64,000 bases of DNA from Leucobacter sp. L43 (GTDB lineage: Bacteria > Actinomycetota > Actinomycetes > Actinomycetales > Microbacteriaceae). Shown one piece after another: positions 1-64,000 of the stretch (position 1 is its first letter; every line of letters starts with the position of its first letter). The position numbers were made by a program, and so were the translations under genes. The notes beneath the pieces are model-generated. The model did no database searches. It saw nothing but the letters and a program-made list of their open reading frames with translations, and was not told the origin of the DNA. The stretch covers positions 310,001-374,000 of the forward strand of contig NZ_JAENJG010000003.1 of the NCBI RefSeq assembly GCF_016597785.1, in the 5' to 3' direction.

Positions 1-99
1 AGGACGCTCATGTCGGCGCGGCCGCAGCTGTACCCCGATGGGGCTCCGCAGCAGGCTCCCGGCACCGGCCCACTGACGAACACGGAGGATCGCGCATGA
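1..99 (+). CDS. C-terminal end of a peptide ABC transporter ATP-binding protein (partial)
   Basis: Frame 1 is open from the window edge to the TGA at 97-99 and ends RTLMSARPQLYPDGAPQQ...TEDRA. The start of this piece resembles the tail of DppD/OppD-type ATPases, where the chain ends shortly after a Y-T-R-x-L-(L/M) segment. The stop overlaps the ATG of the next ATPase gene as ATGA, which suggests translational coupling inside one importer operon. Only 32 residues are visible, so the assignment rests on the junction and on the DppF-type ATPase that follows. Confidence 0.6.
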   Translation, partial: RTLMSARPQLYPDGAPQQAPGTGPLTNTEDRA

Positions 100-971
100 C
101 CGAGACGTCCCCTGCCCAGTCGGCGACGCGGGGCGATGCAGCCCCCATCATCGAGGTCGAGCACCTCGAGCGCACCTTCCACCTCAGCCGCACCGCGAGC
201 GTCACCGCGCTCGACGATGTCTCGTGCGCGCTGCGAGCCGGCACCTGCCTCGCGGTCGTCGGCGAATCGGGTTCCGGGAAGTCGACCCTGGCGCGCGTGA
301 TCGTCGGGCTCGAGACGGCGGACGCCGGAGAGGTGCGAATCGCAGGGACGCCCGTGCGGCCCACCACCTCGCGGCGGGCGCTGCACGAGCGCGCCAAACT
401 CGTGCAGATGGTCTTCCAGGACCCGCAGGGGTCGCTCAACCGCTCCCTGCCCGTCGCGGCGACGATCAACGAGATGCTGCAGGCGCACCGCCCCGATCTC
501 GACCGGGCCGGGCGCCGCGCACGTCTGCTCGAGCTCTTCGCGGAGGTCGGTCTCACCGAGCGTCACGCCGACGCCAAGCCGGAAGCCCTCTCCGGCGGGC
601 AGAAGCAGCGCGTCGCGATCGCGCGGGCCCTCGCGGCCGAGCCGGAGGTGCTCGTGCTCGACGAAGCCGTCTCCGCGCTCGACGTGTCGGTGCAGGCGCA
701 AGTGCTGGATCTGCTGAAACGGCTGCGGAGCGAGCACGGCCTGTCGTACCTGTTCATCACCCACGATCTCTCGGTCGTGCGCGACATCGCCGACGACGTC
801 GTGGTGATGCGCACCGGGCGCATCATCGAGCGCGGCACCGTCTCCGACATTCTCGACCGCCCCACGGATCCGTACACCCGCCTCCTCCTCGCCTCGGCGC
901 CCCGCCCCGGCTGGAAGCCGCGTCGTGGGCTTCGCGACGCTCTCATCGGCGGGGCTGATCGCACGCCGTGA
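96..971 (+). CDS. Oligopeptide/dipeptide ABC transporter ATP-binding protein (DppF/OppF type)
   Basis: This 291-residue cytoplasmic ATPase would power import of peptides or peptide-like substrates together with the ATPase that ends at 99. It has Walker A GESGSGKST near residue 54, a Q-loop in VFQDPQGSLNRS, signature LSGGQKQR, Walker B VLVLDEAVSALD and an H-loop in FITHDLSVV. The C-terminal TDPYTRLLLASAP segment is typical of OppF/DppF. The ATG overlaps the upstream stop (ATGA), and the stop overlaps a GTG at 968. The permeases and binding protein of this first importer would lie upstream of the window. Confidence 0.93.
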   Translation: MTETSPAQSATRGDAAPIIEVEHLERTFHLSRTASVTALDDVSCALRAGTCLAVVGESGSGKSTLARVIVGLETADAGEVRIAGTPVRPTTSRRALHERAKLVQMVFQDPQGSLNRSLPVAATINEMLQAHRPDLDRAGRRARLLELFAEVGLTERHADAKPEALSGGQKQRVAIARALAAEPEVLVLDEAVSALDVSVQAQVLDLLKRLRSEHGLSYLFITHDLSVVRDIADDVVVMRTGRIIERGTVSDILDRPTDPYTRLLLASAPRPGWKPRRGLRDALIGGADRTP

Positions 972-1039
972 CACCGGCGACGACGTCGCCCTCACGCTCC
1001 GCGGGCACTCGCCCGACCCTCCACAGAAAGCACTGCTGC

Positions 1040-2104
1040 ATGACTACACAGACCGATCGCCTGCACCTCGACGTCACGGGTGCGACCGCCCATGAACTCG
1101 GGGTGAGCCGCGGCTCAGCACTCCGCGGCTCGCTGCCGACGGCTTACGCGAAGTACGCCGAACTCTTCCGCATCCTGGGCGTCTCCGAGGAGATGGAACG
1201 CGATGGCGTCTCTCGCGTGGTGGCGGCGGTGGATTCGTGGCGCCCCGAGCTGCTCGAGCAGCTCAGGGGTGTCGCTGACGGAGCCGGTGTGCCGTTCGAG
1301 CACGTCGTCGCACTGAACGCCCGCACCGAGCTAATCGCACTCGGCGCCCGAGGCGCGAGCGAGTGCTCGACGGTCACGGCCCGCCTCGGGGACCACCGGC
1401 TCGGCGTGCAGACCTGGGACTGGCACGTCGAACTCGACGCGTACTGGCACACGCACACCGTGACGGGGCACGGGCTGCGGTATGCCGGTCTCACCGAACA
1501 GGGGATCCTGTCGAAGATCGGCGTGAACGAGGCCGGGCTGGCACTGCACTTCAACATCCTCGGTCACGCGAGCGACGGACCGGATGGCATCCCCATGCAT
1601 CTGCTGTCGAGCACGGTGCTGTCGGAGTGCGCCTCCGTCGATGAGGCGGTTGCGCTGGTGCGCTCGGCGCCGATCGGATCGTCGTCGGCCTTCACCATGC
1701 TCGACGCCGCGCGCGCGGTCTCGCTCGAGATCAGCCCGGTCGGGATCTTCGAGATCACGGAAGTCGAGGGGTCGGTGCAGCGAACGAACCACTTCCAGCA
1801 CGCTGAGCCGCTGATGGCGCAGAAGAGCGAGATCTACGAACCCGATTCGACCGAGCGGCTCGACCTCGTGCGCGAGCGGCTGGCCGCTGGCGTGCCGGAG
1901 TCGTCGACCGAGCTCGTGCGCCTGCTGCGCTCCGAACCCGGTCAGCCGCCGCTCACCTGCATTCCCGACATGTCGAAGGAGTACGGCGATCGGTGGGGCA
2001 CGCTCGCGACGATCGTCACCGACCCCGACGTCCGGACGATCCGGATCTTCGACGGCATGCCGCAGGCCAGTGAAGCCGGGGAATGGCGCGTGCTGACCGT
2101 CTGA
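1040..2104 (+). CDS. C45-family autoproteolytic acyltransferase/hydrolase (Ntn fold)
   Basis: This 354-residue protein belongs to the acyl-CoA:6-aminopenicillanate acyltransferase-like family (peptidase C45). Family members cleave themselves before a cysteine, which becomes the N-terminal nucleophile for amide hydrolysis or acyl transfer. The likely cleavage site is in ARGASE|CSTV, with Cys109 as nucleophile; VQTWDWH, the KIGVNEAGL segment and HFNIL are also family-like. The frame stays open back to a GTG at 968 that overlaps the upstream stop, but those extra 24 residues are non-conserved in character. The ATG at 1040 has AGAAAG 9 nt before it and is preferred. It is the last gene of the first ABC importer operon. 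The natural substrate is unknown; a second family member lies at 10585. Confidence 0.85.
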   Translation: MTTQTDRLHLDVTGATAHELGVSRGSALRGSLPTAYAKYAELFRILGVSEEMERDGVSRVVAAVDSWRPELLEQLRGVADGAGVPFEHVVALNARTELIALGARGASECSTVTARLGDHRLGVQTWDWHVELDAYWHTHTVTGHGLRYAGLTEQGILSKIGVNEAGLALHFNILGHASDGPDGIPMHLLSSTVLSECASVDEAVALVRSAPIGSSSAFTMLDAARAVSLEISPVGIFEITEVEGSVQRTNHFQHAEPLMAQKSEIYEPDSTERLDLVRERLAAGVPESSTELVRLLRSEPGQPPLTCIPDMSKEYGDRWGTLATIVTDPDVRTIRIFDGMPQASEAGEWRVLTV

Positions 2105-2109
2105 CGGGC

Positions 2110-2130
2110 GCGGCCGCTCTGCGCGGCCGC
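2110..2130 (+). terminator. Hairpin directly after the C45 gene
   Basis: A perfect 8-bp GC stem (GCGGCCGC on both arms) with a 5-nt loop starts 5 nt after the TGA. No T-run follows, so it is a possible 3'-end stabiliser or a weak or factor-assisted terminator. Confidence 0.45.
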
Positions 2131-2188
2131 AGCTTGGGATCGCCGCAGCGGGTCGCCGCAGCTTCGGGTCGCCGCAGCGGGTCGCCGC
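2131..2188 (+). repeat. Two tandem 29-bp repeats
   Basis: Two 29-bp units begin AGCTTGGG at 2131 and AGCTTCGGG at 2160, each containing two copies of GTCGCCGC or ATCGCCGC. A third AGCTTCGG at 2189 begins the next hairpin element. No coding potential was found. With that element, a second hairpin and a promoter/operator, this fills the 312-bp gap between 2104 and 2417. Confidence 0.7.
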
Positions 2189-2189
2189 A

Positions 2190-2256
2190 GCTTCGGTGAG
2201 CGATTCGGCTTCGGTGAGACAGTTCGCTCGCAGAACTCCTCACCGAAGCTGGATCC
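2190..2256 (+). repeat. Intergenic hairpin element, copy A
   Basis: The element has GCTTCGGTGAG at 2190-2200 and again at 2208-2218, a 20-nt loop (2219-2238), and the reverse complement CTCACCGAAGC at 2239-2249. As RNA, the stem extends outward to about 17 bp with two G-U pairs. The loop holds an inner AGTTC/GAACT stem. Copies B (11748-11814) and C (56295-56362, opposite strand) share the layout. It sits 3' of the C45 gene and may act as a terminator or mRNA 3'-end structure. Confidence 0.75.
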
Positions 2257-2294
2257 CGCACCGATGCCGCGGGCGCCGGCTGGCACTGGCATGG

Positions 2295-2317
2295 GCATGC
2301 AGCACACTGCTGCATGC
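2295..2317. repeat. 10-bp perfect inverted repeat with a 3-nt loop
   Basis: GCATGCAGCA and TGCTGCATGC flank CAC. It lies just upstream of the LacI-type operator and the -35 region of the PaiB-like gene. It could be a hairpin or a second regulator site; nothing distinguishes these. Confidence 0.5.
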
Positions 2318-2327
2318 AGCGCGCCAC

Positions 2328-2356
2328 TGGCATAAAACGTTTTACTTGCCTAGGCT
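2328..2356 (+). promoter_or_regulatory. Promoter of the PaiB-like gene with a LacI-family operator
   Basis: A -35-like TGGCAT (2328-2333) and a -10 TAGGCT (2351-2356) are 17 bp apart. The near-palindrome CATAAAACGTTTTAC (2331-2345) fills the spacer, centred on ACGT as in many LacI-family operators. The same block, CATAAAACG, sits in the same place relative to the promoter at 4233-4261. Binding there would block RNA polymerase. The likely repressor is the LacI protein at 3123-4142 (inference). Confidence 0.7.
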
Positions 2357-2416
2357 GACCGTACGCACCGCGTCCGATGTGATGCGCAGCGCCGCTCACG
2401 CCGCAAGGAGTCCCTC

Positions 2417-3073
2417 ATGCACACGTATCCGAGTTACGTCGCTCCGTCAGGTCGCGCCATCGTCGAGTTCGTGAGGGATCACCCCTTCGCCGTGCTCGCG
2501 ACGTCGACCGGTGGGGCGCCCGTCGCGACCCACGTCCCCATCGTCTTCCCACCGGAGGTCGAGCCGGGGGAGACTCTGGTCGGCACGCGCCTCTGGGGGC
2601 ACATGGGGACGGCGAATGCGCACTGGCGGCAATTCGCTGAGCAGCCTGATGCGCTGCTCGTCTTCGCGTCGTCCCACGCGTATGTGTCGCCCAGCGTCTA
2701 CGAGTTCACCCCGGCCGTGCCGACGCTCGACTATGCGACGGTGCACCTGACCGGCCGCGTCACCGTGCTCGAAGCGGCGGAGGCGAATCTCGCCGTCGTG
2801 GAGCAAACCGTCGCGCAGCTCGAGGGCGCGCGGGGAGAGCCGTGGGACCCCACGGAATCGAGGCATGTGTTCGAGAAGATCCTCGACGGGGTGGTGTCGT
2901 TCACGATCGACATCGAGAGCGAAACGGCGATGTTCAAGCTCAGCCAAGACATGCCGGCGGACGTGCACGGCCGCGTGCGGCACGACTTGCTCGAGGGGGA
3001 TCACCTGCACCCCGACGTCGCCGAGCTGATGGAGCAGGTCGGGATCGACTGCCCGCACCGGGCGCGAGAATGA
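2417..3073 (+). CDS. PaiB-family FMN-binding protein
   Basis: This 218-residue protein has the split-barrel FMN-binding fold of the PaiB family, related to pyridoxamine-phosphate oxidases. Visible family features are FAVLATSTGGAPVATHVPIVF near the N-terminus, the LWGHMGTANAHW segment, and VHLTGRVTVLE followed by a helical C-terminal part with KLSQDMP. In Bacillus, PaiB is linked to repression of degradative enzymes. Here the role is unknown and could be redox chemistry rather than transcription. The ATG has AAGGAG 7 nt upstream. The gene is alone on its strand between the C45 gene and a convergent lacI-type gene. Its promoter carries a LacI operator like that of the nylC operon, which suggests co-regulation. 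Confidence 0.85.
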   Translation: MHTYPSYVAPSGRAIVEFVRDHPFAVLATSTGGAPVATHVPIVFPPEVEPGETLVGTRLWGHMGTANAHWRQFAEQPDALLVFASSHAYVSPSVYEFTPAVPTLDYATVHLTGRVTVLEAAEANLAVVEQTVAQLEGARGEPWDPTESRHVFEKILDGVVSFTIDIESETAMFKLSQDMPADVHGRVRHDLLEGDHLHPDVAELMEQVGIDCPHRARE

Positions 3074-3122
3074 GGCACAGCAGGCGGCGCACTGCACTGG
3101 GCTGACCGCGCCTGGTCCTGCC

Positions 3123-4142
3123 TCACTCCGCGCGTTGCGACGACCTCCGCACGATGAGTTCGGAGGCGACGAGGCGCCGCCCTTCCGGGGCCTGGCCGCG
3201 CGTGATTCGCGCCAGAAGCTCGACCGTCTCCCTCGCGAGCACTTCGGGCCTCAGGTCGATCGCGGTGATCGGCGGCTCGGCGGTTCGCGTCTGCGCTGCA
3301 TCCGTGCCGCAGGCGAGGAGGTAGTGCTCGGGGGCGACGTAACCGCGCTCTCGCATCGCCTCCTGGATTCCGGCGGCATGGCGCCCCGTCAGCGAGTAGA
3401 TGGCATCGGGCACGCCGTTCGCGAGGAGCTGCGGAACGAGGTCCCGCCCCCCGGCCTCGCCGAGCCCCTCCGGGCTGCGGAAATGGCGCGGGGTGGCGCC
3501 GTGTTCCGAGCACCACTGCAGGTACGCCGATTCGGCATCGGCGTTCCACGAGTTGTCGTCGGTGCCCCCGACGAAAGCGATGCTGCGGGCGCCGCCTTCT
3601 GCCAGGTGATCGAGCGCGGTGCGTGTTGCGGCAGCGTCGTCGGAGGCGACCCAGTTCGATGCCTCGGGCTTGCCGGGGTCGCGCCCGAGGGTGACGTAGG
3701 GGATTGACCGGCTCTCGAGGAGATCCACGACGGGGTCGTCGCGCACGGGGTCCGTGACGACATAGCCGTCGAGTGAGAACGCCAGTGGTGTCACCGGCCC
3801 CTTCACGAGATCGGCCACCTGCATCAGGCTGAGGCCGTGGTCGAGCGCGCTCACCGCGGCGGCACCGGCGAAGCGGAGGAAGTAATCGACGCCGGGCGGG
3901 CTGTAGTTCGCGAGCGCGTCGAGCGGTCGGAGCACGATGCCGATGACGCCGATCTGCGAACGGCGGAGACCGCGCGCGAGCGCGTCGGCCTGGTAGCCCA
4001 TCGCGGTGGCGATCTCCCGGATGCGCGCACGAGTCTCCTCGGAGAGTGTTCCCTTTTCGTTGAGGGCGTGCGACACCGCCGTGATCGATACGCCAGCTCG
4101 AGCGGCGACGTCCTTGATGGTGACGTTGCGGTGACCGGCCAT
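3123..4142 (-). CDS. LacI-family transcriptional regulator
   Basis: This 340-residue DNA-binding repressor has the N-terminal helix-turn-helix and hinge TIKDVAARAGVSITAVSHALN...GYQADALARGLR, followed by a periplasmic-binding-protein-like sensor domain. The frame continues 20 codons further upstream, but the ATG at 4142 has GAGGAG 6 nt before it and starts directly ahead of the HTH. It diverges from the binding protein/ABC/nylC operon starting at 4354. Three similar sites (2331-2345, 4188-4202, 4236-4250) share CATAAA and a central CGAT or ACGT. The likely role is to repress the nylC operon, the PaiB-like gene and itself until a substrate-derived ligand binds. The ligand is unknown. Confidence 0.9.
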   Translation of the reverse strand: MAGHRNVTIKDVAARAGVSITAVSHALNEKGTLSEETRARIREIATAMGYQADALARGLRRSQIGVIGIVLRPLDALANYSPPGVDYFLRFAGAAAVSALDHGLSLMQVADLVKGPVTPLAFSLDGYVVTDPVRDDPVVDLLESRSIPYVTLGRDPGKPEASNWVASDDAAATRTALDHLAEGGARSIAFVGGTDDNSWNADAESAYLQWCSEHGATPRHFRSPEGLGEAGGRDLVPQLLANGVPDAIYSLTGRHAAGIQEAMRERGYVAPEHYLLACGTDAAQTRTAEPPITAIDLRPEVLARETVELLARITRGQAPEGRRLVASELIVRRSSQRAE

Positions 4143-4187
4143 TCGTCCTCCTCGCATCCTGTGAACGACCCTAGTGGCAATCGCGGG

Positions 4188-4202
4188 CATAAATCGATAC
4201 AT
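4188..4202. promoter_or_regulatory. Probable LacI-family operator upstream of the lacI gene
   Basis: CATAAATCGATACAT is related to the operators at 4236 and 2331 and is centred on the palindrome ATCGAT. It lies 46 bp upstream of the lacI start on the opposite strand, near a -10-like TAGGGT at 4173-4168 (minus strand). This fits autoregulation or loop formation with the 4236 site. Confidence 0.5.
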
Positions 4203-4232
4203 GCATCGTTTGATGACAATTCGGTTACGTCA

Positions 4233-4261
4233 TTGCATAAAACGATTTGTGAAGCTAGCTT
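4233..4261 (+). promoter_or_regulatory. Promoter and LacI operator of the ABC importer-nylC operon
   Basis: TTGCAT (4233-4238) and TAGCTT (4256-4261) have a 17-bp spacer. CATAAAACGATTTGT (4236-4250) overlaps the -35 and the spacer, in the same geometry as the site at 2331. This predicts repression by the divergently encoded LacI protein. Confidence 0.75.
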
Positions 4262-4353
4262 GATGACTCAGGGCATTCCGCACCGAAGCGGAGCCGCGGG
4301 ACTCGTCACGCTGCGAACCCCACTCACCACAGTCTGTCGAAGGAGTCACTACG

Positions 4354-6006
4354 GTGTTGAAACTCTCACGAACGCGCGTCAGGACCGCATCCGGCGCCGC
4401 ACTCGCACTCGGGCTCGCGTGCGTGCTCAGCTCTTGTGCAGCGCCGCCTTCGAGCGGCCCAGCCGTAGCGCAGGAGGAGGCGGCTCCCGGCTTCTTGGCG
4501 GTCGCCGACTCGGCGCTCGACGGGCAGGGCGCGCTCACCGTGCAGCTCGACTACGACACGAGCGAAGCCGACGGTCTCGACCCGGCAACAGCGCAGACCG
4601 CCCGCTCATGGAGCATCATGGGCCTCGTCTACGAGACGCTCGTCACCACCGACGAGAACTTCGAGATCCAGCCCGAGCTTGCCACCGCCTGGGAGCAGCC
4701 CGACGACACCACGTACGTGTTCACCATCGACACGACCGCGACCTTCTCGAACGGGCGGGCCGTGACCGTCGACGATGTCGTCGGCAGCCTGCAGCGCCAG
4801 GTCGACAGCATGAGCGTCTGGTCGGGGCAGATGGGGCCGATCGAGTCCATCGAGGCCACGGGCGACGATCAGGTGACGGTGCGACTCAGCAGCCCCTACG
4901 CGCCGTTCCTCGCGGCGCTCGCCAACACCCCTGCCGCGATCCTGCCCATGCAGGAGGTGAACGACGGCAGCCTCGACCTCGCAACGACGATGCTCGGCAC
5001 CGGACCGTACGTCGTCGACGCGCATCGGCAGGATGAATCGTGGACGTTCACGGCCAATGCCGATTGGCGCGGAGGCGACGACCTCGCCGTCCAGACGCTG
5101 GAGCTGCAGATCGTCGATCAGGAGACCACGCGTCAGGCCGCACTGCGAGAGGGCAGCGCGGGTCTTGCGAACTTCGGCAGCATTGACGCGCTCACCCAGC
5201 TCGCCGATGCCGGCGACGTGCAGGTCGTCAATCAGACGCAGAGCGACTTCTACTACGTCAACGTGAATTCCCAGGTCGAAGGCTCACCGCTGCAGGATCA
5301 AGACGTGCGGTTCGCCATCAACACGGCGATCGATCGTCAAGCGATCGCCGATATCGTCTTCGCAGGTGAGACGACTCCGACGGGCGCGACCCCGTCGAAC
5401 CTGCCAGGGGCGTGCGCCGTGGACGCACTCCCGTCGGAACAGGCCAGTGTCGAAGACGCGCAGAAGCTCATCGAGGAGTCGGGCGCCGGCGACGTCACGC
5501 TCGACATGGTCGTCTACACCTCGGAGCCGGTCATGGGTCAGATCGCCCAGCTCGTGCAGCAGCAGCTCGCCGAGATCGACGTCACCGTCAACATCGAGCA
5601 ATTCGACACCGCGACGTACAATGCTCGCGTCTTCACCGCACAACCGGGCGACTTCGATCTGTCGCTGGGCTGGTTCGCGGGGTACGTCGACCCGTCGATG
5701 GTGACGAAGTGGTGGAATCCCGAGCAGGCCGGCTTCAACCTCGGATTCACCGGTCAGCATGACGACCTCAACGCGCTCATCGCTGAAGGAGCGGAAGTCA
5801 CCGACCCCGATGAACGAGCCGAAGTGCTCACGGAACTGTGCGCGACTGCGGATGAGTACTCCGAGATCGTGCCGCTCGTGCACCGTCCATCGATCGTCGG
5901 GTACGACGCCGGAGCGGTGAGCCCGACGATTCAGAGCAACGAGGGCTACGGCGACATCTTCCGGGACATCACCGCGTACCGCCTTCCCGACACGGCTTCC
6001 GAGTAA
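4354..6006 (+). CDS. ABC transporter substrate-binding lipoprotein (SBP_bac_5, peptide/nickel class)
   Basis: This 550-residue extracytoplasmic binding protein is lipid-anchored. An Arg-rich N-terminus and hydrophobic stretch lead to the lipobox LSSC, with Cys28 as the modified residue. The mature part has cluster-C binding-protein features: IMGLVYETLVT, QPELATAWEQPDDTTYVFTI, YAPFLAALANTPAAILP, GTGPYVV. The GTG start has AAGGAG about 9 nt upstream. It is the first gene of a tightly spaced operon: binding protein, two permeases, two ATPases, nylC homolog, C45 hydrolase. The natural ligand is unknown; the context points to peptides or amide oligomers. Confidence 0.92.
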   Translation: MLKLSRTRVRTASGAALALGLACVLSSCAAPPSSGPAVAQEEAAPGFLAVADSALDGQGALTVQLDYDTSEADGLDPATAQTARSWSIMGLVYETLVTTDENFEIQPELATAWEQPDDTTYVFTIDTTATFSNGRAVTVDDVVGSLQRQVDSMSVWSGQMGPIESIEATGDDQVTVRLSSPYAPFLAALANTPAAILPMQEVNDGSLDLATTMLGTGPYVVDAHRQDESWTFTANADWRGGDDLAVQTLELQIVDQETTRQAALREGSAGLANFGSIDALTQLADAGDVQVVNQTQSDFYYVNVNSQVEGSPLQDQDVRFAINTAIDRQAIADIVFAGETTPTGATPSNLPGACAVDALPSEQASVEDAQKLIEESGAGDVTLDMVVYTSEPVMGQIAQLVQQQLAEIDVTVNIEQFDTATYNARVFTAQPGDFDLSLGWFAGYVDPSMVTKWWNPEQAGFNLGFTGQHDDLNALIAEGAEVTDPDERAEVLTELCATADEYSEIVPLVHRPSIVGYDAGAVSPTIQSNEGYGDIFRDITAYRLPDTASE

Positions 6007-6018
6007 CGAAGGACGGGC

Positions 6019-6990
6019 ATGCTGCAACAACTCCGCTGGTCGGCCGGGCGGGTGATGAGTGCGCTCATCACCCTGCTCGGTGTGTCGATCCTGATCTTCA
6101 CCGCGGTGAGACTGATGCCGGGAAGCTACGAGGACATCATTCTCGGCCCGCTCGCCTCGCCGGAGGAGCGGGCGGCACTCGCCGCGGCCTACGGCCTCGA
6201 TCAGCCCCTCATCATCCAGTACTTCTCCTGGATCGGCCAGATCGTCTCCGGCGACCTGGGGACCTCGTTCGTCACCCAGAGCCCGGTCAGCGCCGAACTC
6301 GGCGCGCGGATCCCGGTGACCGCCCTGCTGACCGTCATGGCCCTCATCATCACGGTCGTGATCGGCATCCCTCTCGGAGTGTGGACCGGGGTGCGCGCAG
6401 GCGCGAAACAGGGCGGTGCCGTCGGTCGCATCGTGTCGGGCCTCGGCATCAGCGTGCCGGAGTTCGTGCTCGGCAGCGTGGTCGTCTTCGTCTTCTCCCG
6501 ATTGGCGCTCGGCATTCAGGTCGGCGGCTTCTCACGCATCGGCTCGGGATTCGGGCCGACGTTCCAGGCGCTCCTGCTCCCGGCCGTCGTGCTCTCGGTG
6601 TTCTGCGTCGCGGCCGCGGCCCGCACCACGCGCGACGCCGTGATGAACGTGCTCGTCGAGCCGCACATCGCCGCCGCGGTCGCCCGAGGTGAGACGCCGT
6701 GGCACATCGTTCGCCACCATGTGATGCGCAATGCCGGCATCCCCATCCTCACCCTCCTCGCCACCATCACCGCTTACCTGCTCGGCGGTGCCGTGATCGT
6801 CGAGACCATCTTCAACATCCCCGGCCTCGGCTCCTTCATGGTGACCGGCCTCGACCGCCGCGACTTCGCCGTCGTGCAGGCATCGGTGCTCTTCGCCGCG
6901 GCCGTATTCATCGTGGTGAGCCTCGTGCTCGATCTGATCACGAGCGCGCTCGACCCTCGTGTCGCAGTCACCGGGAAGGCAGGATCATGA
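6019..6990 (+). CDS. Peptide-type ABC transporter permease (DppB/OppB type)
   Basis: This 323-residue inner-membrane permease has about six transmembrane helices and the DppB hallmarks: an N-terminal helix followed by LMPGSYEDIILGP, then AAYGLDQPLIIQYFSWI, and the cytoplasmic ATPase-contact (EAA) loop ...PHIAAAVARGETPWHIVRHHVMRNAGIPILT. AAGGA lies 8 nt before the ATG. Its stop overlaps the next ATG (ATGA). It should pair with the next permease to form the translocation pore for the ligand delivered by the lipoprotein at 4354. Confidence 0.93.
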   Translation: MLQQLRWSAGRVMSALITLLGVSILIFTAVRLMPGSYEDIILGPLASPEERAALAAAYGLDQPLIIQYFSWIGQIVSGDLGTSFVTQSPVSAELGARIPVTALLTVMALIITVVIGIPLGVWTGVRAGAKQGGAVGRIVSGLGISVPEFVLGSVVVFVFSRLALGIQVGGFSRIGSGFGPTFQALLLPAVVLSVFCVAAAARTTRDAVMNVLVEPHIAAAVARGETPWHIVRHHVMRNAGIPILTLLATITAYLLGGAVIVETIFNIPGLGSFMVTGLDRRDFAVVQASVLFAAAVFIVVSLVLDLITSALDPRVAVTGKAGS

Positions 6991-7859
6991 CCACGTATTC
7001 GCTCCCGCTCGTCCGCCGCAAGCGGCCGGCGAGCACGCGCCCCGCCAGAGACGGGCTCTTCGTCGGCGCAGTGGCGACGCTGACCGCGATCGTCGGCATC
7101 GCCGTCGTCGCCGCGATCGTGCCGTTCGCCGGCGACCCCGCCAAGATCGTCGGCCCCCGGCTCAGTCCGCCCTCAGCGGCGGCACTGCTCGGCACCGATG
7201 CGCTTGGCCGCTCGGTGCTCGCCCGGCTGCTCGAAGGCATCGGCACCACGCTCGTGCTCTCCGCAGTGGCCGTGCTCTGCACCGCGGTGATCAGCATCGT
7301 GCTCGGCATGGTCGCCGGGTACCTGGGAGGGTGGACGCGCGAGGGCGTCATGCGCTTCGTCGACGTGCTCTACTCGTTCCCGTCGATCGTGCTCGCCATT
7401 CTCATCGCGGCGGTCGTCGGCCCTGGCCAGGTTGCTGCTCTTGCGAGCATCGTCCTGGTGACCGTGCCGCTGATGACGCGGATGGTGAGTGCAGCTTCCC
7501 TGGCGGTCGCGAAGCGAGACTTCGTGACGACCGCCAAGATCAGCGGCGTCTCCGGCCCGGTGATCCTCTTCCGTCACGTGCTGCCCAACATCAGCGGCAC
7601 GATCGCCGTGCAGGGCACCTACGCGCTGTCAGTCGGCATCCTGGTCGAAGGCGGCTTGAGTTTCCTCGGGTACGGCGTGCAGCTGCCGCAGTCATCGCTG
7701 GGGCTGCTGATCCAGGAGGGGTCGAGCTACATGGTGCAGGCGCCCTGGCTGCTGTTCGCACCCGCCGTCGTGCTGGTGCTGGCGATCCTCGCCATCAATC
7801 TCGTGGGCGACACCCTGCGGGATCGCCTCGACCCGCGCGAGACAAGGAGTCTGGTATGA
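6987..7859 (+). CDS. Peptide-type ABC transporter permease (DppC/OppC type)
   Basis: This 290-residue inner-membrane permease starts at the ATG coupled to the previous stop, with AGGATC just upstream. DppC features are the N-terminal helix, LLGTDALGRSVLARLLEG, and the EAA loop KRDFVTTAKISGVSGPVILFRHVLPNISGT. The C-terminal NLVGDTLRDRLDPR is the usual DppC ending. A longer open frame exists upstream but overlaps the previous permease in another frame and is not used. Confidence 0.93.
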   Translation: MTTYSLPLVRRKRPASTRPARDGLFVGAVATLTAIVGIAVVAAIVPFAGDPAKIVGPRLSPPSAAALLGTDALGRSVLARLLEGIGTTLVLSAVAVLCTAVISIVLGMVAGYLGGWTREGVMRFVDVLYSFPSIVLAILIAAVVGPGQVAALASIVLVTVPLMTRMVSAASLAVAKRDFVTTAKISGVSGPVILFRHVLPNISGTIAVQGTYALSVGILVEGGLSFLGYGVQLPQSSLGLLIQEGSSYMVQAPWLLFAPAVVLVLAILAINLVGDTLRDRLDPRETRSLV

Positions 7860-8734
7860 ACGCGGACGCACCCGAGCCATTCGTCTCGATCTCGACCCTC
7901 AGCGCGGAGTACCGTTCGCGGCTCGGAGTGACCCGCGCCCTCGAAGACGTCTCGCTCGACATCGCGCCCGGCGAGCTCGTCGCGATCGTCGGGGAATCCG
8001 GATCGGGCAAGACGACGATCTCCCACGCCATCGGGCGCATGCTGCCTCGCGCGTGCCGCATCACCGCGGGCGAGGTGCGCGTGCTCGGGCACGACCTGGC
8101 ATCGCTCGCCCCCGACGATGTGAGGCGGATACGCCGTGAATCGCTCGGCTTCATCCCGCAGGATCCGATCGCTTCCCTCAACCCGACGATGCGCATTCGG
8201 CGCCAGCTCGAGCTCGCACTCGCCCCGCTGGGGCGACCGACGGACGCGGCCTCGCTCACGGCGCTGCTCGGGAGCGTGAAGATTCTCGAACCCGAGCGCG
8301 TGCTTCGCCTGTTCCCGCACGAGGTCTCTGGCGGCATGGCTCAGCGCATCGCGATCGCGCTCACCATCGCTCGCGAACCGCGCATCCTCATCGCCGACGA
8401 GCCGACCGCGTCGCTCGACGCCCAGGTGCGCGACGAGATCCTCGAACTGATCGTCGACTTCGTGCGGCGCTCAGGCGCGAGTCTCATCTGGATCAGCCAC
8501 GACCTCGGGGCTGTGCGCAAGTGGTGCGATCGAGTCGTGGTGATGCACCGCGGCCGGATCGTCGAGACCGGACCGACCGCACGGGTGCTCGACGCGCCAG
8601 AGGCCGAGTACACGCGCGCCCTCGTGGCGGCGATCCCGGCGCGCAAGGGACCGGTCGGCACAACGCCGGATCGCGCGCGGGCCGCATCCAGCACCAGTCG
8701 TGCGACGTCGCACCATTCGGAGGAGATCTCATGA
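7856..8734 (+). CDS. ABC transporter ATP-binding protein (DppD/OppD type)
   Basis: This is one of the two ATPase subunits of the 4354 importer, 292 residues. It shows Walker A GESGSGKTT, a Q-loop in GFIPQDPIASLNPT, signature VSGGMAQR, Walker B ILIADEPTASLD and an H-loop ISHDLGAV. The signature has M where most relatives have Q, a tolerated change. The ATG overlaps the previous stop (ATGA) and has AAGGAG upstream. The C-terminus runs past EYTRALVAAIP into a Ser/Arg-rich tail that overlaps the next gene. Confidence 0.93.
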   Translation: MNADAPEPFVSISTLSAEYRSRLGVTRALEDVSLDIAPGELVAIVGESGSGKTTISHAIGRMLPRACRITAGEVRVLGHDLASLAPDDVRRIRRESLGFIPQDPIASLNPTMRIRRQLELALAPLGRPTDAASLTALLGSVKILEPERVLRLFPHEVSGGMAQRIAIALTIAREPRILIADEPTASLDAQVRDEILELIVDFVRRSGASLIWISHDLGAVRKWCDRVVVMHRGRIVETGPTARVLDAPEAEYTRALVAAIPARKGPVGTTPDRARAASSTSRATSHHSEEIS

Positions 8735-9504
8735 CGGCGACGGAGACGAACGCGGTACTCGAGATGCGCGATGTGAGCGTCTCGTTCACGAGTGGCGCCG
8801 GCGCGAAACGACGCACGGTGCGAGCGATGAACGGCGTCACGCTCGACGTCGCTCCCGGCGAGACCCTCGGCCTCGTCGGCGAATCCGGGTCGGGCAAGAC
8901 CACGACGGCCGCCGTAGCGCTCGGACTGCGCGCGCCCGACAGCGGCGAGGTGCGTCTGCTCGGCCGACCACTCAGTCGGTCGCGGAAAGCCACGGCCGGC
9001 AAGATCCAAGCGGTTCTCCAGCACCCCCACTGGTCGCTCAACCCACGGCGACGGGTGGGCGAATCCGTGCGCGAACCGCTCACCGTCGCGAGACGAGATC
9101 TCTCGCGCGAGCAGCAGCGGGCGAGAGTGGGCGAGATGCTCGAGCATGTCGGGCTGAACCCAGGGTTCGCCGAACGCTACCCCCACGAACTCTCGGGCGG
9201 GCAACGGCAGCGAGTCTCGGTCGCACGCGCACTCATCACGGAACCCCGCTTCATCGTGTTCGATGAAGCGGTCAGCGCGCTCGACGTCGCGGTGCAGTTG
9301 CAGATCCTGTCACTGATTCGCGAACTCCAGCAGGAGCACCGCTTCGGCGCGCTCTTCATCTCGCACGATCTCGGTGCGGTGCAGCGCGTGGCGGACCGGG
9401 TCGCCGTGCTGTTTCGAGGCGATCTCGTCGAAACCGCGCCCACCGAGCACTTCTTCGACGCCCCGGCCCATCCCTACTCGCAACAACTCCTGGAGTCCCT
9501 GTGA
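8731..9504 (+). CDS. ABC transporter ATP-binding protein (DppF/OppF type)
   Basis: This second ATPase of the importer has 257 residues and starts at an ATG overlapping the previous stop, with GGAGG upstream. Motifs are Walker A GESGSGKTT, the Q-loop region AVLQHPHWSLNPR, signature LSGGQRQR, Walker B FIVFDEAVSALD and an H-loop SHDLGAV. It is slightly short because it ends soon after HPYSQQLLESL, the usual OppF C-terminal segment. Its stop overlaps the GTG of the nylC homolog, tying uptake to the intracellular amide hydrolase. Confidence 0.93.
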   Translation: MTATETNAVLEMRDVSVSFTSGAGAKRRTVRAMNGVTLDVAPGETLGLVGESGSGKTTTAAVALGLRAPDSGEVRLLGRPLSRSRKATAGKIQAVLQHPHWSLNPRRRVGESVREPLTVARRDLSREQQRARVGEMLEHVGLNPGFAERYPHELSGGQRQRVSVARALITEPRFIVFDEAVSALDVAVQLQILSLIRELQQEHRFGALFISHDLGAVQRVADRVAVLFRGDLVETAPTEHFFDAPAHPYSQQLLESL

Positions 9505-10574
9505 ACCCCTCATCCCACGAACCGCACGCGCTCGCAGAGATCGACTCCGGCGCCGTGATCGACCCAGCACCGCGCCTCGCCGGCGCACCCGTCTTCGGCG
9601 GACCGGGCAACGGCGACTTCGACCTCGTGCCGCAACGGAGTGATGGACGCGAACGGCTGCGCTTCGACTTCCCCGGTGTGCGCATCGGTTCGGCGCATTA
9701 CGCGGAGGGGCCGACCGGGGCGACCGTGATCCACCTGCCGGCAGGCGCACGCACCGCGGTCGACGCGCGCGGCGGCGCAGTCGGGCTCGCTGGCGGCTAC
9801 GACTTCAATCACGCCATCTGCCTCGCCGGTGGCTCCGTGTACGGGTTGGAGGCAGGAGCCGGTGTCAGCGATGCGCTGCTCGAGCGCTTCGAGAACCGCA
9901 CCGGGTTCGCCGACCTGCAGCTCGTCTCGTCGGCGATCATCTACGACTTCTCAGCGCGCTCCACATCCGTCTACCCCGACCGGAAGCTCGGCCGCGCCGC
10001 GTTCGACTTCGCGGTCGAGGGCGAGTTCGCGCAGGGCCGCGCCGGCGCAGGAATGAGCGCCTCTTCCGGGAAGGTGGATTGGGAGCGCACGGAGATCACC
10101 GGTCAGGGCGCCGCATTCAGGCAGATCGGGGATGTGCGCATCCTCGCGGTCGTGGTGCCGAATCCCGTCGGAGTCATCCTCGATCGCGCCGGGCGCGTGG
10201 TCCGGGGAAATTACGATGCGGCTACGGGAGAGCGCCGCCATCCCGTCTTCGACTACGCCGAAGCGTTCGCCGAGCACCGGGCGGCAGAGACGCAATCGGG
10301 CAATACGACCATCAGCGCGCTCATCACGAACGTGAAGATGAGCACCGTCGAGCTGAACCAGTTCGCGAAGCAGGTGCACAGCTCGATGCACCGGGGTATC
10401 CAGCCCTTCCACACCGACATGGATGGCGACACCCTGTTCGCCGTGACGACCGATGAGATCGACCTCCCCATCAGTCCCGGCTCATCACGAGGCCGGCTCT
10501 CGGTCAATGCCACCGCGCTCGGAGCAATCGCCTCCGAAGTCATGTGGGACGCGCTGCTCGAAGCGGCGAAGTAG
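9501..10574 (+). CDS. nylC: NylC-like 6-aminohexanoate-oligomer hydrolase (P1/DmpA-family Ntn amidase)
   Basis: This 357-residue cytoplasmic enzyme of the P1/DmpA superfamily should split itself into two chains. The cut is predicted in QSGN|TTIS, between Asn268 and Thr269, leaving Thr269 as N-terminal nucleophile. From memory of the nylon-oligomer hydrolase NylC (nucleophile Thr267), almost the whole length matches, including FGGPGN, GGYDFNHAICLAGG, AGAGMSAS, GKVDWERTEITGQGA, HRGIQPFHTDMDGDTLFAVTT and SVNATALGAIASEVMWDA. Recalled NylC active-site residues Tyr146, Lys189, Asn219, Asp306 and Asp308 map at a constant +2 offset to Tyr148, Lys191, Asn221, Asp308 and Asp310. It is co-translated with a peptide-type importer through a GTGA overlap, so natural substrates may be amide oligomers. 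Activity on nylon oligomers is inferred. Confidence 0.88.
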   Translation: MNPSSHEPHALAEIDSGAVIDPAPRLAGAPVFGGPGNGDFDLVPQRSDGRERLRFDFPGVRIGSAHYAEGPTGATVIHLPAGARTAVDARGGAVGLAGGYDFNHAICLAGGSVYGLEAGAGVSDALLERFENRTGFADLQLVSSAIIYDFSARSTSVYPDRKLGRAAFDFAVEGEFAQGRAGAGMSASSGKVDWERTEITGQGAAFRQIGDVRILAVVVPNPVGVILDRAGRVVRGNYDAATGERRHPVFDYAEAFAEHRAAETQSGNTTISALITNVKMSTVELNQFAKQVHSSMHRGIQPFHTDMDGDTLFAVTTDEIDLPISPGSSRGRLSVNATALGAIASEVMWDALLEAAK

Positions 10575-10584
10575 CGGGGGACGA

Positions 10585-11691
10585 ATGGACATCATCACGA
10601 CGACCGTTGCAGGAGTCGGACCGCGAGCGCGCGGCACCGAGATCGGTGCGCGCTTCGGCGCCGAGATCCGCGAGACCGTCGGCGGCTACCTCGACTTCTT
10701 CGGGGTGCGCGGACTCACTGAGGATCGCGTGCGCGAGATCGCAGACAGCTGCTTCGACGCGTTGCGCGCCTGGGCTCCCCACCTCGCCGTCGAGCTCGAG
10801 GCGACCGCGCTCGCCGCTGAGGTTCCGCTCTGGCAGCTGGCCGCGCTGAACGCCCGAACCGAGGTGCTCGCCGTCGTCGAACCCGACGCCGAGGGGGAGT
10901 GCTCGACCGCGGTCTTCGCGCCGCGCGGCCCTCGTCTGCCGGAGAGCATCCAGACCTGGGACTGGCACGAGTACCTGTGCCGCGCGGGGCTCGTCATGTC
11001 GTACACGCCGGATGCCCCTGCGGGGGCGTCGGCTTCCACGAGGGTGGGGCGCGTCACGCTGTTCACCGAGTTCGGCGTGCTCGGCAAGATCGGCGTCAAT
11101 GACGCTGGCGTCGGCGTCCACTTCAACATCCTGCATCACGCGAGCGATCGCGGTGTCGGGGGAGTGCCGGTGCACGCGATCGCCCGGCGCGTGCTCGACG
11201 AGGCGACCTCCGTCGATGCGGCGGAGGCCATCATCGCATCGGCGCCGGCCAGTGCGTCGACGGTGCTCACCGTCGTCGCCGGGGCGGACGCCGAGCACCG
11301 CGCTGCATGCTTCGAGATCTCGTCGGACGGGCTCGCTGCGGTGCGCCCCGACGAGCAGGGGTGGCTCGCGCACACGAACAACTTCCTCGCCCCGTCCCAG
11401 GTGCCGGGGGAGGCGACGCCCGACACCTCGACGACCTACGCGCGCTTCGACCACGTCGTCGCACAGCGGCCGCACATGGCTGGGCTCCCCATCGAGCAGC
11501 GCGCTCGGGCGATGGCGGGTGAGGCGGGCGCGTTCGCTCCCATCTGCTTCCGGCCCGACCCCTCCGAGCCGCTGCACGAGCAGTGGTCGACGCTGCTCAC
11601 GGTCGGCTTCGACCTCGCGGCGGGCCGGCTCGAGTACTACCCGGGCTCACCCGTCGCGATGGCGGAGCACGGCGCGAGCCGATTCGGCTGA
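10585..11691 (+). CDS. C45-family autoproteolytic acyltransferase/hydrolase (second copy)
   Basis: This 368-residue paralog of the protein at 1040-2104 shares LNARTE, (E)CST at the predicted self-cleavage site (Cys106 in EGE|CSTAV), IQTWDWHEY, LGKIGVNDAGVGVHFNILHHASD and the C-terminal (E)QWSTLLTV. The ATG lies 10 bp after the nylC stop behind a GGGGGA ribosome-binding site; a longer frame into nylC is not used. As last gene of the importer-nylC operon it probably acts on the same class of compounds, by amide hydrolysis or acyl transfer. The two copies end two separate importer operons, and each is followed by a copy of the same hairpin element. Confidence 0.85.
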   Translation: MDIITTTVAGVGPRARGTEIGARFGAEIRETVGGYLDFFGVRGLTEDRVREIADSCFDALRAWAPHLAVELEATALAAEVPLWQLAALNARTEVLAVVEPDAEGECSTAVFAPRGPRLPESIQTWDWHEYLCRAGLVMSYTPDAPAGASASTRVGRVTLFTEFGVLGKIGVNDAGVGVHFNILHHASDRGVGGVPVHAIARRVLDEATSVDAAEAIIASAPASASTVLTVVAGADAEHRAACFEISSDGLAAVRPDEQGWLAHTNNFLAPSQVPGEATPDTSTTYARFDHVVAQRPHMAGLPIEQRARAMAGEAGAFAPICFRPDPSEPLHEQWSTLLTVGFDLAAGRLEYYPGSPVAMAEHGASRFG

Positions 11692-11712
11692 CCGCCTGAC
11701 GCTCACCAAATG

Positions 11713-11730
11713 AGCGGCGGCTTCGCCGCT
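11713..11730. terminator. GC hairpin after the nylC operon
   Basis: AGCGGCG and CGCCGCT form a 7-bp stem with a 4-nt GCTT loop, 22 bp after the C45 stop. No clear T-run follows. It lies between convergent genes together with hairpin element B. Confidence 0.4.
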
Positions 11731-11747
11731 GGGGTTTCGCCGGCCCG

Positions 11748-11814
11748 GCTTCGGTGAGAGATTCGGCTTCGGTGAGGCGCTTCGCGCACCGAGCTCCTCA
11801 CCGAAGCCGAATCT
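11748..11814 (+). repeat. Intergenic hairpin element, copy B
   Basis: GCTTCGGTGAG occurs at 11748-11758 and 11766-11776. The 18-bp arm AGATTCGGCTTCGGTGAG (11759-11776) is matched perfectly by its reverse complement at 11797-11814 across a 20-nt loop. The 29 bases from 11748 differ from copy A by one base. It separates the convergent C45 and amidohydrolase genes, a position suited to bidirectional termination. Confidence 0.8.
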
Positions 11815-11848
11815 TCCACGGGCGAGCGCGGCGCCCGCCGCGCGCGGT

Positions 11849-13504
11849 TCAGCGCACCACGGGCACCCCGTCGACGTACGTCGCGACGACGCCGATGGTG
11901 GCGAGCTCCTGCGCTGAGACCGAGAGCGGGTCTGCGGAGAATACGGTGAACGCCGCGCGGGCGCCTGGCCGCACCTCGCCCTCGTCGACGACCCCGATCG
12001 CGCGGGCCGCGTGGGAGGTGTACCCCTCGAGCGCCTGCGTCGCGGTGAGTGCCTGCTCCGGCTGAATCGGGGCGAGTTCGGGCCGGGCAATCGGGGCGCG
12101 GAGGATCGCCTCTGCCATCATCACACGCGGGTCGTACGGGGTGACCGGCCAGTCGCTGCCGAGCGCCAGCACCGCCCCCGAGTCTCGGATGTCGCGGCAC
12201 CGCCACCCGTGCGACGCGCGCTCCTCGCCGAGTCGCACCGACCAGTTGTCGGTGCGGTCCGCCCGCGTGTGGCGCGTGCCGTGGATGGGCTGCATGCTGG
12301 CGGCCACGCCGAGCTCGGCGAAGCGCGGCACTGTGCCGTCGGGGATCGTCTCGATGTGCTCGATGCGGTGCGCAGCCCGGCGGGCGACCGCTCCGAGCGA
12401 TTCGATCGCGTCGAGCACGAATGCCACGCCCTGATCGCCGATCGCGTGCGTCGCCGTGGCGATCCCCCGCTCCGCGAAGAACCCGAGCGCCTCCCGGTAC
12501 GCTGCCGGGTCGGTCCAGATGGAGCGGCGCCCCTGGCCGTAGCAGTCGGGCTCGTGCAGCCAGGCCGACCCGTTGTCGACGGTGCCGTCGATCATGAACT
12601 TGACGCCTTCCACGCGCCACCTGCGTCCGTGCAGACCCTGCAGTGCCGCGATCTGCTCCAGCGTCGCCGTGGTCGATCCGGGCGGCACCATCGGTGAGAA
12701 TCGCAACCGGATCGGCAGGTCGCCGCGCGACTCGAGCGTTTCGAGCACCTCCCGGCTGCCCGGGTGGAAGTCCATGACGTGCGTACCGGTGATGCCGCTC
12801 GCCGCCATCCCGTCGAGCACGACGCCGAGCCGGTCGGCGAGTTCGTCGGTGCCCTCGCTCGGGATGTGCGCCAGCACGAGGTCCATCGCGGCGAGCTCCA
12901 GCAGGTACCCGGTGGGGGCGCCCTGCTCGTCCACGCCGACCGCCGACTCGTCGGGGAACGTCTCGCGCCCGGTGAGGCCGACGGCAGCGATGCCAGCGCT
13001 GTTGATCACGGCCGAGTGAGCGTCGCGCAGGCGGAGGAACGCGGGATGCCCGGCGGCGGCGTCATCGAACAGCTTTCCGGTGAATCCTGTCTCGGTGAAG
13101 ATGTTCGGGTCGGTTCCCCACCCGAAGATCCACGTGCCGGGAGCGGCCTCGGCAGCGGCAGCGGCGATGCGATCCTGCGCCTCTGCGAGCGTGAGATCGG
13201 TGAGCTGCACGCCTCGCGTCAGTTCGAGCCCGAACACGATGTGCGTGTGGCCGTCGACGAGGCCGGGCACCAGCGTCGCACCGGGGTGCTCGTCGATGAC
13301 GGTGCGGTCGCCGACGTGGATCGCCAAATCGTCTCGCGAGCCCACGGCGATGATACGGCCGTCACGGATCGCCACGGCGTCGGGGTCTGCCGGGTGGGAG
13401 GCCGCCGCGTCCGCGAAGGTGCGGATGCGGTCCACGGCGATCACGCGGTCGGCGATTTCGAAGGGTTCGGCGGTCGCCGCAGGGGAGGAGGCTGAGTGGG
13501 TCAT
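11849..13504 (-). CDS. Metal-dependent amidohydrolase of the YtcJ family
   Basis: This 551-residue enzyme of the amidohydrolase superfamily (YtcJ/Amidohydro_3 group) contains members acting on N-substituted formamides and other amides. Metal-site motifs are GLVDGHTH (His86, His88), the THVMDFHPGS region, ATHAIGDQGV, RIEHIETI and the late LGSDWPV aspartate. A beta-sandwich formed from both ends is indicated by VAIRDGRIIAVGSRDDL and AAFTVFSADPL. GGAG lies about 8 nt before the ATG. It follows the MFS transporter gene by 13 bp on the same strand, so uptake or export and hydrolysis of one compound are probably linked. The substrate is unknown. Confidence 0.88.
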   Translation of the reverse strand: MTHSASSPAATAEPFEIADRVIAVDRIRTFADAAASHPADPDAVAIRDGRIIAVGSRDDLAIHVGDRTVIDEHPGATLVPGLVDGHTHIVFGLELTRGVQLTDLTLAEAQDRIAAAAAEAAPGTWIFGWGTDPNIFTETGFTGKLFDDAAAGHPAFLRLRDAHSAVINSAGIAAVGLTGRETFPDESAVGVDEQGAPTGYLLELAAMDLVLAHIPSEGTDELADRLGVVLDGMAASGITGTHVMDFHPGSREVLETLESRGDLPIRLRFSPMVPPGSTTATLEQIAALQGLHGRRWRVEGVKFMIDGTVDNGSAWLHEPDCYGQGRRSIWTDPAAYREALGFFAERGIATATHAIGDQGVAFVLDAIESLGAVARRAAHRIEHIETIPDGTVPRFAELGVAASMQPIHGTRHTRADRTDNWSVRLGEERASHGWRCRDIRDSGAVLALGSDWPVTPYDPRVMMAEAILRAPIARPELAPIQPEQALTATQALEGYTSHAARAIGVVDEGEVRPGARAAFTVFSADPLSVSAQELATIGVVATYVDGVPVVR

Positions 13505-13517
13505 GCTGGTCTCCGGG

Positions 13518-14780
13518 TCAGTGCTGCTGGACGGGCGCGGTGTCGGGGTGCGCGGCCGCTGCTTGAACGACGGGCACGGCAGTGGTGTTGCCCTGCTCGA
13601 ATTTGCGGCTGCGGCGCGCGATGACGAAGAGCGCGGCGGCGAACACCACGCTGGGAATCGACACGGTGATCGCGTACTGCAGCGGGGTGAGCAGCCCGAC
13701 GAGCTGGCCGCCCACCAGGGGGCCGAATGCGACGCCGGCGAGGTAGAAGCCCGACACGAGCACTCCGGTGCGGCCGGTCACGTCCATGATGGCGGCGAGA
13801 CCGGTGAACAGCACGAGGATCGCGCCGTACATGACGCCCCAGATGAGGATCGCGACGGTGTACGCGAGCGGGGTCGTGCTCGTCACCATGATGAACTTGG
13901 TGACGGTGCTGACCGCGATGATGAGGGCGAACGACCAGCTGCGTCCGAGCCAGCGCAGTGCGAGGGGTGCGAGCAGCGCTCCGACGAGACCGCCGAGCAC
14001 CTTCCCGGCGAGCAGCGAGCTGTTCGTCTCGGGGCTGATGTCGGATTGCTGCGCGAGCACGCTCGTCATCGAGTAGACCATGTCTTCGGTCAGTGACCAG
14101 AGCAGGATGGAGACGGCGAAGACCAGAGCGGCGGCTCCGATGGTGGTGCGCATCCGGCCGTCGCCCGTGTCGATGGCGCCGGTCGCGTCGAGTGCGCTCG
14201 CCGGCAGATTGGGCAGGCCGCCGGCGAGCAGCAGTCCGATGACCCCGAGCGCAGCGATCACGATGAGCACGGTGCGCAGGTCGTTGTGGAAGATCGGGGC
14301 GATGGCGAGCAGCGCGGCCGCGCCGAGGCGGTTGATCACCATGATCGTGGTCACCGTGCGATCGGGGTTGCGGGTCGATGACGCCGCGGCGGTGCCGGTC
14401 GCGATCATGATGCCTGCGCCGATGCCGCCGACGATCAGTCCGATCATCACGGTCGGAGTGGTGAGGATCGCGGCGGGAAGCCCGTATCCGACGATCATCA
14501 GCAGGAGGCCGACCCGTCCGAGCTTCGGTCGGTCGGCGCGGGCGATGAAGCGGTTCGTCACGAACATGGCGAGCGCGGATCCGGCGGTCATGCCCGTCGC
14601 GAGCGCGCCGGCTGCCGCGATGTCGACACCGAGGTCTTGCACCATCGCCGCGATGAGCACGGGCACGAGGTTCGCGGCCATGAGTGCGAACACCCAGGTG
14701 CCGACGAACCCGAAGACGACCCTGCCCGTGAGTGCGGCGAGACTGCTTGCGGCGGGATTCGGGGGAGAGGTGTTCGACAT
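13518..14780 (-). CDS. Major facilitator superfamily transporter
   Basis: This 420-residue inner-membrane protein has about twelve hydrophobic segments. Examples are VVFGFVGTWVFALMAANLVP near the start, GLLLMIVGYGLP, IGLIVGGIGAGIMIATG, and paired helices after a hydrophilic central loop (LPASALDATGAIDTGDGRMR). The profile is that of an MFS uniporter, symporter or exporter; the substrate cannot be read from sequence. GAAGGAG lies 9 nt before the ATG. It is the promoter-proximal gene of a two-gene operon with the YtcJ amidohydrolase and diverges from a LacI-type regulator across a palindromic operator. Confidence 0.88.
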   Translation of the reverse strand: MSNTSPPNPAASSLAALTGRVVFGFVGTWVFALMAANLVPVLIAAMVQDLGVDIAAAGALATGMTAGSALAMFVTNRFIARADRPKLGRVGLLLMIVGYGLPAAILTTPTVMIGLIVGGIGAGIMIATGTAAASSTRNPDRTVTTIMVINRLGAAALLAIAPIFHNDLRTVLIVIAALGVIGLLLAGGLPNLPASALDATGAIDTGDGRMRTTIGAAALVFAVSILLWSLTEDMVYSMTSVLAQQSDISPETNSSLLAGKVLGGLVGALLAPLALRWLGRSWSFALIIAVSTVTKFIMVTSTTPLAYTVAILIWGVMYGAILVLFTGLAAIMDVTGRTGVLVSGFYLAGVAFGPLVGGQLVGLLTPLQYAITVSIPSVVFAAALFVIARRSRKFEQGNTTAVPVVQAAAAHPDTAPVQQH

Positions 14781-14840
14781 GGGACTCCTTCGTCGCGTGA
14801 TCGGGGTGAGCGCGGCGGACGCCGACGGCGCTCACAAGTG

Positions 14841-14854
14841 CGGGAACGTTCCCG
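14841..14854. promoter_or_regulatory. Palindromic LacI-type operator in the divergent region
   Basis: CGGGAACGTTCCCG is a perfect 14-bp palindrome with the central CG common in LacI-family sites. It starts about 5 bp downstream of the predicted transcription start of the MFS operon. This position blocks elongation or open-complex formation. The likely binder is the LacI protein at 14940. Confidence 0.7.
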
Positions 14855-14865
14855 CAACGCCTGCA

Positions 14866-14894
14866 AATATACGTCGCGCGAGTCGTACCCGCAA
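14866..14894 (-). promoter_or_regulatory. Promoter of the MFS-amidohydrolase operon
   Basis: Read on the minus strand, TTGCGG (14894-14889) and TATATT (14871-14866) are separated by 17 bp. The predicted start is near 14859, immediately before the operator. Confidence 0.7.
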
Positions 14895-14927
14895 CTCGTA
14901 CGCGTCGCCGGGCCGGTGCGCGGACCG

Positions 14928-14939
14928 TACACTGAGGCT
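14928..14939 (+). promoter_or_regulatory. -10 box giving a leaderless start for the LacI gene
   Basis: TACACT (14928-14933) is followed by 6 nt and then the ATG at 14940, so transcription would begin at the start codon itself. No convincing Shine-Dalgarno sequence is present. The same spacing recurs at 20697, 34678 and 36198. Confidence 0.6.
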
Positions 14940-15971
14940 ATGGCGAGTGAGGGATCCGGGGTCACGATCGTCGACATCGCACGCGCCTTGGGCATCTCGA
15001 AGACCGCCGTATCGGCGGCGCTGCACGGCAGCGGCCGCGTCTCAGAGGCGACGAGGGACCGCGTGCTCGCGGAGGCCGCCGCGATGGGGTACGTCTCCAA
15101 TCGAGCCGCGCAGCGCCTGCGCGGCGGCCGGAACGGCGCCATCGGACTGGGCGTTCCGCACGATGTGAGGGAACTGTCGTTCTACATGGAACTCGCATTC
15201 GGCGCCGCCGACGCCGCGGCCGAGGCGGGAAGCGACCTGCTGCTGCTCGCGGACACCGTGCCAGGTGCCGCGCGGAGACCCAGCATGGACGGCGTGATCG
15301 TGGTCGATCCCACGCCGTCCGCGTTCCCGCGACTGCTCGAGCGCATCGGAGACGTCCCGGTGGTGACCGTCGGGGAGTACCTCGGCCCGGAGCGGCAGCG
15401 GATCTCGGCGTGGATCGCCGCCGATCATCGGGCGCTCGTCGCCGAAGTGCTCGACGGCTTGGCCGAGGCGGGGGCGACGGCGCCGGCACTGGTGGCGCTC
15501 CCCGCCGACCGCGAACCGGCGTGGGCGCACGATGTCGCGGAGGGGTATCGCTCCTGGTGCGCGGCGAACGACGCGCGGCCGGTGCTGCTCCGATCAGTCC
15601 TCGACCCCGACGAGACGGAACTCGCCGAGACGATGCGCCGCGCCGTCGCCTCGGGCTCCGACGGCATCGTCTGGGTGGCGCAGGGCCTCGTGCTCCGAGC
15701 ACTCGCCGCGCAGTCCGCCGGCCGCAGCGGTCGTCCGGGCGGGGCGAAGAGGGCGGGCGGCGTCGAGCGCGACGGCGGCGGAGCTCCGGGATCGCGACTC
15801 GTGATGGCCACGATGGCCGCGGAACCGGGCGCTCCCGGAGTGGCGGGAGTCGACCTCCGTGCGCGCGAGTACGGCCGATCAGCGGTGCGGTTGCTGCTCG
15901 GGGTGCTCGACGGGCGCGTGGCACGCGGAACACGCGAGGTGCACGACGCCCGCGTGATCCGCCCCGCCTAG
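14940..15971 (+). CDS. LacI-family transcriptional regulator
   Basis: This 343-residue repressor has the N-terminal HTH and hinge VTIVDIARALGISKTAVSAALHGSGRVSEATRDRVL...YVSNRAAQRLR and a ligand-binding domain ending in VDLRAREYGRSAVRLLLGVLDG. A Gly/Arg/Ala-rich loop near residues 260-285 is longer than usual and looks disordered. It diverges from the MFS-YtcJ operon, whose promoter carries a perfect 14-bp palindrome, so it probably represses that operon in response to a transported compound. The frame is open further upstream, but the HTH begins at residue 8 from this ATG, which also fits the leaderless promoter. Its stop almost abuts the convergent LLM gene. Confidence 0.9.
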   Translation: MASEGSGVTIVDIARALGISKTAVSAALHGSGRVSEATRDRVLAEAAAMGYVSNRAAQRLRGGRNGAIGLGVPHDVRELSFYMELAFGAADAAAEAGSDLLLLADTVPGAARRPSMDGVIVVDPTPSAFPRLLERIGDVPVVTVGEYLGPERQRISAWIAADHRALVAEVLDGLAEAGATAPALVALPADREPAWAHDVAEGYRSWCAANDARPVLLRSVLDPDETELAETMRRAVASGSDGIVWVAQGLVLRALAAQSAGRSGRPGGAKRAGGVERDGGGAPGSRLVMATMAAEPGAPGVAGVDLRAREYGRSAVRLLLGVLDGRVARGTREVHDARVIRPA

Positions 15972-15972
15972 A

Positions 15973-17043
15973 TCACGACGCGCCGAGCAGCTCCCGCACG
16001 CGCGGCATCACCTCGGTCGCGTAGAGCTCGATGCTGCGCATGAGCAACGCGTGCGGCATCGTGCCGTTGGCGTACTTCAGGTCGAACCGATCGGCGGCGA
16101 GACTTCGCACCGTGGCCGCGATGCGCTGAGCCACGGTCTCGGGGGACCCGACGTACAGCGAGCCCCTGTCGGCCTCGCGCTCGAATTCTGCGCGCGTGGT
16201 GTTCGGCCAGCCGCGCTCGGCGCCGATGCGGTTGCGATTCTTCTCGAAATGCGGCCACAGCTGCTCCTGCGCCTCGGCGTCCGACTCGGCGATGTGTCCG
16301 GGGGAGTGGACTCCGAGCGGCATGGCTGCGCGACCGAGTTCGCGCTGGGCCTTGCGATACAGATTCGCGAACGGGGCGAAGCGAGACGGGTCGCCTCCGA
16401 TGATCGCGAGCATCATGGGGATGCCCATCTGCACCGAGCGCACGACCGACTCGGGGCTGCCGCCCACCCCCACCCACGCCCGCACGCCCTCGGGCTGCTC
16501 GGTCTTCGGGTAGACGTGCTGGTCGACGAGCGCTGCGCGATGCTGCCCCGACCAGGTCACCGGGCCCTCCTCGCGGAGCCGCGCGAAGAGGTCGAGCTTC
16601 TCCGAGAAGAGCGCATCGTAATCGTTCAGATCGTAGCCGAAGAGCGCGAATGACTCGATGAAGGATCCCCGGCCGAGCACCGCCTCAGCGCGACCCGAGC
16701 TCACAGCGTCGAGGGTGGCGAATCGTTCGTACACGCGCACCGGGTCGTCGCTCGAGAGGACGGTCACTCCGGTGCCCAACAGGATGCGCTCGGTGCGACC
16801 GGCGATGGCGGCGAGCACGATCTCGGGCGACGTGAGGGCGAAATCGTCCCGGTGATGCTCGCCGAGCGTGATCGCGTCGACGCCGAGGCGGTCGGCGAGA
16901 ACGGCCTGCTCGATGACGTCTCGGAGCACCTGCGCGTGCGACTTCCGCCCGCCCGCGTCGTCGAATGTCACGTCACCGAACGTATCGAGGCCGAGGATGA
17001 GCTGATCGGGGGTAGCGCCGGCGACGGCGCGAAGCGGGGTCAT
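15973..17043 (-). CDS. LLM-class (luciferase-like) flavin-dependent monooxygenase
   Basis: This 356-residue TIM-barrel enzyme of the bacterial luciferase-like family would use reduced FMN or F420 to oxidise a small organic substrate. Family signs are LGLDTFGD, ITLGEHHRDDFALTSPEIVLAAIAGRT, GVTVLSSDDPVRVYERFATLDAVSSGRAEAVLGRGSF and WVGVGGSPESVVRS. It resembles the uncharacterised group annotated only as LLM oxidoreductase; the substrate is unknown. The start has only a weak ribosome-binding site. It is probably monocistronic, convergent with the LacI gene with one base between the stops. Confidence 0.88.
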   Translation of the reverse strand: MTPLRAVAGATPDQLILGLDTFGDVTFDDAGGRKSHAQVLRDVIEQAVLADRLGVDAITLGEHHRDDFALTSPEIVLAAIAGRTERILLGTGVTVLSSDDPVRVYERFATLDAVSSGRAEAVLGRGSFIESFALFGYDLNDYDALFSEKLDLFARLREEGPVTWSGQHRAALVDQHVYPKTEQPEGVRAWVGVGGSPESVVRSVQMGIPMMLAIIGGDPSRFAPFANLYRKAQRELGRAAMPLGVHSPGHIAESDAEAQEQLWPHFEKNRNRIGAERGWPNTTRAEFEREADRGSLYVGSPETVAQRIAATVRSLAADRFDLKYANGTMPHALLMRSIELYATEVMPRVRELLGAS

Positions 17044-17141
17044 GCCGGTGAGAACACCGTCAGCGCGCTGGCTATTCCGGATGCCGCATCCGTAAGTGCG
17101 ACTACGCGTGACTCAGGGTGCCTGCGCGTGGCCCAGCGCTG

Positions 17142-17510
17142 CTACGCGCGGCGGCTCGACACGATGAAGCCGACGGTCGCAGCGGCGACGCCGAACGCGG
17201 CCGGCCACACCCAGAACACGCCGAGCGCGAGCAGAGCGGCGACGGCCGCGGCGATGAGGCAGAGCTCGAACAGCGCCTGCGCGAAGCGATCGACGCGCAG
17301 TACCGGCTTCGGCGAGAGGAAGAGCGCCCAGAGCAGTACCGCGAGTACGAAGAGTCCGAGGCCCGTGAAGATGCCGGGGAACGGCAGCGGCCAGGCGAGG
17401 AAGCCCCACACGGTGACGATCACGATCGCTGCGAGGTGGAAGAGACCGCGCGCAAGCAGCAGCGCGGGGCTCGCAGCGTGCGGGGCGGGTGTCGAAGAAC
17501 TACTGATCAC
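17142..17510 (-). CDS. YrdB-type (DUF2568) small membrane protein
   Basis: This 122-residue integral membrane protein has four predicted helices: LLLARGLFHLAAIVIVTVWGF, GIFTGLGLFVLAVLLWALFL, FELCLIAAAVAALLALGVFW and AAFGVAAATVGFIVS. The pattern and FLSPKPVLRVDRFAQALFEL between helices two and three fit the YrdB/DUF2568 family, which has no known function. It stands alone between the LLM gene and a strong hairpin at 17564. Confidence 0.75.
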   Translation of the reverse strand: MISSSSTPAPHAASPALLLARGLFHLAAIVIVTVWGFLAWPLPFPGIFTGLGLFVLAVLLWALFLSPKPVLRVDRFAQALFELCLIAAAVAALLALGVFWVWPAAFGVAAATVGFIVSSRRA

Positions 17511-17563
17511 CGAACCAGTCTACCCGCCGCCCGCCGCCTGCGTCCCCCTCCCGTGGGAGCGGG

Positions 17564-17609
17564 GTCACTCTTCGTGCGTGTCGCGCTCACAACACGCACG
17601 AAGAGTGAC
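17564..17609. terminator. Perfect 18-bp inverted repeat, 10-nt loop
   Basis: GTCACTCTTCGTGCGTGT (17564-17581) is matched exactly by its reverse complement at 17592-17609. It lies upstream of both divergent neighbours (17142-17510 minus, 17782 plus), so it is not an ordinary terminator of either. A regulator site or a dispersed repeat copy is equally possible. The rest of the 17511-17781 gap holds no recognisable gene. Confidence 0.5.
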
Positions 17610-17781
17610 CTCGCTCGCAGAGAAGAGGGGAGGGGCGGCGCTCGGTGGGCGACGTGGTCCAGCGCCTGGGTCGGGAAGTGGTTCACCTCCGGGTGCTTCC
17701 ATATGGTGATGAGATAGACCACGCTCCCGCGCCGCACACATTCCCAGCACCGCCCACCGACATCACAGTTGAAGGAGCACC

Positions 17782-18999
17782 ATGACGACAGCGACGTTGC
17801 GCGTCATGGACGCCCACGGCGACTTCTCGGAGCCGCAACGGGTGTCCTGGCACGGGGGACGCTTCACGGCAATCGGCGACCCCGCCAACGCGGCGCAGTC
17901 CGGAGCTCTCGGCGCGGCGGCGGCGCCGCGCATTCCCACTGAGGCCCGCTGGATCATGCCCGGCCTCGTCGACGCCCATCTGCATGCCGCGTGGCACGCC
18001 TTCGACGCGGCGGACCGCGCGCAGTTCACGGAGGAGGAGGCGCACCGGGCGACGGCAGACGCGCTCCGTCGCACGCTGCGCGCCGGCTTCACGAGCGTAC
18101 GCGACGCCGGGGGGCTCGCGACCACGACACGTGAGCGCATCCCGGCCGAGTCCAGGCCCAGAATCGCATGCTCGGTGGCGCTCATCGACCGGGCGCGAGC
18201 CGATGCTGCCGGGGGGATCGACCGTGCGGTGGAGGAGGTGCTCCAGGCGGGAGCGGCCTGGGTCAAAATCGTCGCCACCGATGGAGTGGGATCACCGGCG
18301 GGCGCGTCCCTCCAGTCGCACTTCTCGGCGACCGAGTTCGCGAGCGCCGCTCGCAGAGCGGCATCGGCCGGGGCCGGCGTCATGGTCCACGCGTGGGGCG
18401 GGGACGCCATCGACTTCGCCATCGAGTCGGGAGCGGCGAGCATCGAGCACGGCATCTACCTGACCGTCGAGCAGGCCAGTCGCGCCGCTCAGTCGGGTAC
18501 GGCGTTCGTGCCCACGCTGCGCATCTACCGCCTCGTGCAGCAGATGATCGCCGCGGGGAAGCTCCCCGCAGGGCTCGCGGCCCGAGTCGACGCGGCGGTG
18601 GCTGCGCACCCCGACGCGGTGCGCATCGCCCGAGACCAGGGCGTGGCGATCGCGCTGGGCACCGACTTCGGCACTCCTGAGCAGCACGGCACCAACCGAG
18701 TCGAGTTCGATGCGCTGGTCGAAGCCGGACTCAGCGTCAGGGAGGGGCTGGTCGCGGCGACGTCTTCCGGAGCGGCACTGCTCGCGCGTGCGAAGGATCC
18801 CGACGCGCCGAGTCACCCTCCGCCGTTCGGAGTGATCGCGCCGGGAGCGGTCGCAGACGCCGTGCTGCTGGCCCGCGATCCCCGCGAACCCGGTGCCCTG
18901 TCCGACCCCGCGTCGATCGTCGGCGTGCTGCTCGAAGGGCGGCTGATCGATCCGCGGCGCCCCGATTTCCCACCCCATCCTCGAGAGGACCACCTGTGA
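17782..18999 (+). CDS. Metal-dependent amidohydrolase (imidazolonepropionase/prolidase-like)
   Basis: This 405-residue cytoplasmic amidohydrolase has a binuclear metal site: GLVDAHLH (His66, His68), a probable carboxylated Lys162 in WVKIVATDGVG, His203 in VMVHAWGG, His223 in ASIEHGIYL and Asp295 in ALGTDFG. This set fits the subgroup containing Xaa-Pro and Xaa-Arg dipeptidases (Cc2672/Sgx9260-like). Such a substrate would suit the peptide importer encoded downstream. AAGGAG lies 6 nt before the ATG. The stop overlaps the GTG of the binding protein gene (GTGA), making it the first gene of a four-gene operon. Confidence 0.88.
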   Translation: MTTATLRVMDAHGDFSEPQRVSWHGGRFTAIGDPANAAQSGALGAAAAPRIPTEARWIMPGLVDAHLHAAWHAFDAADRAQFTEEEAHRATADALRRTLRAGFTSVRDAGGLATTTRERIPAESRPRIACSVALIDRARADAAGGIDRAVEEVLQAGAAWVKIVATDGVGSPAGASLQSHFSATEFASAARRAASAGAGVMVHAWGGDAIDFAIESGAASIEHGIYLTVEQASRAAQSGTAFVPTLRIYRLVQQMIAAGKLPAGLAARVDAAVAAHPDAVRIARDQGVAIALGTDFGTPEQHGTNRVEFDALVEAGLSVREGLVAATSSGAALLARAKDPDAPSHPPPFGVIAPGAVADAVLLARDPREPGALSDPASIVGVLLEGRLIDPRRPDFPPHPREDHL

Positions 19000-20669
19000 C
19001 CCCCGCCCTCCGTCTCCGCACGCCCGGTGCCACTGAGCCCGGCGCCACTGAGCCCGGCGCCATTCAGCCCCGCGCCGGCCAGCACGCCCCCCGCCCGAGC
19101 CGACGCGCCGGCCGTCGCACTGCGACCGCAGCTCTCGCGCTCTCCGCAGCACTGCTGCTGAGCGCGTGCGCGGGAGGATTGTCGAGCGGTGCCGGCTCCG
19201 GCGAGGCCGGTGATCCGGTGAGCGGTGGCACGCTCGAGTTCGGGCGGGTCGCCTCGGTGACCGATCTCGATCTGAATCAGCAGATCACCGCGAACAACGC
19301 GTTCGCGATCGACAAGATCTTCGAGCCGCTCGTCAGCTTCGACTCGGACGGCGAGATCGTTCCGTGGCTCGCGGAATACGCGGAGTCCGCAGACGGGCTC
19401 ACCTACACCTTCACGCTGCGCGACGGACTCGCGTTCTCAGACGGCACGGAGGTCTCTCCCGCCGACGTCGTCTTCTCGCTCGAGCGGCATATCGAGGTGG
19501 GCGGGCCGTTGCCGCTGGAAGCTCCGATCGAAGCCATCACCGAATCGGGCGAGCGCGACGTGGTCATCACGCTGAGCGAACGCTACACCCCGTTCCTCTC
19601 GGAGCTCGCGAGCTTCTCGAACGGCATCTTCCCGCAGGACTTCGGGGGCGCGAGCGAGGAGGAGTTCTTCGAGGGTCCGATCGGTACCGGCCCGTTCGTG
19701 GTCGAGACGTGGGATCCGAACGGGGACCTCGCCTTCGCGAAGAACGAGCACTACTGGCAGGAGGGCAAGCCCTACGTCGACTCCCTCGTGTACAAGCTCG
19801 TGGCCGATGACACGCAACTGCAGCAGCAGCTCGCGGCCGGTCAGCTCGATGCGATCGACGACGTGCCTGCGGCGAATGCGGCGCAGGTCGAGAGCGGTGA
19901 CGGCATGGTGCTGTCGCAGACGAGCGGATGGTCGACGGAGCAGGTCTTCTTCAACACCCAGCGGGAGCAGTTCGCGGATGAGCACGTGCGCCGCGCCGTC
20001 GCGCTCGCGCTGGATCGCGAAGGCATCACGCAGGCGACCACGTTCGGTACGGCAGAGGTGGCCAACGCGCTGCTGCCGCCGACCATCACGGACTCGGCCA
20101 ACGAGACGGTGCGGCCGCTCGGTTTCGACCTCGATGCCGCACGGGAGGAGCTCGCGAAGTCGCCGTATCCTGACGGGTTCTCCGTCACGCTGCTGCTCGC
20201 GAGCGGTGACTCGCAACGCGCGCAGATCGCGCAGATCGTGCAGGAATCCCTTGCGCAGATCGACGTCGACGTCGAGATCGAGCAGATCGACATCGCCGCC
20301 TTCCGCGAGCGCTTCTTCGCGTACGACTTCGACTTCATGCTCAACAGCGGGCAGTCCGACGCCCCCGACCCCAACGGGTTCATCACCTTCCAGGCCGACC
20401 CCGACGGGTTCAGCAAGTCGTACTGGACGCACTACTCGAACGAGCGGGTCACCGAACTCATGCGGCAGGGACGAACGACTCCCGAGGGTGAGGAGCGCAC
20501 GGAGATCTATCAGGAGATCCAGCAGACCCTCGCCGATGAGGTGCCCTACATCCCGCTGTTCTTCCCGGCGAACCTGAAGGCGACGCGCGACGACGTGCAC
20601 GGCTTCACCGTGCTTCCGAACGGCAGTGTGCGCTTCGAGGACGCGTGGCTCGCCGGCGGCGCCGAGTAG
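18996..20669 (+). CDS. ABC transporter substrate-binding lipoprotein (SBP_bac_5)
   Basis: This 557-residue peptide-class binding protein has lipobox LLSAC with Cys58 as lipid attachment. The N-terminal region before the hydrophobic core is unusually long and carries a GATEP/GATEP/GAIQP repeat. The GTG at 18996 is nevertheless supported by AGAGGA upstream and by overlap with the amidohydrolase stop. Mature features are FDKIFEPL-like AIDKIFEPLVSF, TYTFTLRDGLAFSDGT, PADVVFSLERH, GPIGTGPFVVE and LVADDTQLQQQLAAGQLDAID. It feeds the permease and fusion protein that follow. Confidence 0.92.
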   Translation: MTPALRLRTPGATEPGATEPGAIQPRAGQHAPRPSRRAGRRTATAALALSAALLLSACAGGLSSGAGSGEAGDPVSGGTLEFGRVASVTDLDLNQQITANNAFAIDKIFEPLVSFDSDGEIVPWLAEYAESADGLTYTFTLRDGLAFSDGTEVSPADVVFSLERHIEVGGPLPLEAPIEAITESGERDVVITLSERYTPFLSELASFSNGIFPQDFGGASEEEFFEGPIGTGPFVVETWDPNGDLAFAKNEHYWQEGKPYVDSLVYKLVADDTQLQQQLAAGQLDAIDDVPAANAAQVESGDGMVLSQTSGWSTEQVFFNTQREQFADEHVRRAVALALDREGITQATTFGTAEVANALLPPTITDSANETVRPLGFDLDAAREELAKSPYPDGFSVTLLLASGDSQRAQIAQIVQESLAQIDVDVEIEQIDIAAFRERFFAYDFDFMLNSGQSDAPDPNGFITFQADPDGFSKSYWTHYSNERVTELMRQGRTTPEGEERTEIYQEIQQTLADEVPYIPLFFPANLKATRDDVHGFTVLPNGSVRFEDAWLAGGAE

Positions 20670-20684
20670 CCGGAGGCGACGCCA

Positions 20685-20696
20685 TACAGTGGGATC
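20685..20696 (+). promoter_or_regulatory. Possible internal leaderless promoter
   Basis: TACAGT (20685-20690) is followed by 6 nt and the GTG at 20697, the leaderless spacing seen elsewhere in the window. A 27-bp gap separates it from the binding-protein stop, and no strong Shine-Dalgarno sequence is present. Confidence 0.45.
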
Positions 20697-21743
20697 GTGG
20701 TGAAACGGGGAGTGCAGGCCGCGGGGCGCGTCGTCGTCCGGATCGTGCCGGTGATGCTGGGGGTCGTCGTCGCGACCTTCTTCCTCCTGCGCCTCGTTCC
20801 CGGCGACCCCGCGGCCATGATCCTCGGCGAGCGTGCGACGCCTGAGTCCGTTGCCGCGCTGCGCGCGCAGCTCGGCCTCGATCTGCCGCTGTGGCAGCAG
20901 TTCACCGATTTCCTCGGGCAGGTGGTGTTCCACTTCGATACGGGCGCCTCGCTGGTCACCGGGGTGTCGACGCGGGAGCTCATCCTGGACAAAGCGCCCG
21001 TGAGCGCTGGCATCGTGGCCCTCGCACTCCTGCTCGCCGTGCTCATCGCCGTGCCGCTGTCGCTCGTCGCCGCGCTGCGCCGCGACGGCCTGGCGGATCA
21101 CCTCGTGCGGATCCTCCCCGCCATCGGCATGGGAATGCCGCTGTTCTGGGTCGGACTCCTCCTGATCATCGTCTTCGCCGTGCAGCTCGGCTGGTTCCCC
21201 GTCGGGGGCGTCGGGTCGGGGCCGGCCGAGCCGCTCCGCAGTCTGTTCCTGCCCGCGCTCGCCGTCGCGCTCGGCATGGCGCCGCCGCTCATCAGGTCGC
21301 TCCGTGCCCAGCTCATCGATGTGCTCGAAGCGGAGTTCGTCACGACGCTGCGGGCGGCGCGCATCCCAGAGCGGCGGATCGTGTGGCACCACGTGATGCG
21401 CAGCGCTTCGCTTCCCACGCTGACCCTGCTCAGCGTGAACACGGCGTATCTCATCGGAGGAACGCTGGTCGTCGAACGGGTCTTCGGCATCAATGGCCTC
21501 GGCTCGCTCCTCTTCCAGTCGATCAGCACGCGCGATTTCCCCGTCGTGCAGGGGATCGCCCTCTACTGCGCGGTCGTCGTCGTACTGATCACGACGCTCG
21601 CGGAGGTGCTGTCGAGCGCGCTGGATCCCCGCTTGCGGGTCGGCGACGCGCGAAGTCCCATCGGCGGTGCGGGATCGAATGCGCGGCTCCTGCCCTCCGG
21701 GGAGGCCGCACTCGCACCCGACCCGACGGAGGACGAGCGATGA
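20697..21743 (+). CDS. Peptide-type ABC transporter permease (DppB type)
   Basis: This 348-residue inner-membrane permease shows DppB features: FFLLRLVPGDPAAMILGERATPE, LRAQLGLDLPLWQQF, a conserved IGMGMPLFWVGLLLI helix, and the EAA loop EAEFVTTLRAARIPERRIVWHHVMRSASLPTLTL. The C-terminal 30 residues after SALDPRLRV are an unusual soluble tail (GGAGSNARLLPSGEAAL). The GTG start has no strong ribosome-binding site and may be used on a leaderless transcript. The stop overlaps the ATG of the fusion gene. Confidence 0.92.
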   Translation: MVKRGVQAAGRVVVRIVPVMLGVVVATFFLLRLVPGDPAAMILGERATPESVAALRAQLGLDLPLWQQFTDFLGQVVFHFDTGASLVTGVSTRELILDKAPVSAGIVALALLLAVLIAVPLSLVAALRRDGLADHLVRILPAIGMGMPLFWVGLLLIIVFAVQLGWFPVGGVGSGPAEPLRSLFLPALAVALGMAPPLIRSLRAQLIDVLEAEFVTTLRAARIPERRIVWHHVMRSASLPTLTLLSVNTAYLIGGTLVVERVFGINGLGSLLFQSISTRDFPVVQGIALYCAVVVVLITTLAEVLSSALDPRLRVGDARSPIGGAGSNARLLPSGEAALAPDPTEDER

Positions 21744-24304
21744 GGGATCCGAGCGCCGCACGCGGCGCCAGCCGGTCGCCGGCGCTCGTCGTCGGCGTGA
21801 TCCTCACCGGTCTGTTGCTGATCATCGCGCTCGCCGCGCCCGCCCTGGCGCCGTACTCGCCGACGGAACAGCATCTCACGCAGGGGCTGCTGCCGCCCTC
21901 GGCGGAGCACTGGTTCGGCACGGACCAGCTCGGCCGCGATGTGCTCTCCCGCATGCTCTACGCTGCGCGGATCGACCTCGGAATCGCCGTGCTCGCCTCG
22001 CTCGCCCCGTTCGCGATCGGCGTGGCCGTCGGTCTCATCTCCGGTTACTCCGGGGGCGCAGTGGATTGGGTGGCATCGCGCGTCACCGATACCGTCATCG
22101 CTTTTCCGTTCTACATCATCGTGATCGCGCTCGTCTTCGCCCTGGGGGCGGGCGCCGGAGGCATCGTCGTCGCATTCGCCCTCGTCGGCTGGGTCGGGTA
22201 CGCGCGCGTGCTCCGGGCGATGACGGCCTCCATGCGCGACGCCGGCTGGGTGCGGAGCGCCCGGGGAGGCGGCCTCTCCCACGCGCGCGTGCTGCTCCGC
22301 CACGTGCTGCCGAACGTGCTGCCGCAGGCCATCGTGCTGCTCGCCTCTGAGATCGTGCTCATCATGGTCGCCATCGTGACCCTCGGGTATCTCGGTCTCG
22401 GGATCCGACCGCCGACGCCCGACTGGGGCACCATGATCGCCGATGCTCAGCAATTCGTGACGACGCACTGGTGGCTGGCGGCCCTCCCCGGGTGCGCGGT
22501 GGTGCTCACCGGCATCGCGCTCTCACTGCTGGGCGACGGCATCGGCGATCTGATGCGCGTGGGCGCACCGCGCAGCCGGGTTTCCCTGGTGTCGCCCTCC
22601 CTCACCGGCACTCCCGGTGCGCGCCGCCGCGAGCGTTCGCTCAGCCGGGAGCATCCGCGTCGCTGGGAGCATCCGCGTCGCCGGCCGCGCGAGCACGTCG
22701 CGCCCGAGCGCGGGACCGTGAGCATCCGCGGACTGCGCATCGCGACGACGAGCGGCGCCGTGCTCGTCGGGGAGCGCGCCGGTATCGACCTCGAGCTGCG
22801 GGCGGGTGAGGCTCTCGGCATCGTTGGCGAATCCGGCTCGGGCAAGAGCCTCACTCTGCGCGCCGTGCTCGGCCTGATGCCGCGCGGACTCCGCATCGCC
22901 TCCGGGAGCATCGCGGTCGGCGGCTCGGTCGGCATGGTGTTCCAAGAACCGCTCACCGCGCTCGATCCGTTGACCCGAGTCGGCAGGCAAGTGCGCGCCG
23001 CCGTGCGCGCCGCAGATCCGGGTCTCGGCGCGCGTGCCGCAGACGAACGTGTGCACGACCTCCTGGCTCAGGTGCGTCTCGTCGACACGGTGCGCATCGC
23101 CAGCTCCTATCCGCATCAGCTCTCGGGGGGTCAGCGGCAGCGGGTGGTGATCGCACTCGCGCTCGCCGGGTCGCCCGATGTGCTGCTCTGCGACGAGCCG
23201 ACGACGGCACTCGACGTGACCGTGCAGCGCGACGTGCTGCTCCTCCTGCGCGAGCTGCGCGTGGAGCGCGGGCTCACGCTCGTGTTCGTTTCGCATGATC
23301 TCGCGGTGGTGGCGGCGATGTGCGAGCGGGTCGTCGTCATGGCGCGGGGCGAGATCGTCGAGTCCGGCGCCGTCGCCGCCCTGGTCGCCGCGCCGAGCGC
23401 GGCGGAGACCCGCGCGCTGCTCGCGGCGGTCCCGGCGCTCCCGAGGCTCGCCGCACGCCAGGCTCCCGCCGAGCATCCGGATCCCGCCTCGAGACCCGGC
23501 GAAGCGCAGGCCCAGCACGCGCTCGGCGTCGACGCGCGCCCCTCACTCCTCGAAGTGCGCGACGCCGCCGTGAACTTCGGAGCGGTCAGCGCCGTGTCCG
23601 GTGTCTCGTTGCGCCTGAGTGCCGGCGAAGTGCTCGGAGTCGTTGGGGAGTCGGGCTCGGGCAAGACGACGCTCGCGCGCGCCATCGCCGGTCAAGCCAC
23701 GCTCTCCACAGGCGAGGTGCGGCTCGACGGGGTCGCGCTCGGCACGCGACGCGGTCGGTCGGAGCGGCGGCGGATCCAACTCGTGCCCCAGGATCCCTAC
23801 TCGTCGCTGACGCCGCGTCGCACGATCGGCAGCGCGCTCGACGAGGTGCTGCGACTGCGACGCGCCGGCACCGCGCGCGAGGCGGGATCGCGCGGTCTCG
23901 CGCCTGCTCGGGCGGTTCGGATCGCGGAACTGCTGCGTCAGGTCGGGCTCGATCCAAGCCTCGCCGGCGCCACGCCCGACCGGCTGTCGGGTGGTCAGCG
24001 CCAGCGCGTCGCGATCGCCCGCGCGCTCGCCGCCGACCCGCAGGTGCTGGTGGCCGACGAGCCGACCTCAGCGCTCGACACGACCTCTCAAGCCCGTGTG
24101 ATCGAACTGCTGCAGAGGCTGCGCGACGATCTCGGACTCGGCATCGTCTTCGTCTCGCACGATCTCGCGGTCGTGCACGAACTCTGCGATCGGGTGCTCG
24201 TGATGCGCGATGGTGCGGTCGTGGAATCCGGCGACCGCGCCTTCTTCACGGATCCCGGAACGGATTACGGCCGAGCGCTGCTCACCTCGGTCGTGCGGCT
24301 CTGA
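21740..24304 (+). CDS. Fused ABC importer: DppC-type permease + DppD-type + DppF-type ATPases
   Basis: One uninterrupted 854-residue frame contains three parts of a peptide importer. Residues about 1-275 are a DppC permease (WFGTDQLGRDVLSRMLYAAR; EAA-loop region VRSARGGGLSHARVLLRHVLPN). A basic linker with a repeated REHPRRWEHPRRRP pattern follows. The first ATPase (about 335-590) has GESGSGKSL, LSGGQRQR, LLCDEPTTALD and SHDLAVV. The second (about 615-854) has GESGSGKTT, LSGGQRQR, VLVADEPTSALD and SHDLAVV. With both ATP sites in one chain, fixed stoichiometry is expected. The ATG overlaps the preceding stop. Similar permease/ATPase fusions exist in actinobacteria, but the two-ATPase form is less usual. 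Confidence 0.9.
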   Translation: MRDPSAARGASRSPALVVGVILTGLLLIIALAAPALAPYSPTEQHLTQGLLPPSAEHWFGTDQLGRDVLSRMLYAARIDLGIAVLASLAPFAIGVAVGLISGYSGGAVDWVASRVTDTVIAFPFYIIVIALVFALGAGAGGIVVAFALVGWVGYARVLRAMTASMRDAGWVRSARGGGLSHARVLLRHVLPNVLPQAIVLLASEIVLIMVAIVTLGYLGLGIRPPTPDWGTMIADAQQFVTTHWWLAALPGCAVVLTGIALSLLGDGIGDLMRVGAPRSRVSLVSPSLTGTPGARRRERSLSREHPRRWEHPRRRPREHVAPERGTVSIRGLRIATTSGAVLVGERAGIDLELRAGEALGIVGESGSGKSLTLRAVLGLMPRGLRIASGSIAVGGSVGMVFQEPLTALDPLTRVGRQVRAAVRAADPGLGARAADERVHDLLAQVRLVDTVRIASSYPHQLSGGQRQRVVIALALAGSPDVLLCDEPTTALDVTVQRDVLLLLRELRVERGLTLVFVSHDLAVVAAMCERVVVMARGEIVESGAVAALVAAPSAAETRALLAAVPALPRLAARQAPAEHPDPASRPGEAQAQHALGVDARPSLLEVRDAAVNFGAVSAVSGVSLRLSAGEVLGVVGESGSGKTTLARAIAGQATLSTGEVRLDGVALGTRRGRSERRRIQLVPQDPYSSLTPRRTIGSALDEVLRLRRAGTAREAGSRGLAPARAVRIAELLRQVGLDPSLAGATPDRLSGGQRQRVAIARALAADPQVLVADEPTSALDTTSQARVIELLQRLRDDLGLGIVFVSHDLAVVHELCDRVLVMRDGAVVESGDRAFFTDPGTDYGRALLTSVVRL

Positions 24305-24371
24305 ACGATCTGGATCCCCTAGCGCACCCCTGAGGATGCTCGACCGTTGCGCGCTGGCAGCGGGCGCTTGG

Positions 24372-24377
24372 TACGCT
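24372..24377 (+). promoter_or_regulatory. -10 box of the NfeD-like/flotillin operon
   Basis: TACGCT lies 28 bp upstream of the ATG at 24406; TTGCGC at 24347 is a possible -35 with a long 19-bp spacer. Confidence 0.4.
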
Positions 24378-24405
24378 GCCAGTGACAGCCATCGAGGGGG
24401 CGGCC

Positions 24406-24984
24406 ATGGACGGCATCATGAACTGGATCGAGCGCGTGTTCGACGGCTCCCTGTTCGATGGCGGAATCTTCCTCATCATCGGTGTGGTCGGCGGCGTGCT
24501 GCTGCTGATCTCGCTCCTGCTCGACGGCATCTTCGATGCCTTCGACTTCGGCGACGGGCCGCTGAGTCTCACGACCATCGCAGCATTCACCGCGATCTTC
24601 GGGTTCGCGTCGTTCGCGAGCGTCGGCGCCGGCATGTCGACCCCCGTCGCGACGATCGTGGGCGCGCTCTCCGGCCTGCTCGGAGCCGCAGCCGCGTGGT
24701 GGCTCTCGCGAGCCATCAGAGGGGCAGAGTCGAATACCGCCGTCAGCGGCACCGACCTGGTCGGATCCACCGGCGCCGTCGTCCTCGCAATCCCGGCGAA
24801 CGGACTCGGCGAGGTCGCGGTCACGCGGCACGGCGAGCGAATCTCCCTCTCAGCGTCCGCCGAGGCTCCCGTGCCCCGAGGCGCGCAGGTGCGCATCGTG
24901 CAGGTCGTGACCTCGACCTCGGTGCGCGTCGAACCCGTACTCCCTGAATCCCACGCCCAACCGTTACCCCGAACGGAGACGTAA
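24406..24984 (+). CDS. NfeD-like membrane protein
   Basis: This 192-residue protein has three transmembrane helices near the N-terminus (GIFLIIGVVGGVLLLISLLLDGIF; LTTIAAFTAIFGFASFASVG; ATIVGALSGLLGAAAAWWLS). A soluble C-terminal beta-rich domain (SGTDLVGSTGAVVLAIPANGLGEV...APVPRGAQVRIVQVVTSTSVRVEPV) resembles the OB-fold of NfeD proteins. NfeD-type proteins partner with flotillins in membrane microdomains, and the flotillin gene follows with a TAATG overlap. A GTG at 24382 is an alternative start, but the ATG has GAGGGGG directly upstream. Confidence 0.82.
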   Translation: MDGIMNWIERVFDGSLFDGGIFLIIGVVGGVLLLISLLLDGIFDAFDFGDGPLSLTTIAAFTAIFGFASFASVGAGMSTPVATIVGALSGLLGAAAAWWLSRAIRGAESNTAVSGTDLVGSTGAVVLAIPANGLGEVAVTRHGERISLSASAEAPVPRGAQVRIVQVVTSTSVRVEPVLPESHAQPLPRTET

Positions 24985-26675
24985 TGTTCCTCGCAAGCCC
25001 GGCGATCATCGGCATATTCGGTGCGGTGATCGCACTCGTGCTGATCGCGCTCGTCATCATCAAGCGATACCGGATCGCGAAACCGGATGAGGCGATCATC
25101 GTGACCGGCGGCAAGGGCAAGGAGGTCGTCGACGCTGCCGGCAACCGCGGCCGCGACCTCTCCGGTCAGAAGGTCGTGACCGGCGGCGGTGTCTTCGTCG
25201 TCCCGTTCGTGCAGAAGTCGTTCACGATCTCCCTGCGCTCGCGCCGACTCTCGATCACCACGGAGGCCCAGACCACCGACGGCATCACGATGCAGGCCCA
25301 GGCCGTCGCCGTCGTCAAGGTCGGCGGAACGCAGGAGATGATCCGGGCCGCCGCCCAGCGATTCCTGTCGAACTCCGATGAGATCGACGAGTCGACGCAG
25401 GAGGTGCTGTCGGGTTCGCTCCGCTCCATCATCGGCGGCCTCACGGTACTGCAGATCATTCGCGACCGCGCTGTCGTCGCGCAGAGCGTGCTCGAAGCGG
25501 CGGAGGAAGCCCTGACGAAGCAGGGCCTCGTCGTCGACACGCTGCAGATCCAGGAGATCCGCGACGGCGCGGATTACATCTCGAACATCGGCCGTCCTGA
25601 GGCGGCCAAGGTGCGCCAGGCCGCCGACATCGCCGAGACCATCGCGTACCAGGCGTCGCAGGAGGCGAAGATCGGCGCCGAGCGCGTGCTGCTCGACCGC
25701 AACCGCGAGCTGAAGCTGCGTCAGGCCGAGATCCAGGTCGAGACCGATAAAGCCACCGCGCAGGCATCGGCCGCCGAGCCGCTCGAGCAGGCGATCCAGC
25801 AGCAGGCGATCGTCGAGCAGCAGCAGATCACCGCTCAGAAAGAGGTCTCGCTGAAGACCGAGCGACTGAACGCCGACGTGCGCGCGGTCGCCGAGGCAGA
25901 GGCGTACCGCGTCGAGGCCCTCGCGAAGGCTGAAGCCGCCGCATCCGTGTCAGCGGCCGAAGGTCGCGCGAAGGCCGTCGAGCGCGAGGGCATGGCGAGC
26001 CGCGTGGCGCGTATCGCCGCCGCAGAAGCGCTCGAAGCCGAGGGTCGCGCCGAGGCTGCGGCACTCGAAGCGAAGGGTACCGCGGAAGCGACGGCGATCG
26101 ACGCGCGCGCCCGCGCACTCGAGACGCAGTCCCAGGCGGTGCTCGCCCAGGAACTCATCCACCTGCTGCCCGAGATCGCGGCGGAGTACGCGCGCGCCAT
26201 CGGCGCGATCGAGCACATGACCGTCGTGTCGGCCGACGGAACGTCGAAGGTCGCCGGGGAGGCCATGGGCAATATCAAGGGCCTCCTCGAGATGGCGAAG
26301 GACACGGTCGGCATCGACCTCGCCGGCATGCTGAACGGGGCGGTCTCGGGAAGCGCCGCGGGTGCGGCCGCCGGCCGCGCGTCGCGGGATGCGTCGGAGG
26401 GCGGCCGTGGCGATCACGGCGATCGCCGCGCCGGGGATCGATTCGATTCCGGATCCTCTGAATCGTTCCGGCAGTCCGATCTGTCGGAGAGCTCTCGCCG
26501 GGTCGCGGGGAGTGCGACCAGCGCGGCGTCTGCAACGGCGGATGCAGCGGCGGACGCGGCGGACAGCGCAGCGCAGGCGGCGAATGATGCGGCGCGCACA
26601 GCTGCTGCTGCTGCTGCAGAGCGTGCCGCTGCCGCCGGCGACCAGACGAACCCGTTCGGCGGGGGATCCCAGTAG
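24984..26675 (+). CDS. Flotillin-family SPFH-domain membrane protein
   Basis: This 563-residue flotillin has an N-terminal helix (IIGIFGAVIALVLIALVIIKRY) and an SPFH domain (KPDEAIIVTGGKGKEVV...RRLSITTEAQTTDGITMQAQAVAVVKV). A long Glu/Ala-rich coiled coil with repeated EA/EAEA motifs spans roughly residues 200-400, and the C-terminal 120 residues are Ala/Ser/Arg-rich and probably disordered, ending NPFGGGSQ. Flotillins scaffold membrane domains and affect fluidity and secretion. The start overlaps the NfeD-like stop and has GGAGA 7 nt upstream. Confidence 0.92.
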   Translation: MFLASPAIIGIFGAVIALVLIALVIIKRYRIAKPDEAIIVTGGKGKEVVDAAGNRGRDLSGQKVVTGGGVFVVPFVQKSFTISLRSRRLSITTEAQTTDGITMQAQAVAVVKVGGTQEMIRAAAQRFLSNSDEIDESTQEVLSGSLRSIIGGLTVLQIIRDRAVVAQSVLEAAEEALTKQGLVVDTLQIQEIRDGADYISNIGRPEAAKVRQAADIAETIAYQASQEAKIGAERVLLDRNRELKLRQAEIQVETDKATAQASAAEPLEQAIQQQAIVEQQQITAQKEVSLKTERLNADVRAVAEAEAYRVEALAKAEAAASVSAAEGRAKAVEREGMASRVARIAAAEALEAEGRAEAAALEAKGTAEATAIDARARALETQSQAVLAQELIHLLPEIAAEYARAIGAIEHMTVVSADGTSKVAGEAMGNIKGLLEMAKDTVGIDLAGMLNGAVSGSAAGAAAGRASRDASEGGRGDHGDRRAGDRFDSGSSESFRQSDLSESSRRVAGSATSAASATADAAADAADSAAQAANDAARTAAAAAAERAAAAGDQTNPFGGGSQ

Positions 26676-26716
26676 GCCCCGCCGGAGCTCCAGGCTGAAC
26701 GGTGCAGAATAGGGGC

Positions 26717-27313
26717 ATGCCCTCACGCAACCCGCAATCGCTGACGTCGGAGGTCGAGTCCGTGCTCGGCCCTGCGCCCGCGGATTACGGTCAGCCCGAG
26801 GTCGTGCTCCTCCGGTTCCGGCGGCACGGACGCAGACTCGTGCTGCCGGTACTGGTGCTCGTCGCTCTCTCGAGCGGAGCGGGCTACTGGGTCGGCGCCT
26901 TCGCCGAAGGCTGGATGAATCTGCTGGCGGGAGTGGGAGCAGTCGTGCTCGCGCTGCTGCTCGGCGTCTTCCCCGTGCTCCGGTGGCTGACGTATCGAAC
27001 GACGGTGACCACGCGGCGGGTGATTCAGCGGCACGGCGTCTTCTCGCGCCATCGCAGCGAGGTCTCGTTCGTGCGCATCCGCGAGGTGCGCACCCGTCGC
27101 TCGCTGCTGCAACGGCTCCTCGGGGCGGGAGACGTCGACCTGTTCATCGGCCCGGAGCGCACGACGATCCCCGATGTGCCTGGAGTGTCGGCGGCGGCGG
27201 ATGCCCTGCAGGAACTCGTCGAGCGCAACTACGCCCACGCGACGCGCGTCGAGCGCCGAATGGGAGAGTTCCGGCCCACCTCGAACGTGGCCTTCACGAA
27301 CCTTGAGGCGTGA
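26717..27313 (+). CDS. PH-domain membrane protein (YdbS-like, bPH_2)
   Basis: This 198-residue protein has two membrane helices (LVLPVLVLVALSSGAGYWVGAF; LLAGVGAVVLALLLGVFPVL) followed by one bacterial PH domain (RTTVTTRRVIQRHGVFSRHRSEVSFVRIREVRTRRSLLQRLLGAGDVDLFIGP). The role of such proteins is not established; some affect membrane or secreted-protein stress. A GTG at 26702 would add five residues. The ATG at 26717 follows CAGAAT plus exactly 6 nt, so it may be leaderless. It lies 41 bp after the flotillin stop and may also be read through. Confidence 0.85.
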   Translation: MPSRNPQSLTSEVESVLGPAPADYGQPEVVLLRFRRHGRRLVLPVLVLVALSSGAGYWVGAFAEGWMNLLAGVGAVVLALLLGVFPVLRWLTYRTTVTTRRVIQRHGVFSRHRSEVSFVRIREVRTRRSLLQRLLGAGDVDLFIGPERTTIPDVPGVSAAADALQELVERNYAHATRVERRMGEFRPTSNVAFTNLEA

Positions 27314-27337
27314 ACACGCAGCGTGCTCGGTGCCGGG

Positions 27338-27925
27338 TCAGGTCGTCCGGGCGATGAGCACGTCGATCAGCTCGCCCGCCAGCTTCACGAGGCGCTCGAT
27401 CTCATTCTCGTCGCGATCGACCCATCGGCACTCGGGATCGCCCACTGGCACGAAATTCTCGTGCCGCTCCCAGACCATGAGCGTGCGCTCCGCGCCCAGC
27501 ACGTACTGCTGCCACCACACCTGGCGCAGGTAATTGCGGGGGATGGAACGCCATTCCTTGTTCGTGGTCTTGATCTCCGCCAGTTCGATCGCGCCCGTGC
27601 CGCGGAATGCGAGCCCGTCGGGTGTCGCGAGATGCCTGAGATCGGTCTCCGCGTGGAAGAGCGCCTGGCTCGGTTCGATCTCGTACTCGCGCAGCACCCA
27701 GGATGCGATCTCGGGCTCGCGGAGCTTCCCGTGCTCGGTGTAGACGTTCCCCATGAAACGACTGCCGTGCAGTTTCTCGTGCGCGGCGGCGGCGATCGAG
27801 CGCGAGGTCGACAGCTTCGCGACGTCGGTCGCGGTGATGCCGCGGGCGCGGGCTCGCATCCACGCCATGCGATCGGACCCATCGGTCACGATGCGCTGGA
27901 GATGAACGGGAGCTGGGGCGAACAC
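27338..27925 (-). CDS. YqaJ/lambda-exonuclease-like nuclease domain protein
   Basis: This 195-residue protein has the YqaJ viral-recombinase (PD-(D/E)xK) fold. Visible motifs are WMRARARGITATDVAKL near the N-terminus, HGKLREPEIASWVL, a late acidic-Lys motif in IELAEIKTTNKEW and QVWWQQYVLGAE. Relatives are phage recombination exonucleases, but single copies of this size are common in actinobacterial chromosomes with no phage genes nearby, as here. The GTG start has GAAGGGG just upstream. It is convergent with the PH-domain gene, only 24 bp away. Cellular role unknown. Confidence 0.82.
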   Translation of the reverse strand: MFAPAPVHLQRIVTDGSDRMAWMRARARGITATDVAKLSTSRSIAAAAHEKLHGSRFMGNVYTEHGKLREPEIASWVLREYEIEPSQALFHAETDLRHLATPDGLAFRGTGAIELAEIKTTNKEWRSIPRNYLRQVWWQQYVLGAERTLMVWERHENFVPVGDPECRWVDRDENEIERLVKLAGELIDVLIARTT

Positions 27926-28295
27926 CCCTTCAGTTTCTCACGGCTCGCTCTCCGCGGCGCGCAACGCGCGGTCCGGCAGCAGCTCGCGCAGTGCGCGAAT
28001 CGCGGGATCGCGAGCGCCCAATGCGGGGGCCGTGCCTCGGCGCAACCGCGTCCGGGGAACCGGCCGGTGACCCGGTGCAGACGCAGCATTCGCATAGGTG
28101 GCACATGGAAAAACACTGGTTCTAGAGGTTTGAAGCAGGCGAAAACGCAGGTGAGGTAAGTATTCTGAAGCCCGCAACATTTCGCCGCACTCCGCGCAGG
28201 GGTGCCGCGAATCGGGAAGACGAAGCCAACCGCTTGCGACGCGCGTTCAATTCGGGAGCGCGCGATCATATCGGCTGAGAGGAGCGTTCCGAGGA
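27926..28295. other. 370-bp region without a recognisable gene
   Basis: This is the gap between the divergent YqaJ-like and response-regulator genes. The half nearest 27926 is very GC-rich. About 28090-28170 is clearly less GC-rich, with patches such as TATTCT at 28161 and TTGAAG at 28130 that are too far apart for a standard promoter. It presumably holds promoters for both genes. A 140-residue minus-strand open frame crosses it, but its composition (many Cys, Arg) is not protein-like. Confidence 0.6.
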
Positions 28296-29018
28296 ATGGA
28301 ATCATCATCGCTGCAGCGTGCCGACGGAGGCAAGATCCGCGCCCTGGTCGTCGACGACGAGGACTCGATCACGCAGCTCGTGGCCATGGCGCTCCGGTAC
28401 GAGGGCTGGCAGGTCGAGACCGCTGCGACGGGCCGGGAAGCGCTCGAGAAGATCTCCTCGTTCAATCCGGATGTCGCTGTGTTCGACATCATGCTGCCAG
28501 ACCTCGACGGCATGCAGTTGCTCGCCCGACTCCGCTCGGCCGGGGAGATGTTCCCGGTGCTCTTCCTGACAGCGCTCGATTCCGTGGAGGACCGCGTCAA
28601 CGGGCTCACTGCCGGGGGCGACGATTACGTCGTCAAGCCCTTCAGCCTGGAGGAGCTCATCGCTCGCCTCCGCGGCCTCGTGCGCCGTTCTCAGCTCACG
28701 CTCGCGCAGCATCCCGACCCCGTGCTGCGTGTCGGGGATCTCACGCTCAACGAAGACAGTTACGAGGTGGAGCGAGCCGGTGAGCCGATCACGGTGACCA
28801 ACACGGAGTTCGAGCTGCTGCGCTATCTCATGCGCAACCCGAATCGGGTGCTCTCGAAGGCGCAGATTCTGGATCGGGTCTGGGCGTACGACTTCACGGG
28901 GAAGTCGACCGTGGTCGAGCTCTACATCTCTTATCTCCGCAAGAAGATCGATGCCGGCCGCGTGCCGATGCTCCACACGGTGCGTGGCGCGGGCTACATG
29001 CTCAAGCCCGCGGCTTGA
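28296..29018 (+). CDS. OmpR/PhoB-family response regulator (orphan)
   Basis: This 240-residue two-component response regulator has a receiver domain with acidic pair Asp20-Asp21 (VVDDED), phospho-acceptor Asp64 (VAVFDIMLPDLDG), Thr in LFLTALDS and Lys in DDYVVKPF. A C-terminal winged helix ends with STVVELYISYLRKKIDAGRVPMLHTVRGAGYML. It should bind DNA on phosphorylation by a histidine kinase, but no kinase gene is adjacent. The ATG has GAGGAG and CGAGG upstream. The last nine codons and the stop are duplicated 104 bp downstream. Confidence 0.93.
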   Translation: MESSSLQRADGGKIRALVVDDEDSITQLVAMALRYEGWQVETAATGREALEKISSFNPDVAVFDIMLPDLDGMQLLARLRSAGEMFPVLFLTALDSVEDRVNGLTAGGDDYVVKPFSLEELIARLRGLVRRSQLTLAQHPDPVLRVGDLTLNEDSYEVERAGEPITVTNTEFELLRYLMRNPNRVLSKAQILDRVWAYDFTGKSTVVELYISYLRKKIDAGRVPMLHTVRGAGYMLKPAA

Positions 29019-29176
29019 GCATCGCAAGAGCATCGCTCTTGCGCAGCCTGCGGCGCGGCATCGCCGCGGCTCACGGAGCGCAGCGAGGAGTGGCGGGCTA
29101 CATGCGGGGGCCCGCGGCTTGAGCATCGCAAGAGCATCGCTCTTGCGCAGCCCGCGGCGCGGCATCGCCGCGGCTC
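28988..29176 (+). repeat. Tandem duplication of the response-regulator 3' end (104-bp period)
   Basis: Bases 29007-29072 and 29111-29176 are 66-bp copies with one mismatch. Each holds the last codons (CCCGCGGCT TGA), a GCAAGAGC/GCTCTTGC hairpin and a GC-rich palindrome. The upstream GGGCTACATG is repeated too (28991, 29095), so the second copy still spells GYM..PAA-stop. The joining segment 29072-29096 begins CACGGAGCGCAGCG and ends GTGGCGG. It matches 22 of 25 bases of the segment joining the purL 3'-end repeats (56501-56525, minus strand). Confidence 0.9.
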
Positions 29177-29187
29177 GCTCCCGCCTT

Positions 29188-29216
29188 TTGCGTTCCCTCC
29201 TCTGTGATGGTAGAGT
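29188..29216 (+). promoter_or_regulatory. Promoter of the rplJ-rplL operon
   Basis: TTGCGT (29188-29193) and TAGAGT (29211-29216) are separated by exactly 17 bp. The predicted start, near 29223, precedes the L10 leader. Confidence 0.85.
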
Positions 29217-29219
29217 CTC

Positions 29220-29369
29220 CCCTGGCCCAAGACCGCCGGTAGGATCCGCGAGGATTCCGGAACGTCCGCGAGAGCGGAGACCTGCGCAGGTGCAGAACTC
29301 CTTGAGTACGGGATCTCGATCCCGATCTTATGAAGCTCCGTGCATGCGCGCCGGAGCTTCTTTTCGTTT
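29220..29369 (+). ncRNA. Ribosomal protein L10 leader (cis-regulatory RNA)
   Basis: The leader has the actinobacterial L10-leader pattern: AAGACCGCCGGT near the start, paired arms around 29245-29275, then CCTGCGCAGGTG near 29281. L10 (with L7/L12) binds this structure to repress its own operon. The 3' part ends in a clear intrinsic terminator (29332-29369), consistent with control by transcription attenuation as well as translation. Boundaries are approximate. Confidence 0.82.
29332..29369 (+). terminator. Attenuator terminator in the L10 leader
   Basis: GAAGCTCCG (29332-29340) pairs with CGGAGCTTC (29352-29360), followed by TTTTCGTTT. It lies 85 bp before the rplJ start, so it must be read through for expression. 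Confidence 0.85.
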
Positions 29370-29453
29370 CGGTGAATTTCCGAGCGAATCGCTTCGAGCG
29401 GCGCGGCCCCCGAGCGGCATCCGCCGCGCGGGTACGACAAGCTAGGGAGCGCC

Positions 29454-29963
29454 ATGGCTACGAAGGACGCTACGGTTACCGATCTTCAGCAGAAGTTTGA
29501 AGAGTCGAACGCCGTTCTGCTGACTGAGTACCGCGGTCTTTCGGTTGCTGAACTGCGGGAACTCCGCGACAGCATCCGCGAGCACGCGACGTACGCTGTG
29601 GCGAAGAACACGCTGACGAAGATTGCGGCCAACAACGCCGGGATCACCGCATTCGATGACGAGCTCGCCGGTCCTTCGGCTCTCGCCTTCGTGCACGGTG
29701 ACACCGTCGCGGTCGCAAAGTCGCTGCGTGACTTCGCCAAGGCACACCCTCTTTTGGTGGTGAAGGCGGGCTACTTCGATGGCAACGCCATGACCGCCGC
29801 TGAGGTAGGCAAGCTTGCCGATCTCGAGAGCCGCGAGGTGCTGCTGGCCAAGGCTGCCGGCGCCATGCAGGCTGCTCTGGTCGGTGCTGCACAGCTGTTC
29901 GCCGCCCTGCCCGCCAAGGCCGCACGCGGCTTCGGCGCGCTGCAGGAGAAGCAGGACGCGTAA
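29454..29963 (+). CDS. rplJ: 50S ribosomal protein L10
   Basis: This 169-residue protein L10 anchors L7/L12 dimers on the ribosomal stalk base. Family signs are the N-terminal VTDLQQKFEESNAVLLTEYRGLSVAELRELR, YAVAKNTLTKIA, GPSALAF and the C-terminal helix region that binds L7/L12. AGGGAG lies 5 nt before the ATG. It is first in the conserved rplJ-rplL pair behind the L10 leader. The sense strand shows more T-ending codons in the first third than neighbouring genes. Confidence 0.98.
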   Translation: MATKDATVTDLQQKFEESNAVLLTEYRGLSVAELRELRDSIREHATYAVAKNTLTKIAANNAGITAFDDELAGPSALAFVHGDTVAVAKSLRDFAKAHPLLVVKAGYFDGNAMTAAEVGKLADLESREVLLAKAAGAMQAALVGAAQLFAALPAKAARGFGALQEKQDA

Positions 29964-30040
29964 GACTCGGCTCACGCCGGATCGGTTATACAACCCCGCC
30001 CGCACGCTTCGCGTGAGGGCACACATCAAGGAGAAACATT

Positions 30041-30418
30041 ATGGCTAAGCTTTCCACCGAAGAGCTGCTCGAGCAGTTCAAGGAGCTCACCCTCATCGAG
30101 CTCTCCGAGTTCGTCAAGGCATTCGAGGAGACCTTCGACGTCTCCGCTGCTGCTCCGGTTGCCGTTGCTGCTGCTCCGGCTGCCGCTGCTGAGGCCGTCG
30201 AGGAGAAGGACGAGTTCGACGTCGTCCTCGAGTCGGCTGGCGACAAGAAGATCCAGGTCATCAAGGTCGTGCGCGAGCTGACCGGCCTGGGTCTCGGCGA
30301 GGCGAAGTCGCTCGTTGAAGAGGCTCCCAAGAACGTGCTCGAGGGCGCGAAGAAGGAAGCCGCTGAAGAAGCGAAGGCAAAGCTCGAAGAGGCTGGCGCT
30401 GGCGTCAAGCTCGTCTAA
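30041..30418 (+). CDS. rplL: 50S ribosomal protein L7/L12
   Basis: This 125-residue stalk protein recruits translational GTPases. It has the N-terminal dimerisation helices ([32 protein letters not shown]), an Ala/Pro hinge, and the C-terminal domain [48 protein letters not shown] lies 8 nt before the ATG. It follows rplJ by 77 bp and ends the operon at the terminator at 30458. Confidence 0.98.
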
Positions 30419-30457
30419 CGAGCGGTGATGGGGCTCAGTCGCTGAGTCTTGTTTCCT

Positions 30458-30503
30458 GTGGGGGTGGGTTCGCCGTAAGGTGGACCTGCCCCCACTTGTT
30501 TTT
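30458..30503 (+). terminator. Intrinsic terminator of rplJ-rplL
   Basis: GTGGGGG (30458-30464) pairs with CCCCCAC (30489-30495), with an internal partly paired loop, followed by TTGTTTTT. Confidence 0.82.
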
Positions 30504-30646
30504 CCACCCGGCACGGGTGTCGCCCCGTCGTCGGTACGACTGCTGGTACAGCCGTCGCAGAGTGAGTACCGTGTTCCGGCCGCGCAGGCTCGGCGCCCAC
30601 GCTTCGGGCGCGTCCCCGCCCCGCGACACTTGGAGAAAGGATCCCC

Positions 30647-32383
30647 GTGGCTCTCATCGCCTTGACGTTCCGCCACGCGAAGCAGTACTGGCCCTTCATC
30701 GCCGCCGTGCTCGGGCTCCAGCTGCTGTCGACGATCGCCGCTCTCTGGCTGCCGAGCCTGAACGCCCAGATCATCGATCAGGGCATCGCACGCGGAGACA
30801 CGGGCTTCATCTGGAACACCGGTGGCACGATGCTGCTGGTATCGCTCGCTCAGGTCGCGACAGCGGTGACCGCCGTGTACTTCGGCGCGCGCACCTCGAT
30901 GGGTGTGGGGCGAGATCTGCGACGCGAGGTGTATCGCAAGGTCGACTCGCTGAGCACGCTCGAAGCCACCAAATTCGGGGCGGGCACGCTGATCACGCGC
31001 GGTACGAACGATGTGCAGCAGATCCAGATGCTGGTGCTCATGACGCTCAACTTCATGGTCACGGCGCCGATCATGGCGGTCGGCGGCATCATCATGGCGC
31101 TTCGCGAAGACGCGGGGATGTCGTGGCTCGTCTGGGCGTCAGTGGCGATCCTCGCCGTCATCGTCGGGTTCCTCGTCTGGATCCTGCTGCCGCTGTTCCG
31201 CACGATGCAGACGCGGGTCGACACGATCAACGGGGTGCTGCGCGAGCAGATCATGGGGATCCGCGTGGTCCGCGCGTTCGTGCGAGAGAACTTCGAAGCG
31301 GATCGCTACGAGCGGGCGAACCGTGACATCACCGAGGTCTCGGTCAAGGTCGGCAACGTCTTCGTGCTGATGTTCCCCGTCATCATGATGGTGCTGCACT
31401 TCGCCACTGCCGCGGTGCTGTGGTTCGGCGGGCATCGCGTCGACGACGGCCTCGTCCAGGTCGGGTCGCTGACCGCATTCCTGCAGTACCTGCTGCAGAT
31501 CCTGATGGCGGTGATGATGGGTGTCTTCATGACGATGATGATCCCGCGCGCGGTCGTCTGCGCAGAGCGCATTCGTGAGCTGCTCGACACGCGTTCGACG
31601 CTGTCGTTCCCGTCTGAGGAGGCGGTGCCGACGCCCGCGGCCGGTCGCATCGAGTTCGATCGGGTCACCTTCGGGTTCCCCGGTGCGGAGAAGCCGGTCA
31701 TCACGGGCGCGAGCTTCGTCGCCGAAGCCGGGAAGACGACGGCGGTCATCGGGTCGACCGGCGCGGGGAAGACGGTGCTGCTCAACCTGCTGCTCCGCCT
31801 CTACGATCCGCAGGAAGGCTCGATCACGATCGATGGAGCGCCCGTCGATGCGCTCACTCGCGCGCAGCTGGCCCAAGCGGTGAGCCTCGTTCCGCAACGC
31901 CCATACTTGTTCTCCGGCACGATCGCGTCGAACCTCCGCTTCGGGCGGGCCGATGCGAGCGACGAAGAACTGTGGGAGGCGCTGCGCATCGCGCAGGGCG
32001 ACGATTTCGTGCGCGAGAAAGAGCTCGGGCTCGACGAGCCCGTGTCGCAGGGCGGCACGAGCGTCTCCGGCGGACAACGGCAGCGACTGTCGATCGCCCG
32101 CGCGCTGGTGGCGAAGCCGCGGGTGTACCTGTTCGACGATTCGTTCTCGGCGCTCGACGTCGCGACCGACGCGAGACTGCGGGCTGCGCTTCCGCACGCG
32201 ACCGCCGGAGCTACGACGATCATCGTCGCCCAGCGCGTCTCCACGATCACGGAAGCCGATCAGATTCTCGTGGTGGAGGCCGGCGAGATCGTCGATCGGG
32301 GCACTCACGCGGAGCTGCTCGACACCAGTGAGGTGTACCGCGAGATCGTCCGGTCTCAACTCGAAGCGACGGAGGCGGCGTAA
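30647..32383 (+). CDS. ABC exporter half-transporter, degenerate ATP site (heterodimer subunit 1)
   Basis: This 578-residue type IV ABC exporter has six membrane helices followed by an ATPase: Walker A GSTGAGKTVL, signature VSGGQRQR. Two catalytic positions are altered: Walker B is followed by Asp (VYLFDDSFSALD) and the switch histidine is Gln (IIVAQRVST). This Asp/Gln pair is the hallmark of the degenerate subunit in heterodimers such as TM287/288, LmrCD and BmrCD. The partner follows with a TAATG overlap. The GTG start has GAAAGGA 7 nt upstream. Likely exports drugs or lipophilic compounds; the true substrate is unknown. Confidence 0.92.
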   Translation: MALIALTFRHAKQYWPFIAAVLGLQLLSTIAALWLPSLNAQIIDQGIARGDTGFIWNTGGTMLLVSLAQVATAVTAVYFGARTSMGVGRDLRREVYRKVDSLSTLEATKFGAGTLITRGTNDVQQIQMLVLMTLNFMVTAPIMAVGGIIMALREDAGMSWLVWASVAILAVIVGFLVWILLPLFRTMQTRVDTINGVLREQIMGIRVVRAFVRENFEADRYERANRDITEVSVKVGNVFVLMFPVIMMVLHFATAAVLWFGGHRVDDGLVQVGSLTAFLQYLLQILMAVMMGVFMTMMIPRAVVCAERIRELLDTRSTLSFPSEEAVPTPAAGRIEFDRVTFGFPGAEKPVITGASFVAEAGKTTAVIGSTGAGKTVLLNLLLRLYDPQEGSITIDGAPVDALTRAQLAQAVSLVPQRPYLFSGTIASNLRFGRADASDEELWEALRIAQGDDFVREKELGLDEPVSQGGTSVSGGQRQRLSIARALVAKPRVYLFDDSFSALDVATDARLRAALPHATAGATTIIVAQRVSTITEADQILVVEAGEIVDRGTHAELLDTSEVYREIVRSQLEATEAA

Positions 32384-34419
32384 TGGCCCGGAAGCAATCT
32401 TCAGCCGAGGCTCAGAGCACCGAAGACCTCGAACTGCCCGACGACTACCAGCCCGATAACGACGACTGGACGGGCAGTCAGCCCGTCAAGAAGGCGAAGC
32501 ACTTCTGGCCGTCGGCGAAGCGCCTCGTCGGGTTGCTCGCGCCGCACAAATGGCAGTTCTCGCTCGTCGTGCTGCTCGTGATCGGCTCGGTGGTGCTGAC
32601 CGTGATCGCGCCGAAGATCCTCGGCCAGGCCATGGACGTGATCTTCAACGGCATTCTCGGCAAGCAGCTGCCCGCTGGCATCACGCTGGACCAGGCCGTC
32701 GACGCCGCGCGCGCATCCGGCAACGAGCAGTTCGCGGACGTGCTGGCCGGCGCGCAGATCGTGCCGGGCGAAGGGATCGACTTCGATCTGCTCGGTCGCC
32801 TGATCCTGACCGTGCTCGGCATGTACCTCGTCGCATCGGTGCTCATGTGGCTGCAGGGGTTCATCTTGAACCGCCTCGTCATGAAGGTCGTCTACCAGCT
32901 GCGCGCCGACATCGAGGCGAAGATCAATCGTCTGCCGCTCAGCTACTTCGACGGCCGTCAGCGCGGCGACGTGCTCTCGCGGGTGACGAACGATGTCGAC
33001 AACATCCAGCAGGCGCTGCAGCAGGCCTTGTCGCAGCTGGTGCAATCGCTGCTGATGGTGATCGGCATCACGGCGATGATGTTCATCGTCTCCTGGCAGT
33101 TGGCGCTGATCGCGCTGATCGCCCTCCCGCTGTCGGGCATCATCGCCGGAGTCGTCGGGGTGCGCGCGCAGAAGCTCTTCGTCGCGCAGTGGAAGCACAC
33201 GGGCGACCTGAACGGTCACATCGAGGAGTCGTTCACGGGCCACGAGCTGGTGCGCATCTTCAACCGCGATGCCGAGATGCTCGAGGAGTTCGACCGGCGC
33301 AACGAGGGGCTCTTCGGCGCCGCGTACCGGGCCCAGGCGCTCTCCGGCACCATCATGCCGGCGATGCAGTTCGTGCAGTACCTGAGCTACGTGCTCATCG
33401 CCGTGGTGGGCGCGCTCCGGGTGACCGGCGGGCAGATGACGCTCGGCGATGTGACGGCATTCATCCAGTACTCGCGGGAGTTCTCCCAGCCCATCGCCGA
33501 AATGGCGGGGATGGCGAACATGCTGCAGTCCGGCGTCGCATCCGCCGAGCGCACGTTCGAGCTGCTCGACGCCGATGAGCAGGACGCGGATACGGCTTCG
33601 GAGCGCTTGCCCGAGCGCACGAGCGGTCACGTGCAGTTCGAGGACGTCGCCTTCAGCTACGAACCGAATCAGCCGCTGATCGAGGGGTTGTCGCTCGAGG
33701 CGAGCCCGGGCCACACGGTCGCCATCGTCGGGCCGACCGGCGCGGGCAAGACGACGCTCGTGAATCTCGTGATGCGCTTCTACGAGCTGGATCGTGGGCG
33801 CATCCTGCTCGACGGCATCGACATCACCCATCTGTCACGCGCGGAGCTGCGAGGCCAGGTCGGCATGGTGCTGCAAGACGCGTGGCTCTTCGAAGGGTCG
33901 ATCCGCGAGAACATCCGGTACGGGCGACTCGATGCGACCGACGACGAGGTCGTCGCAGCCGCTGAGGCGACGATGGTCGATCGGTTCCTGCGGCAGTTGC
34001 CCGATGGGTACGACACGGTGATCTCGGAGAACGCGTCGTCGCTGTCGGCGGGGGAGCGACAGCTCCTCACCATCGCTCGGGCCTTCATCGCGAATCCGTC
34101 GCTGCTGATCCTCGACGAGGCGACCTCGTCCGTCGACACGCGCACGGAGGTGCTCGTGCAGCAGGCCATGAGTGCGTTGCGCGCCGATCGCACCTCGTTC
34201 GTGATCGCCCATCGGCTGTCGACGATTCGCGACGCCGACACCATTCTCATGATGGAGCGCGGCAGCATCGTCGAGCAGGGGTCGCACGATGAGCTGCTCG
34301 CCCGTCGCGGAGCGTACTACGCGCTGTATCAGGCGCAGTTCGCGGGCGAGGACGCCGAGGCGCATGCCGAAGAGGTGCTGGCGGCCGAGGCGCAGCCGGC
34401 GGGCGACGCGCAGGCGTAG
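32383..34419 (+). CDS. ABC exporter half-transporter, canonical ATP site (heterodimer subunit 2)
   Basis: This 678-residue partner of the preceding subunit has a hydrophilic N-terminal extension of about 50 residues, six membrane helices and an insertion of about 60 residues between the first two helices. The ATPase has Walker A GPTGAGKTT, signature LSAGERQ, Walker B LLILDEATSSVD with catalytic Glu, and switch His in FVIAHRLSTI. The signature has A in place of the second G, which in heterodimers often faces the degenerate site. The start overlaps the upstream stop. An Ala/Glu-rich tail ends the chain. Confidence 0.93.
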   Translation: MARKQSSAEAQSTEDLELPDDYQPDNDDWTGSQPVKKAKHFWPSAKRLVGLLAPHKWQFSLVVLLVIGSVVLTVIAPKILGQAMDVIFNGILGKQLPAGITLDQAVDAARASGNEQFADVLAGAQIVPGEGIDFDLLGRLILTVLGMYLVASVLMWLQGFILNRLVMKVVYQLRADIEAKINRLPLSYFDGRQRGDVLSRVTNDVDNIQQALQQALSQLVQSLLMVIGITAMMFIVSWQLALIALIALPLSGIIAGVVGVRAQKLFVAQWKHTGDLNGHIEESFTGHELVRIFNRDAEMLEEFDRRNEGLFGAAYRAQALSGTIMPAMQFVQYLSYVLIAVVGALRVTGGQMTLGDVTAFIQYSREFSQPIAEMAGMANMLQSGVASAERTFELLDADEQDADTASERLPERTSGHVQFEDVAFSYEPNQPLIEGLSLEASPGHTVAIVGPTGAGKTTLVNLVMRFYELDRGRILLDGIDITHLSRAELRGQVGMVLQDAWLFEGSIRENIRYGRLDATDDEVVAAAEATMVDRFLRQLPDGYDTVISENASSLSAGERQLLTIARAFIANPSLLILDEATSSVDTRTEVLVQQAMSALRADRTSFVIAHRLSTIRDADTILMMERGSIVEQGSHDELLARRGAYYALYQAQFAGEDAEAHAEEVLAAEAQPAGDAQA

Positions 34420-34496
34420 CGGCGCTCCTGCCGGGTTCGGTGGGAGCGCTGCCCGGCGCGGTGCTGGCCGCGTACCGAACGGGGCTCAACGTCGGG

Positions 34497-34502
34497 TAGA
34501 CT
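34497..34502 (+). promoter_or_regulatory. -10 box of ffs
   Basis: TAGACT lies 7 bp before the predicted first base of the SRP RNA. No good -35 match was seen. Confidence 0.6.
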
Positions 34503-34508
34503 GGTCTG

Positions 34509-34597
34509 GCTCCCCACGTGGCGCTATCTCAGGGAACTCCCCCAGGTCGGAAACGAAGCAAGGGTACCTGGGCTCTGGCGGGTGCGTGGGGAGTATT
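34509..34597 (+). ncRNA. ffs: Signal recognition particle RNA, small bacterial type (4.5S)
   Basis: CTCCCCACG (34510-34518) pairs with CGTGGGGAG (34585-34593), closing an ~85-nt hairpin. The apical part contains CCCAGGTCGGAAACGAAGCA then GGGTACCTGGG, the domain IV loop bound by Ffh (GGAA tetraloop region and internal AGCA side). A T-rich ATTTTC follows. The position upstream of dnaX is common in actinobacteria. Confidence 0.93.
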
Positions 34598-34665
34598 TTC
34601 ATTCCCACGCCGCCCTCGGAAGCCGGTCCGACTCGGCGTTTCGGCGTGGGAGCGCATACGAAGAG

Positions 34666-34677
34666 TACGATCGGACT
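34666..34677 (+). promoter_or_regulatory. Leaderless promoter of the FAD oxidoreductase gene
   Basis: TACGAT (34666-34671) is followed by 6 nt and the ATG at 34678; no Shine-Dalgarno sequence is visible. Confidence 0.6.
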
Positions 34678-36150
34678 ATGCAGTCTTCTGGGGGAGCGGC
34701 CGTCATCGGTGCGGGCCCGAATGGGCTCGCCGCCGCTGTAACGCTCGCGCGTGCGGGTGTTCCGGTGACGGTGTTCGAAGCTGCCGAGACGATCGGCGGT
34801 GGCACGCGCACCACTGAACTCGTGGAGCCAGGGGTGCTGCACGACGTGTGCTCCGCCATCCACCCCATGGCGCTCGCGACGGGGTTCTTCCGGGCCTTCG
34901 AGATCGAACGACGCATGGAGTTCGTGGTTCCGGCTGCCTCCTACGCGAATCCGCTCGACGGCCGAGCCGGGGGCGGGACGGATCGCGCGGCGATCGCGTA
35001 CCACGACCTCGACCGCACGATCGCCGAGCTGGGGCGCGACGGCGCGAACTACGGCCGCTTCTACCGACCGCTCCTGCAGCATCTCCCCGGAGTGCTCGAC
35101 TTCACGCTGGGGGGTGGCATGCTGCGGTGGCCAGCGCATCCGATCGCCGCGCTGCTCACCGGTCTTCGCGCGCTCGAACAGGGCACGCCGCTGTGGAATG
35201 CGCGATTCCGCGAGGCCGCTGCCCCGGCCCTGCTCTCCGGTGTCGCCGCGCACAGCATCGGCAGGCTCCCGAACCTCGCGACAGCGGGCGTCGGGCTCGT
35301 GCTCGGCGCGCTCGCCCACACAGTGGGGTGGCCGGTGCCGGTGGGGGGATCCCGCGCCATCACCGACGCACTCGCGGCTGATCTGCTCGCGCACGGAGGG
35401 CGCATCGAGACGGCGCACCCGGTCGATGACGTCCGCGAGCTCTCGTCGTTCCGGGTTCGCGTCTTCGACACGTCGGCGCGCGGGCTCGAGCGGATCGCAG
35501 GATCAGAGCTCCCATCGCGGTACCGGCGCGCCCTGCGTCGCTTCTCCTACGGCGACGCTGCGACGAAGGTCGACTTCGTGCTCGACGGACCGATCCCGTG
35601 GAGCGACCCGCGCGTGGCGCAGGCGCCCACGGTGCACGTCGGCGGCAGCAGACCGGAGCTCGCAGCGTCGGAACGCGTCGTCGCCTCGGGCGGGCACCCC
35701 GCTCACCCCTATGTGCTGCTCGCGCAGACCGAGGAGTTCGATGTCGGCCGCAATGCTCCAGGAGTGAACGCCGTATGGACGTACACGCACGTGCCGAGCG
35801 GGTCGACGGTCGACATGGGCGAGCCGGTGATCCGGCAGATCGAGCGCTTCGCTCCCGGGTTCCGCGACCGGATCCGCGCTGTGCGCGTGACGACCGCGGA
35901 CGAGATGTCGCGCTACAACCGCAATTACCACGGCGGCGATTTCAGCGCGGGAGCCATCACGCTGCCGCAGCTGATCGCGCGGCCGACCCTCTCGGTCGAC
36001 CCTTGGCGTACTCCGGGCCGCGGCATCTACCTCGCATCGTCATCGACGCCTCCGGGCCCCGGCGTGCACGGGTTGTGCGGCTGGTACGCGGCGAAATCGG
36101 CGCTGCGCCACGAGTACGGGCTCGAAGCGCCTGACCTGAGCCTCCGGTAG
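34678..36150 (+). CDS. FAD-dependent oxidoreductase (phytoene desaturase-like, COG1233 type)
   Basis: This 490-residue flavoprotein has an N-terminal Rossmann motif AAVIGAGPNGLAAAVTLARAGVPVTVFEAAETIGGGTRT and a C-terminal GIYLASSSTPPGPGVHGLCGWYAAKSAL, the second FAD-contact region of the amine oxidase/phytoene desaturase superfamily. The middle carries the substrate domain. The substrate is unknown; no carotenoid genes are nearby. The frame is open upstream into the SRP RNA gene, but the Rossmann motif begins eight residues after this ATG and a leaderless promoter fits it. Confidence 0.87.
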   Translation: MQSSGGAAVIGAGPNGLAAAVTLARAGVPVTVFEAAETIGGGTRTTELVEPGVLHDVCSAIHPMALATGFFRAFEIERRMEFVVPAASYANPLDGRAGGGTDRAAIAYHDLDRTIAELGRDGANYGRFYRPLLQHLPGVLDFTLGGGMLRWPAHPIAALLTGLRALEQGTPLWNARFREAAAPALLSGVAAHSIGRLPNLATAGVGLVLGALAHTVGWPVPVGGSRAITDALAADLLAHGGRIETAHPVDDVRELSSFRVRVFDTSARGLERIAGSELPSRYRRALRRFSYGDAATKVDFVLDGPIPWSDPRVAQAPTVHVGGSRPELAASERVVASGGHPAHPYVLLAQTEEFDVGRNAPGVNAVWTYTHVPSGSTVDMGEPVIRQIERFAPGFRDRIRAVRVTTADEMSRYNRNYHGGDFSAGAITLPQLIARPTLSVDPWRTPGRGIYLASSSTPPGPGVHGLCGWYAAKSALRHEYGLEAPDLSLR

Positions 36151-36185
36151 CCCTCGGCCCCGGCCAGAATGTCGGCGGCCGCCGG

Positions 36186-36197
36186 TAGCATGGTGTC
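36186..36197 (+). promoter_or_regulatory. Leaderless promoter of dnaX
   Basis: TAGCAT (36186-36191) is followed by 6 nt and the GTG at 36198. Confidence 0.6.
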
Positions 36198-39089
36198 GTG
36201 GTTGCCGCACTCTATCGCCGATATCGGCCAGAAGCTTTCTCCGAGATGATCGGGCAGTCGCAGGTCACCGAACCGTTGATGACGGCCCTGCGCACCGGTC
36301 GCATCGGGCACGCCTATTTGTTCAGCGGCCCGCGGGGCTGCGGCAAGACGACCTCGGCCCGCATTCTTGCACGGTGCCTGAACTGCGCCGAGGGGCCCAC
36401 TGATACGCCGTGCGGGGTCTGCCCGAGCTGCGTCGAACTCAGCCGCGACGGTGGCGGTTCGCTCGATGTCGTCGAGATCGATGCCGCGAGCCACGGCGGC
36501 GTCGATGATGCCAGGGACCTGCGCGAACGCGCGGTCTTCGCCCCGGCGCGCGATCGGTTCAAGATCTTCATCATCGACGAGGCGCACATGGTGACGCCCG
36601 GCGGGTTCAACGCGCTGCTCAAGATCGTCGAGGAGCCGCCGCCGCACGTGAAGTTCGTGTTCGCGACGACCGAGCCAGACAAGGTCATCGGCACGATCCG
36701 CTCGCGCACCCATCACTATCCGTTCCGCCTCATCGCACCCGGCACCCTCATCGACTACGTGCAGTCGCTCTGCGACAGCGAAGGCGTGCAGGTCGAGCCC
36801 GGCGTGCTTCCCCTCGTCGTGCGAGCGGGCGGCGGATCGGTGCGCGATACGCTGTCGATTCTCGACCAGCTCATCGCGGGGTCCGAGACTCCGCTCGTCA
36901 CCGCCGACCGCGCAGCCGGCCTGCTCGGCTTCACCCACGCAGAGCTGCTCGACGACGCCGTCGCCGCATTCGGGGCGCATAATGCCGCCGCAGCATTCCG
37001 AGCGACGGATCGTGTCGTGCAGACTGGGCAGGATCCGCGTCGCTTCGTCGAGGACCTGCTCGAACGCCTGCGCGACCTCATCGTGGTGAATGCCACGACC
37101 GTCGACGGTGCTGCAGCGATCTTCCGCGGCGTGCCGCAGGATCAGCTCACGCGGATGTTCGAGCAAGCCCGCGCTTTCGGGCCGGGCGAGCTGTCGCGCA
37201 TCGCCGATGTCGTGAGCGCTGCCCTCGACAAGATGGCGGGTGCTACCGCGCCGCGGCTGCAGCTCGAACTCATGATCGCGCGAGCCCTGGTGCACGCCGC
37301 GCAGCCGGTGGAGCGCACTGAGCCGCGTGCGCAATCAGCACAGTCCGGCTCGGTGCCGACCGGCGAGCGGCCGTCGGGTGCTGCTCCCGCGAACGCCGCC
37401 ACGCCGGCCCAGCCGGCGCCCGATCCCATGGCCGCGCTCGCGGCGGCTCGCAGCGCTGCGGTTGAGCAGACGGAAACGCCTCGGCCGGCGCCGGCTCCGG
37501 GTGGTCCGGCCGCGCCGAACGCTGCAACTGGCGCCCCGAATGCCGCGCAGACGGCAGCATCGATCCGGGAGTTCCTGTCGCAGGATGCGCAGGGCGGGGA
37601 GGCGGAGCGGCCAGCAGCGCCTGCGCAGGCGCCTACTCCTGCGCCGTCACCTGCTCCTGCTCCTGCGCCGTCACCTGCTCCTGCGTCCGATCCTGAGACT
37701 GCGGGGGCGACTGCAGTCGAAGACACCGCGACTCCGCCAGCCGCGCCGGCTCGACCGGAGACCCCGCACGCCGGAGCACCGCATGCTGGAGCTCCGCATG
37801 CTGGAGCACCGCATGCTGGAGCACCCCATCCGAATGAGGGCGCAGCGAAATTCGGCCGTCCGATCTCGGCAGTGCTCAGCTCGGCGCAGATCGAGAGCAT
37901 CGGCAACGATGCACCGGCACCCCGGCCGGCGGCGCCCGCAGCAGGGGCCACCGTCGGTGGCACCGTCGGTGACACCGCGCCGGCTCCGGCTGAGCAGGCG
38001 GCCGCGGCCGAAGGGCCCGTCCCTGACGAGGCCGCGACGGAGTCCGACGCCGAAACCTCCGGCGGGTACGAAGACCTGATGGAGGTGTGGCCCGATCTGC
38101 TCGAGGAACTGCTCGAGCTCGATCGTGATGCATGGAACGCCGTGCGAGTGATCGCGCCGCTGGCGCTCGAAGGCGACGTGCTCACGGTCGGCCTCGCCTC
38201 GGAATCCGATCTTGCCGCATTCAAGACGACCGGAGCCGGTCCGCTCCGAGAGACGATTCTCTCCGCCGTTGGCATCAGCGTGAAATACAAGCCGAAGCGC
38301 ATGACCGCCGGCGAGGCGGCTGCCGGTCACGGCGCCGCGCGCGAGCCAGAGGCCGCAGCTGACGCAGAGGAGCCTCACCCAGCCGGGCAGACGCCTGATA
38401 CCGCATCCGACACACGCTCCTCCGAACCGCAGGGCGTGACCGTCGCCGCCCCAGACGCGAACGACCCGATGGTTCGGGCAGCGGCACGCCTGAGCGGCTT
38501 GGGTCCGGCTCTCGCTGCTCCCGCCTGGGCAGATCCGCAGCCCGAATCTGCGCCACCGGCCGCATCGAGCTCGATCGACGCTCCGACCCCCGCATCGAAC
38601 TCGAACGATGCTCCGACCACCGCTGAGCACGAACCGTCGGCCTCTGCCGCCGCGGCGACGCGCGATGAGGCAGCCATGACGCAGGACGCAGCCGAGGCAC
38701 AGCCCCCAGCGGGAGAAGCGCCTGCGGCCGCGCGTGCAGCGGTCGACGCAGATGCGGCGCCCGCACGGTTCGCAGATCCGGCGGAGTACGGCGACCCCTA
38801 TGCGGGAGACCTCGGCGAAGCGCCGGACGACTCGGCGGAGGGCGACCCGTACGCACCGACCCCGGCATCTTCGGCAGGTGTCGCATCTACGCTCGGCCAG
38901 GCGCCCGCAGCCGTCCCTCCCGCCCCCGCTCCCGCCCCCGCTCCCGCCCCCGCTCCCGCTTCAGCGCCGAGTGCTGCCGCCCCCGCCTCGCCGGCGGCTC
39001 GGCCCGCATTCACACGGTACGGCGAGTCAGTGGTGCGCGAAGTGCTCGGGGCCCGGTTCGTCGAGGAGCGCCCGCTCCCGCCGCGTTGA
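36198..39089 (+). CDS. dnaX: DNA polymerase III subunits gamma and tau
   Basis: This clamp-loader ATPase of 963 residues is long for the family. The N-terminal part has ALYRRYRPEAFSEMIGQ, Walker A SGPRGCGKTTSAR, a zinc module (CLNC...CGVCPSC), IIDEAHM and the arginine-finger region GTIRSRTHHY, then the gamma collar domain to about residue 375. The remaining ~590 residues are low-complexity Pro/Ala tracts broken by a conserved-looking island near 620-700 (EDLMEVWPDLLEELLELDRDAWNAVRV...YKPKRMT), probably the tau polymerase-contact domain. HAGAP/HAGAP repeats come from a 15-bp DNA repeat. GTG start. Confidence 0.95.
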   Translation: MVAALYRRYRPEAFSEMIGQSQVTEPLMTALRTGRIGHAYLFSGPRGCGKTTSARILARCLNCAEGPTDTPCGVCPSCVELSRDGGGSLDVVEIDAASHGGVDDARDLRERAVFAPARDRFKIFIIDEAHMVTPGGFNALLKIVEEPPPHVKFVFATTEPDKVIGTIRSRTHHYPFRLIAPGTLIDYVQSLCDSEGVQVEPGVLPLVVRAGGGSVRDTLSILDQLIAGSETPLVTADRAAGLLGFTHAELLDDAVAAFGAHNAAAAFRATDRVVQTGQDPRRFVEDLLERLRDLIVVNATTVDGAAAIFRGVPQDQLTRMFEQARAFGPGELSRIADVVSAALDKMAGATAPRLQLELMIARALVHAAQPVERTEPRAQSAQSGSVPTGERPSGAAPANAATPAQPAPDPMAALAAARSAAVEQTETPRPAPAPGGPAAPNAATGAPNAAQTAASIREFLSQDAQGGEAERPAAPAQAPTPAPSPAPAPAPSPAPASDPETAGATAVEDTATPPAAPARPETPHAGAPHAGAPHAGAPHAGAPHPNEGAAKFGRPISAVLSSAQIESIGNDAPAPRPAAPAAGATVGGTVGDTAPAPAEQAAAAEGPVPDEAATESDAETSGGYEDLMEVWPDLLEELLELDRDAWNAVRVIAPLALEGDVLTVGLASESDLAAFKTTGAGPLRETILSAVGISVKYKPKRMTAGEAAAGHGAAREPEAAADAEEPHPAGQTPDTASDTRSSEPQGVTVAAPDANDPMVRAAARLSGLGPALAAPAWADPQPESAPPAASSSIDAPTPASNSNDAPTTAEHEPSASAAAATRDEAAMTQDAAEAQPPAGEAPAAARAAVDADAAPARFADPAEYGDPYAGDLGEAPDDSAEGDPYAPTPASSAGVASTLGQAPAAVPPAPAPAPAPAPAPASAPSAAAPASPAARPAFTRYGESVVREVLGARFVEERPLPPR
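37767..37826 (+). repeat. 15-bp minisatellite inside dnaX
   Basis: Four tandem 15-bp units, such as CATGCTGGAGCACCG, encode repeated HAGAP in the disordered linker. In-frame repeat number could vary between strains without a frameshift. Confidence 0.85.
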
Positions 39090-39165
39090 GCGGCCCATGC
39101 AACGTCGCGACTAGGGTGTGTGCTGAACGGCGCGCGTCACGTCGTCAACCCGAGGAGGCTCCACC

Positions 39166-39762
39166 GTGTACGACGGCATCGTCCAAGACCTGATCGACGA
39201 GTTCGGTCGGCTGCCTGGCATCGGTCCGAAGTCGGCGCAGCGCATCGCGTTCCATATTCTGCAGACGCAGAACTTCGACGTCTCCAAGCTCGCCGAACTG
39301 CTCAGCGAGGTCCGCGAGAAGGTGCGCTTCTGCGACGTGTGCGGCAACATCACCGAGCACGAGCGGTGCTCGATCTGCCGAGACCCGCGCCGTGACGACA
39401 GCATCATCTGCGTCGTCGAAGAGCCGAAAGACGTGGTCGCGATCGAGCGCACGCGTCAGTTCCGCGGCCTCTATCACGTGCTCGGCGGCGCCATCAGCCC
39501 GATCGACGGCATCGGGCCCGACGATCTCAGCATCCCCGCACTGATGCGTCGCGTCGGCGAGAACCACGTGCAAGAAGTGATCATCGCGACCGATCCGAAC
39601 CTGGAGGGCGAAGCCACCGCGGCGTACCTGTCGCGGCTGCTGACCTCCATCGAAGTGCCGGTATCGCGTCTGGCCTCGGGGCTTCCCGTCGGCGGCGACC
39701 TGGAATTCGCCGATGAAGTCACGCTCGGACGCGCCTTCGAAGGCCGCCGTAAGGTGGAGTAA
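39166..39762 (+). CDS. recR: Recombination mediator RecR
   Basis: This 198-residue RecFOR-pathway protein loads RecA at gaps. It has the N-terminal HhH region ([17 protein letters not shown]), a four-Cys zinc finger ([16 protein letters not shown]) and a Toprim domain ([18 protein letters not shown] ... [19 protein letters not shown]). The length is typical. The GTG has GAGGAGG 8 nt upstream. It follows dnaX by 76 bp, a widely conserved pairing. Confidence 0.97.
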
Positions 39763-39792
39763 CCGGAGACGTCACCCGAAGTTCTGGTCCGA

Positions 39793-39798
39793 TAGACT
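39793..39798 (+). promoter_or_regulatory. -10 box upstream of lysC
   Basis: TAGACT lies 35 bp before the lysC start; the -35 is weak. It suggests that lysC-asd has its own transcript start apart from recR. Confidence 0.45.
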
Positions 39799-39832
39799 GA
39801 GCTTTCGGCTCGGATATTCAGGAGGAACCCGC

Positions 39833-41110
39833 GTGGCGTTGATCGTGCAGAAATTCGGGGGCTCGTCCGTAGCCGACGCCGAGAGCATCAAGCGCGTCGC
39901 GAAGCGCATCGTCGAGGCGCGTCGCGGGGGCAACGAGGTCGTCGTCGCCGTGAGCGCCATGGGCGACACCACCGATGAACTGCTCGAGCTCGCAGCGGCG
40001 TGCACGCCGATCCCCGCACCGCGAGAACTCGACATGCTGCTCACCGCCGGTGAGCGCATCTCGATGGCCTTGCTCGCGATGACGATCAAAGGCATGGGCA
40101 TCGAGGCGCTCTCCTTCACGGGCAGCCAGGCGGGAATGATCACCACCGCCGAGCACGGTTCGGCGAAGATCGTCGATGTGACGCCCGGCCGCGTGCGCGA
40201 GGCCCTCGACCAGGGCGCCGTCGCCATCGTCGCAGGCTTCCAAGGATTCAGTCGCGACTCGCGAGACATCACCACGCTGGGGCGCGGCGGATCCGACACG
40301 ACCGCCGTTGCACTCGCCGCCGCCCTCGGCGCCGATGTGTGCGAGATCTATACCGACGTCGACGGCATCTTCACGACCGATCCTCGCGTCGTGCCGCTCG
40401 CGCGGAAGATCGACGCCATCACGGCGGAAGAGATGCTCGAACTCGCGGCGTCCGGCGCGAAGGTGCTGCACCTGCGCGCCGTCGAGTACGCCCGCCGCCA
40501 CGGCGTCGTGCTGCACGTCCGCTCCTCGTTCTCCGACGAGCCGGGCACCATCGTCTACGACCCCGCCAAGGGGCATCCGAAGGGAGATCAGGTGGAAGAG
40601 CCGATCATCACTGGTATCGCCGCTGAGAAGAGCGAGGCGAAGGTCACCGTGGGCGGTGTGCCGGACATTCCGGGCAAAGCTGCCCAGATCTTCGAGATCG
40701 TGGCGAAGACGCACGCGAACATCGACATGATCGTGCAGAACGTCTCGGCGGCGCAAACGAACCGCACCGATATCTCCTTCACGGTCCCGCTCGGCGACGG
40801 TCGGAAAGTCATCGAGTCGCTCGAAGCGGAACGCGAAGCACTCGGATTCGAGAGTCTGCAGTACGACGATCAGATCGCCAAGCTCGCAGTCGTGGGCGCC
40901 GGCATGCGCACGAGTACGGGCGTATCCGCGCAGCTCTTCCGTGCGCTGTACGAGGCCGACATCAATATCGAAATGATCTCGACTTCGGAGATCAGGATCT
41001 CGGTCGTCACCCGAGCCGACCTTCTCGATAAGGCGGTCCGCGTACTCCACACGGCGTTCGGCCTCGACGCCGAGACCGAAGCCACGGTCTACGCCGGCAC
41101 CGGCCGATAA
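39833..41110 (+). CDS. lysC: Aspartate kinase (alpha subunit, full length)
   Basis: This 425-residue enzyme makes aspartyl phosphate, the first step to lysine, threonine, methionine and diaminopimelate. It has the N-terminal kinase motif [19 protein letters not shown], catalytic [19 protein letters not shown] and [15 protein letters not shown], and two C-terminal ACT domains ([15 protein letters not shown]...; [17 protein letters not shown]...[15 protein letters not shown]) that sense end products. The GTG has AGGAGG 7 nt upstream; the frame is open further back, but the kinase motif fixes the start. asd follows after 39 bp. Confidence 0.96.
40592..41110 (+). CDS. Aspartate kinase beta subunit from an internal start
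   Basis: An in-frame GTG at 40592 opens [11 protein letters not shown], with AGGGAG 6 nt before it. The product is 172 residues and holds just the two ACT domains. In Corynebacterium the lysC gene makes a beta subunit of the same extent from an equivalent internal start, giving an alpha2beta2 enzyme with concerted feedback control. Use of this start here is inferred from the position and the ribosome-binding site. Confidence 0.6.
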
Positions 41111-42208
<1,098 letters not shown>

Positions 42209-42227
42209 GGGCGAGCCGCCAGTACAG

Positions 42228-42273
42228 CATCAGGCCCCGGTCGTTCACGTCGACGACCGGGGCCTGATGTTTG
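42228..42273. terminator. Bidirectional terminator between asd and the metallophosphoesterase gene
   Basis: CATCAGGCCCCGGTCG (42228-42243) and its exact reverse complement (42254-42269) form a 16-bp stem with a 10-nt loop, followed by TTTG. It serves convergent genes. Confidence 0.88.
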
Positions 42274-42300
42274 TCTCGAGGCTGGAGTGCGTTCTCCGAC

Positions 42301-43245
42301 CTACCGCGATTCGAGTGTGATCAGCGATGCCTCAGGGCGGCAGGCGAAACGCACCGGCGCGTAGATCGAGTTGCCCAGCCCCGCACTGACGTTCAGGAAC
42401 GCGGCGCGGTGCGCGTCGAACCAGACGCTCAGGCCGCGTGCTTGCTCGGTCGGGAGGTCGCAATTCGCTGTGAGCGCCCCGACGCCGGGTACGCGCACTT
42501 GGCCGCCGTGCGTATGCCCGGCTAGGATCAGGTCCGATCCGGCCGTCAGAAGCGCGCCCAGGGACTCCTGATAGGGCGCGTGCACGACGCCGAGGCGCAC
42601 CGGGGCCGGGTGGTCGGCGTCGACGGCTGCGCCCTCGTTCTGCGTCAACGCTGCGGCGGCCGCGCGCATACGATCTGCGTCGTCGTAGCGAATGTGCGGG
42701 TCGTTCAGGCCGAACAGCTCGACGCTGCTGCCGCGAATGGAGAGCCGAACCGCGTCGTTGTTGAGGTCGATCGCGCCCAGCTCGGCCAGCCCGCGGGTGA
42801 TCGCACCGTTGTCGAGATCAGGGGTGCGCGTGCTCCGCCTGCTCGGCTCGAGCAGGTACTTGACGGGGTTCTTGAAGAGCGGACCGTAGTAGTCGTTCGA
42901 GCCGTGAACGAACACCGTGGGCGTCTGCTCGACGAGCGGCCGCAACGCATGCAGCAGCGCCGGGAGCGCTTCGCGATGGCCCATGAGATCTCCGGTCAGC
43001 ACGACCAGGTCGGGGCGCAGCTCCGCGAGGGAGCGCACCCAGTCGACCTTTTGCGCTTGCCATGGGGCCAGATGCAGGTCTGAGAGCTGCAGTACCCGGA
43101 TCGGAGTGCGGGAGTCCGGCAGTACGGGCAGCGTATGGCGTCGCACCGTGAACAGTCGTCGCTCGATGAGCGTGGACCAGGTCAGTACGCCGACGGCGGC
43201 CGCTCCGAGAACGGCCGCCGTCGAACGTGCGGGATGCATTGCCAA
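42301..43245 (-). CDS. Membrane-anchored metallophosphoesterase
   Basis: This 314-residue YkuE/YaeI-like calcineurin-fold phosphoesterase has an N-terminal signal anchor (AAVLGAAAVGVLTW). Metal-site motifs are LQLSDLHLAPW (DxH), VVLTGDLMG (GDx), VHGSNDYY (GSND for the usual GNHD), VVHAPYQ and LILAGHTHGGQ. Relatives act on UDP-2,3-diacylglucosamine or other phosphoesters; the substrate here is unknown. The TTG at 43245 has AAGGA 6 nt upstream and starts 2 nt after the penicillin-binding-protein stop. An ATG two codons later is an alternative. Confidence 0.87.
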   Translation of the reverse strand: MAMHPARSTAAVLGAAAVGVLTWSTLIERRLFTVRRHTLPVLPDSRTPIRVLQLSDLHLAPWQAQKVDWVRSLAELRPDLVVLTGDLMGHREALPALLHALRPLVEQTPTVFVHGSNDYYGPLFKNPVKYLLEPSRRSTRTPDLDNGAITRGLAELGAIDLNNDAVRLSIRGSSVELFGLNDPHIRYDDADRMRAAAAALTQNEGAAVDADHPAPVRLGVVHAPYQESLGALLTAGSDLILAGHTHGGQVRVPGVGALTANCDLPTEQARGLSVWFDAHRAAFLNVSAGLGNSIYAPVRFACRPEASLITLESR

Positions 43246-43247
43246 GG

Positions 43248-45902
43248 TCAGTCCTTCTTGCCGCAGGCGAGCGCCAGCGTCACCGTGTCACCACGGTTGA
43301 CCTCGGCGCCGCTTTCGGGGCTGGCCGAGAGCACCTTGTTCGATTTCGGTTTGGAATCGCTGCCGGTGCCGCAGGCGAACTCGACGTTGTCGAACCCTGC
43401 GCTATTCAGTGCGGACTTTGCGTTGTTGCCCGTCTGACCCACGAGCCCGTCCGGGATTTTCGACGCCTTGCCGTTGCTGCGGTAGAGCGAGATGCCCGAA
43501 CCCAGCCCCACAGACGATCCCGCCGCGGGGTCGGTGCGCGCCGCGAGGCCCTCGGCCTCGGTCGAGTCGACCTCGCCGCCGTCATTCACCGCGAACCCAA
43601 GCTGCTCCAGCATGCTCGTGGCCTCCTCGATCGACTTCCCCTTCACGTCGGGAACGGAGACCATCGTCTGGCGAATCGCTGCAGCCGAGGGCTCTGGGAA
43701 GGCGTCTCCGCCGTACCTGGCGTCGGCCGCATTCATGATCGCGGGCCAGATCGTCTGATCCGCGTACATGAGGTTCCCGAACCCCATCGTGGAAACGCGG
43801 CTCCAGGAGCCATCGGCCATTTGCACGGGCCCGGCATTGCCGACCCAGGTCGCCGTAGCGACCTTCGTACTAGCGCCGACCGTCCAGTTGTCCACAACGT
43901 CATCCGTGGTGCCTGTCTTGGCAAGGTGGGGGACCCCAATGGCTGATCGTGCATGGTCAGCAAGACCAGCCGTCACCGCGTTCTGGAGGGCGAATGCGAC
44001 GCCAGCCGCCACTTCTGGGGCGATGGCTTGTGAGCACTCGCTCTTCGTGAACGGTACCTGGTTGCCGTCGTCGTCAAGAATCTGCTCGATGGGAACCGGC
44101 GTGCAGACGGTCCCGTCGCCGGCGAACGCACCGTACGCTGCAGCCATCGTGATCGGTGCGATCTCGTCGACGCCCGCGTACACGTTCGACGGCACCATCG
44201 AGAGATCCCGCGGATTGCCGTTCAATGTCGGATTGTTCGGCAGGCCGGTGTCGGGGTTCATCGGCTGATCCGAGGCGCGGTGAATTCCGAGCGCCTGGGC
44301 CGTCTCGAATGTGCCGCAGAGGTCCATCTTCTGCTGCATCGAGACGATGCCGCCGTTGATGGAGTTCGCGATGGTCGTGAGTACCGACTGGTTCCCGCGA
44401 ATGCCCTCGTTGTCATTCGAGAAATCGAACGATCCGTAGCTGTAGACGCCGTCGGGCATGCACGAGGCGGCGAACGACTGATACGGCACGCCCTTGCGGC
44501 TGTTCACATTGACGATGTCGCGCACCGAGTGCCCGGTTCGAATCCACTCGGCGAGCGTGATGGGCTTGAACGTCGACCCGACTTGGAAGCCACTCGAGCC
44601 GCCCAGCTCCTCGTCGGTGTTGAAGTTCACCGTCGTGTAGCCAGGGTTCGAGTCCAGGAAGTCCTGTGCGTTATTGAAGGGTTTGTTCTGCACCATGGAG
44701 CGCACCTTGCCGGTGCCCACCTCCACGCTGCTCGAGGCTGAGCCGACGTCGATCCCGTCCATGAGCGAAGGAACAGTCGCCTGCGTCGCCGCCGTGCCCG
44801 CCGCCTGCATGTCGAGATCGATCGTCGTGTAGATCTTGTACCCGCCGCGGCTGAAGTTGAACTCGCGCTCGGTGGGGGTATCGCCGAAGTTCGGGTCCGC
44901 CTTGATGTACCGCTGCACGTAGTCGCAGAAATGACCGAGCCCGAAGTTCTGCTCGGCGACGTTGCAACCGGCGACTCGTGGGGTGATGTGATCGCCCGTG
45001 ACCTCCGTTGCGACAGCTTCGTCGTACTGGGCCTGCGTGATCTTGCCGTGATTGAGCATGCTGCCGAGAATCTTGTCGCGGCGCTCGGTGTTTGCCGGAA
45101 TGTTCTCTGGAACGTCGATCTGGAGTTCCGATGGGTTGTTCACGATCGCGACGAGGCTCGCCGACTCGGCGAGCGACAGGTCGGCCGACGACTTGCCGTA
45201 GTAGTACTTCGCGGCCGATTCGATGCCGTAGATCTGACGGCCGAAGAGCGCAATATTCAGGTACCCGAGCAGAATCTCATCCTTCGGGTACTTCTTCTCG
45301 ATGGAGATCGCGTACTTCATCTCCTTGAGCTTGCGGTCCACGTCCTGGCGCATCGCGTCCTCGTAGGCCTCCTTCTGCGCTTCCTTGTCGGGAATCGCGA
45401 TGGCCTCCTGAATGAGCACGTTGCGCACGTACTGCATCGTGATCGTCGAAGCGCCCGAGAGGTTCTGCCCCGCCGCGTTCTGCAGCACGGCGCGAGCCGT
45501 CGCGAGCACGTCGACGCCGCCGTGCGTGTAGAAGCGCGGGTCCTCCTCGGCGACGGCCGCGTCCTTGACGAACTGCGAGATCTGGTCCCACTTGACCGTC
45601 TCGCGATCCTGATCGTAGAAGGTCGCGATCTCGTACACGGTCGTGTCGGCGCCCGTCGCGTATATCGTGGAGGGCTCGGCGAGCTTGCCCGGGTCCAGAT
45701 GGTCGGGCAGGCTCTCGAAGATGCCGACTGCGGATTTCGTGGCCGTGCCGCTCAGAGCGACCACCGGCGTCACAGCTGCGGTGACGAGAACACCGGCGAT
45801 CACGCTCATGGCGAGCGCGCCGAGGAGCCCGGCGAGGGCCCCTCCTGCGGTGCGAGGTTTCTGCGAGCGCACGCGCGAAGACTGAGATGTCTGACGGGTC
45901 AT
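43248..45902 (-). CDS. Class A penicillin-binding protein with PASTA domains
   Basis: This 884-residue bifunctional peptidoglycan synthase is anchored by one helix (GALAGLLGALAMSVIAGVLVTAAV). The glycosyltransferase domain (GT51) has AVAEEDPRFYTHGGVD, STITMQYVRN and LLGYLNIALFGRQIYGIESAA. The transpeptidase domain has the SxxK serine in GSTFKPIT, SIN in NSINGG and KTGTT. Two C-terminal PASTA domains (VPDVKGKSIEEATSMLEQLGF; IPDGLVGQTGNNAKSALNSAGF) may sense muropeptides. The frame is open 129 codons upstream, but that part overlaps divergent genes; the ATG fits the membrane anchor. TACCCT lies 7 nt before it, so the mRNA may be almost leaderless. Confidence 0.94.
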   Translation of the reverse strand: MTRQTSQSSRVRSQKPRTAGGALAGLLGALAMSVIAGVLVTAAVTPVVALSGTATKSAVGIFESLPDHLDPGKLAEPSTIYATGADTTVYEIATFYDQDRETVKWDQISQFVKDAAVAEEDPRFYTHGGVDVLATARAVLQNAAGQNLSGASTITMQYVRNVLIQEAIAIPDKEAQKEAYEDAMRQDVDRKLKEMKYAISIEKKYPKDEILLGYLNIALFGRQIYGIESAAKYYYGKSSADLSLAESASLVAIVNNPSELQIDVPENIPANTERRDKILGSMLNHGKITQAQYDEAVATEVTGDHITPRVAGCNVAEQNFGLGHFCDYVQRYIKADPNFGDTPTEREFNFSRGGYKIYTTIDLDMQAAGTAATQATVPSLMDGIDVGSASSSVEVGTGKVRSMVQNKPFNNAQDFLDSNPGYTTVNFNTDEELGGSSGFQVGSTFKPITLAEWIRTGHSVRDIVNVNSRKGVPYQSFAASCMPDGVYSYGSFDFSNDNEGIRGNQSVLTTIANSINGGIVSMQQKMDLCGTFETAQALGIHRASDQPMNPDTGLPNNPTLNGNPRDLSMVPSNVYAGVDEIAPITMAAAYGAFAGDGTVCTPVPIEQILDDDGNQVPFTKSECSQAIAPEVAAGVAFALQNAVTAGLADHARSAIGVPHLAKTGTTDDVVDNWTVGASTKVATATWVGNAGPVQMADGSWSRVSTMGFGNLMYADQTIWPAIMNAADARYGGDAFPEPSAAAIRQTMVSVPDVKGKSIEEATSMLEQLGFAVNDGGEVDSTEAEGLAARTDPAAGSSVGLGSGISLYRSNGKASKIPDGLVGQTGNNAKSALNSAGFDNVEFACGTGSDSKPKSNKVLSASPESGAEVNRGDTVTLALACGKKD

Positions 45903-46013
45903 AGAATTAAGGGTAAGCGACGTAGCTGACAAAACAGCAACGCGCCCGTCCGCGTCGCGGCGATGCCGGTCGCCGGCATGCGCTGCACACCGTCTACCGA
46001 GGGAGATCCGCAC

Positions 46014-46187
46014 GTGAGTGAATCCGCCGAAGCCGCCCCGACCTGGGAGTACTTCGTGACGCCGCTGCTGCTGCACAACGAGGCGCAGATTCTGAACAAC
46101 TGGGGTGCGCAGGGGTGGGAGCTCGTGCAGATCATCGAGGGCCCGGCCGGCGGCAACGTCGCATACATGAAGAAGAGGAAGGCCTGA
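46014..46187 (+). CDS. Small conserved actinobacterial protein (DUF4177-like)
   Basis: This is a 57-residue protein of the type TWEYFVTPLLLHNEAQILNNWGAQGWELVQIIEGPAGGNVAYMKKRKA. The pattern W-E-Y...L-N-x-(W/F)-G-x-x-G-W-E-L-V is that of DUF4177-like proteins, which have no known function. The GTG has GAGGGAG about 9 nt upstream. It precedes ridA by one base and diverges from the penicillin-binding protein gene; this neighbourhood recurs in actinobacteria. Confidence 0.82.
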   Translation: MSESAEAAPTWEYFVTPLLLHNEAQILNNWGAQGWELVQIIEGPAGGNVAYMKKRKA

Positions 46188-46188
46188 C

Positions 46189-46665
46189 ATGGCATCTGTG
46201 ATCGAGGACCGGCTGCGCGAACTGGGATACGAGATCCCCGAGGTCGCAGCGGCGGTCGCCGCGTACGTGCCCGCACTGCGTGACGGCAACTACGTGTACA
46301 CGGCCGGCCAGCTCCCGTTCGTGAACGGTGCTCTGCCCGAGACGGGCAAAGTGGGTCTGGGAGCAGGACTCGTGTCGCCCGAGCGAGCGGAAGAGCTCGC
46401 GCAGCTCTGCGCGTTGAACGCCCTCGCCGCCGCTCGAGGCGTCATCGGGTCGCTCGACAAGATCTCTCAGGTCGTGAAGGTCACTGCCTTCATCGCATCC
46501 GATCCGTCGTTCACGGGTCAGCCCGCCGTCGCGAATGGCGCCTCGATGTTCCTGGGTCGCGTCTTCGGCGATCTCGGCATCCACGTGCGTTCAGCCGTCG
46601 GCGTCGCCGTCCTCCCGCTCGACGCGCCCGTCGAGATCGAATTCGTGTTCAAGATCGAGGACTGA
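46189..46665 (+). CDS. RidA-family protein (reactive enamine/imine deaminase)
   Basis: This 158-residue protein of the YjgF/YER057c/UK114 family is a trimeric enzyme that hydrolyses reactive enamines and imines. Family signs are DGNYVYTAGQLPFVNGAL, LCALNALAAARGVIGSLDKISQVVKVTAFIAS and RSAVGVAVLPLDAPVEIEFVFKI. The sequence is of the longer actinobacterial subgroup; whether the deaminase residues are all kept was not verified. It is probably translated with the small gene before it. Confidence 0.9.
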   Translation: MASVIEDRLRELGYEIPEVAAAVAAYVPALRDGNYVYTAGQLPFVNGALPETGKVGLGAGLVSPERAEELAQLCALNALAAARGVIGSLDKISQVVKVTAFIASDPSFTGQPAVANGASMFLGRVFGDLGIHVRSAVGVAVLPLDAPVEIEFVFKIED

Positions 46666-46704
46666 CACCGCGCGCTCCGAGCAGCGAGCCCGCGCACGTG
46701 CGAT

Positions 46705-46750
46705 ACGACCGAGGCCGGGAGCCCTGAAGCGGGTTCCCGGCCTCGGTCGT
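46705..46750. terminator. Bidirectional terminator between ridA and acs
   Basis: ACGACCGAGGCCGGGA (46705-46720) and its exact reverse complement (46735-46750) form a 16-bp stem between convergent genes, with CCC/GGG able to pair in the loop. No long T-run follows. Confidence 0.8.
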
Positions 46751-46779
46751 GTGTCGCCGGCGGTTCGGTAACGTGCGGC

Positions 46780-48768
<1,989 letters not shown>

Positions 48769-48982
48769 TGACGCCCTTATCTTCGATCGATTCCCGGGGC
48801 GATCGCTCGCTCCCGGCCCCTCAGTCGCGTACGGGATCCGTACCATCCCGAAAACGCAGAACCAGGCTATACCTTTCGTCTATCTCCGCTCACATCGGTG
48901 AGCCCGCGACGGTGATGCCGCGACTGCGCACAGATGCTCGGGCGAGTGGTCTGGCCGTGGCGAACCCTGCTGGTATGGGCTC

Positions 48983-50005
48983 ATGCCCCCTGCTGAGATT
49001 CCGGATCACCCACGGCCGCCCGACCCACGGTCCTCGGTGTCGACACGATCTGCGGCGCTCAGTCGCGCTGCGAAGCGTTCGTTCGGCGGCCTGCTGCCCC
49101 TGCTGGATGACCCCGATCTGCGAGATCTCATCGTGCAGGTGCGCGGCGGCGCTGCTCGACTGTGGCTGGACCGATGCGGAGCGCTGCAGGAGGTGCCGGA
49201 TTGGCAGGCCGATCCTGAAGCGGCGCACGGGTTGGCGACCGGGCTGATTGCTGCTGGCGGGCGCCACCTCGACGAGCTGCACCCCTGCGCCGACGTAAGG
49301 CTGGGTGATGGCATTCGAGTGCACGCAGTACTGCCCCCGATCGCCGTTGAGGGCGCGGCCGTATCGATTCGGCTGCCCCGCATCTCGCCCCCTCGGTTCG
49401 ATGAACTCGTCGCGGGAGGCCTCTGCGCGACGAGCACGGCAGAGATGCTGCGCCGGGTGATCATCGACCGCAGCAACATTCTGATCACCGGAGGCACTGG
49501 AAGCGGAAAGACGACGGTGCTGGCCGCACTGCTGGATCTCGCCCCACCGCACGAGCGCATCCTCACGATCGAGGACGTGGCGGAGCTGCGGTTGAGGCAT
49601 CCGCACGCCGTGTCTCTCGAAACGCGTCAGGCGAGCGCCGAAGGGGTCGGGGAGGTCTCGGTCGATCGGCTGCTGCGGGAAGCGTTGCGCATGCGGCCCG
49701 ACCGCATCGTGCTCGGCGAGTGCCGCGGTGCCGAGATCTCGACGCTCTTGGCGGCACTGAACACCGGCCACGACGGCGGCGCCGGAACCCTCCACGCGAG
49801 CCGTCTGGAAGAAGTGCCCTCGCGCCTCGAAGCGCTGGGTGCGCTCGCGGGATGGACGCCGGAAGCGCTCGCTCGACAGGCCGTCAGTGCACTGCACGCG
49901 ATCGTCCACGTCGAACGGGGTGCTCTCGGCCCTCGGGTGCGCGCCATCGGCGGTCTCGAGCTCACCGGTGACCGGTTGCTCGGAGTGCGAAGGGTGGTGG
50001 CGTAG
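48983..50005 (+). CDS. Tad pilus assembly ATPase (TadA/CpaF)
   Basis: This 340-residue secretion ATPase would drive assembly of a Flp/Tad-type surface structure. It has Walker A ITGGTGSGKTT, the Asp box ILTIEDVAELRL, Walker B MRPDRIVLGECRG and the His box GHDGGAGTLHASRLEE. It is shorter than classical CpaF, as in the mycobacterial Rv3659c-type genes. It starts the operon with TadB/C-like, pilin-like, TadE-like and TadG-like genes. There is no strong ribosome-binding site; TGGTAT plus 6 nt precedes the ATG, a weak leaderless match. Confidence 0.9.
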   Translation: MPPAEIPDHPRPPDPRSSVSTRSAALSRAAKRSFGGLLPLLDDPDLRDLIVQVRGGAARLWLDRCGALQEVPDWQADPEAAHGLATGLIAAGGRHLDELHPCADVRLGDGIRVHAVLPPIAVEGAAVSIRLPRISPPRFDELVAGGLCATSTAEMLRRVIIDRSNILITGGTGSGKTTVLAALLDLAPPHERILTIEDVAELRLRHPHAVSLETRQASAEGVGEVSVDRLLREALRMRPDRIVLGECRGAEISTLLAALNTGHDGGAGTLHASRLEEVPSRLEALGALAGWTPEALARQAVSALHAIVHVERGALGPRVRAIGGLELTGDRLLGVRRVVA

Positions 50006-50008
50006 CGC

Positions 50009-50971
50009 GTGTGGAAGCGACTCCGGTCCCTCGCCCGGTCACGAATCGCTTCGGCTTCGGGCACGGCTTCGAGCGTCACCGCGCATCAACGGAATGAGGC
50101 GACGGTCGTCGCGGAACGAGCAGCGGCGCTCCTTCGCGGGGGAGTGCCGCCCGGTCGGACGTTCGCGGTGATCGCCGCCGATGCAGAGCCGGCCTCTGCC
50201 ACGGGAATCATCGCCGCCCGTGTGGCAGACGGAGTCCCGGTCGCCTCCGCGCTCGCGGCGACCCCCGATCCGGAATGGCGCGTGCTGGCAGTCGCCTGGC
50301 GCCTCGCCGAAGCATGCGGTGCTCCGCTCGCCCCCGCGCTCCAACGCATCGCGTATGCGCTGCGCGAACTCGACCAGTTGCGGGAACGACGTTCCGTGCT
50401 CCTGGCGGGTCCGCGGGCGACGGTGCGCATGGTGGCGGCCCTGCCGATCCTCGCGCTGCTGCTCGGCCTGCTGCTCGGATTCGATCCGATACCGGTGCTG
50501 TTCAGCGGGATGGGGGCGGCGATCGCGGCGATCGGCATCGGTCTGCTCGGCATCGGCGTGCACTGGTCTCGCGCCATGCAGCATCGAACCGCGAGTGACG
50601 ATCACATCGCCGGTCTGCCGTTCGAACTGCTCTGGGTCGCGCTGGGAGGCGGCGCCCCTCCTTCCGTGGCACTGAGACACGTGGTGGATCGCGTGGACCA
50701 GTACGGGGCCGAGTGGATCGCCTTCGACGACTTCTGTTCCGGGAGCCCGCTGCTGTCGACGATCGCCGCTGCGGAAGCCGCCGGTGTTCCGATGCGCCCG
50801 CTGCTGCTCGAACACGCGGATGCAGAGCGCGTGGCCTCAGCTGCGCGACTGGAACGGGAGGCGGAACGCCTCGGCGTGCGCGTGCTGGTGCCCCTGGGGG
50901 TCTGCGTGCTGCCCGCCTTCATCGTGCTCGGCGTGCTGCCGGTGGTGCTGTCCATGTTCGGGGCTGTCTGA
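50009..50971 (+). CDS. Tad pilus membrane platform protein, TadB/TadC-like (two T2SSF units)
   Basis: This 320-residue inner-membrane protein appears to hold both halves of the platform. Residues about 30-120 (AERAAALLRGGVPPGRTF...LAEACGAPLAPALQRIAYALRELDQLRERRSVLLA) form one T2SSF-like helical unit, followed by helices near 130-185. Residues about 195-295 (LPFELLWVALGGGAPPSVALRHV...AEAAGVPMRPLLLEHADAERVASAARLEREAERLGVRVLVPL) form a second, with a C-terminal helix pair. In mycobacteria these are two genes (Rv3658c, Rv3657c). The GTG follows the TadA stop by 3 nt. Confidence 0.82.
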   Translation: MWKRLRSLARSRIASASGTASSVTAHQRNEATVVAERAAALLRGGVPPGRTFAVIAADAEPASATGIIAARVADGVPVASALAATPDPEWRVLAVAWRLAEACGAPLAPALQRIAYALRELDQLRERRSVLLAGPRATVRMVAALPILALLLGLLLGFDPIPVLFSGMGAAIAAIGIGLLGIGVHWSRAMQHRTASDDHIAGLPFELLWVALGGGAPPSVALRHVVDRVDQYGAEWIAFDDFCSGSPLLSTIAAAEAAGVPMRPLLLEHADAERVASAARLEREAERLGVRVLVPLGVCVLPAFIVLGVLPVVLSMFGAV

Positions 50972-51129
50972 TGCTTCCCGACGGTGTTCGTACTCCACAG
51001 GGGAGGGCGATCGCATCGGCGTTCGGGTTCTCCACAGATCGTTCGTCGGGCCGCGTCGGGCCGAGCCTCTCCCGTGAGGATGGATGCACCGGCGATCGCC
51101 GGGGCCGTGCGAGGTCAAGGAGGTTCCCG

Positions 51130-51429
51130 ATGCAGCCCACACTCCAACTCGTATCCGACCGAGGTGCGACATCCGTGGAAGGCGGGCCCGAGCGCCGCCG
51201 CACACGTCTGCAGCGCGTCCGTCGCGGAGGCCGACGACGCGGGCGGGCGTTCGTTGGCGAGATGCGCGCGCTCGCCGACGATGAGCGCGGCGCCGTGACA
51301 GCGGAGTACGCGATTGTCATCATGGCCGCCGTAGCATTCGCCGGTCTGCTGGTTGCCATCATGCGGTCGAGCGAGATCCGAGCGATGCTCGTGGAACTCG
51401 TCGAGAACGCCCTCGGCGCAGGGTCCTGA
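51130..51429 (+). CDS. Flp-pilin-like small protein (DUF4244)
   Basis: This 99-residue protein has a basic N-terminal half and one hydrophobic helix preceded by the E(5)-like motif: DDERGAVTAEYAIVIMAAVAFAGLLVAIM, then ALVELVENALG-like end. It matches the DUF4244 pilins of actinobacterial tad loci (Rv3656c type) and should be the structural subunit after prepilin cleavage. The ATG has AAGGAGG 7 nt upstream. An in-frame ATG at 50971 overlaps the TadB/C stop (TGATG) and would add 53 low-complexity residues; the strong ribosome-binding site argues against it. Confidence 0.85.
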   Translation: MQPTLQLVSDRGATSVEGGPERRRTRLQRVRRGGRRRGRAFVGEMRALADDERGAVTAEYAIVIMAAVAFAGLLVAIMRSSEIRAMLVELVENALGAGS

Positions 51430-51785
51430 TGCTCGCGGCGCTGCGGCACGACGAACGCGGCACGGTCACGGCGGAATTCGCGATCGTCGTGCCCGCAGTG
51501 CTCGCCGTACTCGGGCTCGTGATCGGCGGCATCTACGTGGCGGCGCATCGCATCACCCTCGTATCGGCGTCGGCTGAGATCGCGAGATCAGAGGCCCGCG
51601 GTGATGCCGAGCTCGCCCAGAAACATCTGGATTCGCTCGGTGATCGAGTGGAGATCGAACGTGTGGAAGACGGCGTGCTGCACTGCGTCACGCTTCGGTC
51701 GCGCCCGGGTGGGGGACCCCTCGCCCGCATCGCGGTCGAATCGCGCTCGTGCGCCGCCCGAATCGGTGAGGGAGCGACCTCATGA
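51429..51785 (+). CDS. TadE-like minor pilin
   Basis: This 118-residue protein starts RHDERGTVTAEFAIVVPAVLAVLGLVIGGIYVAAHR, the TadE pseudopilin pattern (GTVTAEFA before a helix), followed by a small extracytoplasmic domain with two Cys (VLHCVTL, RSCAARI). It corresponds to Rv3655c-type proteins. Start and stop overlap both neighbours (TGATG, ATGA), indicating tight coupling in the tad operon. Confidence 0.87.
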   Translation: MLAALRHDERGTVTAEFAIVVPAVLAVLGLVIGGIYVAAHRITLVSASAEIARSEARGDAELAQKHLDSLGDRVEIERVEDGVLHCVTLRSRPGGGPLARIAVESRSCAARIGEGATS

Positions 51786-52582
51786 GCGCACCGGCGACCC
51801 TCGTCTGCGCAGCCGCTGCGATATGTCTCGGCGTACCGATCATCGCGGCGTCGTCGCACCTCGAAGCCTCCCATCGTGCAGCAGGGGCCGCTGACGCGGC
51901 AGCGCTCGCCGCAGCCGACTCGGCCGCCGGGTTTCTCGCGGGAGACCCCTGTGACCTGGCGGGGGCTGTCACGAGTGCGATGAGCAGCGAACTCGTGTCC
52001 TGCGAGCTCGATCCCGCCCTCGCCGACGCCCGCGTGAAGGTGGTGGCGGACGGGCCGCTCGGGGCCGTCGCCGCTTCGGCGCACGCTGGTCCACCGCCGA
52101 GTTCCGCGATGCCGGGAGGTGCGGTTGGCGCAAATGGCTGGGCGTGGCCCAGCTCGGAGCCGGGCATCACGCAGGGGTTCCACGATGGTTACTCCATTGA
52201 TCTCCGCGCGGTTGAAGGGTCACCGCTCTACGCTCCCTACGACGGCGTCGTCGTCGCAGCCGGAACGGACAGCGACGGGCCGCCCGAGAAGTGCGTCGCC
52301 GAACCCTCGTGGTGGCATGGCCCGAATCACACGATCATCATCAGACACAGCTATCGGGGGGAAGTGCTCTTCAGTTCCCACAATCACGTGGCCCCCGGAT
52401 CGACCGACGCGTTCGGGCTATCGCCGGGCACTGCAGTGCGAGCCGGACAACCGGTGGCCCTCGCAGGTATGAGCGGATGCACGTCGGGGCCGCACTCGCA
52501 CTTCACGCTGTCGACCACCCCGTCGAACGCGTTTCCCGACGTGAATCCATACCTCTATATCGGTGGCCCTGAGATCCGTTGA
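51782..52582 (+). CDS. TadG-like N-terminus fused to an M23 (LytM) peptidase domain
   Basis: This 266-residue protein has an N-terminal helix and a stretch typical of the last tad-locus protein (Rv3654c-like: HRAAGAADAAALAAADSAAGFLAGDPCDLAG...CELDP), to about residue 95. A C-terminal M23 peptidase domain follows: GITQGFHDGYSIDLRAVEGSPLYAPYDGVVVAAG, HTIIIRHSYRGEVLFSSHNH and GCTSGPHSHFTL. The zinc ligands (His and Asp of FHDGYSID, and the final HSH) and the catalytic-region SHNH appear intact, so peptidoglycan hydrolysis is plausible, for example to open the wall for the pilus. The ATG overlaps the TadE stop. Confidence 0.85.
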   Translation: MSAPATLVCAAAAICLGVPIIAASSHLEASHRAAGAADAAALAAADSAAGFLAGDPCDLAGAVTSAMSSELVSCELDPALADARVKVVADGPLGAVAASAHAGPPPSSAMPGGAVGANGWAWPSSEPGITQGFHDGYSIDLRAVEGSPLYAPYDGVVVAAGTDSDGPPEKCVAEPSWWHGPNHTIIIRHSYRGEVLFSSHNHVAPGSTDAFGLSPGTAVRAGQPVALAGMSGCTSGPHSHFTLSTTPSNAFPDVNPYLYIGGPEIR

Positions 52583-52732
52583 TGCAGTGCGCAGAAACTC
52601 CGATGCGGGTACTTCGGCCGGCGACGGACATAATGAAGAGAGAACATGCGTGGAATCCCGCAGGTGGATTCTCACGCCAGAATGTGTATCGTGTCGGAGC
52701 AGAACCCTCAGCCGGTCCTGGCGGAGCAGCCC

Positions 52733-52738
52733 TACACT
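52733..52738 (+). promoter_or_regulatory. -10 box upstream of topA
   Basis: TACACT lies 23 bp before the topA start; no clear -35 was seen. It would give an mRNA with a short leader containing GAAGGAG. Confidence 0.5.
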
Positions 52739-52761
52739 GCGTGAAGCAACGAAGGAGACCC

Positions 52762-55608
52762 GTGAAGGGTACGAAGAAACTCGTCATCGTCGAGTCACCG
52801 ACCAAGGCGAAGACCATCGGCGGCTACCTCGGAGACGACTACGAGGTCATTGCATCGGTCGGACACGTTCGTGATCTCGCCGAGCCATCGGCCCTGCCCG
52901 CGGAGCTCAAGAAGGGCGCATTCGGGAAGTTCGCGGTCGATGTCGAGAACGACTTCGCCCCGTACTACGTCGTCAACGACAACAAGCGCAAAACGGTCTC
53001 CGAGCTGAAGCGCGCGCTGAAGGGTGCCGACGAGCTGTGGCTCGCAACTGATGAGGACCGCGAGGGCGAGGCCATCGCGTGGCACCTCCTCGAGGTGCTC
53101 CAGCCCAAGGTGCCGGTGCATCGCATGGTGTTCCACGAGATCACGCAGGACGCCATCGAACAGGCCAAGCAGAACACGCGCGACCTCGACACGGCGCTGG
53201 TCGATGCGCAGGAGACGCGACGCATCCTCGATCGCCTGTACGGGTACGACATCTCTCCGGTGCTCTGGCGCAAGGTCGCGCCCAAGCTCTCCGCAGGCCG
53301 AGTGCAGTCGGCGGCGACGCGACTCGTCGTCGACCGCGAGCGCGAGCGCCAGGCGTTCCGCGCTGCCGAGTACTGGGACCTCACCGCGACCTTCCGACCC
53401 GACGACAGCGCTACCGACACCACGGCGTTCCAAGCCAGGCTCGTACGGCTCGACGCCCAGCGCGTCGCCACCGGCGGCGACTTCGGCGACGACGGCAACC
53501 TGACGGCTCGTGCGTCGAAGGCGGGGGTCATTCCGCTGGAGCAGGAGCGTGCCGAGCGCCTCGCATCCCTGCTCGCTGCGGACGCCAGGGGAGAAGTCGT
53601 CTCCGTCGAGACGAAGCCGCACACGCGTCGCCCTGCAGCGCCGTTCACCACGTCGACGCTGCAGCAGGAGGCCTCTCGCAAGCTCCGCTACAGCTCACGG
53701 CAGACGATGTCGTTCGCGCAGTCGCTGTATGAGAACGGCTACATCACGTACATGCGTACCGACTCGCCCTCGCTCTCGAAGCAGGCAGTGCAGGCGGCCC
53801 GGTCGCAGGCTGCGGAACTGTACGGCGCGCAGACGCTGCCCGAGAAGCCGCGCGTGTACACGGGCAAGTCGAAGGGCGCCCAGGAGGCGCACGAGGCGAT
53901 CCGGCCGGCCGGTGAAGTGTTCCAGCGTCCGAGCTCTCTCAAGGGGAAGCTCACGCAGGGCGAATTCGCGTTGTACGAGTTGATCTGGAAACGCACGGTT
54001 GCCAGCCAGATGGCAGACGCCAAGGGCTCCACCGACACCGTGACCCTCTCGGCACAGGTGTCGGAGGCCGGAAGCGCTGCACCGACCGCTGCGGAATTCA
54101 CCACCAGTGGCACCGTCATTACCTTCCCCGGATTCCTCCTCGCATACGAGGAAGGCCGCGATGAGAACCGCGGCGACAAGTCCGGCGATCAGAATGCGAA
54201 GCTCCCGCAGTTGTCCTCGGGTCAGGGGCTCGGCATCGAAGAGCCGACCGCGAAGGGCCACGAGACGAGCCCGCCGCCGCGCTACACGGAGGCCAGCCTC
54301 ACCAAGCGACTCGAAGAACTCGGCATCGGCCGTCCGTCGACGTACGCCGCGATCATCAGCACGATCATGGATCGCGGTTACGTCACGAAAAAGGGGCAGG
54401 CGCTCGTTCCCAGCTGGATCGCCTTCTCCGTCGTACGACTCCTGGAAGAGCACTTCAGCGAGCTCGTCGACTACGACTTCACAGCCGAGATGGAGAACGA
54501 CCTCGACCGCATCGCTTCGGGCGAGGCGGATCGCGGCAAATGGCTCGGCGAATTCTACTTCGGCACCGACGCGCACCCCGGCCTGCGCGGCGTCGTCGAC
54601 AACCTGGGCGAGATCGACGCGCGTGCGATCAACACGATCAAGATCGATGATGAGATCTCGCTCCGCAACGGCAAGTACGGCCCGTACCTCGAGGTCTTCG
54701 ACGACAAGTGCGAGGTCGATGAAGACGGCGTGGTGAAGCCGCGCAGCGTCAACATCCCCGACGGCCTCGCGCCCGATGAACTGACGCCTGCCAGAGCCCA
54801 CGAGCTCGCCGACGCCGAACCGGCCGAGGATCGCGTCGTCGGTCTCCACCCGCAGACTTCGAAGCGCATCGTCGCGAAGAACGGACGCTTCGGTCCCTAC
54901 GTCACCGAGCTCCCCGATGAGGGCGAGGAACTGCCGAAGGGCCAGAAACCCCGCACGGCGTCCCTGTTCAAGAGCATGGACCCCGCCACGATCGAGCTTG
55001 ACAGCGCGGTCGCGCTGCTCGACCTTCCCCGTGTCGTCGGAGTGGACCCCGAGTCCGAGGCTGAGATCACCGCGCAGAACGGGCGCTACGGCCCGTACCT
55101 GAAGAAGGGAAGCGACACGCGATCGCTTCCGAGCGAGGATGCGATCTTCTCGATCGATCTCGCCGGAGCCCAGGAGTTGTTCGCTCAGCCCAAGTACGGC
55201 GCCAAGCGCGCGTCGAGCGCGCTGAAGGAATTCGATGCCGACCCCGTGAGCGGCAAGCCGATCAAGGTCAAGGACGGCCGTTTCGGTCCGTACGTCACCG
55301 ACGGTGAGACGAACGCGACGATCCCGCGCGGTGACAGCGTGGACGAGATCGATTTCGCCCGCGCCGTCGAGCTCCTGGCGATCAAGCGCGCGAAGGGCCC
55401 CGCGAAGAAGAAGGCTCCCGCGCGGAAGCCCGCGGCGAAGAAGGCGGCGGCGAAAAAGCCTGCAGCGAAGAAGCCGGCGACGAAGAAGCCTGCAGCGAAG
55501 AAGTCCGCTTCGGGCGCGAAGGCAGTGGACCCGGCGCGGTCGGCAGCTGCGAAGAAGGCGGCGGCGACCCGAGCCGCGAACCGAGCTGCCGCAGAGTCCC
55601 AGGCATAA
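52762..55608 (+). CDS. topA: DNA topoisomerase I
   Basis: This 948-residue type IA topoisomerase relaxes negative supercoils. It has a Toprim domain (KLVIVESPTKAKTIGGYL; WLATDEDREGEAIAWHL), the active-site tyrosine in ENGYITYMRTDSPSLS, and HEAIRPAG. Four glycine-rich C-terminal repeats follow, each with (N/D)G(R/K)(F/Y)GPY (NGKYGPYL, NGRFGPYV, NGRYGPYL, DGRFGPYV). A Lys/Ala tail (AAKKPAAKKPATKKPAAKK) replaces zinc fingers, as in mycobacterial enzymes. The GTG has GAAGGAG 5 nt upstream. The frame is open 61 codons earlier but those are not conserved in type. Confidence 0.97.
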   Translation: MKGTKKLVIVESPTKAKTIGGYLGDDYEVIASVGHVRDLAEPSALPAELKKGAFGKFAVDVENDFAPYYVVNDNKRKTVSELKRALKGADELWLATDEDREGEAIAWHLLEVLQPKVPVHRMVFHEITQDAIEQAKQNTRDLDTALVDAQETRRILDRLYGYDISPVLWRKVAPKLSAGRVQSAATRLVVDRERERQAFRAAEYWDLTATFRPDDSATDTTAFQARLVRLDAQRVATGGDFGDDGNLTARASKAGVIPLEQERAERLASLLAADARGEVVSVETKPHTRRPAAPFTTSTLQQEASRKLRYSSRQTMSFAQSLYENGYITYMRTDSPSLSKQAVQAARSQAAELYGAQTLPEKPRVYTGKSKGAQEAHEAIRPAGEVFQRPSSLKGKLTQGEFALYELIWKRTVASQMADAKGSTDTVTLSAQVSEAGSAAPTAAEFTTSGTVITFPGFLLAYEEGRDENRGDKSGDQNAKLPQLSSGQGLGIEEPTAKGHETSPPPRYTEASLTKRLEELGIGRPSTYAAIISTIMDRGYVTKKGQALVPSWIAFSVVRLLEEHFSELVDYDFTAEMENDLDRIASGEADRGKWLGEFYFGTDAHPGLRGVVDNLGEIDARAINTIKIDDEISLRNGKYGPYLEVFDDKCEVDEDGVVKPRSVNIPDGLAPDELTPARAHELADAEPAEDRVVGLHPQTSKRIVAKNGRFGPYVTELPDEGEELPKGQKPRTASLFKSMDPATIELDSAVALLDLPRVVGVDPESEAEITAQNGRYGPYLKKGSDTRSLPSEDAIFSIDLAGAQELFAQPKYGAKRASSALKEFDADPVSGKPIKVKDGRFGPYVTDGETNATIPRGDSVDEIDFARAVELLAIKRAKGPAKKKAPARKPAAKKAAAKKPAAKKPATKKPAAKKSASGAKAVDPARSAAAKKAAATRAANRAAAESQA

Positions 55609-55644
55609 CGACGAGTGCGGCCGCGTGCGGTCGCGGAGGAGCAC

Positions 55645-56277
55645 ATGAGCGGAACCTTCATCACCCTCGAAGGCGGCGACGGCGCGGGGAAGACGACGCA
55701 GGCGGAGTTGCTCGAGCAGTGGCTCGAGGGCCGCGGGCTCGAAGTCGTCCGCACCCGTGAGCCGGGCGGCACTCGTCTCGGAACCGAAGTGCGTCGCCTC
55801 CTGTTGCACGGAGGCGACGAGATCGGAGAGGTCGACGTGCGCACTGAAGCCCTGCTCTACGCCGCAGACCGCGCCCAGCACGTCGCAAAGGTCGTGCGCC
55901 CCGCCCTCGAGCGGGACGCAGTGGTGGTGCAGGACCGGTACATCGACTCCTCCCTGGCGTACCAGGGGGCGGGGCGCGTGCTCGACGTCGACGAGGTGCG
56001 CCGCATCAGCGAGTGGGCGACCGGGGGACTTTGGCCGGACCTGACGATTCTGCTCGACCTCGACCCCGAGACCAGCTCCGGCCGCCGCCGCGACCGCGGT
56101 GGGAGCAGCGACCGCCTCGAGTCAGAAGCAGTGGAGTTCCATACGGCGGTGCGCGACGGCTTCCGTGCGCTCGCGAAGGCGGACCCGCACCGCTTCTTCA
56201 CCATCGACGCTGCACTGCCCGTCGATGAGATCCACACGCGCATCGTGGGACGCGTCTCCGGGTTCCTCACGCGCTGA
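55645..56277 (+). CDS. tmk: Thymidylate kinase
   Basis: This 210-residue kinase phosphorylates dTMP to dTDP. It has the P-loop TLEGGDGAGKTTQAELL, the DR(Y) motif QDRYIDSSLAYQGAGR, TREPGGTRLGTEVRRLL and a lid with RRRDRGGSSDRLESE. GGAGGA lies 5 nt before the ATG. It follows topA by 36 bp. In many actinobacteria holB comes next; here a repeat-rich 295-bp gap and the convergent purL follow instead. Confidence 0.96.
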   Translation: MSGTFITLEGGDGAGKTTQAELLEQWLEGRGLEVVRTREPGGTRLGTEVRRLLLHGGDEIGEVDVRTEALLYAADRAQHVAKVVRPALERDAVVVQDRYIDSSLAYQGAGRVLDVDEVRRISEWATGGLWPDLTILLDLDPETSSGRRRDRGGSSDRLESEAVEFHTAVRDGFRALAKADPHRFFTIDAALPVDEIHTRIVGRVSGFLTR

Positions 56278-56294
56278 ACCGCTTCACCGGTAAG

Positions 56295-56362
56295 AGATCG
56301 CGCTTCGGTGAGCAGATTTCCAAAGAAAACGTCTCACCGAAGCGCGATCTCCCACCGAAGCC
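56295..56362 (-). repeat. Intergenic hairpin element, copy C (minus orientation)
   Basis: AGATCGCGCTTCGGTGAG (56295-56312) and its exact reverse complement (56333-56350) flank a 20-nt loop. The extra half-copy present in A and B lies at 56351-56362, so read on the minus strand the order matches them. In that orientation it lies downstream of purL; it also lies just after tmk. Stem bases differ from copy B but stay paired, as expected for selection on a hairpin. Confidence 0.8.
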
Positions 56363-56374
56363 ATCCGCACCCTG

Positions 56375-56587
56375 GCCACCGCGGTCGCCGGCCGAACGCG
56401 GTGCATTCAGCCGATGACCGCCGCCCCGAGCTTCGCTCCGTGGGCTGGCGCTGTAGCGCCACCGCGGTCGCCGGCCGAACGCGATGCGTTCAGCCGATGA
56501 CCGCCACCCCGCGCTTCGCTCCGTGGGCTGGCGCTGCAGCGCCACCGCGGTCGCCTGCCGAACGCGATGCGTTCAGCCGATGACCGC
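56375..56587 (-). repeat. 83-bp tandem repeats duplicating the purL 3' end
   Basis: Units start at 56375, 56458 and 56541 (the third is partial). On the minus strand each unit carries GCGGTCATCGGCTGA, the last purL codons and stop, then a GCATCGCGTTCGG-type tail and a GC palindrome. The joining segment CACGGAGCGAAGCG...GTGGCGG (56501-56525; a variant at 56418-56442) matches the joint in the response-regulator repeat at 29072-29096 in 22 of 25 bases. The repeat fills most of the tmk-purL gap. Confidence 0.9.
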
Positions 56588-58903
56588 GCCAAAACGATCG
56601 GGAAGGGTGGCGCGAGAAGCGGCGCCGAGCTCGGAGAGCGGCAGGGTGAAGCGATCCTGCACCTCGATCGCGGCATCCGCCCCCGCGCCGTCCGTGACAC
56701 CGATGCGCAGCACCGGGAAATCGCGGCCCGAGCAGAGCCCGCGGAACTTCACCTCTTCCTCGTGCGGCACCGCGACGAGCACGCGTGCCTGAGATTCCGA
56801 GAAGAGGGCAGCGGTGGCATCGACGTCGTCGCGCGACATGATCTCCTCGATCCACACACGGGCACCGACGCCGAAGCGAAGCGCGCCATCGGTGAGTGCC
56901 TGAGCGAGGCCGCCCTCCGAAAGATCCACCGCCCCGGAGATGAGTCCGCCCTGTGCGCCCGCGTGCAGAAGCTCGGCGAGCGCGCGCTCCTCGGCCAGGG
57001 AAGCGATCGGCGGGCGGCCGCCGAGGTGATCGTGCACGGTCTCGGCCCAGGCCGACCCGTCGAGCTCGTCGCGGGTGGTGCCGAGCAGGTAGAGGTGCTC
57101 GCCCTGATCCTGCCATCCGCTGGGCACGCGGCGCGCGACGTCATCGATGATGCCGAGCACGCCGACGACGGGCGTCGGATAGATCGGGGTGTCGCCGGTC
57201 TGGTTGTAGAGCGAGACGTTGCCGCCGGTGACGGGCACCTCGAGAGCGAGGCACGCATCCGAGAGTCCTTCGACCGAGCGTGAGAACTGCCACATGACCT
57301 CGGGGTTCTCGGGGCTGCCGAAGTTCAGGCAGTCGGTGACGGCGGTGGGAACGGCGCCGGACGTGGCGACGTTGCGGTACGCCTCGGCGAGCGCGAGCTG
57401 CGAGCCGACGTACGGGTCGAGCTGGCAGTAACGGCCGTTCGCATCGGTGGCGATGGCCACGCCGAGGCCGCTCTCCTCATCGACGCGGATCATGCCTGCG
57501 CCGTCGGGGAACGCGAGCGCCGTGTTGCCGAGCACGTACTTGTCGTACTGGTTCGTCACCCACGAGACATCGGCCTGGTTGGGCGATGCGGCGACGGCGA
57601 TCATCTGCGAGCGCAGGTCATCGCCGGAGTCCGAACGCGCCAGGCCAGAGGCGTTGACGCCGGAAGCCTGCAGCGCATCGATCCATGCGGGGTAATCGAC
57701 GGGGCGCTCGTAGACGGGGCCGTCGACGGCCACAGTCGAAGGATCGACGTTGACGATCTCCTCACCGCGCCAGTTGATGACGAGGCGGCCGGTGTCGGTG
57801 ACCTCGCCGAGCACGCTCGTCTCGACGTCCCACTTCGCGGTCACGGCGAGGAACGCGTCGAGCTTGTCGGGGTGCACGACCGCCATCATGCGCTCCTGGC
57901 TCTCCGACATGAGGATCTCCTCGGCCGTGAGCGACGGATCGCGCAGCAGCACGCTGTCGAGCTCGATGAACATGCCGCCGTCGCCGTTCGCCGCGAGCTC
58001 GGAGGTCGCGCACGAGATGCCAGCGGCGCCGAGATCCTGAATCCCCTCGACGAGCTCATCGCGGAAGAGCTCGAGGCAGCACTCGATGAGCACCTTCTCG
58101 GCGAACGGATCACCGACCTGCACGGCCGGGCGCTTGGTCGGCCCGCCCTCGCTGAAGCTGTCGGAGGCGAGGATCGACGCCCCGCCGATGCCGTCGCCAC
58201 CCGTGCGAGCGCCGAAGAGCACGACCTTGTTGCCGGCGCCGGAGGCGTTCGCGAGGTGCAGATCCTCGTGGCGCAGTACGCCGACGCCGAGCGCGTTGAC
58301 GAGCGGGTTCGCCTGGTAGACGCTGTCGAAGACCGTCTCGCCGCCCAGGTTCGGGAGGCCGAGGCAGTTGGCGTACGACGAGATGCCCGAGACGACGCCG
58401 TGCACGACGCGTGCCGTATCCGGGTCATCGATCGCGCCGAAGCGCAGCTGATCCATGACCGCGACGGGGCGAGCCCCCATCGAGATGATGTCGCGGATGA
58501 TGCCGCCGACGCCGGTCGCGGCTCCCTGGAACGGCTCGATGTACGAGGGGTGGTTGTGGCTCTCGACCTTGAAGGTCACTGCCCAGCCCTCGCCGATGTC
58601 GATGACGCCGGCATTCTCACCCATGCCGACGAGCAGACGCTCGCGCATCTTGTCGTTGACCTTCTGGCCGAACTGCCGGAGGTAGATCTTCGACGACTTG
58701 TACGAGCAGTGCTCCGACCACATCACCGAGTACATGGCGAGCTCGCCGGAGGTGGGGCGCCGGCCGAGGATCTCGCGGATGCGGTCGTACTCGTCGGGCT
58801 TCAACCCGAGTGCGCCGTACGGCTGCTCCTTCTCGGGCGTCGCGATCGCATCGGCGACCGTGTCGGGGCGGGGGCCGCTCTGGGTGGCGTCGATGTCTGT
58901 CAC
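56573..58903 (-). CDS. purL: Phosphoribosylformylglycinamidine synthase, large subunit
   Basis: This 776-residue enzyme makes FGAM from FGAR, glutamine-derived ammonia and ATP in purine synthesis, working with PurS and PurQ encoded elsewhere. Motifs are [77 protein letters not shown] and a C-terminal half with [10 protein letters not shown]. The frame is open to 59209, but the GTG at 58903 has GGAG 11 nt upstream and gives the usual length. The last codons are repeated twice downstream. Confidence 0.96.
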
Positions 58904-59050
58904 GCTCGATGTGCTCCGTGGATCGGGGGTGGTTTCGGCGCACGGGAGCGCCGAACGTACGGGGTTCAGTCTACGTGGTCGCGTCACCCGGCTCGTCCCG
59001 TACTGCTCCCTCGTCGCGGGAGCATTCCCGAGCCCGCAGGGCTGACAGTC

Positions 59051-59056
59051 TAGGGT
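59051..59056 (+). promoter_or_regulatory. -10 box of the six-TM membrane protein gene
   Basis: TAGGGT lies 35 bp before the ATG at 59092, with TTCCCG at 59026-59031 as a weak -35. Confidence 0.4.
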
Positions 59057-59091
59057 GGAGATTGTCAGCAGATCAGGGGAGACTGAACGCC

Positions 59092-60168
59092 ATGAGCGAT
59101 CCGAATACTCACGCAGCAGGCCAGACGCCCGTTCCGCAGCCGAGCGATCATGCGCAGGCCCCGTCGTACACGCCGGACGGAGCGCGCCAGGCGTCGCGGC
59201 AGGCCGCACGGCCCGCGGCGGGCCCGGCCTCCGGGGCGGCGAATCAGCAGCGCAAGCTCTCGACCTTCTTGAAGGTCAGCATCATTCTGCTCGCCGGTCT
59301 GACCATCGCCTCGATCTCGTTGCTGTTCATCGGTGACTTCGAGGGCAAATTCGAGCGCGTCTTCTCGACGTTCGCGCTGTTCGCGGTCTTCGTCATCTTC
59401 ACGGCGCTCGACACGCGGCGGGAGCAGAAGTCCGAGTGGTACGCGCCGGTCGCCCTCATCGCGAACGCCTACATCCTCGGCCTGCTGATGATCGTCATCT
59501 GGATGACGCCTTACAACCCGTACTCCTTGCTCTGGGAGATCTTCTGGAAGTCGTTCTTCGTGATTCTCGTCACGCGACTGGTCATCCTCTGCGCGCAGCT
59601 TCTGCTGCGGGTCGGAGCCGAGCGCTCCGAGACGATCACGCGGTTCGCCTTCGTGACGAGCGTGCTCGCGGTGCTCTCGGGCATTCTGTTCACCGCGCCG
59701 GTCGGCATCGAGGCATTCGAGCTCAATGTGCCGGATATGTACTGGAAGATCGCGACCGCGATCCTGATCCTGACCGCGCTCGGCCTGTCGATCACCCTGC
59801 TGCTCCGCTGGTTCTTCGGCGCGGATGAGCGTGATGCGGCTCGAGCCGCTCGCGGCAGCATGCGCCAGGGCGCGCCGGCGCCGTACATCGCGCAGCAGCC
59901 CCACGGGCGCGCGCAGCAGCAGCGAGCGCAGCAGCAGAACTCCCAGGCGCAGCAGCAAGCCCAGATGCAGCAGCAACAAGCCCAGATGCAGCAGCAGCAT
60001 CAGTTGCAGCAGCAGTCCCAGCTGCAGCAGCCCCAGGCGCAGCCGAGCGGCCAATCCGAGCTGCTGCCCTGGCCGACCTTCGACGACGGCCGCCCGATTC
60101 CGGCCGGCCCAGACGGCCAGCCCGACTTCTCGGTGCCGGGCGCGCCTCGTCCGCCCCAGGCGAGGTAA
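59092..60168 (+). CDS. Six-helix membrane protein with Gln-rich tail, unknown function
   Basis: This 358-residue protein was not recognised. The first ~55 residues are hydrophilic (Pro/Gln/Ala). Six hydrophobic segments follow, for example [92 protein letters not shown] and [24 protein letters not shown]. The last ~110 residues are cytoplasmic-type and rich in Gln ([18 protein letters not shown]), ending with [32 protein letters not shown] lies about 11 nt before the ATG. The longer open frame upstream overlaps purL's start. It diverges from purL. Confidence 0.8.
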
Positions 60169-60220
60169 CCGCCCGCGAGACAGGGCTGCGGCAATCCGGA
60201 GTTCATTCCGGGCCGTTCTT

Positions 60221-60280
60221 CACTGCTCCCTGGGCAGTGGGCTTCGATGAGATCGAGTGCCTACTGCACAGGGAGCAGTG
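60221..60280. repeat. Long imperfect hairpin (12 bp + mismatch + 9 bp + inner stem)
   Basis: CACTGCTCCCTG (60221-60232) pairs with 60269-60280. After one mismatch, GCAGTGGGC pairs with bases 60259-60267 (one G-U), and the loop closes with TCGAT/ATCGA. No T-run follows, so it is not a standard terminator. Confidence 0.7.
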
Positions 60281-60400
60281 GTCCGTCATGCACGGGATGC
60301 ACTCGCTCGGCTCCCTCCGGAGGCTCAAGAATTGAAATCCATAACACCCGTCTGACCGGGGGCGATGCCGATCTGATCGGCTGAGGCGAACCCCTTCGGC

Positions 60401-60437
60401 TTGAACATCAGATGAAACGTTGGCTAGGCTAACTCGG
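60401..60437 (+). promoter_or_regulatory. Promoter of the siderophore importer with a DtxR/IdeR-like box
   Basis: TTGAAC (60401-60406) and TAGGCT (60425-60430) are 18 bp apart. TTGGCTAGGCTAACTCGG (60420-60437) overlaps the -10 and matches 12 of 18 positions of the known DtxR/IdeR box (core TTAGGCTAACC). This predicts repression when iron is plentiful. Confidence 0.7.
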
Positions 60438-60522
60438 GGCCGCGAGAACGTGCGCGGCCGCTGCGATCCGATGCAGTCGTCGGCGCAGATCGATGAGACC
60501 CGAGACGAAAAGAGCAGCCATC

Positions 60523-61515
60523 GTGTCCACCCAGATGTTGCGCGGCGCGAGCTTCGCAGCCCTTGCCCTGACCGCTGCGTTCACGCTGTCGGCGTGCGCC
60601 CCCGGCGCGGAGGCGAACGAGGAGCAGGCCGCGCCGGCCGAGACCACGGTGACCATCACCGACAACCACGGCGAGGTCGAGGTCCCCGTGAACCCCGAGC
60701 GCGTCGTCGCGCTCGACAACCACGTGTTCGAGACCCTCGATGAGTGGGACGTTCCACTGGTCGCGGCTCCGAAGGGCATCATGGGCACCGCGTGGCCCGA
60801 CTACACGGACGACGCCGAGGTGGCAGACGTCGGGACGCATCGCGAGCCGGACCTCGAAGCCATCGTCGCCGCTCAGCCCGACCTCATCATCGGCGGCTAC
60901 CGCTTCTCCGAGTCGTACGACACGATCGTCGAGCAGAATCCCGACGCAGCCGTCATCGAGATCGCACCGCGCGACGGTGAGGACCCGATGGAGGAGCTCA
61001 AGCGCGAGACCGAGATTCTCGGGCAGATCTTCGATCGAGAGGACGAGGCCGCAGAGATCACGTCCGAGCTCGACCAGTCGATCGCCGATGCGAAGCAGGC
61101 CTACAACGGCACCGACTCCGTGATCGGGCTCATCACCTCGGGGGGAAAGATCGAGTTCGCCGCTCCCGTCACCGGCCGCAGCGTGGGGCCCGTGTTCTCG
61201 GCTCTCGGCCTGAAGCCCGCGATCGAGCAGCAGGCGGAGGACACGTCGCACGGCGACGACATCAGCGTCGAGGCGATCGCAGCGGCGAACCCCGACTGGA
61301 TCGTCGTGCTGGATCGCGATGCGTCATTCGCCGAACCAGAACCGGGAGCTGTGCCGGCGGATGAGCTGATCGCCGGCTCTGAAGCGCTGCAGGGTGTGAC
61401 GGCCGTCGAGCAGGATCAGATCGTGTACCTCGACTCCGACTTCTACCTGACGGAAGACATCCAGGCGTACACCGAGCTGTACGAACAACTGCAGGAGGCG
61501 TTCGCGGGCGCATGA
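60523..61515 (+). CDS. Iron-siderophore ABC transporter substrate-binding lipoprotein (FatB/YclQ-like)
   Basis: This 330-residue binding protein has lipobox TLSAC, with Cys25 as lipid attachment. It has the class III binding-protein layout: TVTITDNHGEVEVPVNPERVVALDNHVFETLDEWDVPLVA, then EPDLEAIVAAQPDLIIGGYRF, a long linking helix and PDWIVVLDRDASF. This is closest in style to FatB/YclQ proteins for catecholate siderophores such as petrobactin; the exact ligand is uncertain. The frame also allows an ATG at 60493; the GTG at 60523 is preferred because it gives a normal signal peptide and has AAAAGAG upstream. First gene of the importer operon. Confidence 0.87.
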   Translation: MSTQMLRGASFAALALTAAFTLSACAPGAEANEEQAAPAETTVTITDNHGEVEVPVNPERVVALDNHVFETLDEWDVPLVAAPKGIMGTAWPDYTDDAEVADVGTHREPDLEAIVAAQPDLIIGGYRFSESYDTIVEQNPDAAVIEIAPRDGEDPMEELKRETEILGQIFDREDEAAEITSELDQSIADAKQAYNGTDSVIGLITSGGKIEFAAPVTGRSVGPVFSALGLKPAIEQQAEDTSHGDDISVEAIAAANPDWIVVLDRDASFAEPEPGAVPADELIAGSEALQGVTAVEQDQIVYLDSDFYLTEDIQAYTELYEQLQEAFAGA

Positions 61516-62534
61516 GCGTGACGCAGCAGGCTGCGCCAGCAGCCAGGGACGGGGCCCGCACCGATGGTGCGGGCCCCGCTCGCCGTTCGCGCTGGAAGGG
61601 CTCCCTCGCGCTGGTCCTCGCGATCCTCATCGTCACGGGCCTGCTCGTCGCGTCGCTGCTCATCGGGGCGTACGACATCGCGGGCGGTGAGCGCGGCGGC
61701 GAGATGTTCTGGATCACCCGAGTGCCGCGCACCCTGGCTCTGGTGCTGGCCGGTGCGGCTCTGGCGACCAGCGGTCTCGTGATGCAGATGCTCACGCAGA
61801 ACCGCTTCGTCGACGCGACGACCTCCGGCACCACCGAATGGGCGGCGCTCGGACTCCTGCTCACGGTGCTGATCGCGCCCCAGGTTGGCCTCGTCGGCCG
61901 GATGATGATCGCCAGCCTCTCGGCGTTCGTCGGCACGCTCGTCTTCATGGCGATCCTGCGTCGCATCGTCATTCGCACGACGCTGGTGGTGCCGCTGATC
62001 GGGATCATGCTCGGCGCCGTGGTGAGCGCACTGACGACATTCCTCGCTGCGCAGTTCAACCTCCTGCAGATGATCGGCACCTGGTTCATGGGCAGTTTCA
62101 CGGCGGTGGTGCGCGGACGGTATGAGGTGCTCTGGATCGTCGCCATCGTCACGCTGCTGGTCTTCGTCCTCGCCGACCGCATCACCGTCGCCGGCCTCGG
62201 CAAAGATGTCGCGACGAGCGTCGGCGTGCGCTATGAAGTGGTGCTGGTCGCCGGCACGGCGCTCGTCGCGGTGGCGGCGGGAGTGACGACGGTGGTCGTC
62301 GGGTTCCTGCCGTTCCTCGGCCTCGTGGTGCCCAACGTCGTCGCCATGATCCGCGGCGATCACGTGCGCAGCAACCTGCCATGGGTGTGCCTCGGCGGCA
62401 TCGCACTCGTGACCGTATGCGATTTAATCGGGCGCACCGTGCGCATGCCGTTCGAGGTGCCCGTCTCCATGGTGCTCGGCATCGTCGGATCGGCGGCCTT
62501 CATCACGATTCTGCTGAGGCAGCGCAATGCGTAG
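61512..62534 (+). CDS. Iron-siderophore ABC transporter permease (FecCD type, first subunit)
   Basis: This 340-residue inner-membrane permease of the BtuC/FecCD family has about nine to ten helices. Signs are the N-terminal FWITRVPRTLALVLAGAALATSGLVMQMLTQNRFVDATTSGTTEWAALGLLL and the coupling-loop and following helix region TVVVGFLPFLGLVVPNVVAMIRGDHVRSNLPWVCLGG. The ATG overlaps the binding-protein stop (ATGA). It is YclN-like and should pair with the next permease. Confidence 0.92.
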   Translation: MSVTQQAAPAARDGARTDGAGPARRSRWKGSLALVLAILIVTGLLVASLLIGAYDIAGGERGGEMFWITRVPRTLALVLAGAALATSGLVMQMLTQNRFVDATTSGTTEWAALGLLLTVLIAPQVGLVGRMMIASLSAFVGTLVFMAILRRIVIRTTLVVPLIGIMLGAVVSALTTFLAAQFNLLQMIGTWFMGSFTAVVRGRYEVLWIVAIVTLLVFVLADRITVAGLGKDVATSVGVRYEVVLVAGTALVAVAAGVTTVVVGFLPFLGLVVPNVVAMIRGDHVRSNLPWVCLGGIALVTVCDLIGRTVRMPFEVPVSMVLGIVGSAAFITILLRQRNA

Positions 62535-63555
62535 CGTGGTGGGGGAGCCGCGGCTCGCAGGGTTGCCGCGCGGCAGCCGTTCACGGCGCGCATGGGTCGC
62601 CGAGCACCGCGCGGTGCTCCTGGTCGGTGCGACGGCGGCCGCGCTCGCCATCGCGATCCTGGTCTACGGCAATCCGGCGGCCCCCGGATCGGACGGGTTC
62701 TGGATCATCGTGCGCTCCCGGCTCACGTCGCTCGGAACCATCGCGCTCGTCTCGGTGTGCCAGGCGGTCGCGACCGTGCTCTTCCACACGGCGACGGCGA
62801 ATCGGATCCTCTCCCCCTCGATCCTCGGGTTCGACGCGCTGTACGTGCTGTCGCAGACGGCGCTCATGTTCGTCTTCGGCATGGCGGCGGTCGGCATGGA
62901 GGGGATCCCGAAGATCATCGCGCAGAGCCTCCTCATGATCGCGTTCGCGACGGTGCTCTACGGGTGGTTGTTCTCGGGGAAGCGGGCGAACCTCCACCTG
63001 CTGCTGCTCGTCGGCGTGGTGCTCGGCATCGGATTCGGCTCACTGTCGACGTTCATGCAGCGCCTGCTGACTCCCAGTGAATTCGACGTGCTCAGCGCGC
63101 GCCTCTTCGGCAGCATCGGCAAGGGAAACCCCGATTACCTTCCGATCGCCGGCGCAATCGTCGCCGTGCTGCTGGTGATCATCTGGCGGAGGCGCCGCCT
63201 CCTCGACGTCGTCGCGCTCGGCCGCGATGTGGCGACCGGGCTCGGGGTCGCGTACCGCAAGGAGGTCGTGCTGATCCTCGTGACCGTCGCGGTGCTGATA
63301 TCGATATCGGCGACGATGGTGGGGCCGATGACGTTCTTCGGGTTCCTCGTGGCGACGATCGCGTACCAGTTCACCCGGGAGGATCGGCATGCCGAAACGC
63401 TCCCGCTCGCCATCGGTGTGGCGCTCGTCACGCTGCTGGGCGCCACCTTCGTGCTGAAGCACGTGTTCGCCGCCGCGGGGCTGGTGACCGTGATCATCGA
63501 GTTCGCCGGCGGTCTCCTGTTCCTCGCGATCCTGTTGAGAAAGGGGCTCAGATGA
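62527..63555 (+). CDS. Iron-siderophore ABC transporter permease (FecCD type, second subunit)
   Basis: This 342-residue permease overlaps the first by 8 bp and is YclO-like. Visible features are the RSRLTSLGTIALVSVCQAVATVLFHTATANRILSPSILGFDALYVLSQTALMFVFG segment, FGSLSTFMQRLLTPSEFDVLSARLFGSIGKGNPDYL and the coupling region MVGPMTFFGFLVATIAYQFTREDRHAETLPLAIGV. The N-terminus has a hydrophilic 30-residue stretch before the first helix. It should form a heterodimeric channel with the preceding protein. Confidence 0.92.
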   Translation: MRSVVGEPRLAGLPRGSRSRRAWVAEHRAVLLVGATAAALAIAILVYGNPAAPGSDGFWIIVRSRLTSLGTIALVSVCQAVATVLFHTATANRILSPSILGFDALYVLSQTALMFVFGMAAVGMEGIPKIIAQSLLMIAFATVLYGWLFSGKRANLHLLLLVGVVLGIGFGSLSTFMQRLLTPSEFDVLSARLFGSIGKGNPDYLPIAGAIVAVLLVIIWRRRRLLDVVALGRDVATGLGVAYRKEVVLILVTVAVLISISATMVGPMTFFGFLVATIAYQFTREDRHAETLPLAIGVALVTLLGATFVLKHVFAAAGLVTVIIEFAGGLLFLAILLRKGLR

Positions 63556-63595
63556 TGAGCCGTCCCACTCTTCGCCGACCGAGAGGAGACCGCGC

Positions 63596-64000
63596 ATGAT
63601 CGCCCTCACGGGGGTCGAGAAGCACTACGCCGGGCACCGCGTGCTCGGCCCCATCGATCTCACCATCGAACGCGGCGGAGTCACGGCGCTGATCGGACCG
63701 AACGGGGCCGGGAAGTCGACCATGCTCACGATCATCGGGCGACTGCTCGACGCCGACTCCGGCAGGGTGACGATCGGCGACCTCGACGTGCGCGCTGCGA
63801 AACCGCGCGAACTCGCGCGCGCGGTGTCGATTCTGCGCCAGGAGAACCACTTCATGTCGCGCCTCACCGTGCGGCAACTCGTCACCTTCGGGCGCTTCCC
63901 GCACTCCGCGGGACGACTCACCGAAGCCGACGCGCACGCCATCACCTCCGCCATCGAATTTCTCGATCTCACGGCCATGGAGCATCGCTTCATCGACGAG
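63596..64000 (+). CDS. Iron-siderophore ABC transporter ATP-binding protein (partial, runs off the window)
   Basis: The first 135 codons of the ATPase are visible: IALTGVEKHYAGHRVLGPIDLTIERG, Walker A GPNGAGKSTML, the Q-loop SILRQENHFMSRLTVRQLVTFGRFPHSAGRLT, and EFLDLTAMEHRFIDE, just short of the expected signature motif. This fits the FepC/YclP family and completes the importer. GAGGAG lies 8 nt before the ATG, 40 bp after the second permease stop. Confidence 0.93.
   Translation, partial: MIALTGVEKHYAGHRVLGPIDLTIERGGVTALIGPNGAGKSTMLTIIGRLLDADSGRVTIGDLDVRAAKPRELARAVSILRQENHFMSRLTVRQLVTFGRFPHSAGRLTEADAHAITSAIEFLDLTAMEHRFIDE

Follow-up and report, generated by a model that had tools for sequence, protein, structure and literature searches.

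What does an enzyme known for cutting nylon oligomers do in the genome of Leucobacter sp. L43, and from where did its nylon-degrading relative come? Enzymes of the NylC subfamily cleave themselves into chains of 27 and 9 kDa and hydrolyse 6-aminohexanoate oligomers at internal bonds. An earlier note on the window, by which we mean the whole stretch of 64,000 nucleotides analysed here, had placed a NylC homolog in an operon with a peptide-type importer and had read from it both a natural pathway for amide oligomers and a possible origin of the nylon-degrading gene.

Sequence comparison makes it close to certain that the gene belongs to the NylC family and to the operon in which it lies. The open reading frame begins at a GTG on the forward strand and encodes 357 residues, Peptidase_S58 is its sole Pfam match, and in a sequence search of the PDB its residues 8-357 align with 11 listed NylC chains (best E value 8.9e-196), reaching 84.2% identity over 349 residues with 5xyg, a crystallised NylC, so that the near end-to-end match claimed in the earlier note is borne out. 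We take 5xyg to be the pOAD2 enzyme because D36, D122, H130 and E263 are present in it, a judgement made from residues given in excerpts of the literature and not from the structure record. For characterised NylC, the available excerpts of published accounts place the cleavage site at Asn266/Thr267, presume Lys189 and Asn219 to be catalytic and describe Tyr146 as a structural contact. All of these recur in the alignment at an offset of +2, as the note had also proposed: the window protein carries the predicted cleavage pair N268|T269 and Y148, K191 and N221 (Y146, K189 and N219 in NylC numbering), together with D308 and D310, the counterparts of D306 and D308, the active-site Asp positions of NylC. 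N268, T269, D308 and D310 are invariant in 95 of 95 alignment rows, Y148 and N221 are kept in 94 and K191 in 93. High identity to characterised NylC, end to end, is combined with retention of the Thr nucleophile and the Asn, Lys, Tyr and key Asp residues that mark the subfamily. The genome also encodes a second S58 peptidase (C1:1871024-1872046, L001), which scores 369.5 bits against PF03576, far more strongly than NylC.

NylC is the sixth of seven genes that run on one strand from 4354 to 11691 of the window, separated in turn by a 12-bp gap, four 4-bp overlaps and a 10-bp gap, and its start lies inside the stop of the upstream ATPase gene. The operon lies on a contig of 564 kb, one of three in the 3.15-Mb assembly, and has the composition first described for it: a binding protein of SBP family 5, two permeases, two ATPases, NylC and a C45 hydrolase (Table 1). 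The best PDB match of the binding protein is 7kz8, AapF (111.8 bits). The predicted nucleophile of the C45 protein is Cys106 (codon 10900-10902), and Glu105 and Cys106 are invariant in 68 of 68 rows. Farther along the window, at 17782-24304, lies another peptide/nickel-type binding-protein gene, followed by permease-like genes and preceded by an amidohydrolase-like gene (both recognised by eye).

Table 1. Features of the NylC operon and its regulatory surroundings in the window
Feature	Position	Strand	Basis
LacI-type operator ATAAAACGTTTTA before the FMN-binding gene	2332..2344	+	genome motif search, predicted
FMN-binding split-barrel protein (FMN_bind_2), possible pathway oxidoreductase	2417..3073	+	PF04299
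LacI-family regulator, divergent from the operon	3123..4202	-	PF00356, PF13377
LacI-type operator ATAAAACGATTTG before the NylC operon	4237..4249	+	motif search, predicted
Substrate-binding protein, SBP family 5 (peptide/nickel type), lipoprotein by signal sequence	4354..6006	+	PF00496, 224.5 bits
ABC permease B (Opp/Nik type)	6019..6990	+	profile searches
ABC permease C (Opp/Nik type)	6987..7859	+	profile searches
ABC ATPase (NikD/OppD type)	7856..8734	+	profile searches
ABC ATPase (DppF/OppF type)	8731..9504	+	profile searches
NylC orthologue, S58/P1-family N-terminal-nucleophile amidase	9501..10574	+	Pfam, PDB search, tree, alignment
Predicted self-cleavage site and Thr nucleophile, codons N268|T269	10302..10307	+	alignment
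C45-family autoproteolytic acyltransferase/hydrolase	10585..11691	+	PF03417; NF040521 208.9 bits, cut-off 85

The apparent LacI operator before the operon also withstood closer inspection. Shuffled sequences gave a mean of 0.00 matches to it and, with up to one mismatch allowed, the motif occurs in only two places in the whole 3.15-Mb genome, at 4237-4249 and at 2332-2345, where the matches represent both strands of a single near-palindrome; the reversed pattern, searched as a control, gave 0 matches. The motif also precedes the operon in seven related loci (six from Leucobacter and one from Sediminivirga), unchanged in six of them and with one change in L017. The second site precedes the gene for an FMN-binding protein, and the same two-site arrangement is found without mismatch in L016 and L079 and with one mismatch in L014, the sites lying about 100 bp or less before the FMN gene; in other species, for example at loci L018, L020 and L022, an FMN_bind_2 gene lies between NylC and C45. 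Because an operator of the nylC type precedes the FMN gene in a recurrent arrangement, and because the gene elsewhere sits inside the operon, the FMN protein is, by its sequence context, tied to the NylC pathway. Directly upstream lies a sister operon (genome C3:304457-313073; L092:4457-12500; window 96-3073) that consists of LacI, a binding protein, two permeases, two ATPases and C45, lacks NylC, and is followed by the FMN gene with its nylC-type operator; its last ATPase and C45 were assigned by Pfam and its remaining genes by eye. Related CAAAACGGTTTG sites occur in the sister operon's own LacI region.

A pattern scan of one genome per species across 84,980 species returned 240 stretches, of which 199 were confirmed as relatives, and the best 80 of these 199 yielded 79 distinct loci, so that distant relatives are absent from the counts that follow. 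The five-gene importer is complete, upstream of NylC and on the same strand in 69 of the 79; the exceptions are L021, L030 and L091, with less than 1 kb of sequence before NylC, L071, with no match for permease B, and L076 and L085-L089, which lack the set. In 68 loci a C45 gene follows NylC downstream at a distance of no more than 4 kb, and a gene of the LacI cluster is found in 66. The hosts include Micrococcales, Streptosporangiales, Pseudonocardiales, Jiangellales, Streptomyces and two Alphaproteobacteria, and within this range the gene is sporadic: counting the Leucobacter genome itself, NylC is detected in 5 of 299 genomes of the family (E<=1e-30) and in 2 of 396 genomes of the phylum (E<=1e-70). 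We read the window operon as one representative of an ancient, presumably catabolic locus, and the conservation of the importer upstream of NylC is new here. Ten loci (L047, L049, L050, L052, L064, L065, L068, L071, L073 and L077) carry a tandem pair of NylC genes, the copies of which fall into two separate branches of the tree; this suggests an old duplication, and the copies possibly serve two specificities or a mixed oligomer.

The genes that recur beside these loci point to what the oligomer may be. Within the fetched flanks of the 79 loci, with each family identified from one scanned member per cluster (a second member for MOSC), we counted FMN_bind_2 in 47, Cu-amine oxidase in 38, family III CoA-transferase in 29, glutaryl-CoA dehydrogenase (GCDH) in 16, aldehyde dehydrogenase in 15 and a second type of it in 4, a MOSC-reductase fusion in 13, a kinase/class III aminotransferase fusion in 12 and GabT in 3. 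The GCDH of locus L040 scores 632 bits against 3sf6, and nine of its ten best PDB chains are named GCDH; the tenth, at 372 bits, bears just the name acyl-CoA dehydrogenase, and after it comes an acyl-CoA oxidase with 241 bits. In NCBIfam two other acyl-CoA dehydrogenase models rank above the glutaryl model, all under their cut-offs. For the CoA-transferase example the best NCBIfam model is succinate-glutarate, at 348 bits below a cut-off of 750, and its PDB ranking runs from a CaiB/BaiF protein through formyl-CoA transferase to SUGCT, the first two not being named as glutarate enzymes. The Cu-amine oxidase example reaches 770 bits against 1av4 and exceeds its NCBIfam cut-off; the profile matches of the aldehyde dehydrogenase example leave its substrate unfixed. 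When 30 genomes were searched for GCDH, 28 had a match at E<=1e-100 and 2 had none. In 12 of the 28 (10 of 11 Microbacterium/Frigoribacterium and two Agrococcus) the gene is less than 15 kb from NylC; it is 18 kb away in L020 and 35 kb in L028, and beyond the fetched flanks in 14. In all ten near cases from Microbacterium/Frigoribacterium, genes for aldehyde dehydrogenase, GCDH, a GabT-like protein (56-60% to a cluster member) and CoA-transferase are consecutive, and this row precedes LacI, amine oxidase and the operon, with LacI not called in L033 and L083. Considered more broadly, aldehyde dehydrogenase, CoA-transferase and GCDH accompany NylC in Microbacterium, Nonomuraea and Phytoactinopolyspora, and a GabT-like gene is also present in the Microbacterium and Phytoactinopolyspora loci. 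The pathway that converts cadaverine to crotonyl-CoA, by way of 5-aminovalerate, glutarate and glutaryl-CoA, is established, and the neighbours in the relatives, Cu-amine oxidase or aminotransferases among them and amine oxidation coming first, make up by their predicted functions a complete cadaverine-to-crotonyl-CoA route. Because recurrent neighbours form this route, the substrate of the operon is likely to be an oligoamide of a C5 diamine.

This C5 logic is read from the relatives and not from the Leucobacter genome, because a genome search found no Cu-amine oxidase and no MOSC fusion in the latter (the sole match to the fusion, at 34%, is to its reductase part) and because its pair of GCDH and CoA-transferase genes lies on another contig (C2:178216-180663; L108:6216-8663; the GCDH-like protein is 56% identical to that of L040). 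A homologue of the aminotransferase fusion, at 50%, is also encoded in the genome. Fisher tests, which ignore shared descent, indicated mutual exclusion of the MOSC fusion and the FMN gene (0 of 66 loci shared) and of Cu-amine oxidase and the aminotransferase fusion (0 of 66). A phylogeny-aware pair test on 71 rows, with truncated loci and second NylC copies dropped and GCDH genes beyond the flanks added by hand, contained too few pairs for significance to be within reach, and the presence of accessory genes tracks clades.

Desferrioxamines are chains of N-hydroxy-cadaverine and succinate, and further evidence leads from a C5 diamine towards such siderophores. The MOSC superfamily, as described in excerpts of two reports, reduces N-hydroxylated compounds (PMC10637980, PMC3831636), and by analogy the MOSC fusion suggests that the substrate bears N-OH groups. 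Siderophore importers also adjoin the locus in two lineages, Micromonospora and Streptomyces only. In four Micromonospora loci LacI and NylC have as neighbours a SIP-type reductase and a binding protein for iron-siderophores (by Pfam in L088 and by clustering in the rest), with both FecCD permeases in three of the four, the stretch of L086 starting at the binding protein. In four Streptomyces loci (L104-L107) LacI and the operon are headed by the aminotransferase-fusion gene, and divergently from it run genes for an iron-siderophore binding protein and for a pair of FecCD permeases, with an ATPase called in three loci and not found in L107. Against PiaA, which according to the portion of text available belongs to a system that handles ferrichrome and ferrioxamine B (PMC3741162), one of the Streptomyces binding proteins scores 296 bits; the Micromonospora protein is closer to another iron-binding protein (168 bits) than to PiaA (92 bits). 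We consider this adjacency by itself modest evidence for a siderophore link, since 16 genomes carry 9-25 FecCD genes each. The Pfam-scanned genes adjoining the window operon include none for siderophore transport. Lastly, bacteria are known to hydrolyse the amide bonds of desferrioxamines as a carbon source (PMC5805875; and, in the excerpts available, PMC10866069 and PMC11800396). The accounts of desferrioxamine B degradation in Mesorhizobium loti LU and Azospirillum, in the parts available, name no gene, and the Mesorhizobium enzyme is called serine-peptidase-like (PMC5805875), in contrast to the threonine nucleophile of NylC. Among openly accessible papers outside bioRxiv, a search that plural forms may escape gave one that names both NylC and siderophores, and its excerpts bear on other matters.

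The same importer, NylC and glutarate route could instead serve some other amide derived from cadaverine or lysine, such as epsilon-poly-lysine, acyl-cadaverines or polyamine conjugates. The C5 genes would suit any source of cadaverine or 5-aminovalerate and the importer is of the peptide/nickel type, but this account explains neither the N-hydroxyl-reducing superfamily to which the MOSC fusion in 13 of the 79 loci belongs nor the adjoining iron-siderophore importers and SIP-type reductase, and we regard it as rather unlikely. Less likely still is a reading near to that of the earlier note, in which an Opp-type importer and two promiscuous amidases carry out general scavenging of peptides, isopeptides or beta-peptides. 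The importer family speaks for it, the S58 family includes aminopeptidases such as DmpA, and in two Variovorax relatives NylC is accompanied by an M81-type gene and another gene of the P1 type; against this stand the rarity of NylC among genomes of the family and phylum and, suggestive of a narrow substrate, the recurrent diamine and glutarate genes and an operator found at two genome sites only.

Our preferred reading, towards which we lean slightly, is that the operon catabolises desferrioxamine-type cadaverine oligoamides, or 'natural nylons'; for its two parts separately, a C5-diamine oligoamide is the likely substrate, and the chance that it is a desferrioxamine in particular is about even or slightly better. 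We infer the following order of steps. The peptide-type ABC importer would bring in a small natural oligoamide, the likeliest being an iron-free desferrioxamine-type siderophore, in which N-hydroxy-cadaverine and succinate are joined by amide and hydroxamate bonds in a structure chemically near nylon. NylC, self-cut into two chains, would cleave the inner amide bonds, and the C45 hydrolase may take off the remaining acyl groups, a role that is a guess. An N-O reductase would then yield cadaverine, candidates being the FMN protein in Leucobacter (again a guess) and the MOSC fusion in other lineages, and cadaverine would be degraded by way of 5-aminovalerate, glutarate and glutaryl-CoA to crotonyl-CoA, with the LacI-type regulator presumably governing the operon and the FMN gene jointly. 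Each need of desferrioxamine breakdown, namely cleavage of amide and hydroxamate bonds, N-O reduction and catabolism of the C5 diamine, thus has a candidate in the wider family of loci; counting against the desferrioxamine reading, the importer is not of the FecBCD type and 14 of the 28 GCDH genes lie away from NylC. Of the natural amide-oligomer pathway first proposed, the part that stands is a NylC orthologue in a predicted import-and-hydrolysis operon, and the broad 'amide oligomers' is narrowed to a probable C5-diamine oligoamide, possibly a hydroxamate siderophore.

The relation of this operon to the nylon enzyme can be read from a 97-row NylC tree, built by a quick search without bootstrap, in which 5xyg shares a clade of seven rows (SH-aLRT 98) with the window gene, the copy from a Microcella MAG and four further Leucobacter copies. 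The rows nearest to 5xyg are the Microcella MAG (L015, 96%) and L. celer (L016, 93%), and those nearest to the window gene are L. chromiiresistens and L. musarum. That the nylon NylC derives from the Leucobacter-type branch of the operon, the possible origin raised at the outset, is well supported by these sequences. The notion of the locus as an industrial novelty was rejected, with the crystallised NylC nesting among operon copies. The note's contrast with plasmid-borne nylon genes, and with it the idea that these lack an importer, also falls: in Arthrobacter and Agromyces, by the part of the text available, genes for opp subunits are found in the region that holds nylB and nylC, and smpB, nylB, hypo, nylC, oppF, D, C, B and A are named in the legend of a figure (PMC7019077). 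An Opp-type importer thus stands beside nylC both in nyl-type nylon loci, as far as that text goes, and in the window; they differ in that the nylon loci have nylB near nylC, whereas in the window NylC is followed by an intact C45 without an adjoining nylB.

The Microcella contig may show how a nylon locus arose. There the importer and NylC are followed, as in the window, by C45 sequence, but this is cut after codon 34: a chimeric open reading frame (L015:6464-7407) joins the first 34 codons of C45 to the tail of a cytosine/purine permease (PF02133), and the start of nylB comes next, matching 2zm2 with 216 bits over 121 residues. From the end of nylC the DNA is 84% identical to that of L. celer across 186 columns, and the similarity ends at codon 34. 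The arrangement of opp, nylC, a further gene and nylB fits the legend cited above. We read the nylon locus, on sequence comparison, as a NylC operon in which C45 was truncated and nylB attached, and the junction in L015 is a possible scar of how the locus was put together; it stands in a single MAG contig, for which the record title gives about 10x coverage, and an assembly error is possible. Plasmid records searched by tblastn and blastn contained no close NylC, the best being 58.2% in an 11.9-Mb record of Nonomuraea gerenzanensis typed as a plasmid, and no match to the C45-permease junction of L015. The one NylB-like match in the Leucobacter genome (C1:1137873-1138187, L110; 58% over 104 amino acids against the L015 NylB start) is on a different contig from nylC. 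Recent acquisition from nylon plasmids as an adaptation to man-made waste, to which the 84% identity with crystallised NylC and this NylB-like protein could be assigned, is most improbable given an operon deeply diverged across several orders and two Alphaproteobacteria and a tree in which the nylon enzyme nests among operon copies.

In place of that account, we take the nylon-oligomer NylC to have split off from within the Leucobacter-type branch, and we hold it an evenly balanced proposition, on present sequence comparisons, that NylC-type nylonases are desferrioxamine amidases and that the nylon loci are a captured operon that lost C45 and gained nylB. If this is true, the enzyme that attacks nylon waste would have been pre-adapted by an old bacterial use of a natural, nylon-like siderophore. 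If the operon digests desferrioxamines, it would supply a candidate gene for a siderophore degradation long known in bacteria, and its natural family could serve as a source for the discovery of polyamide enzymes.
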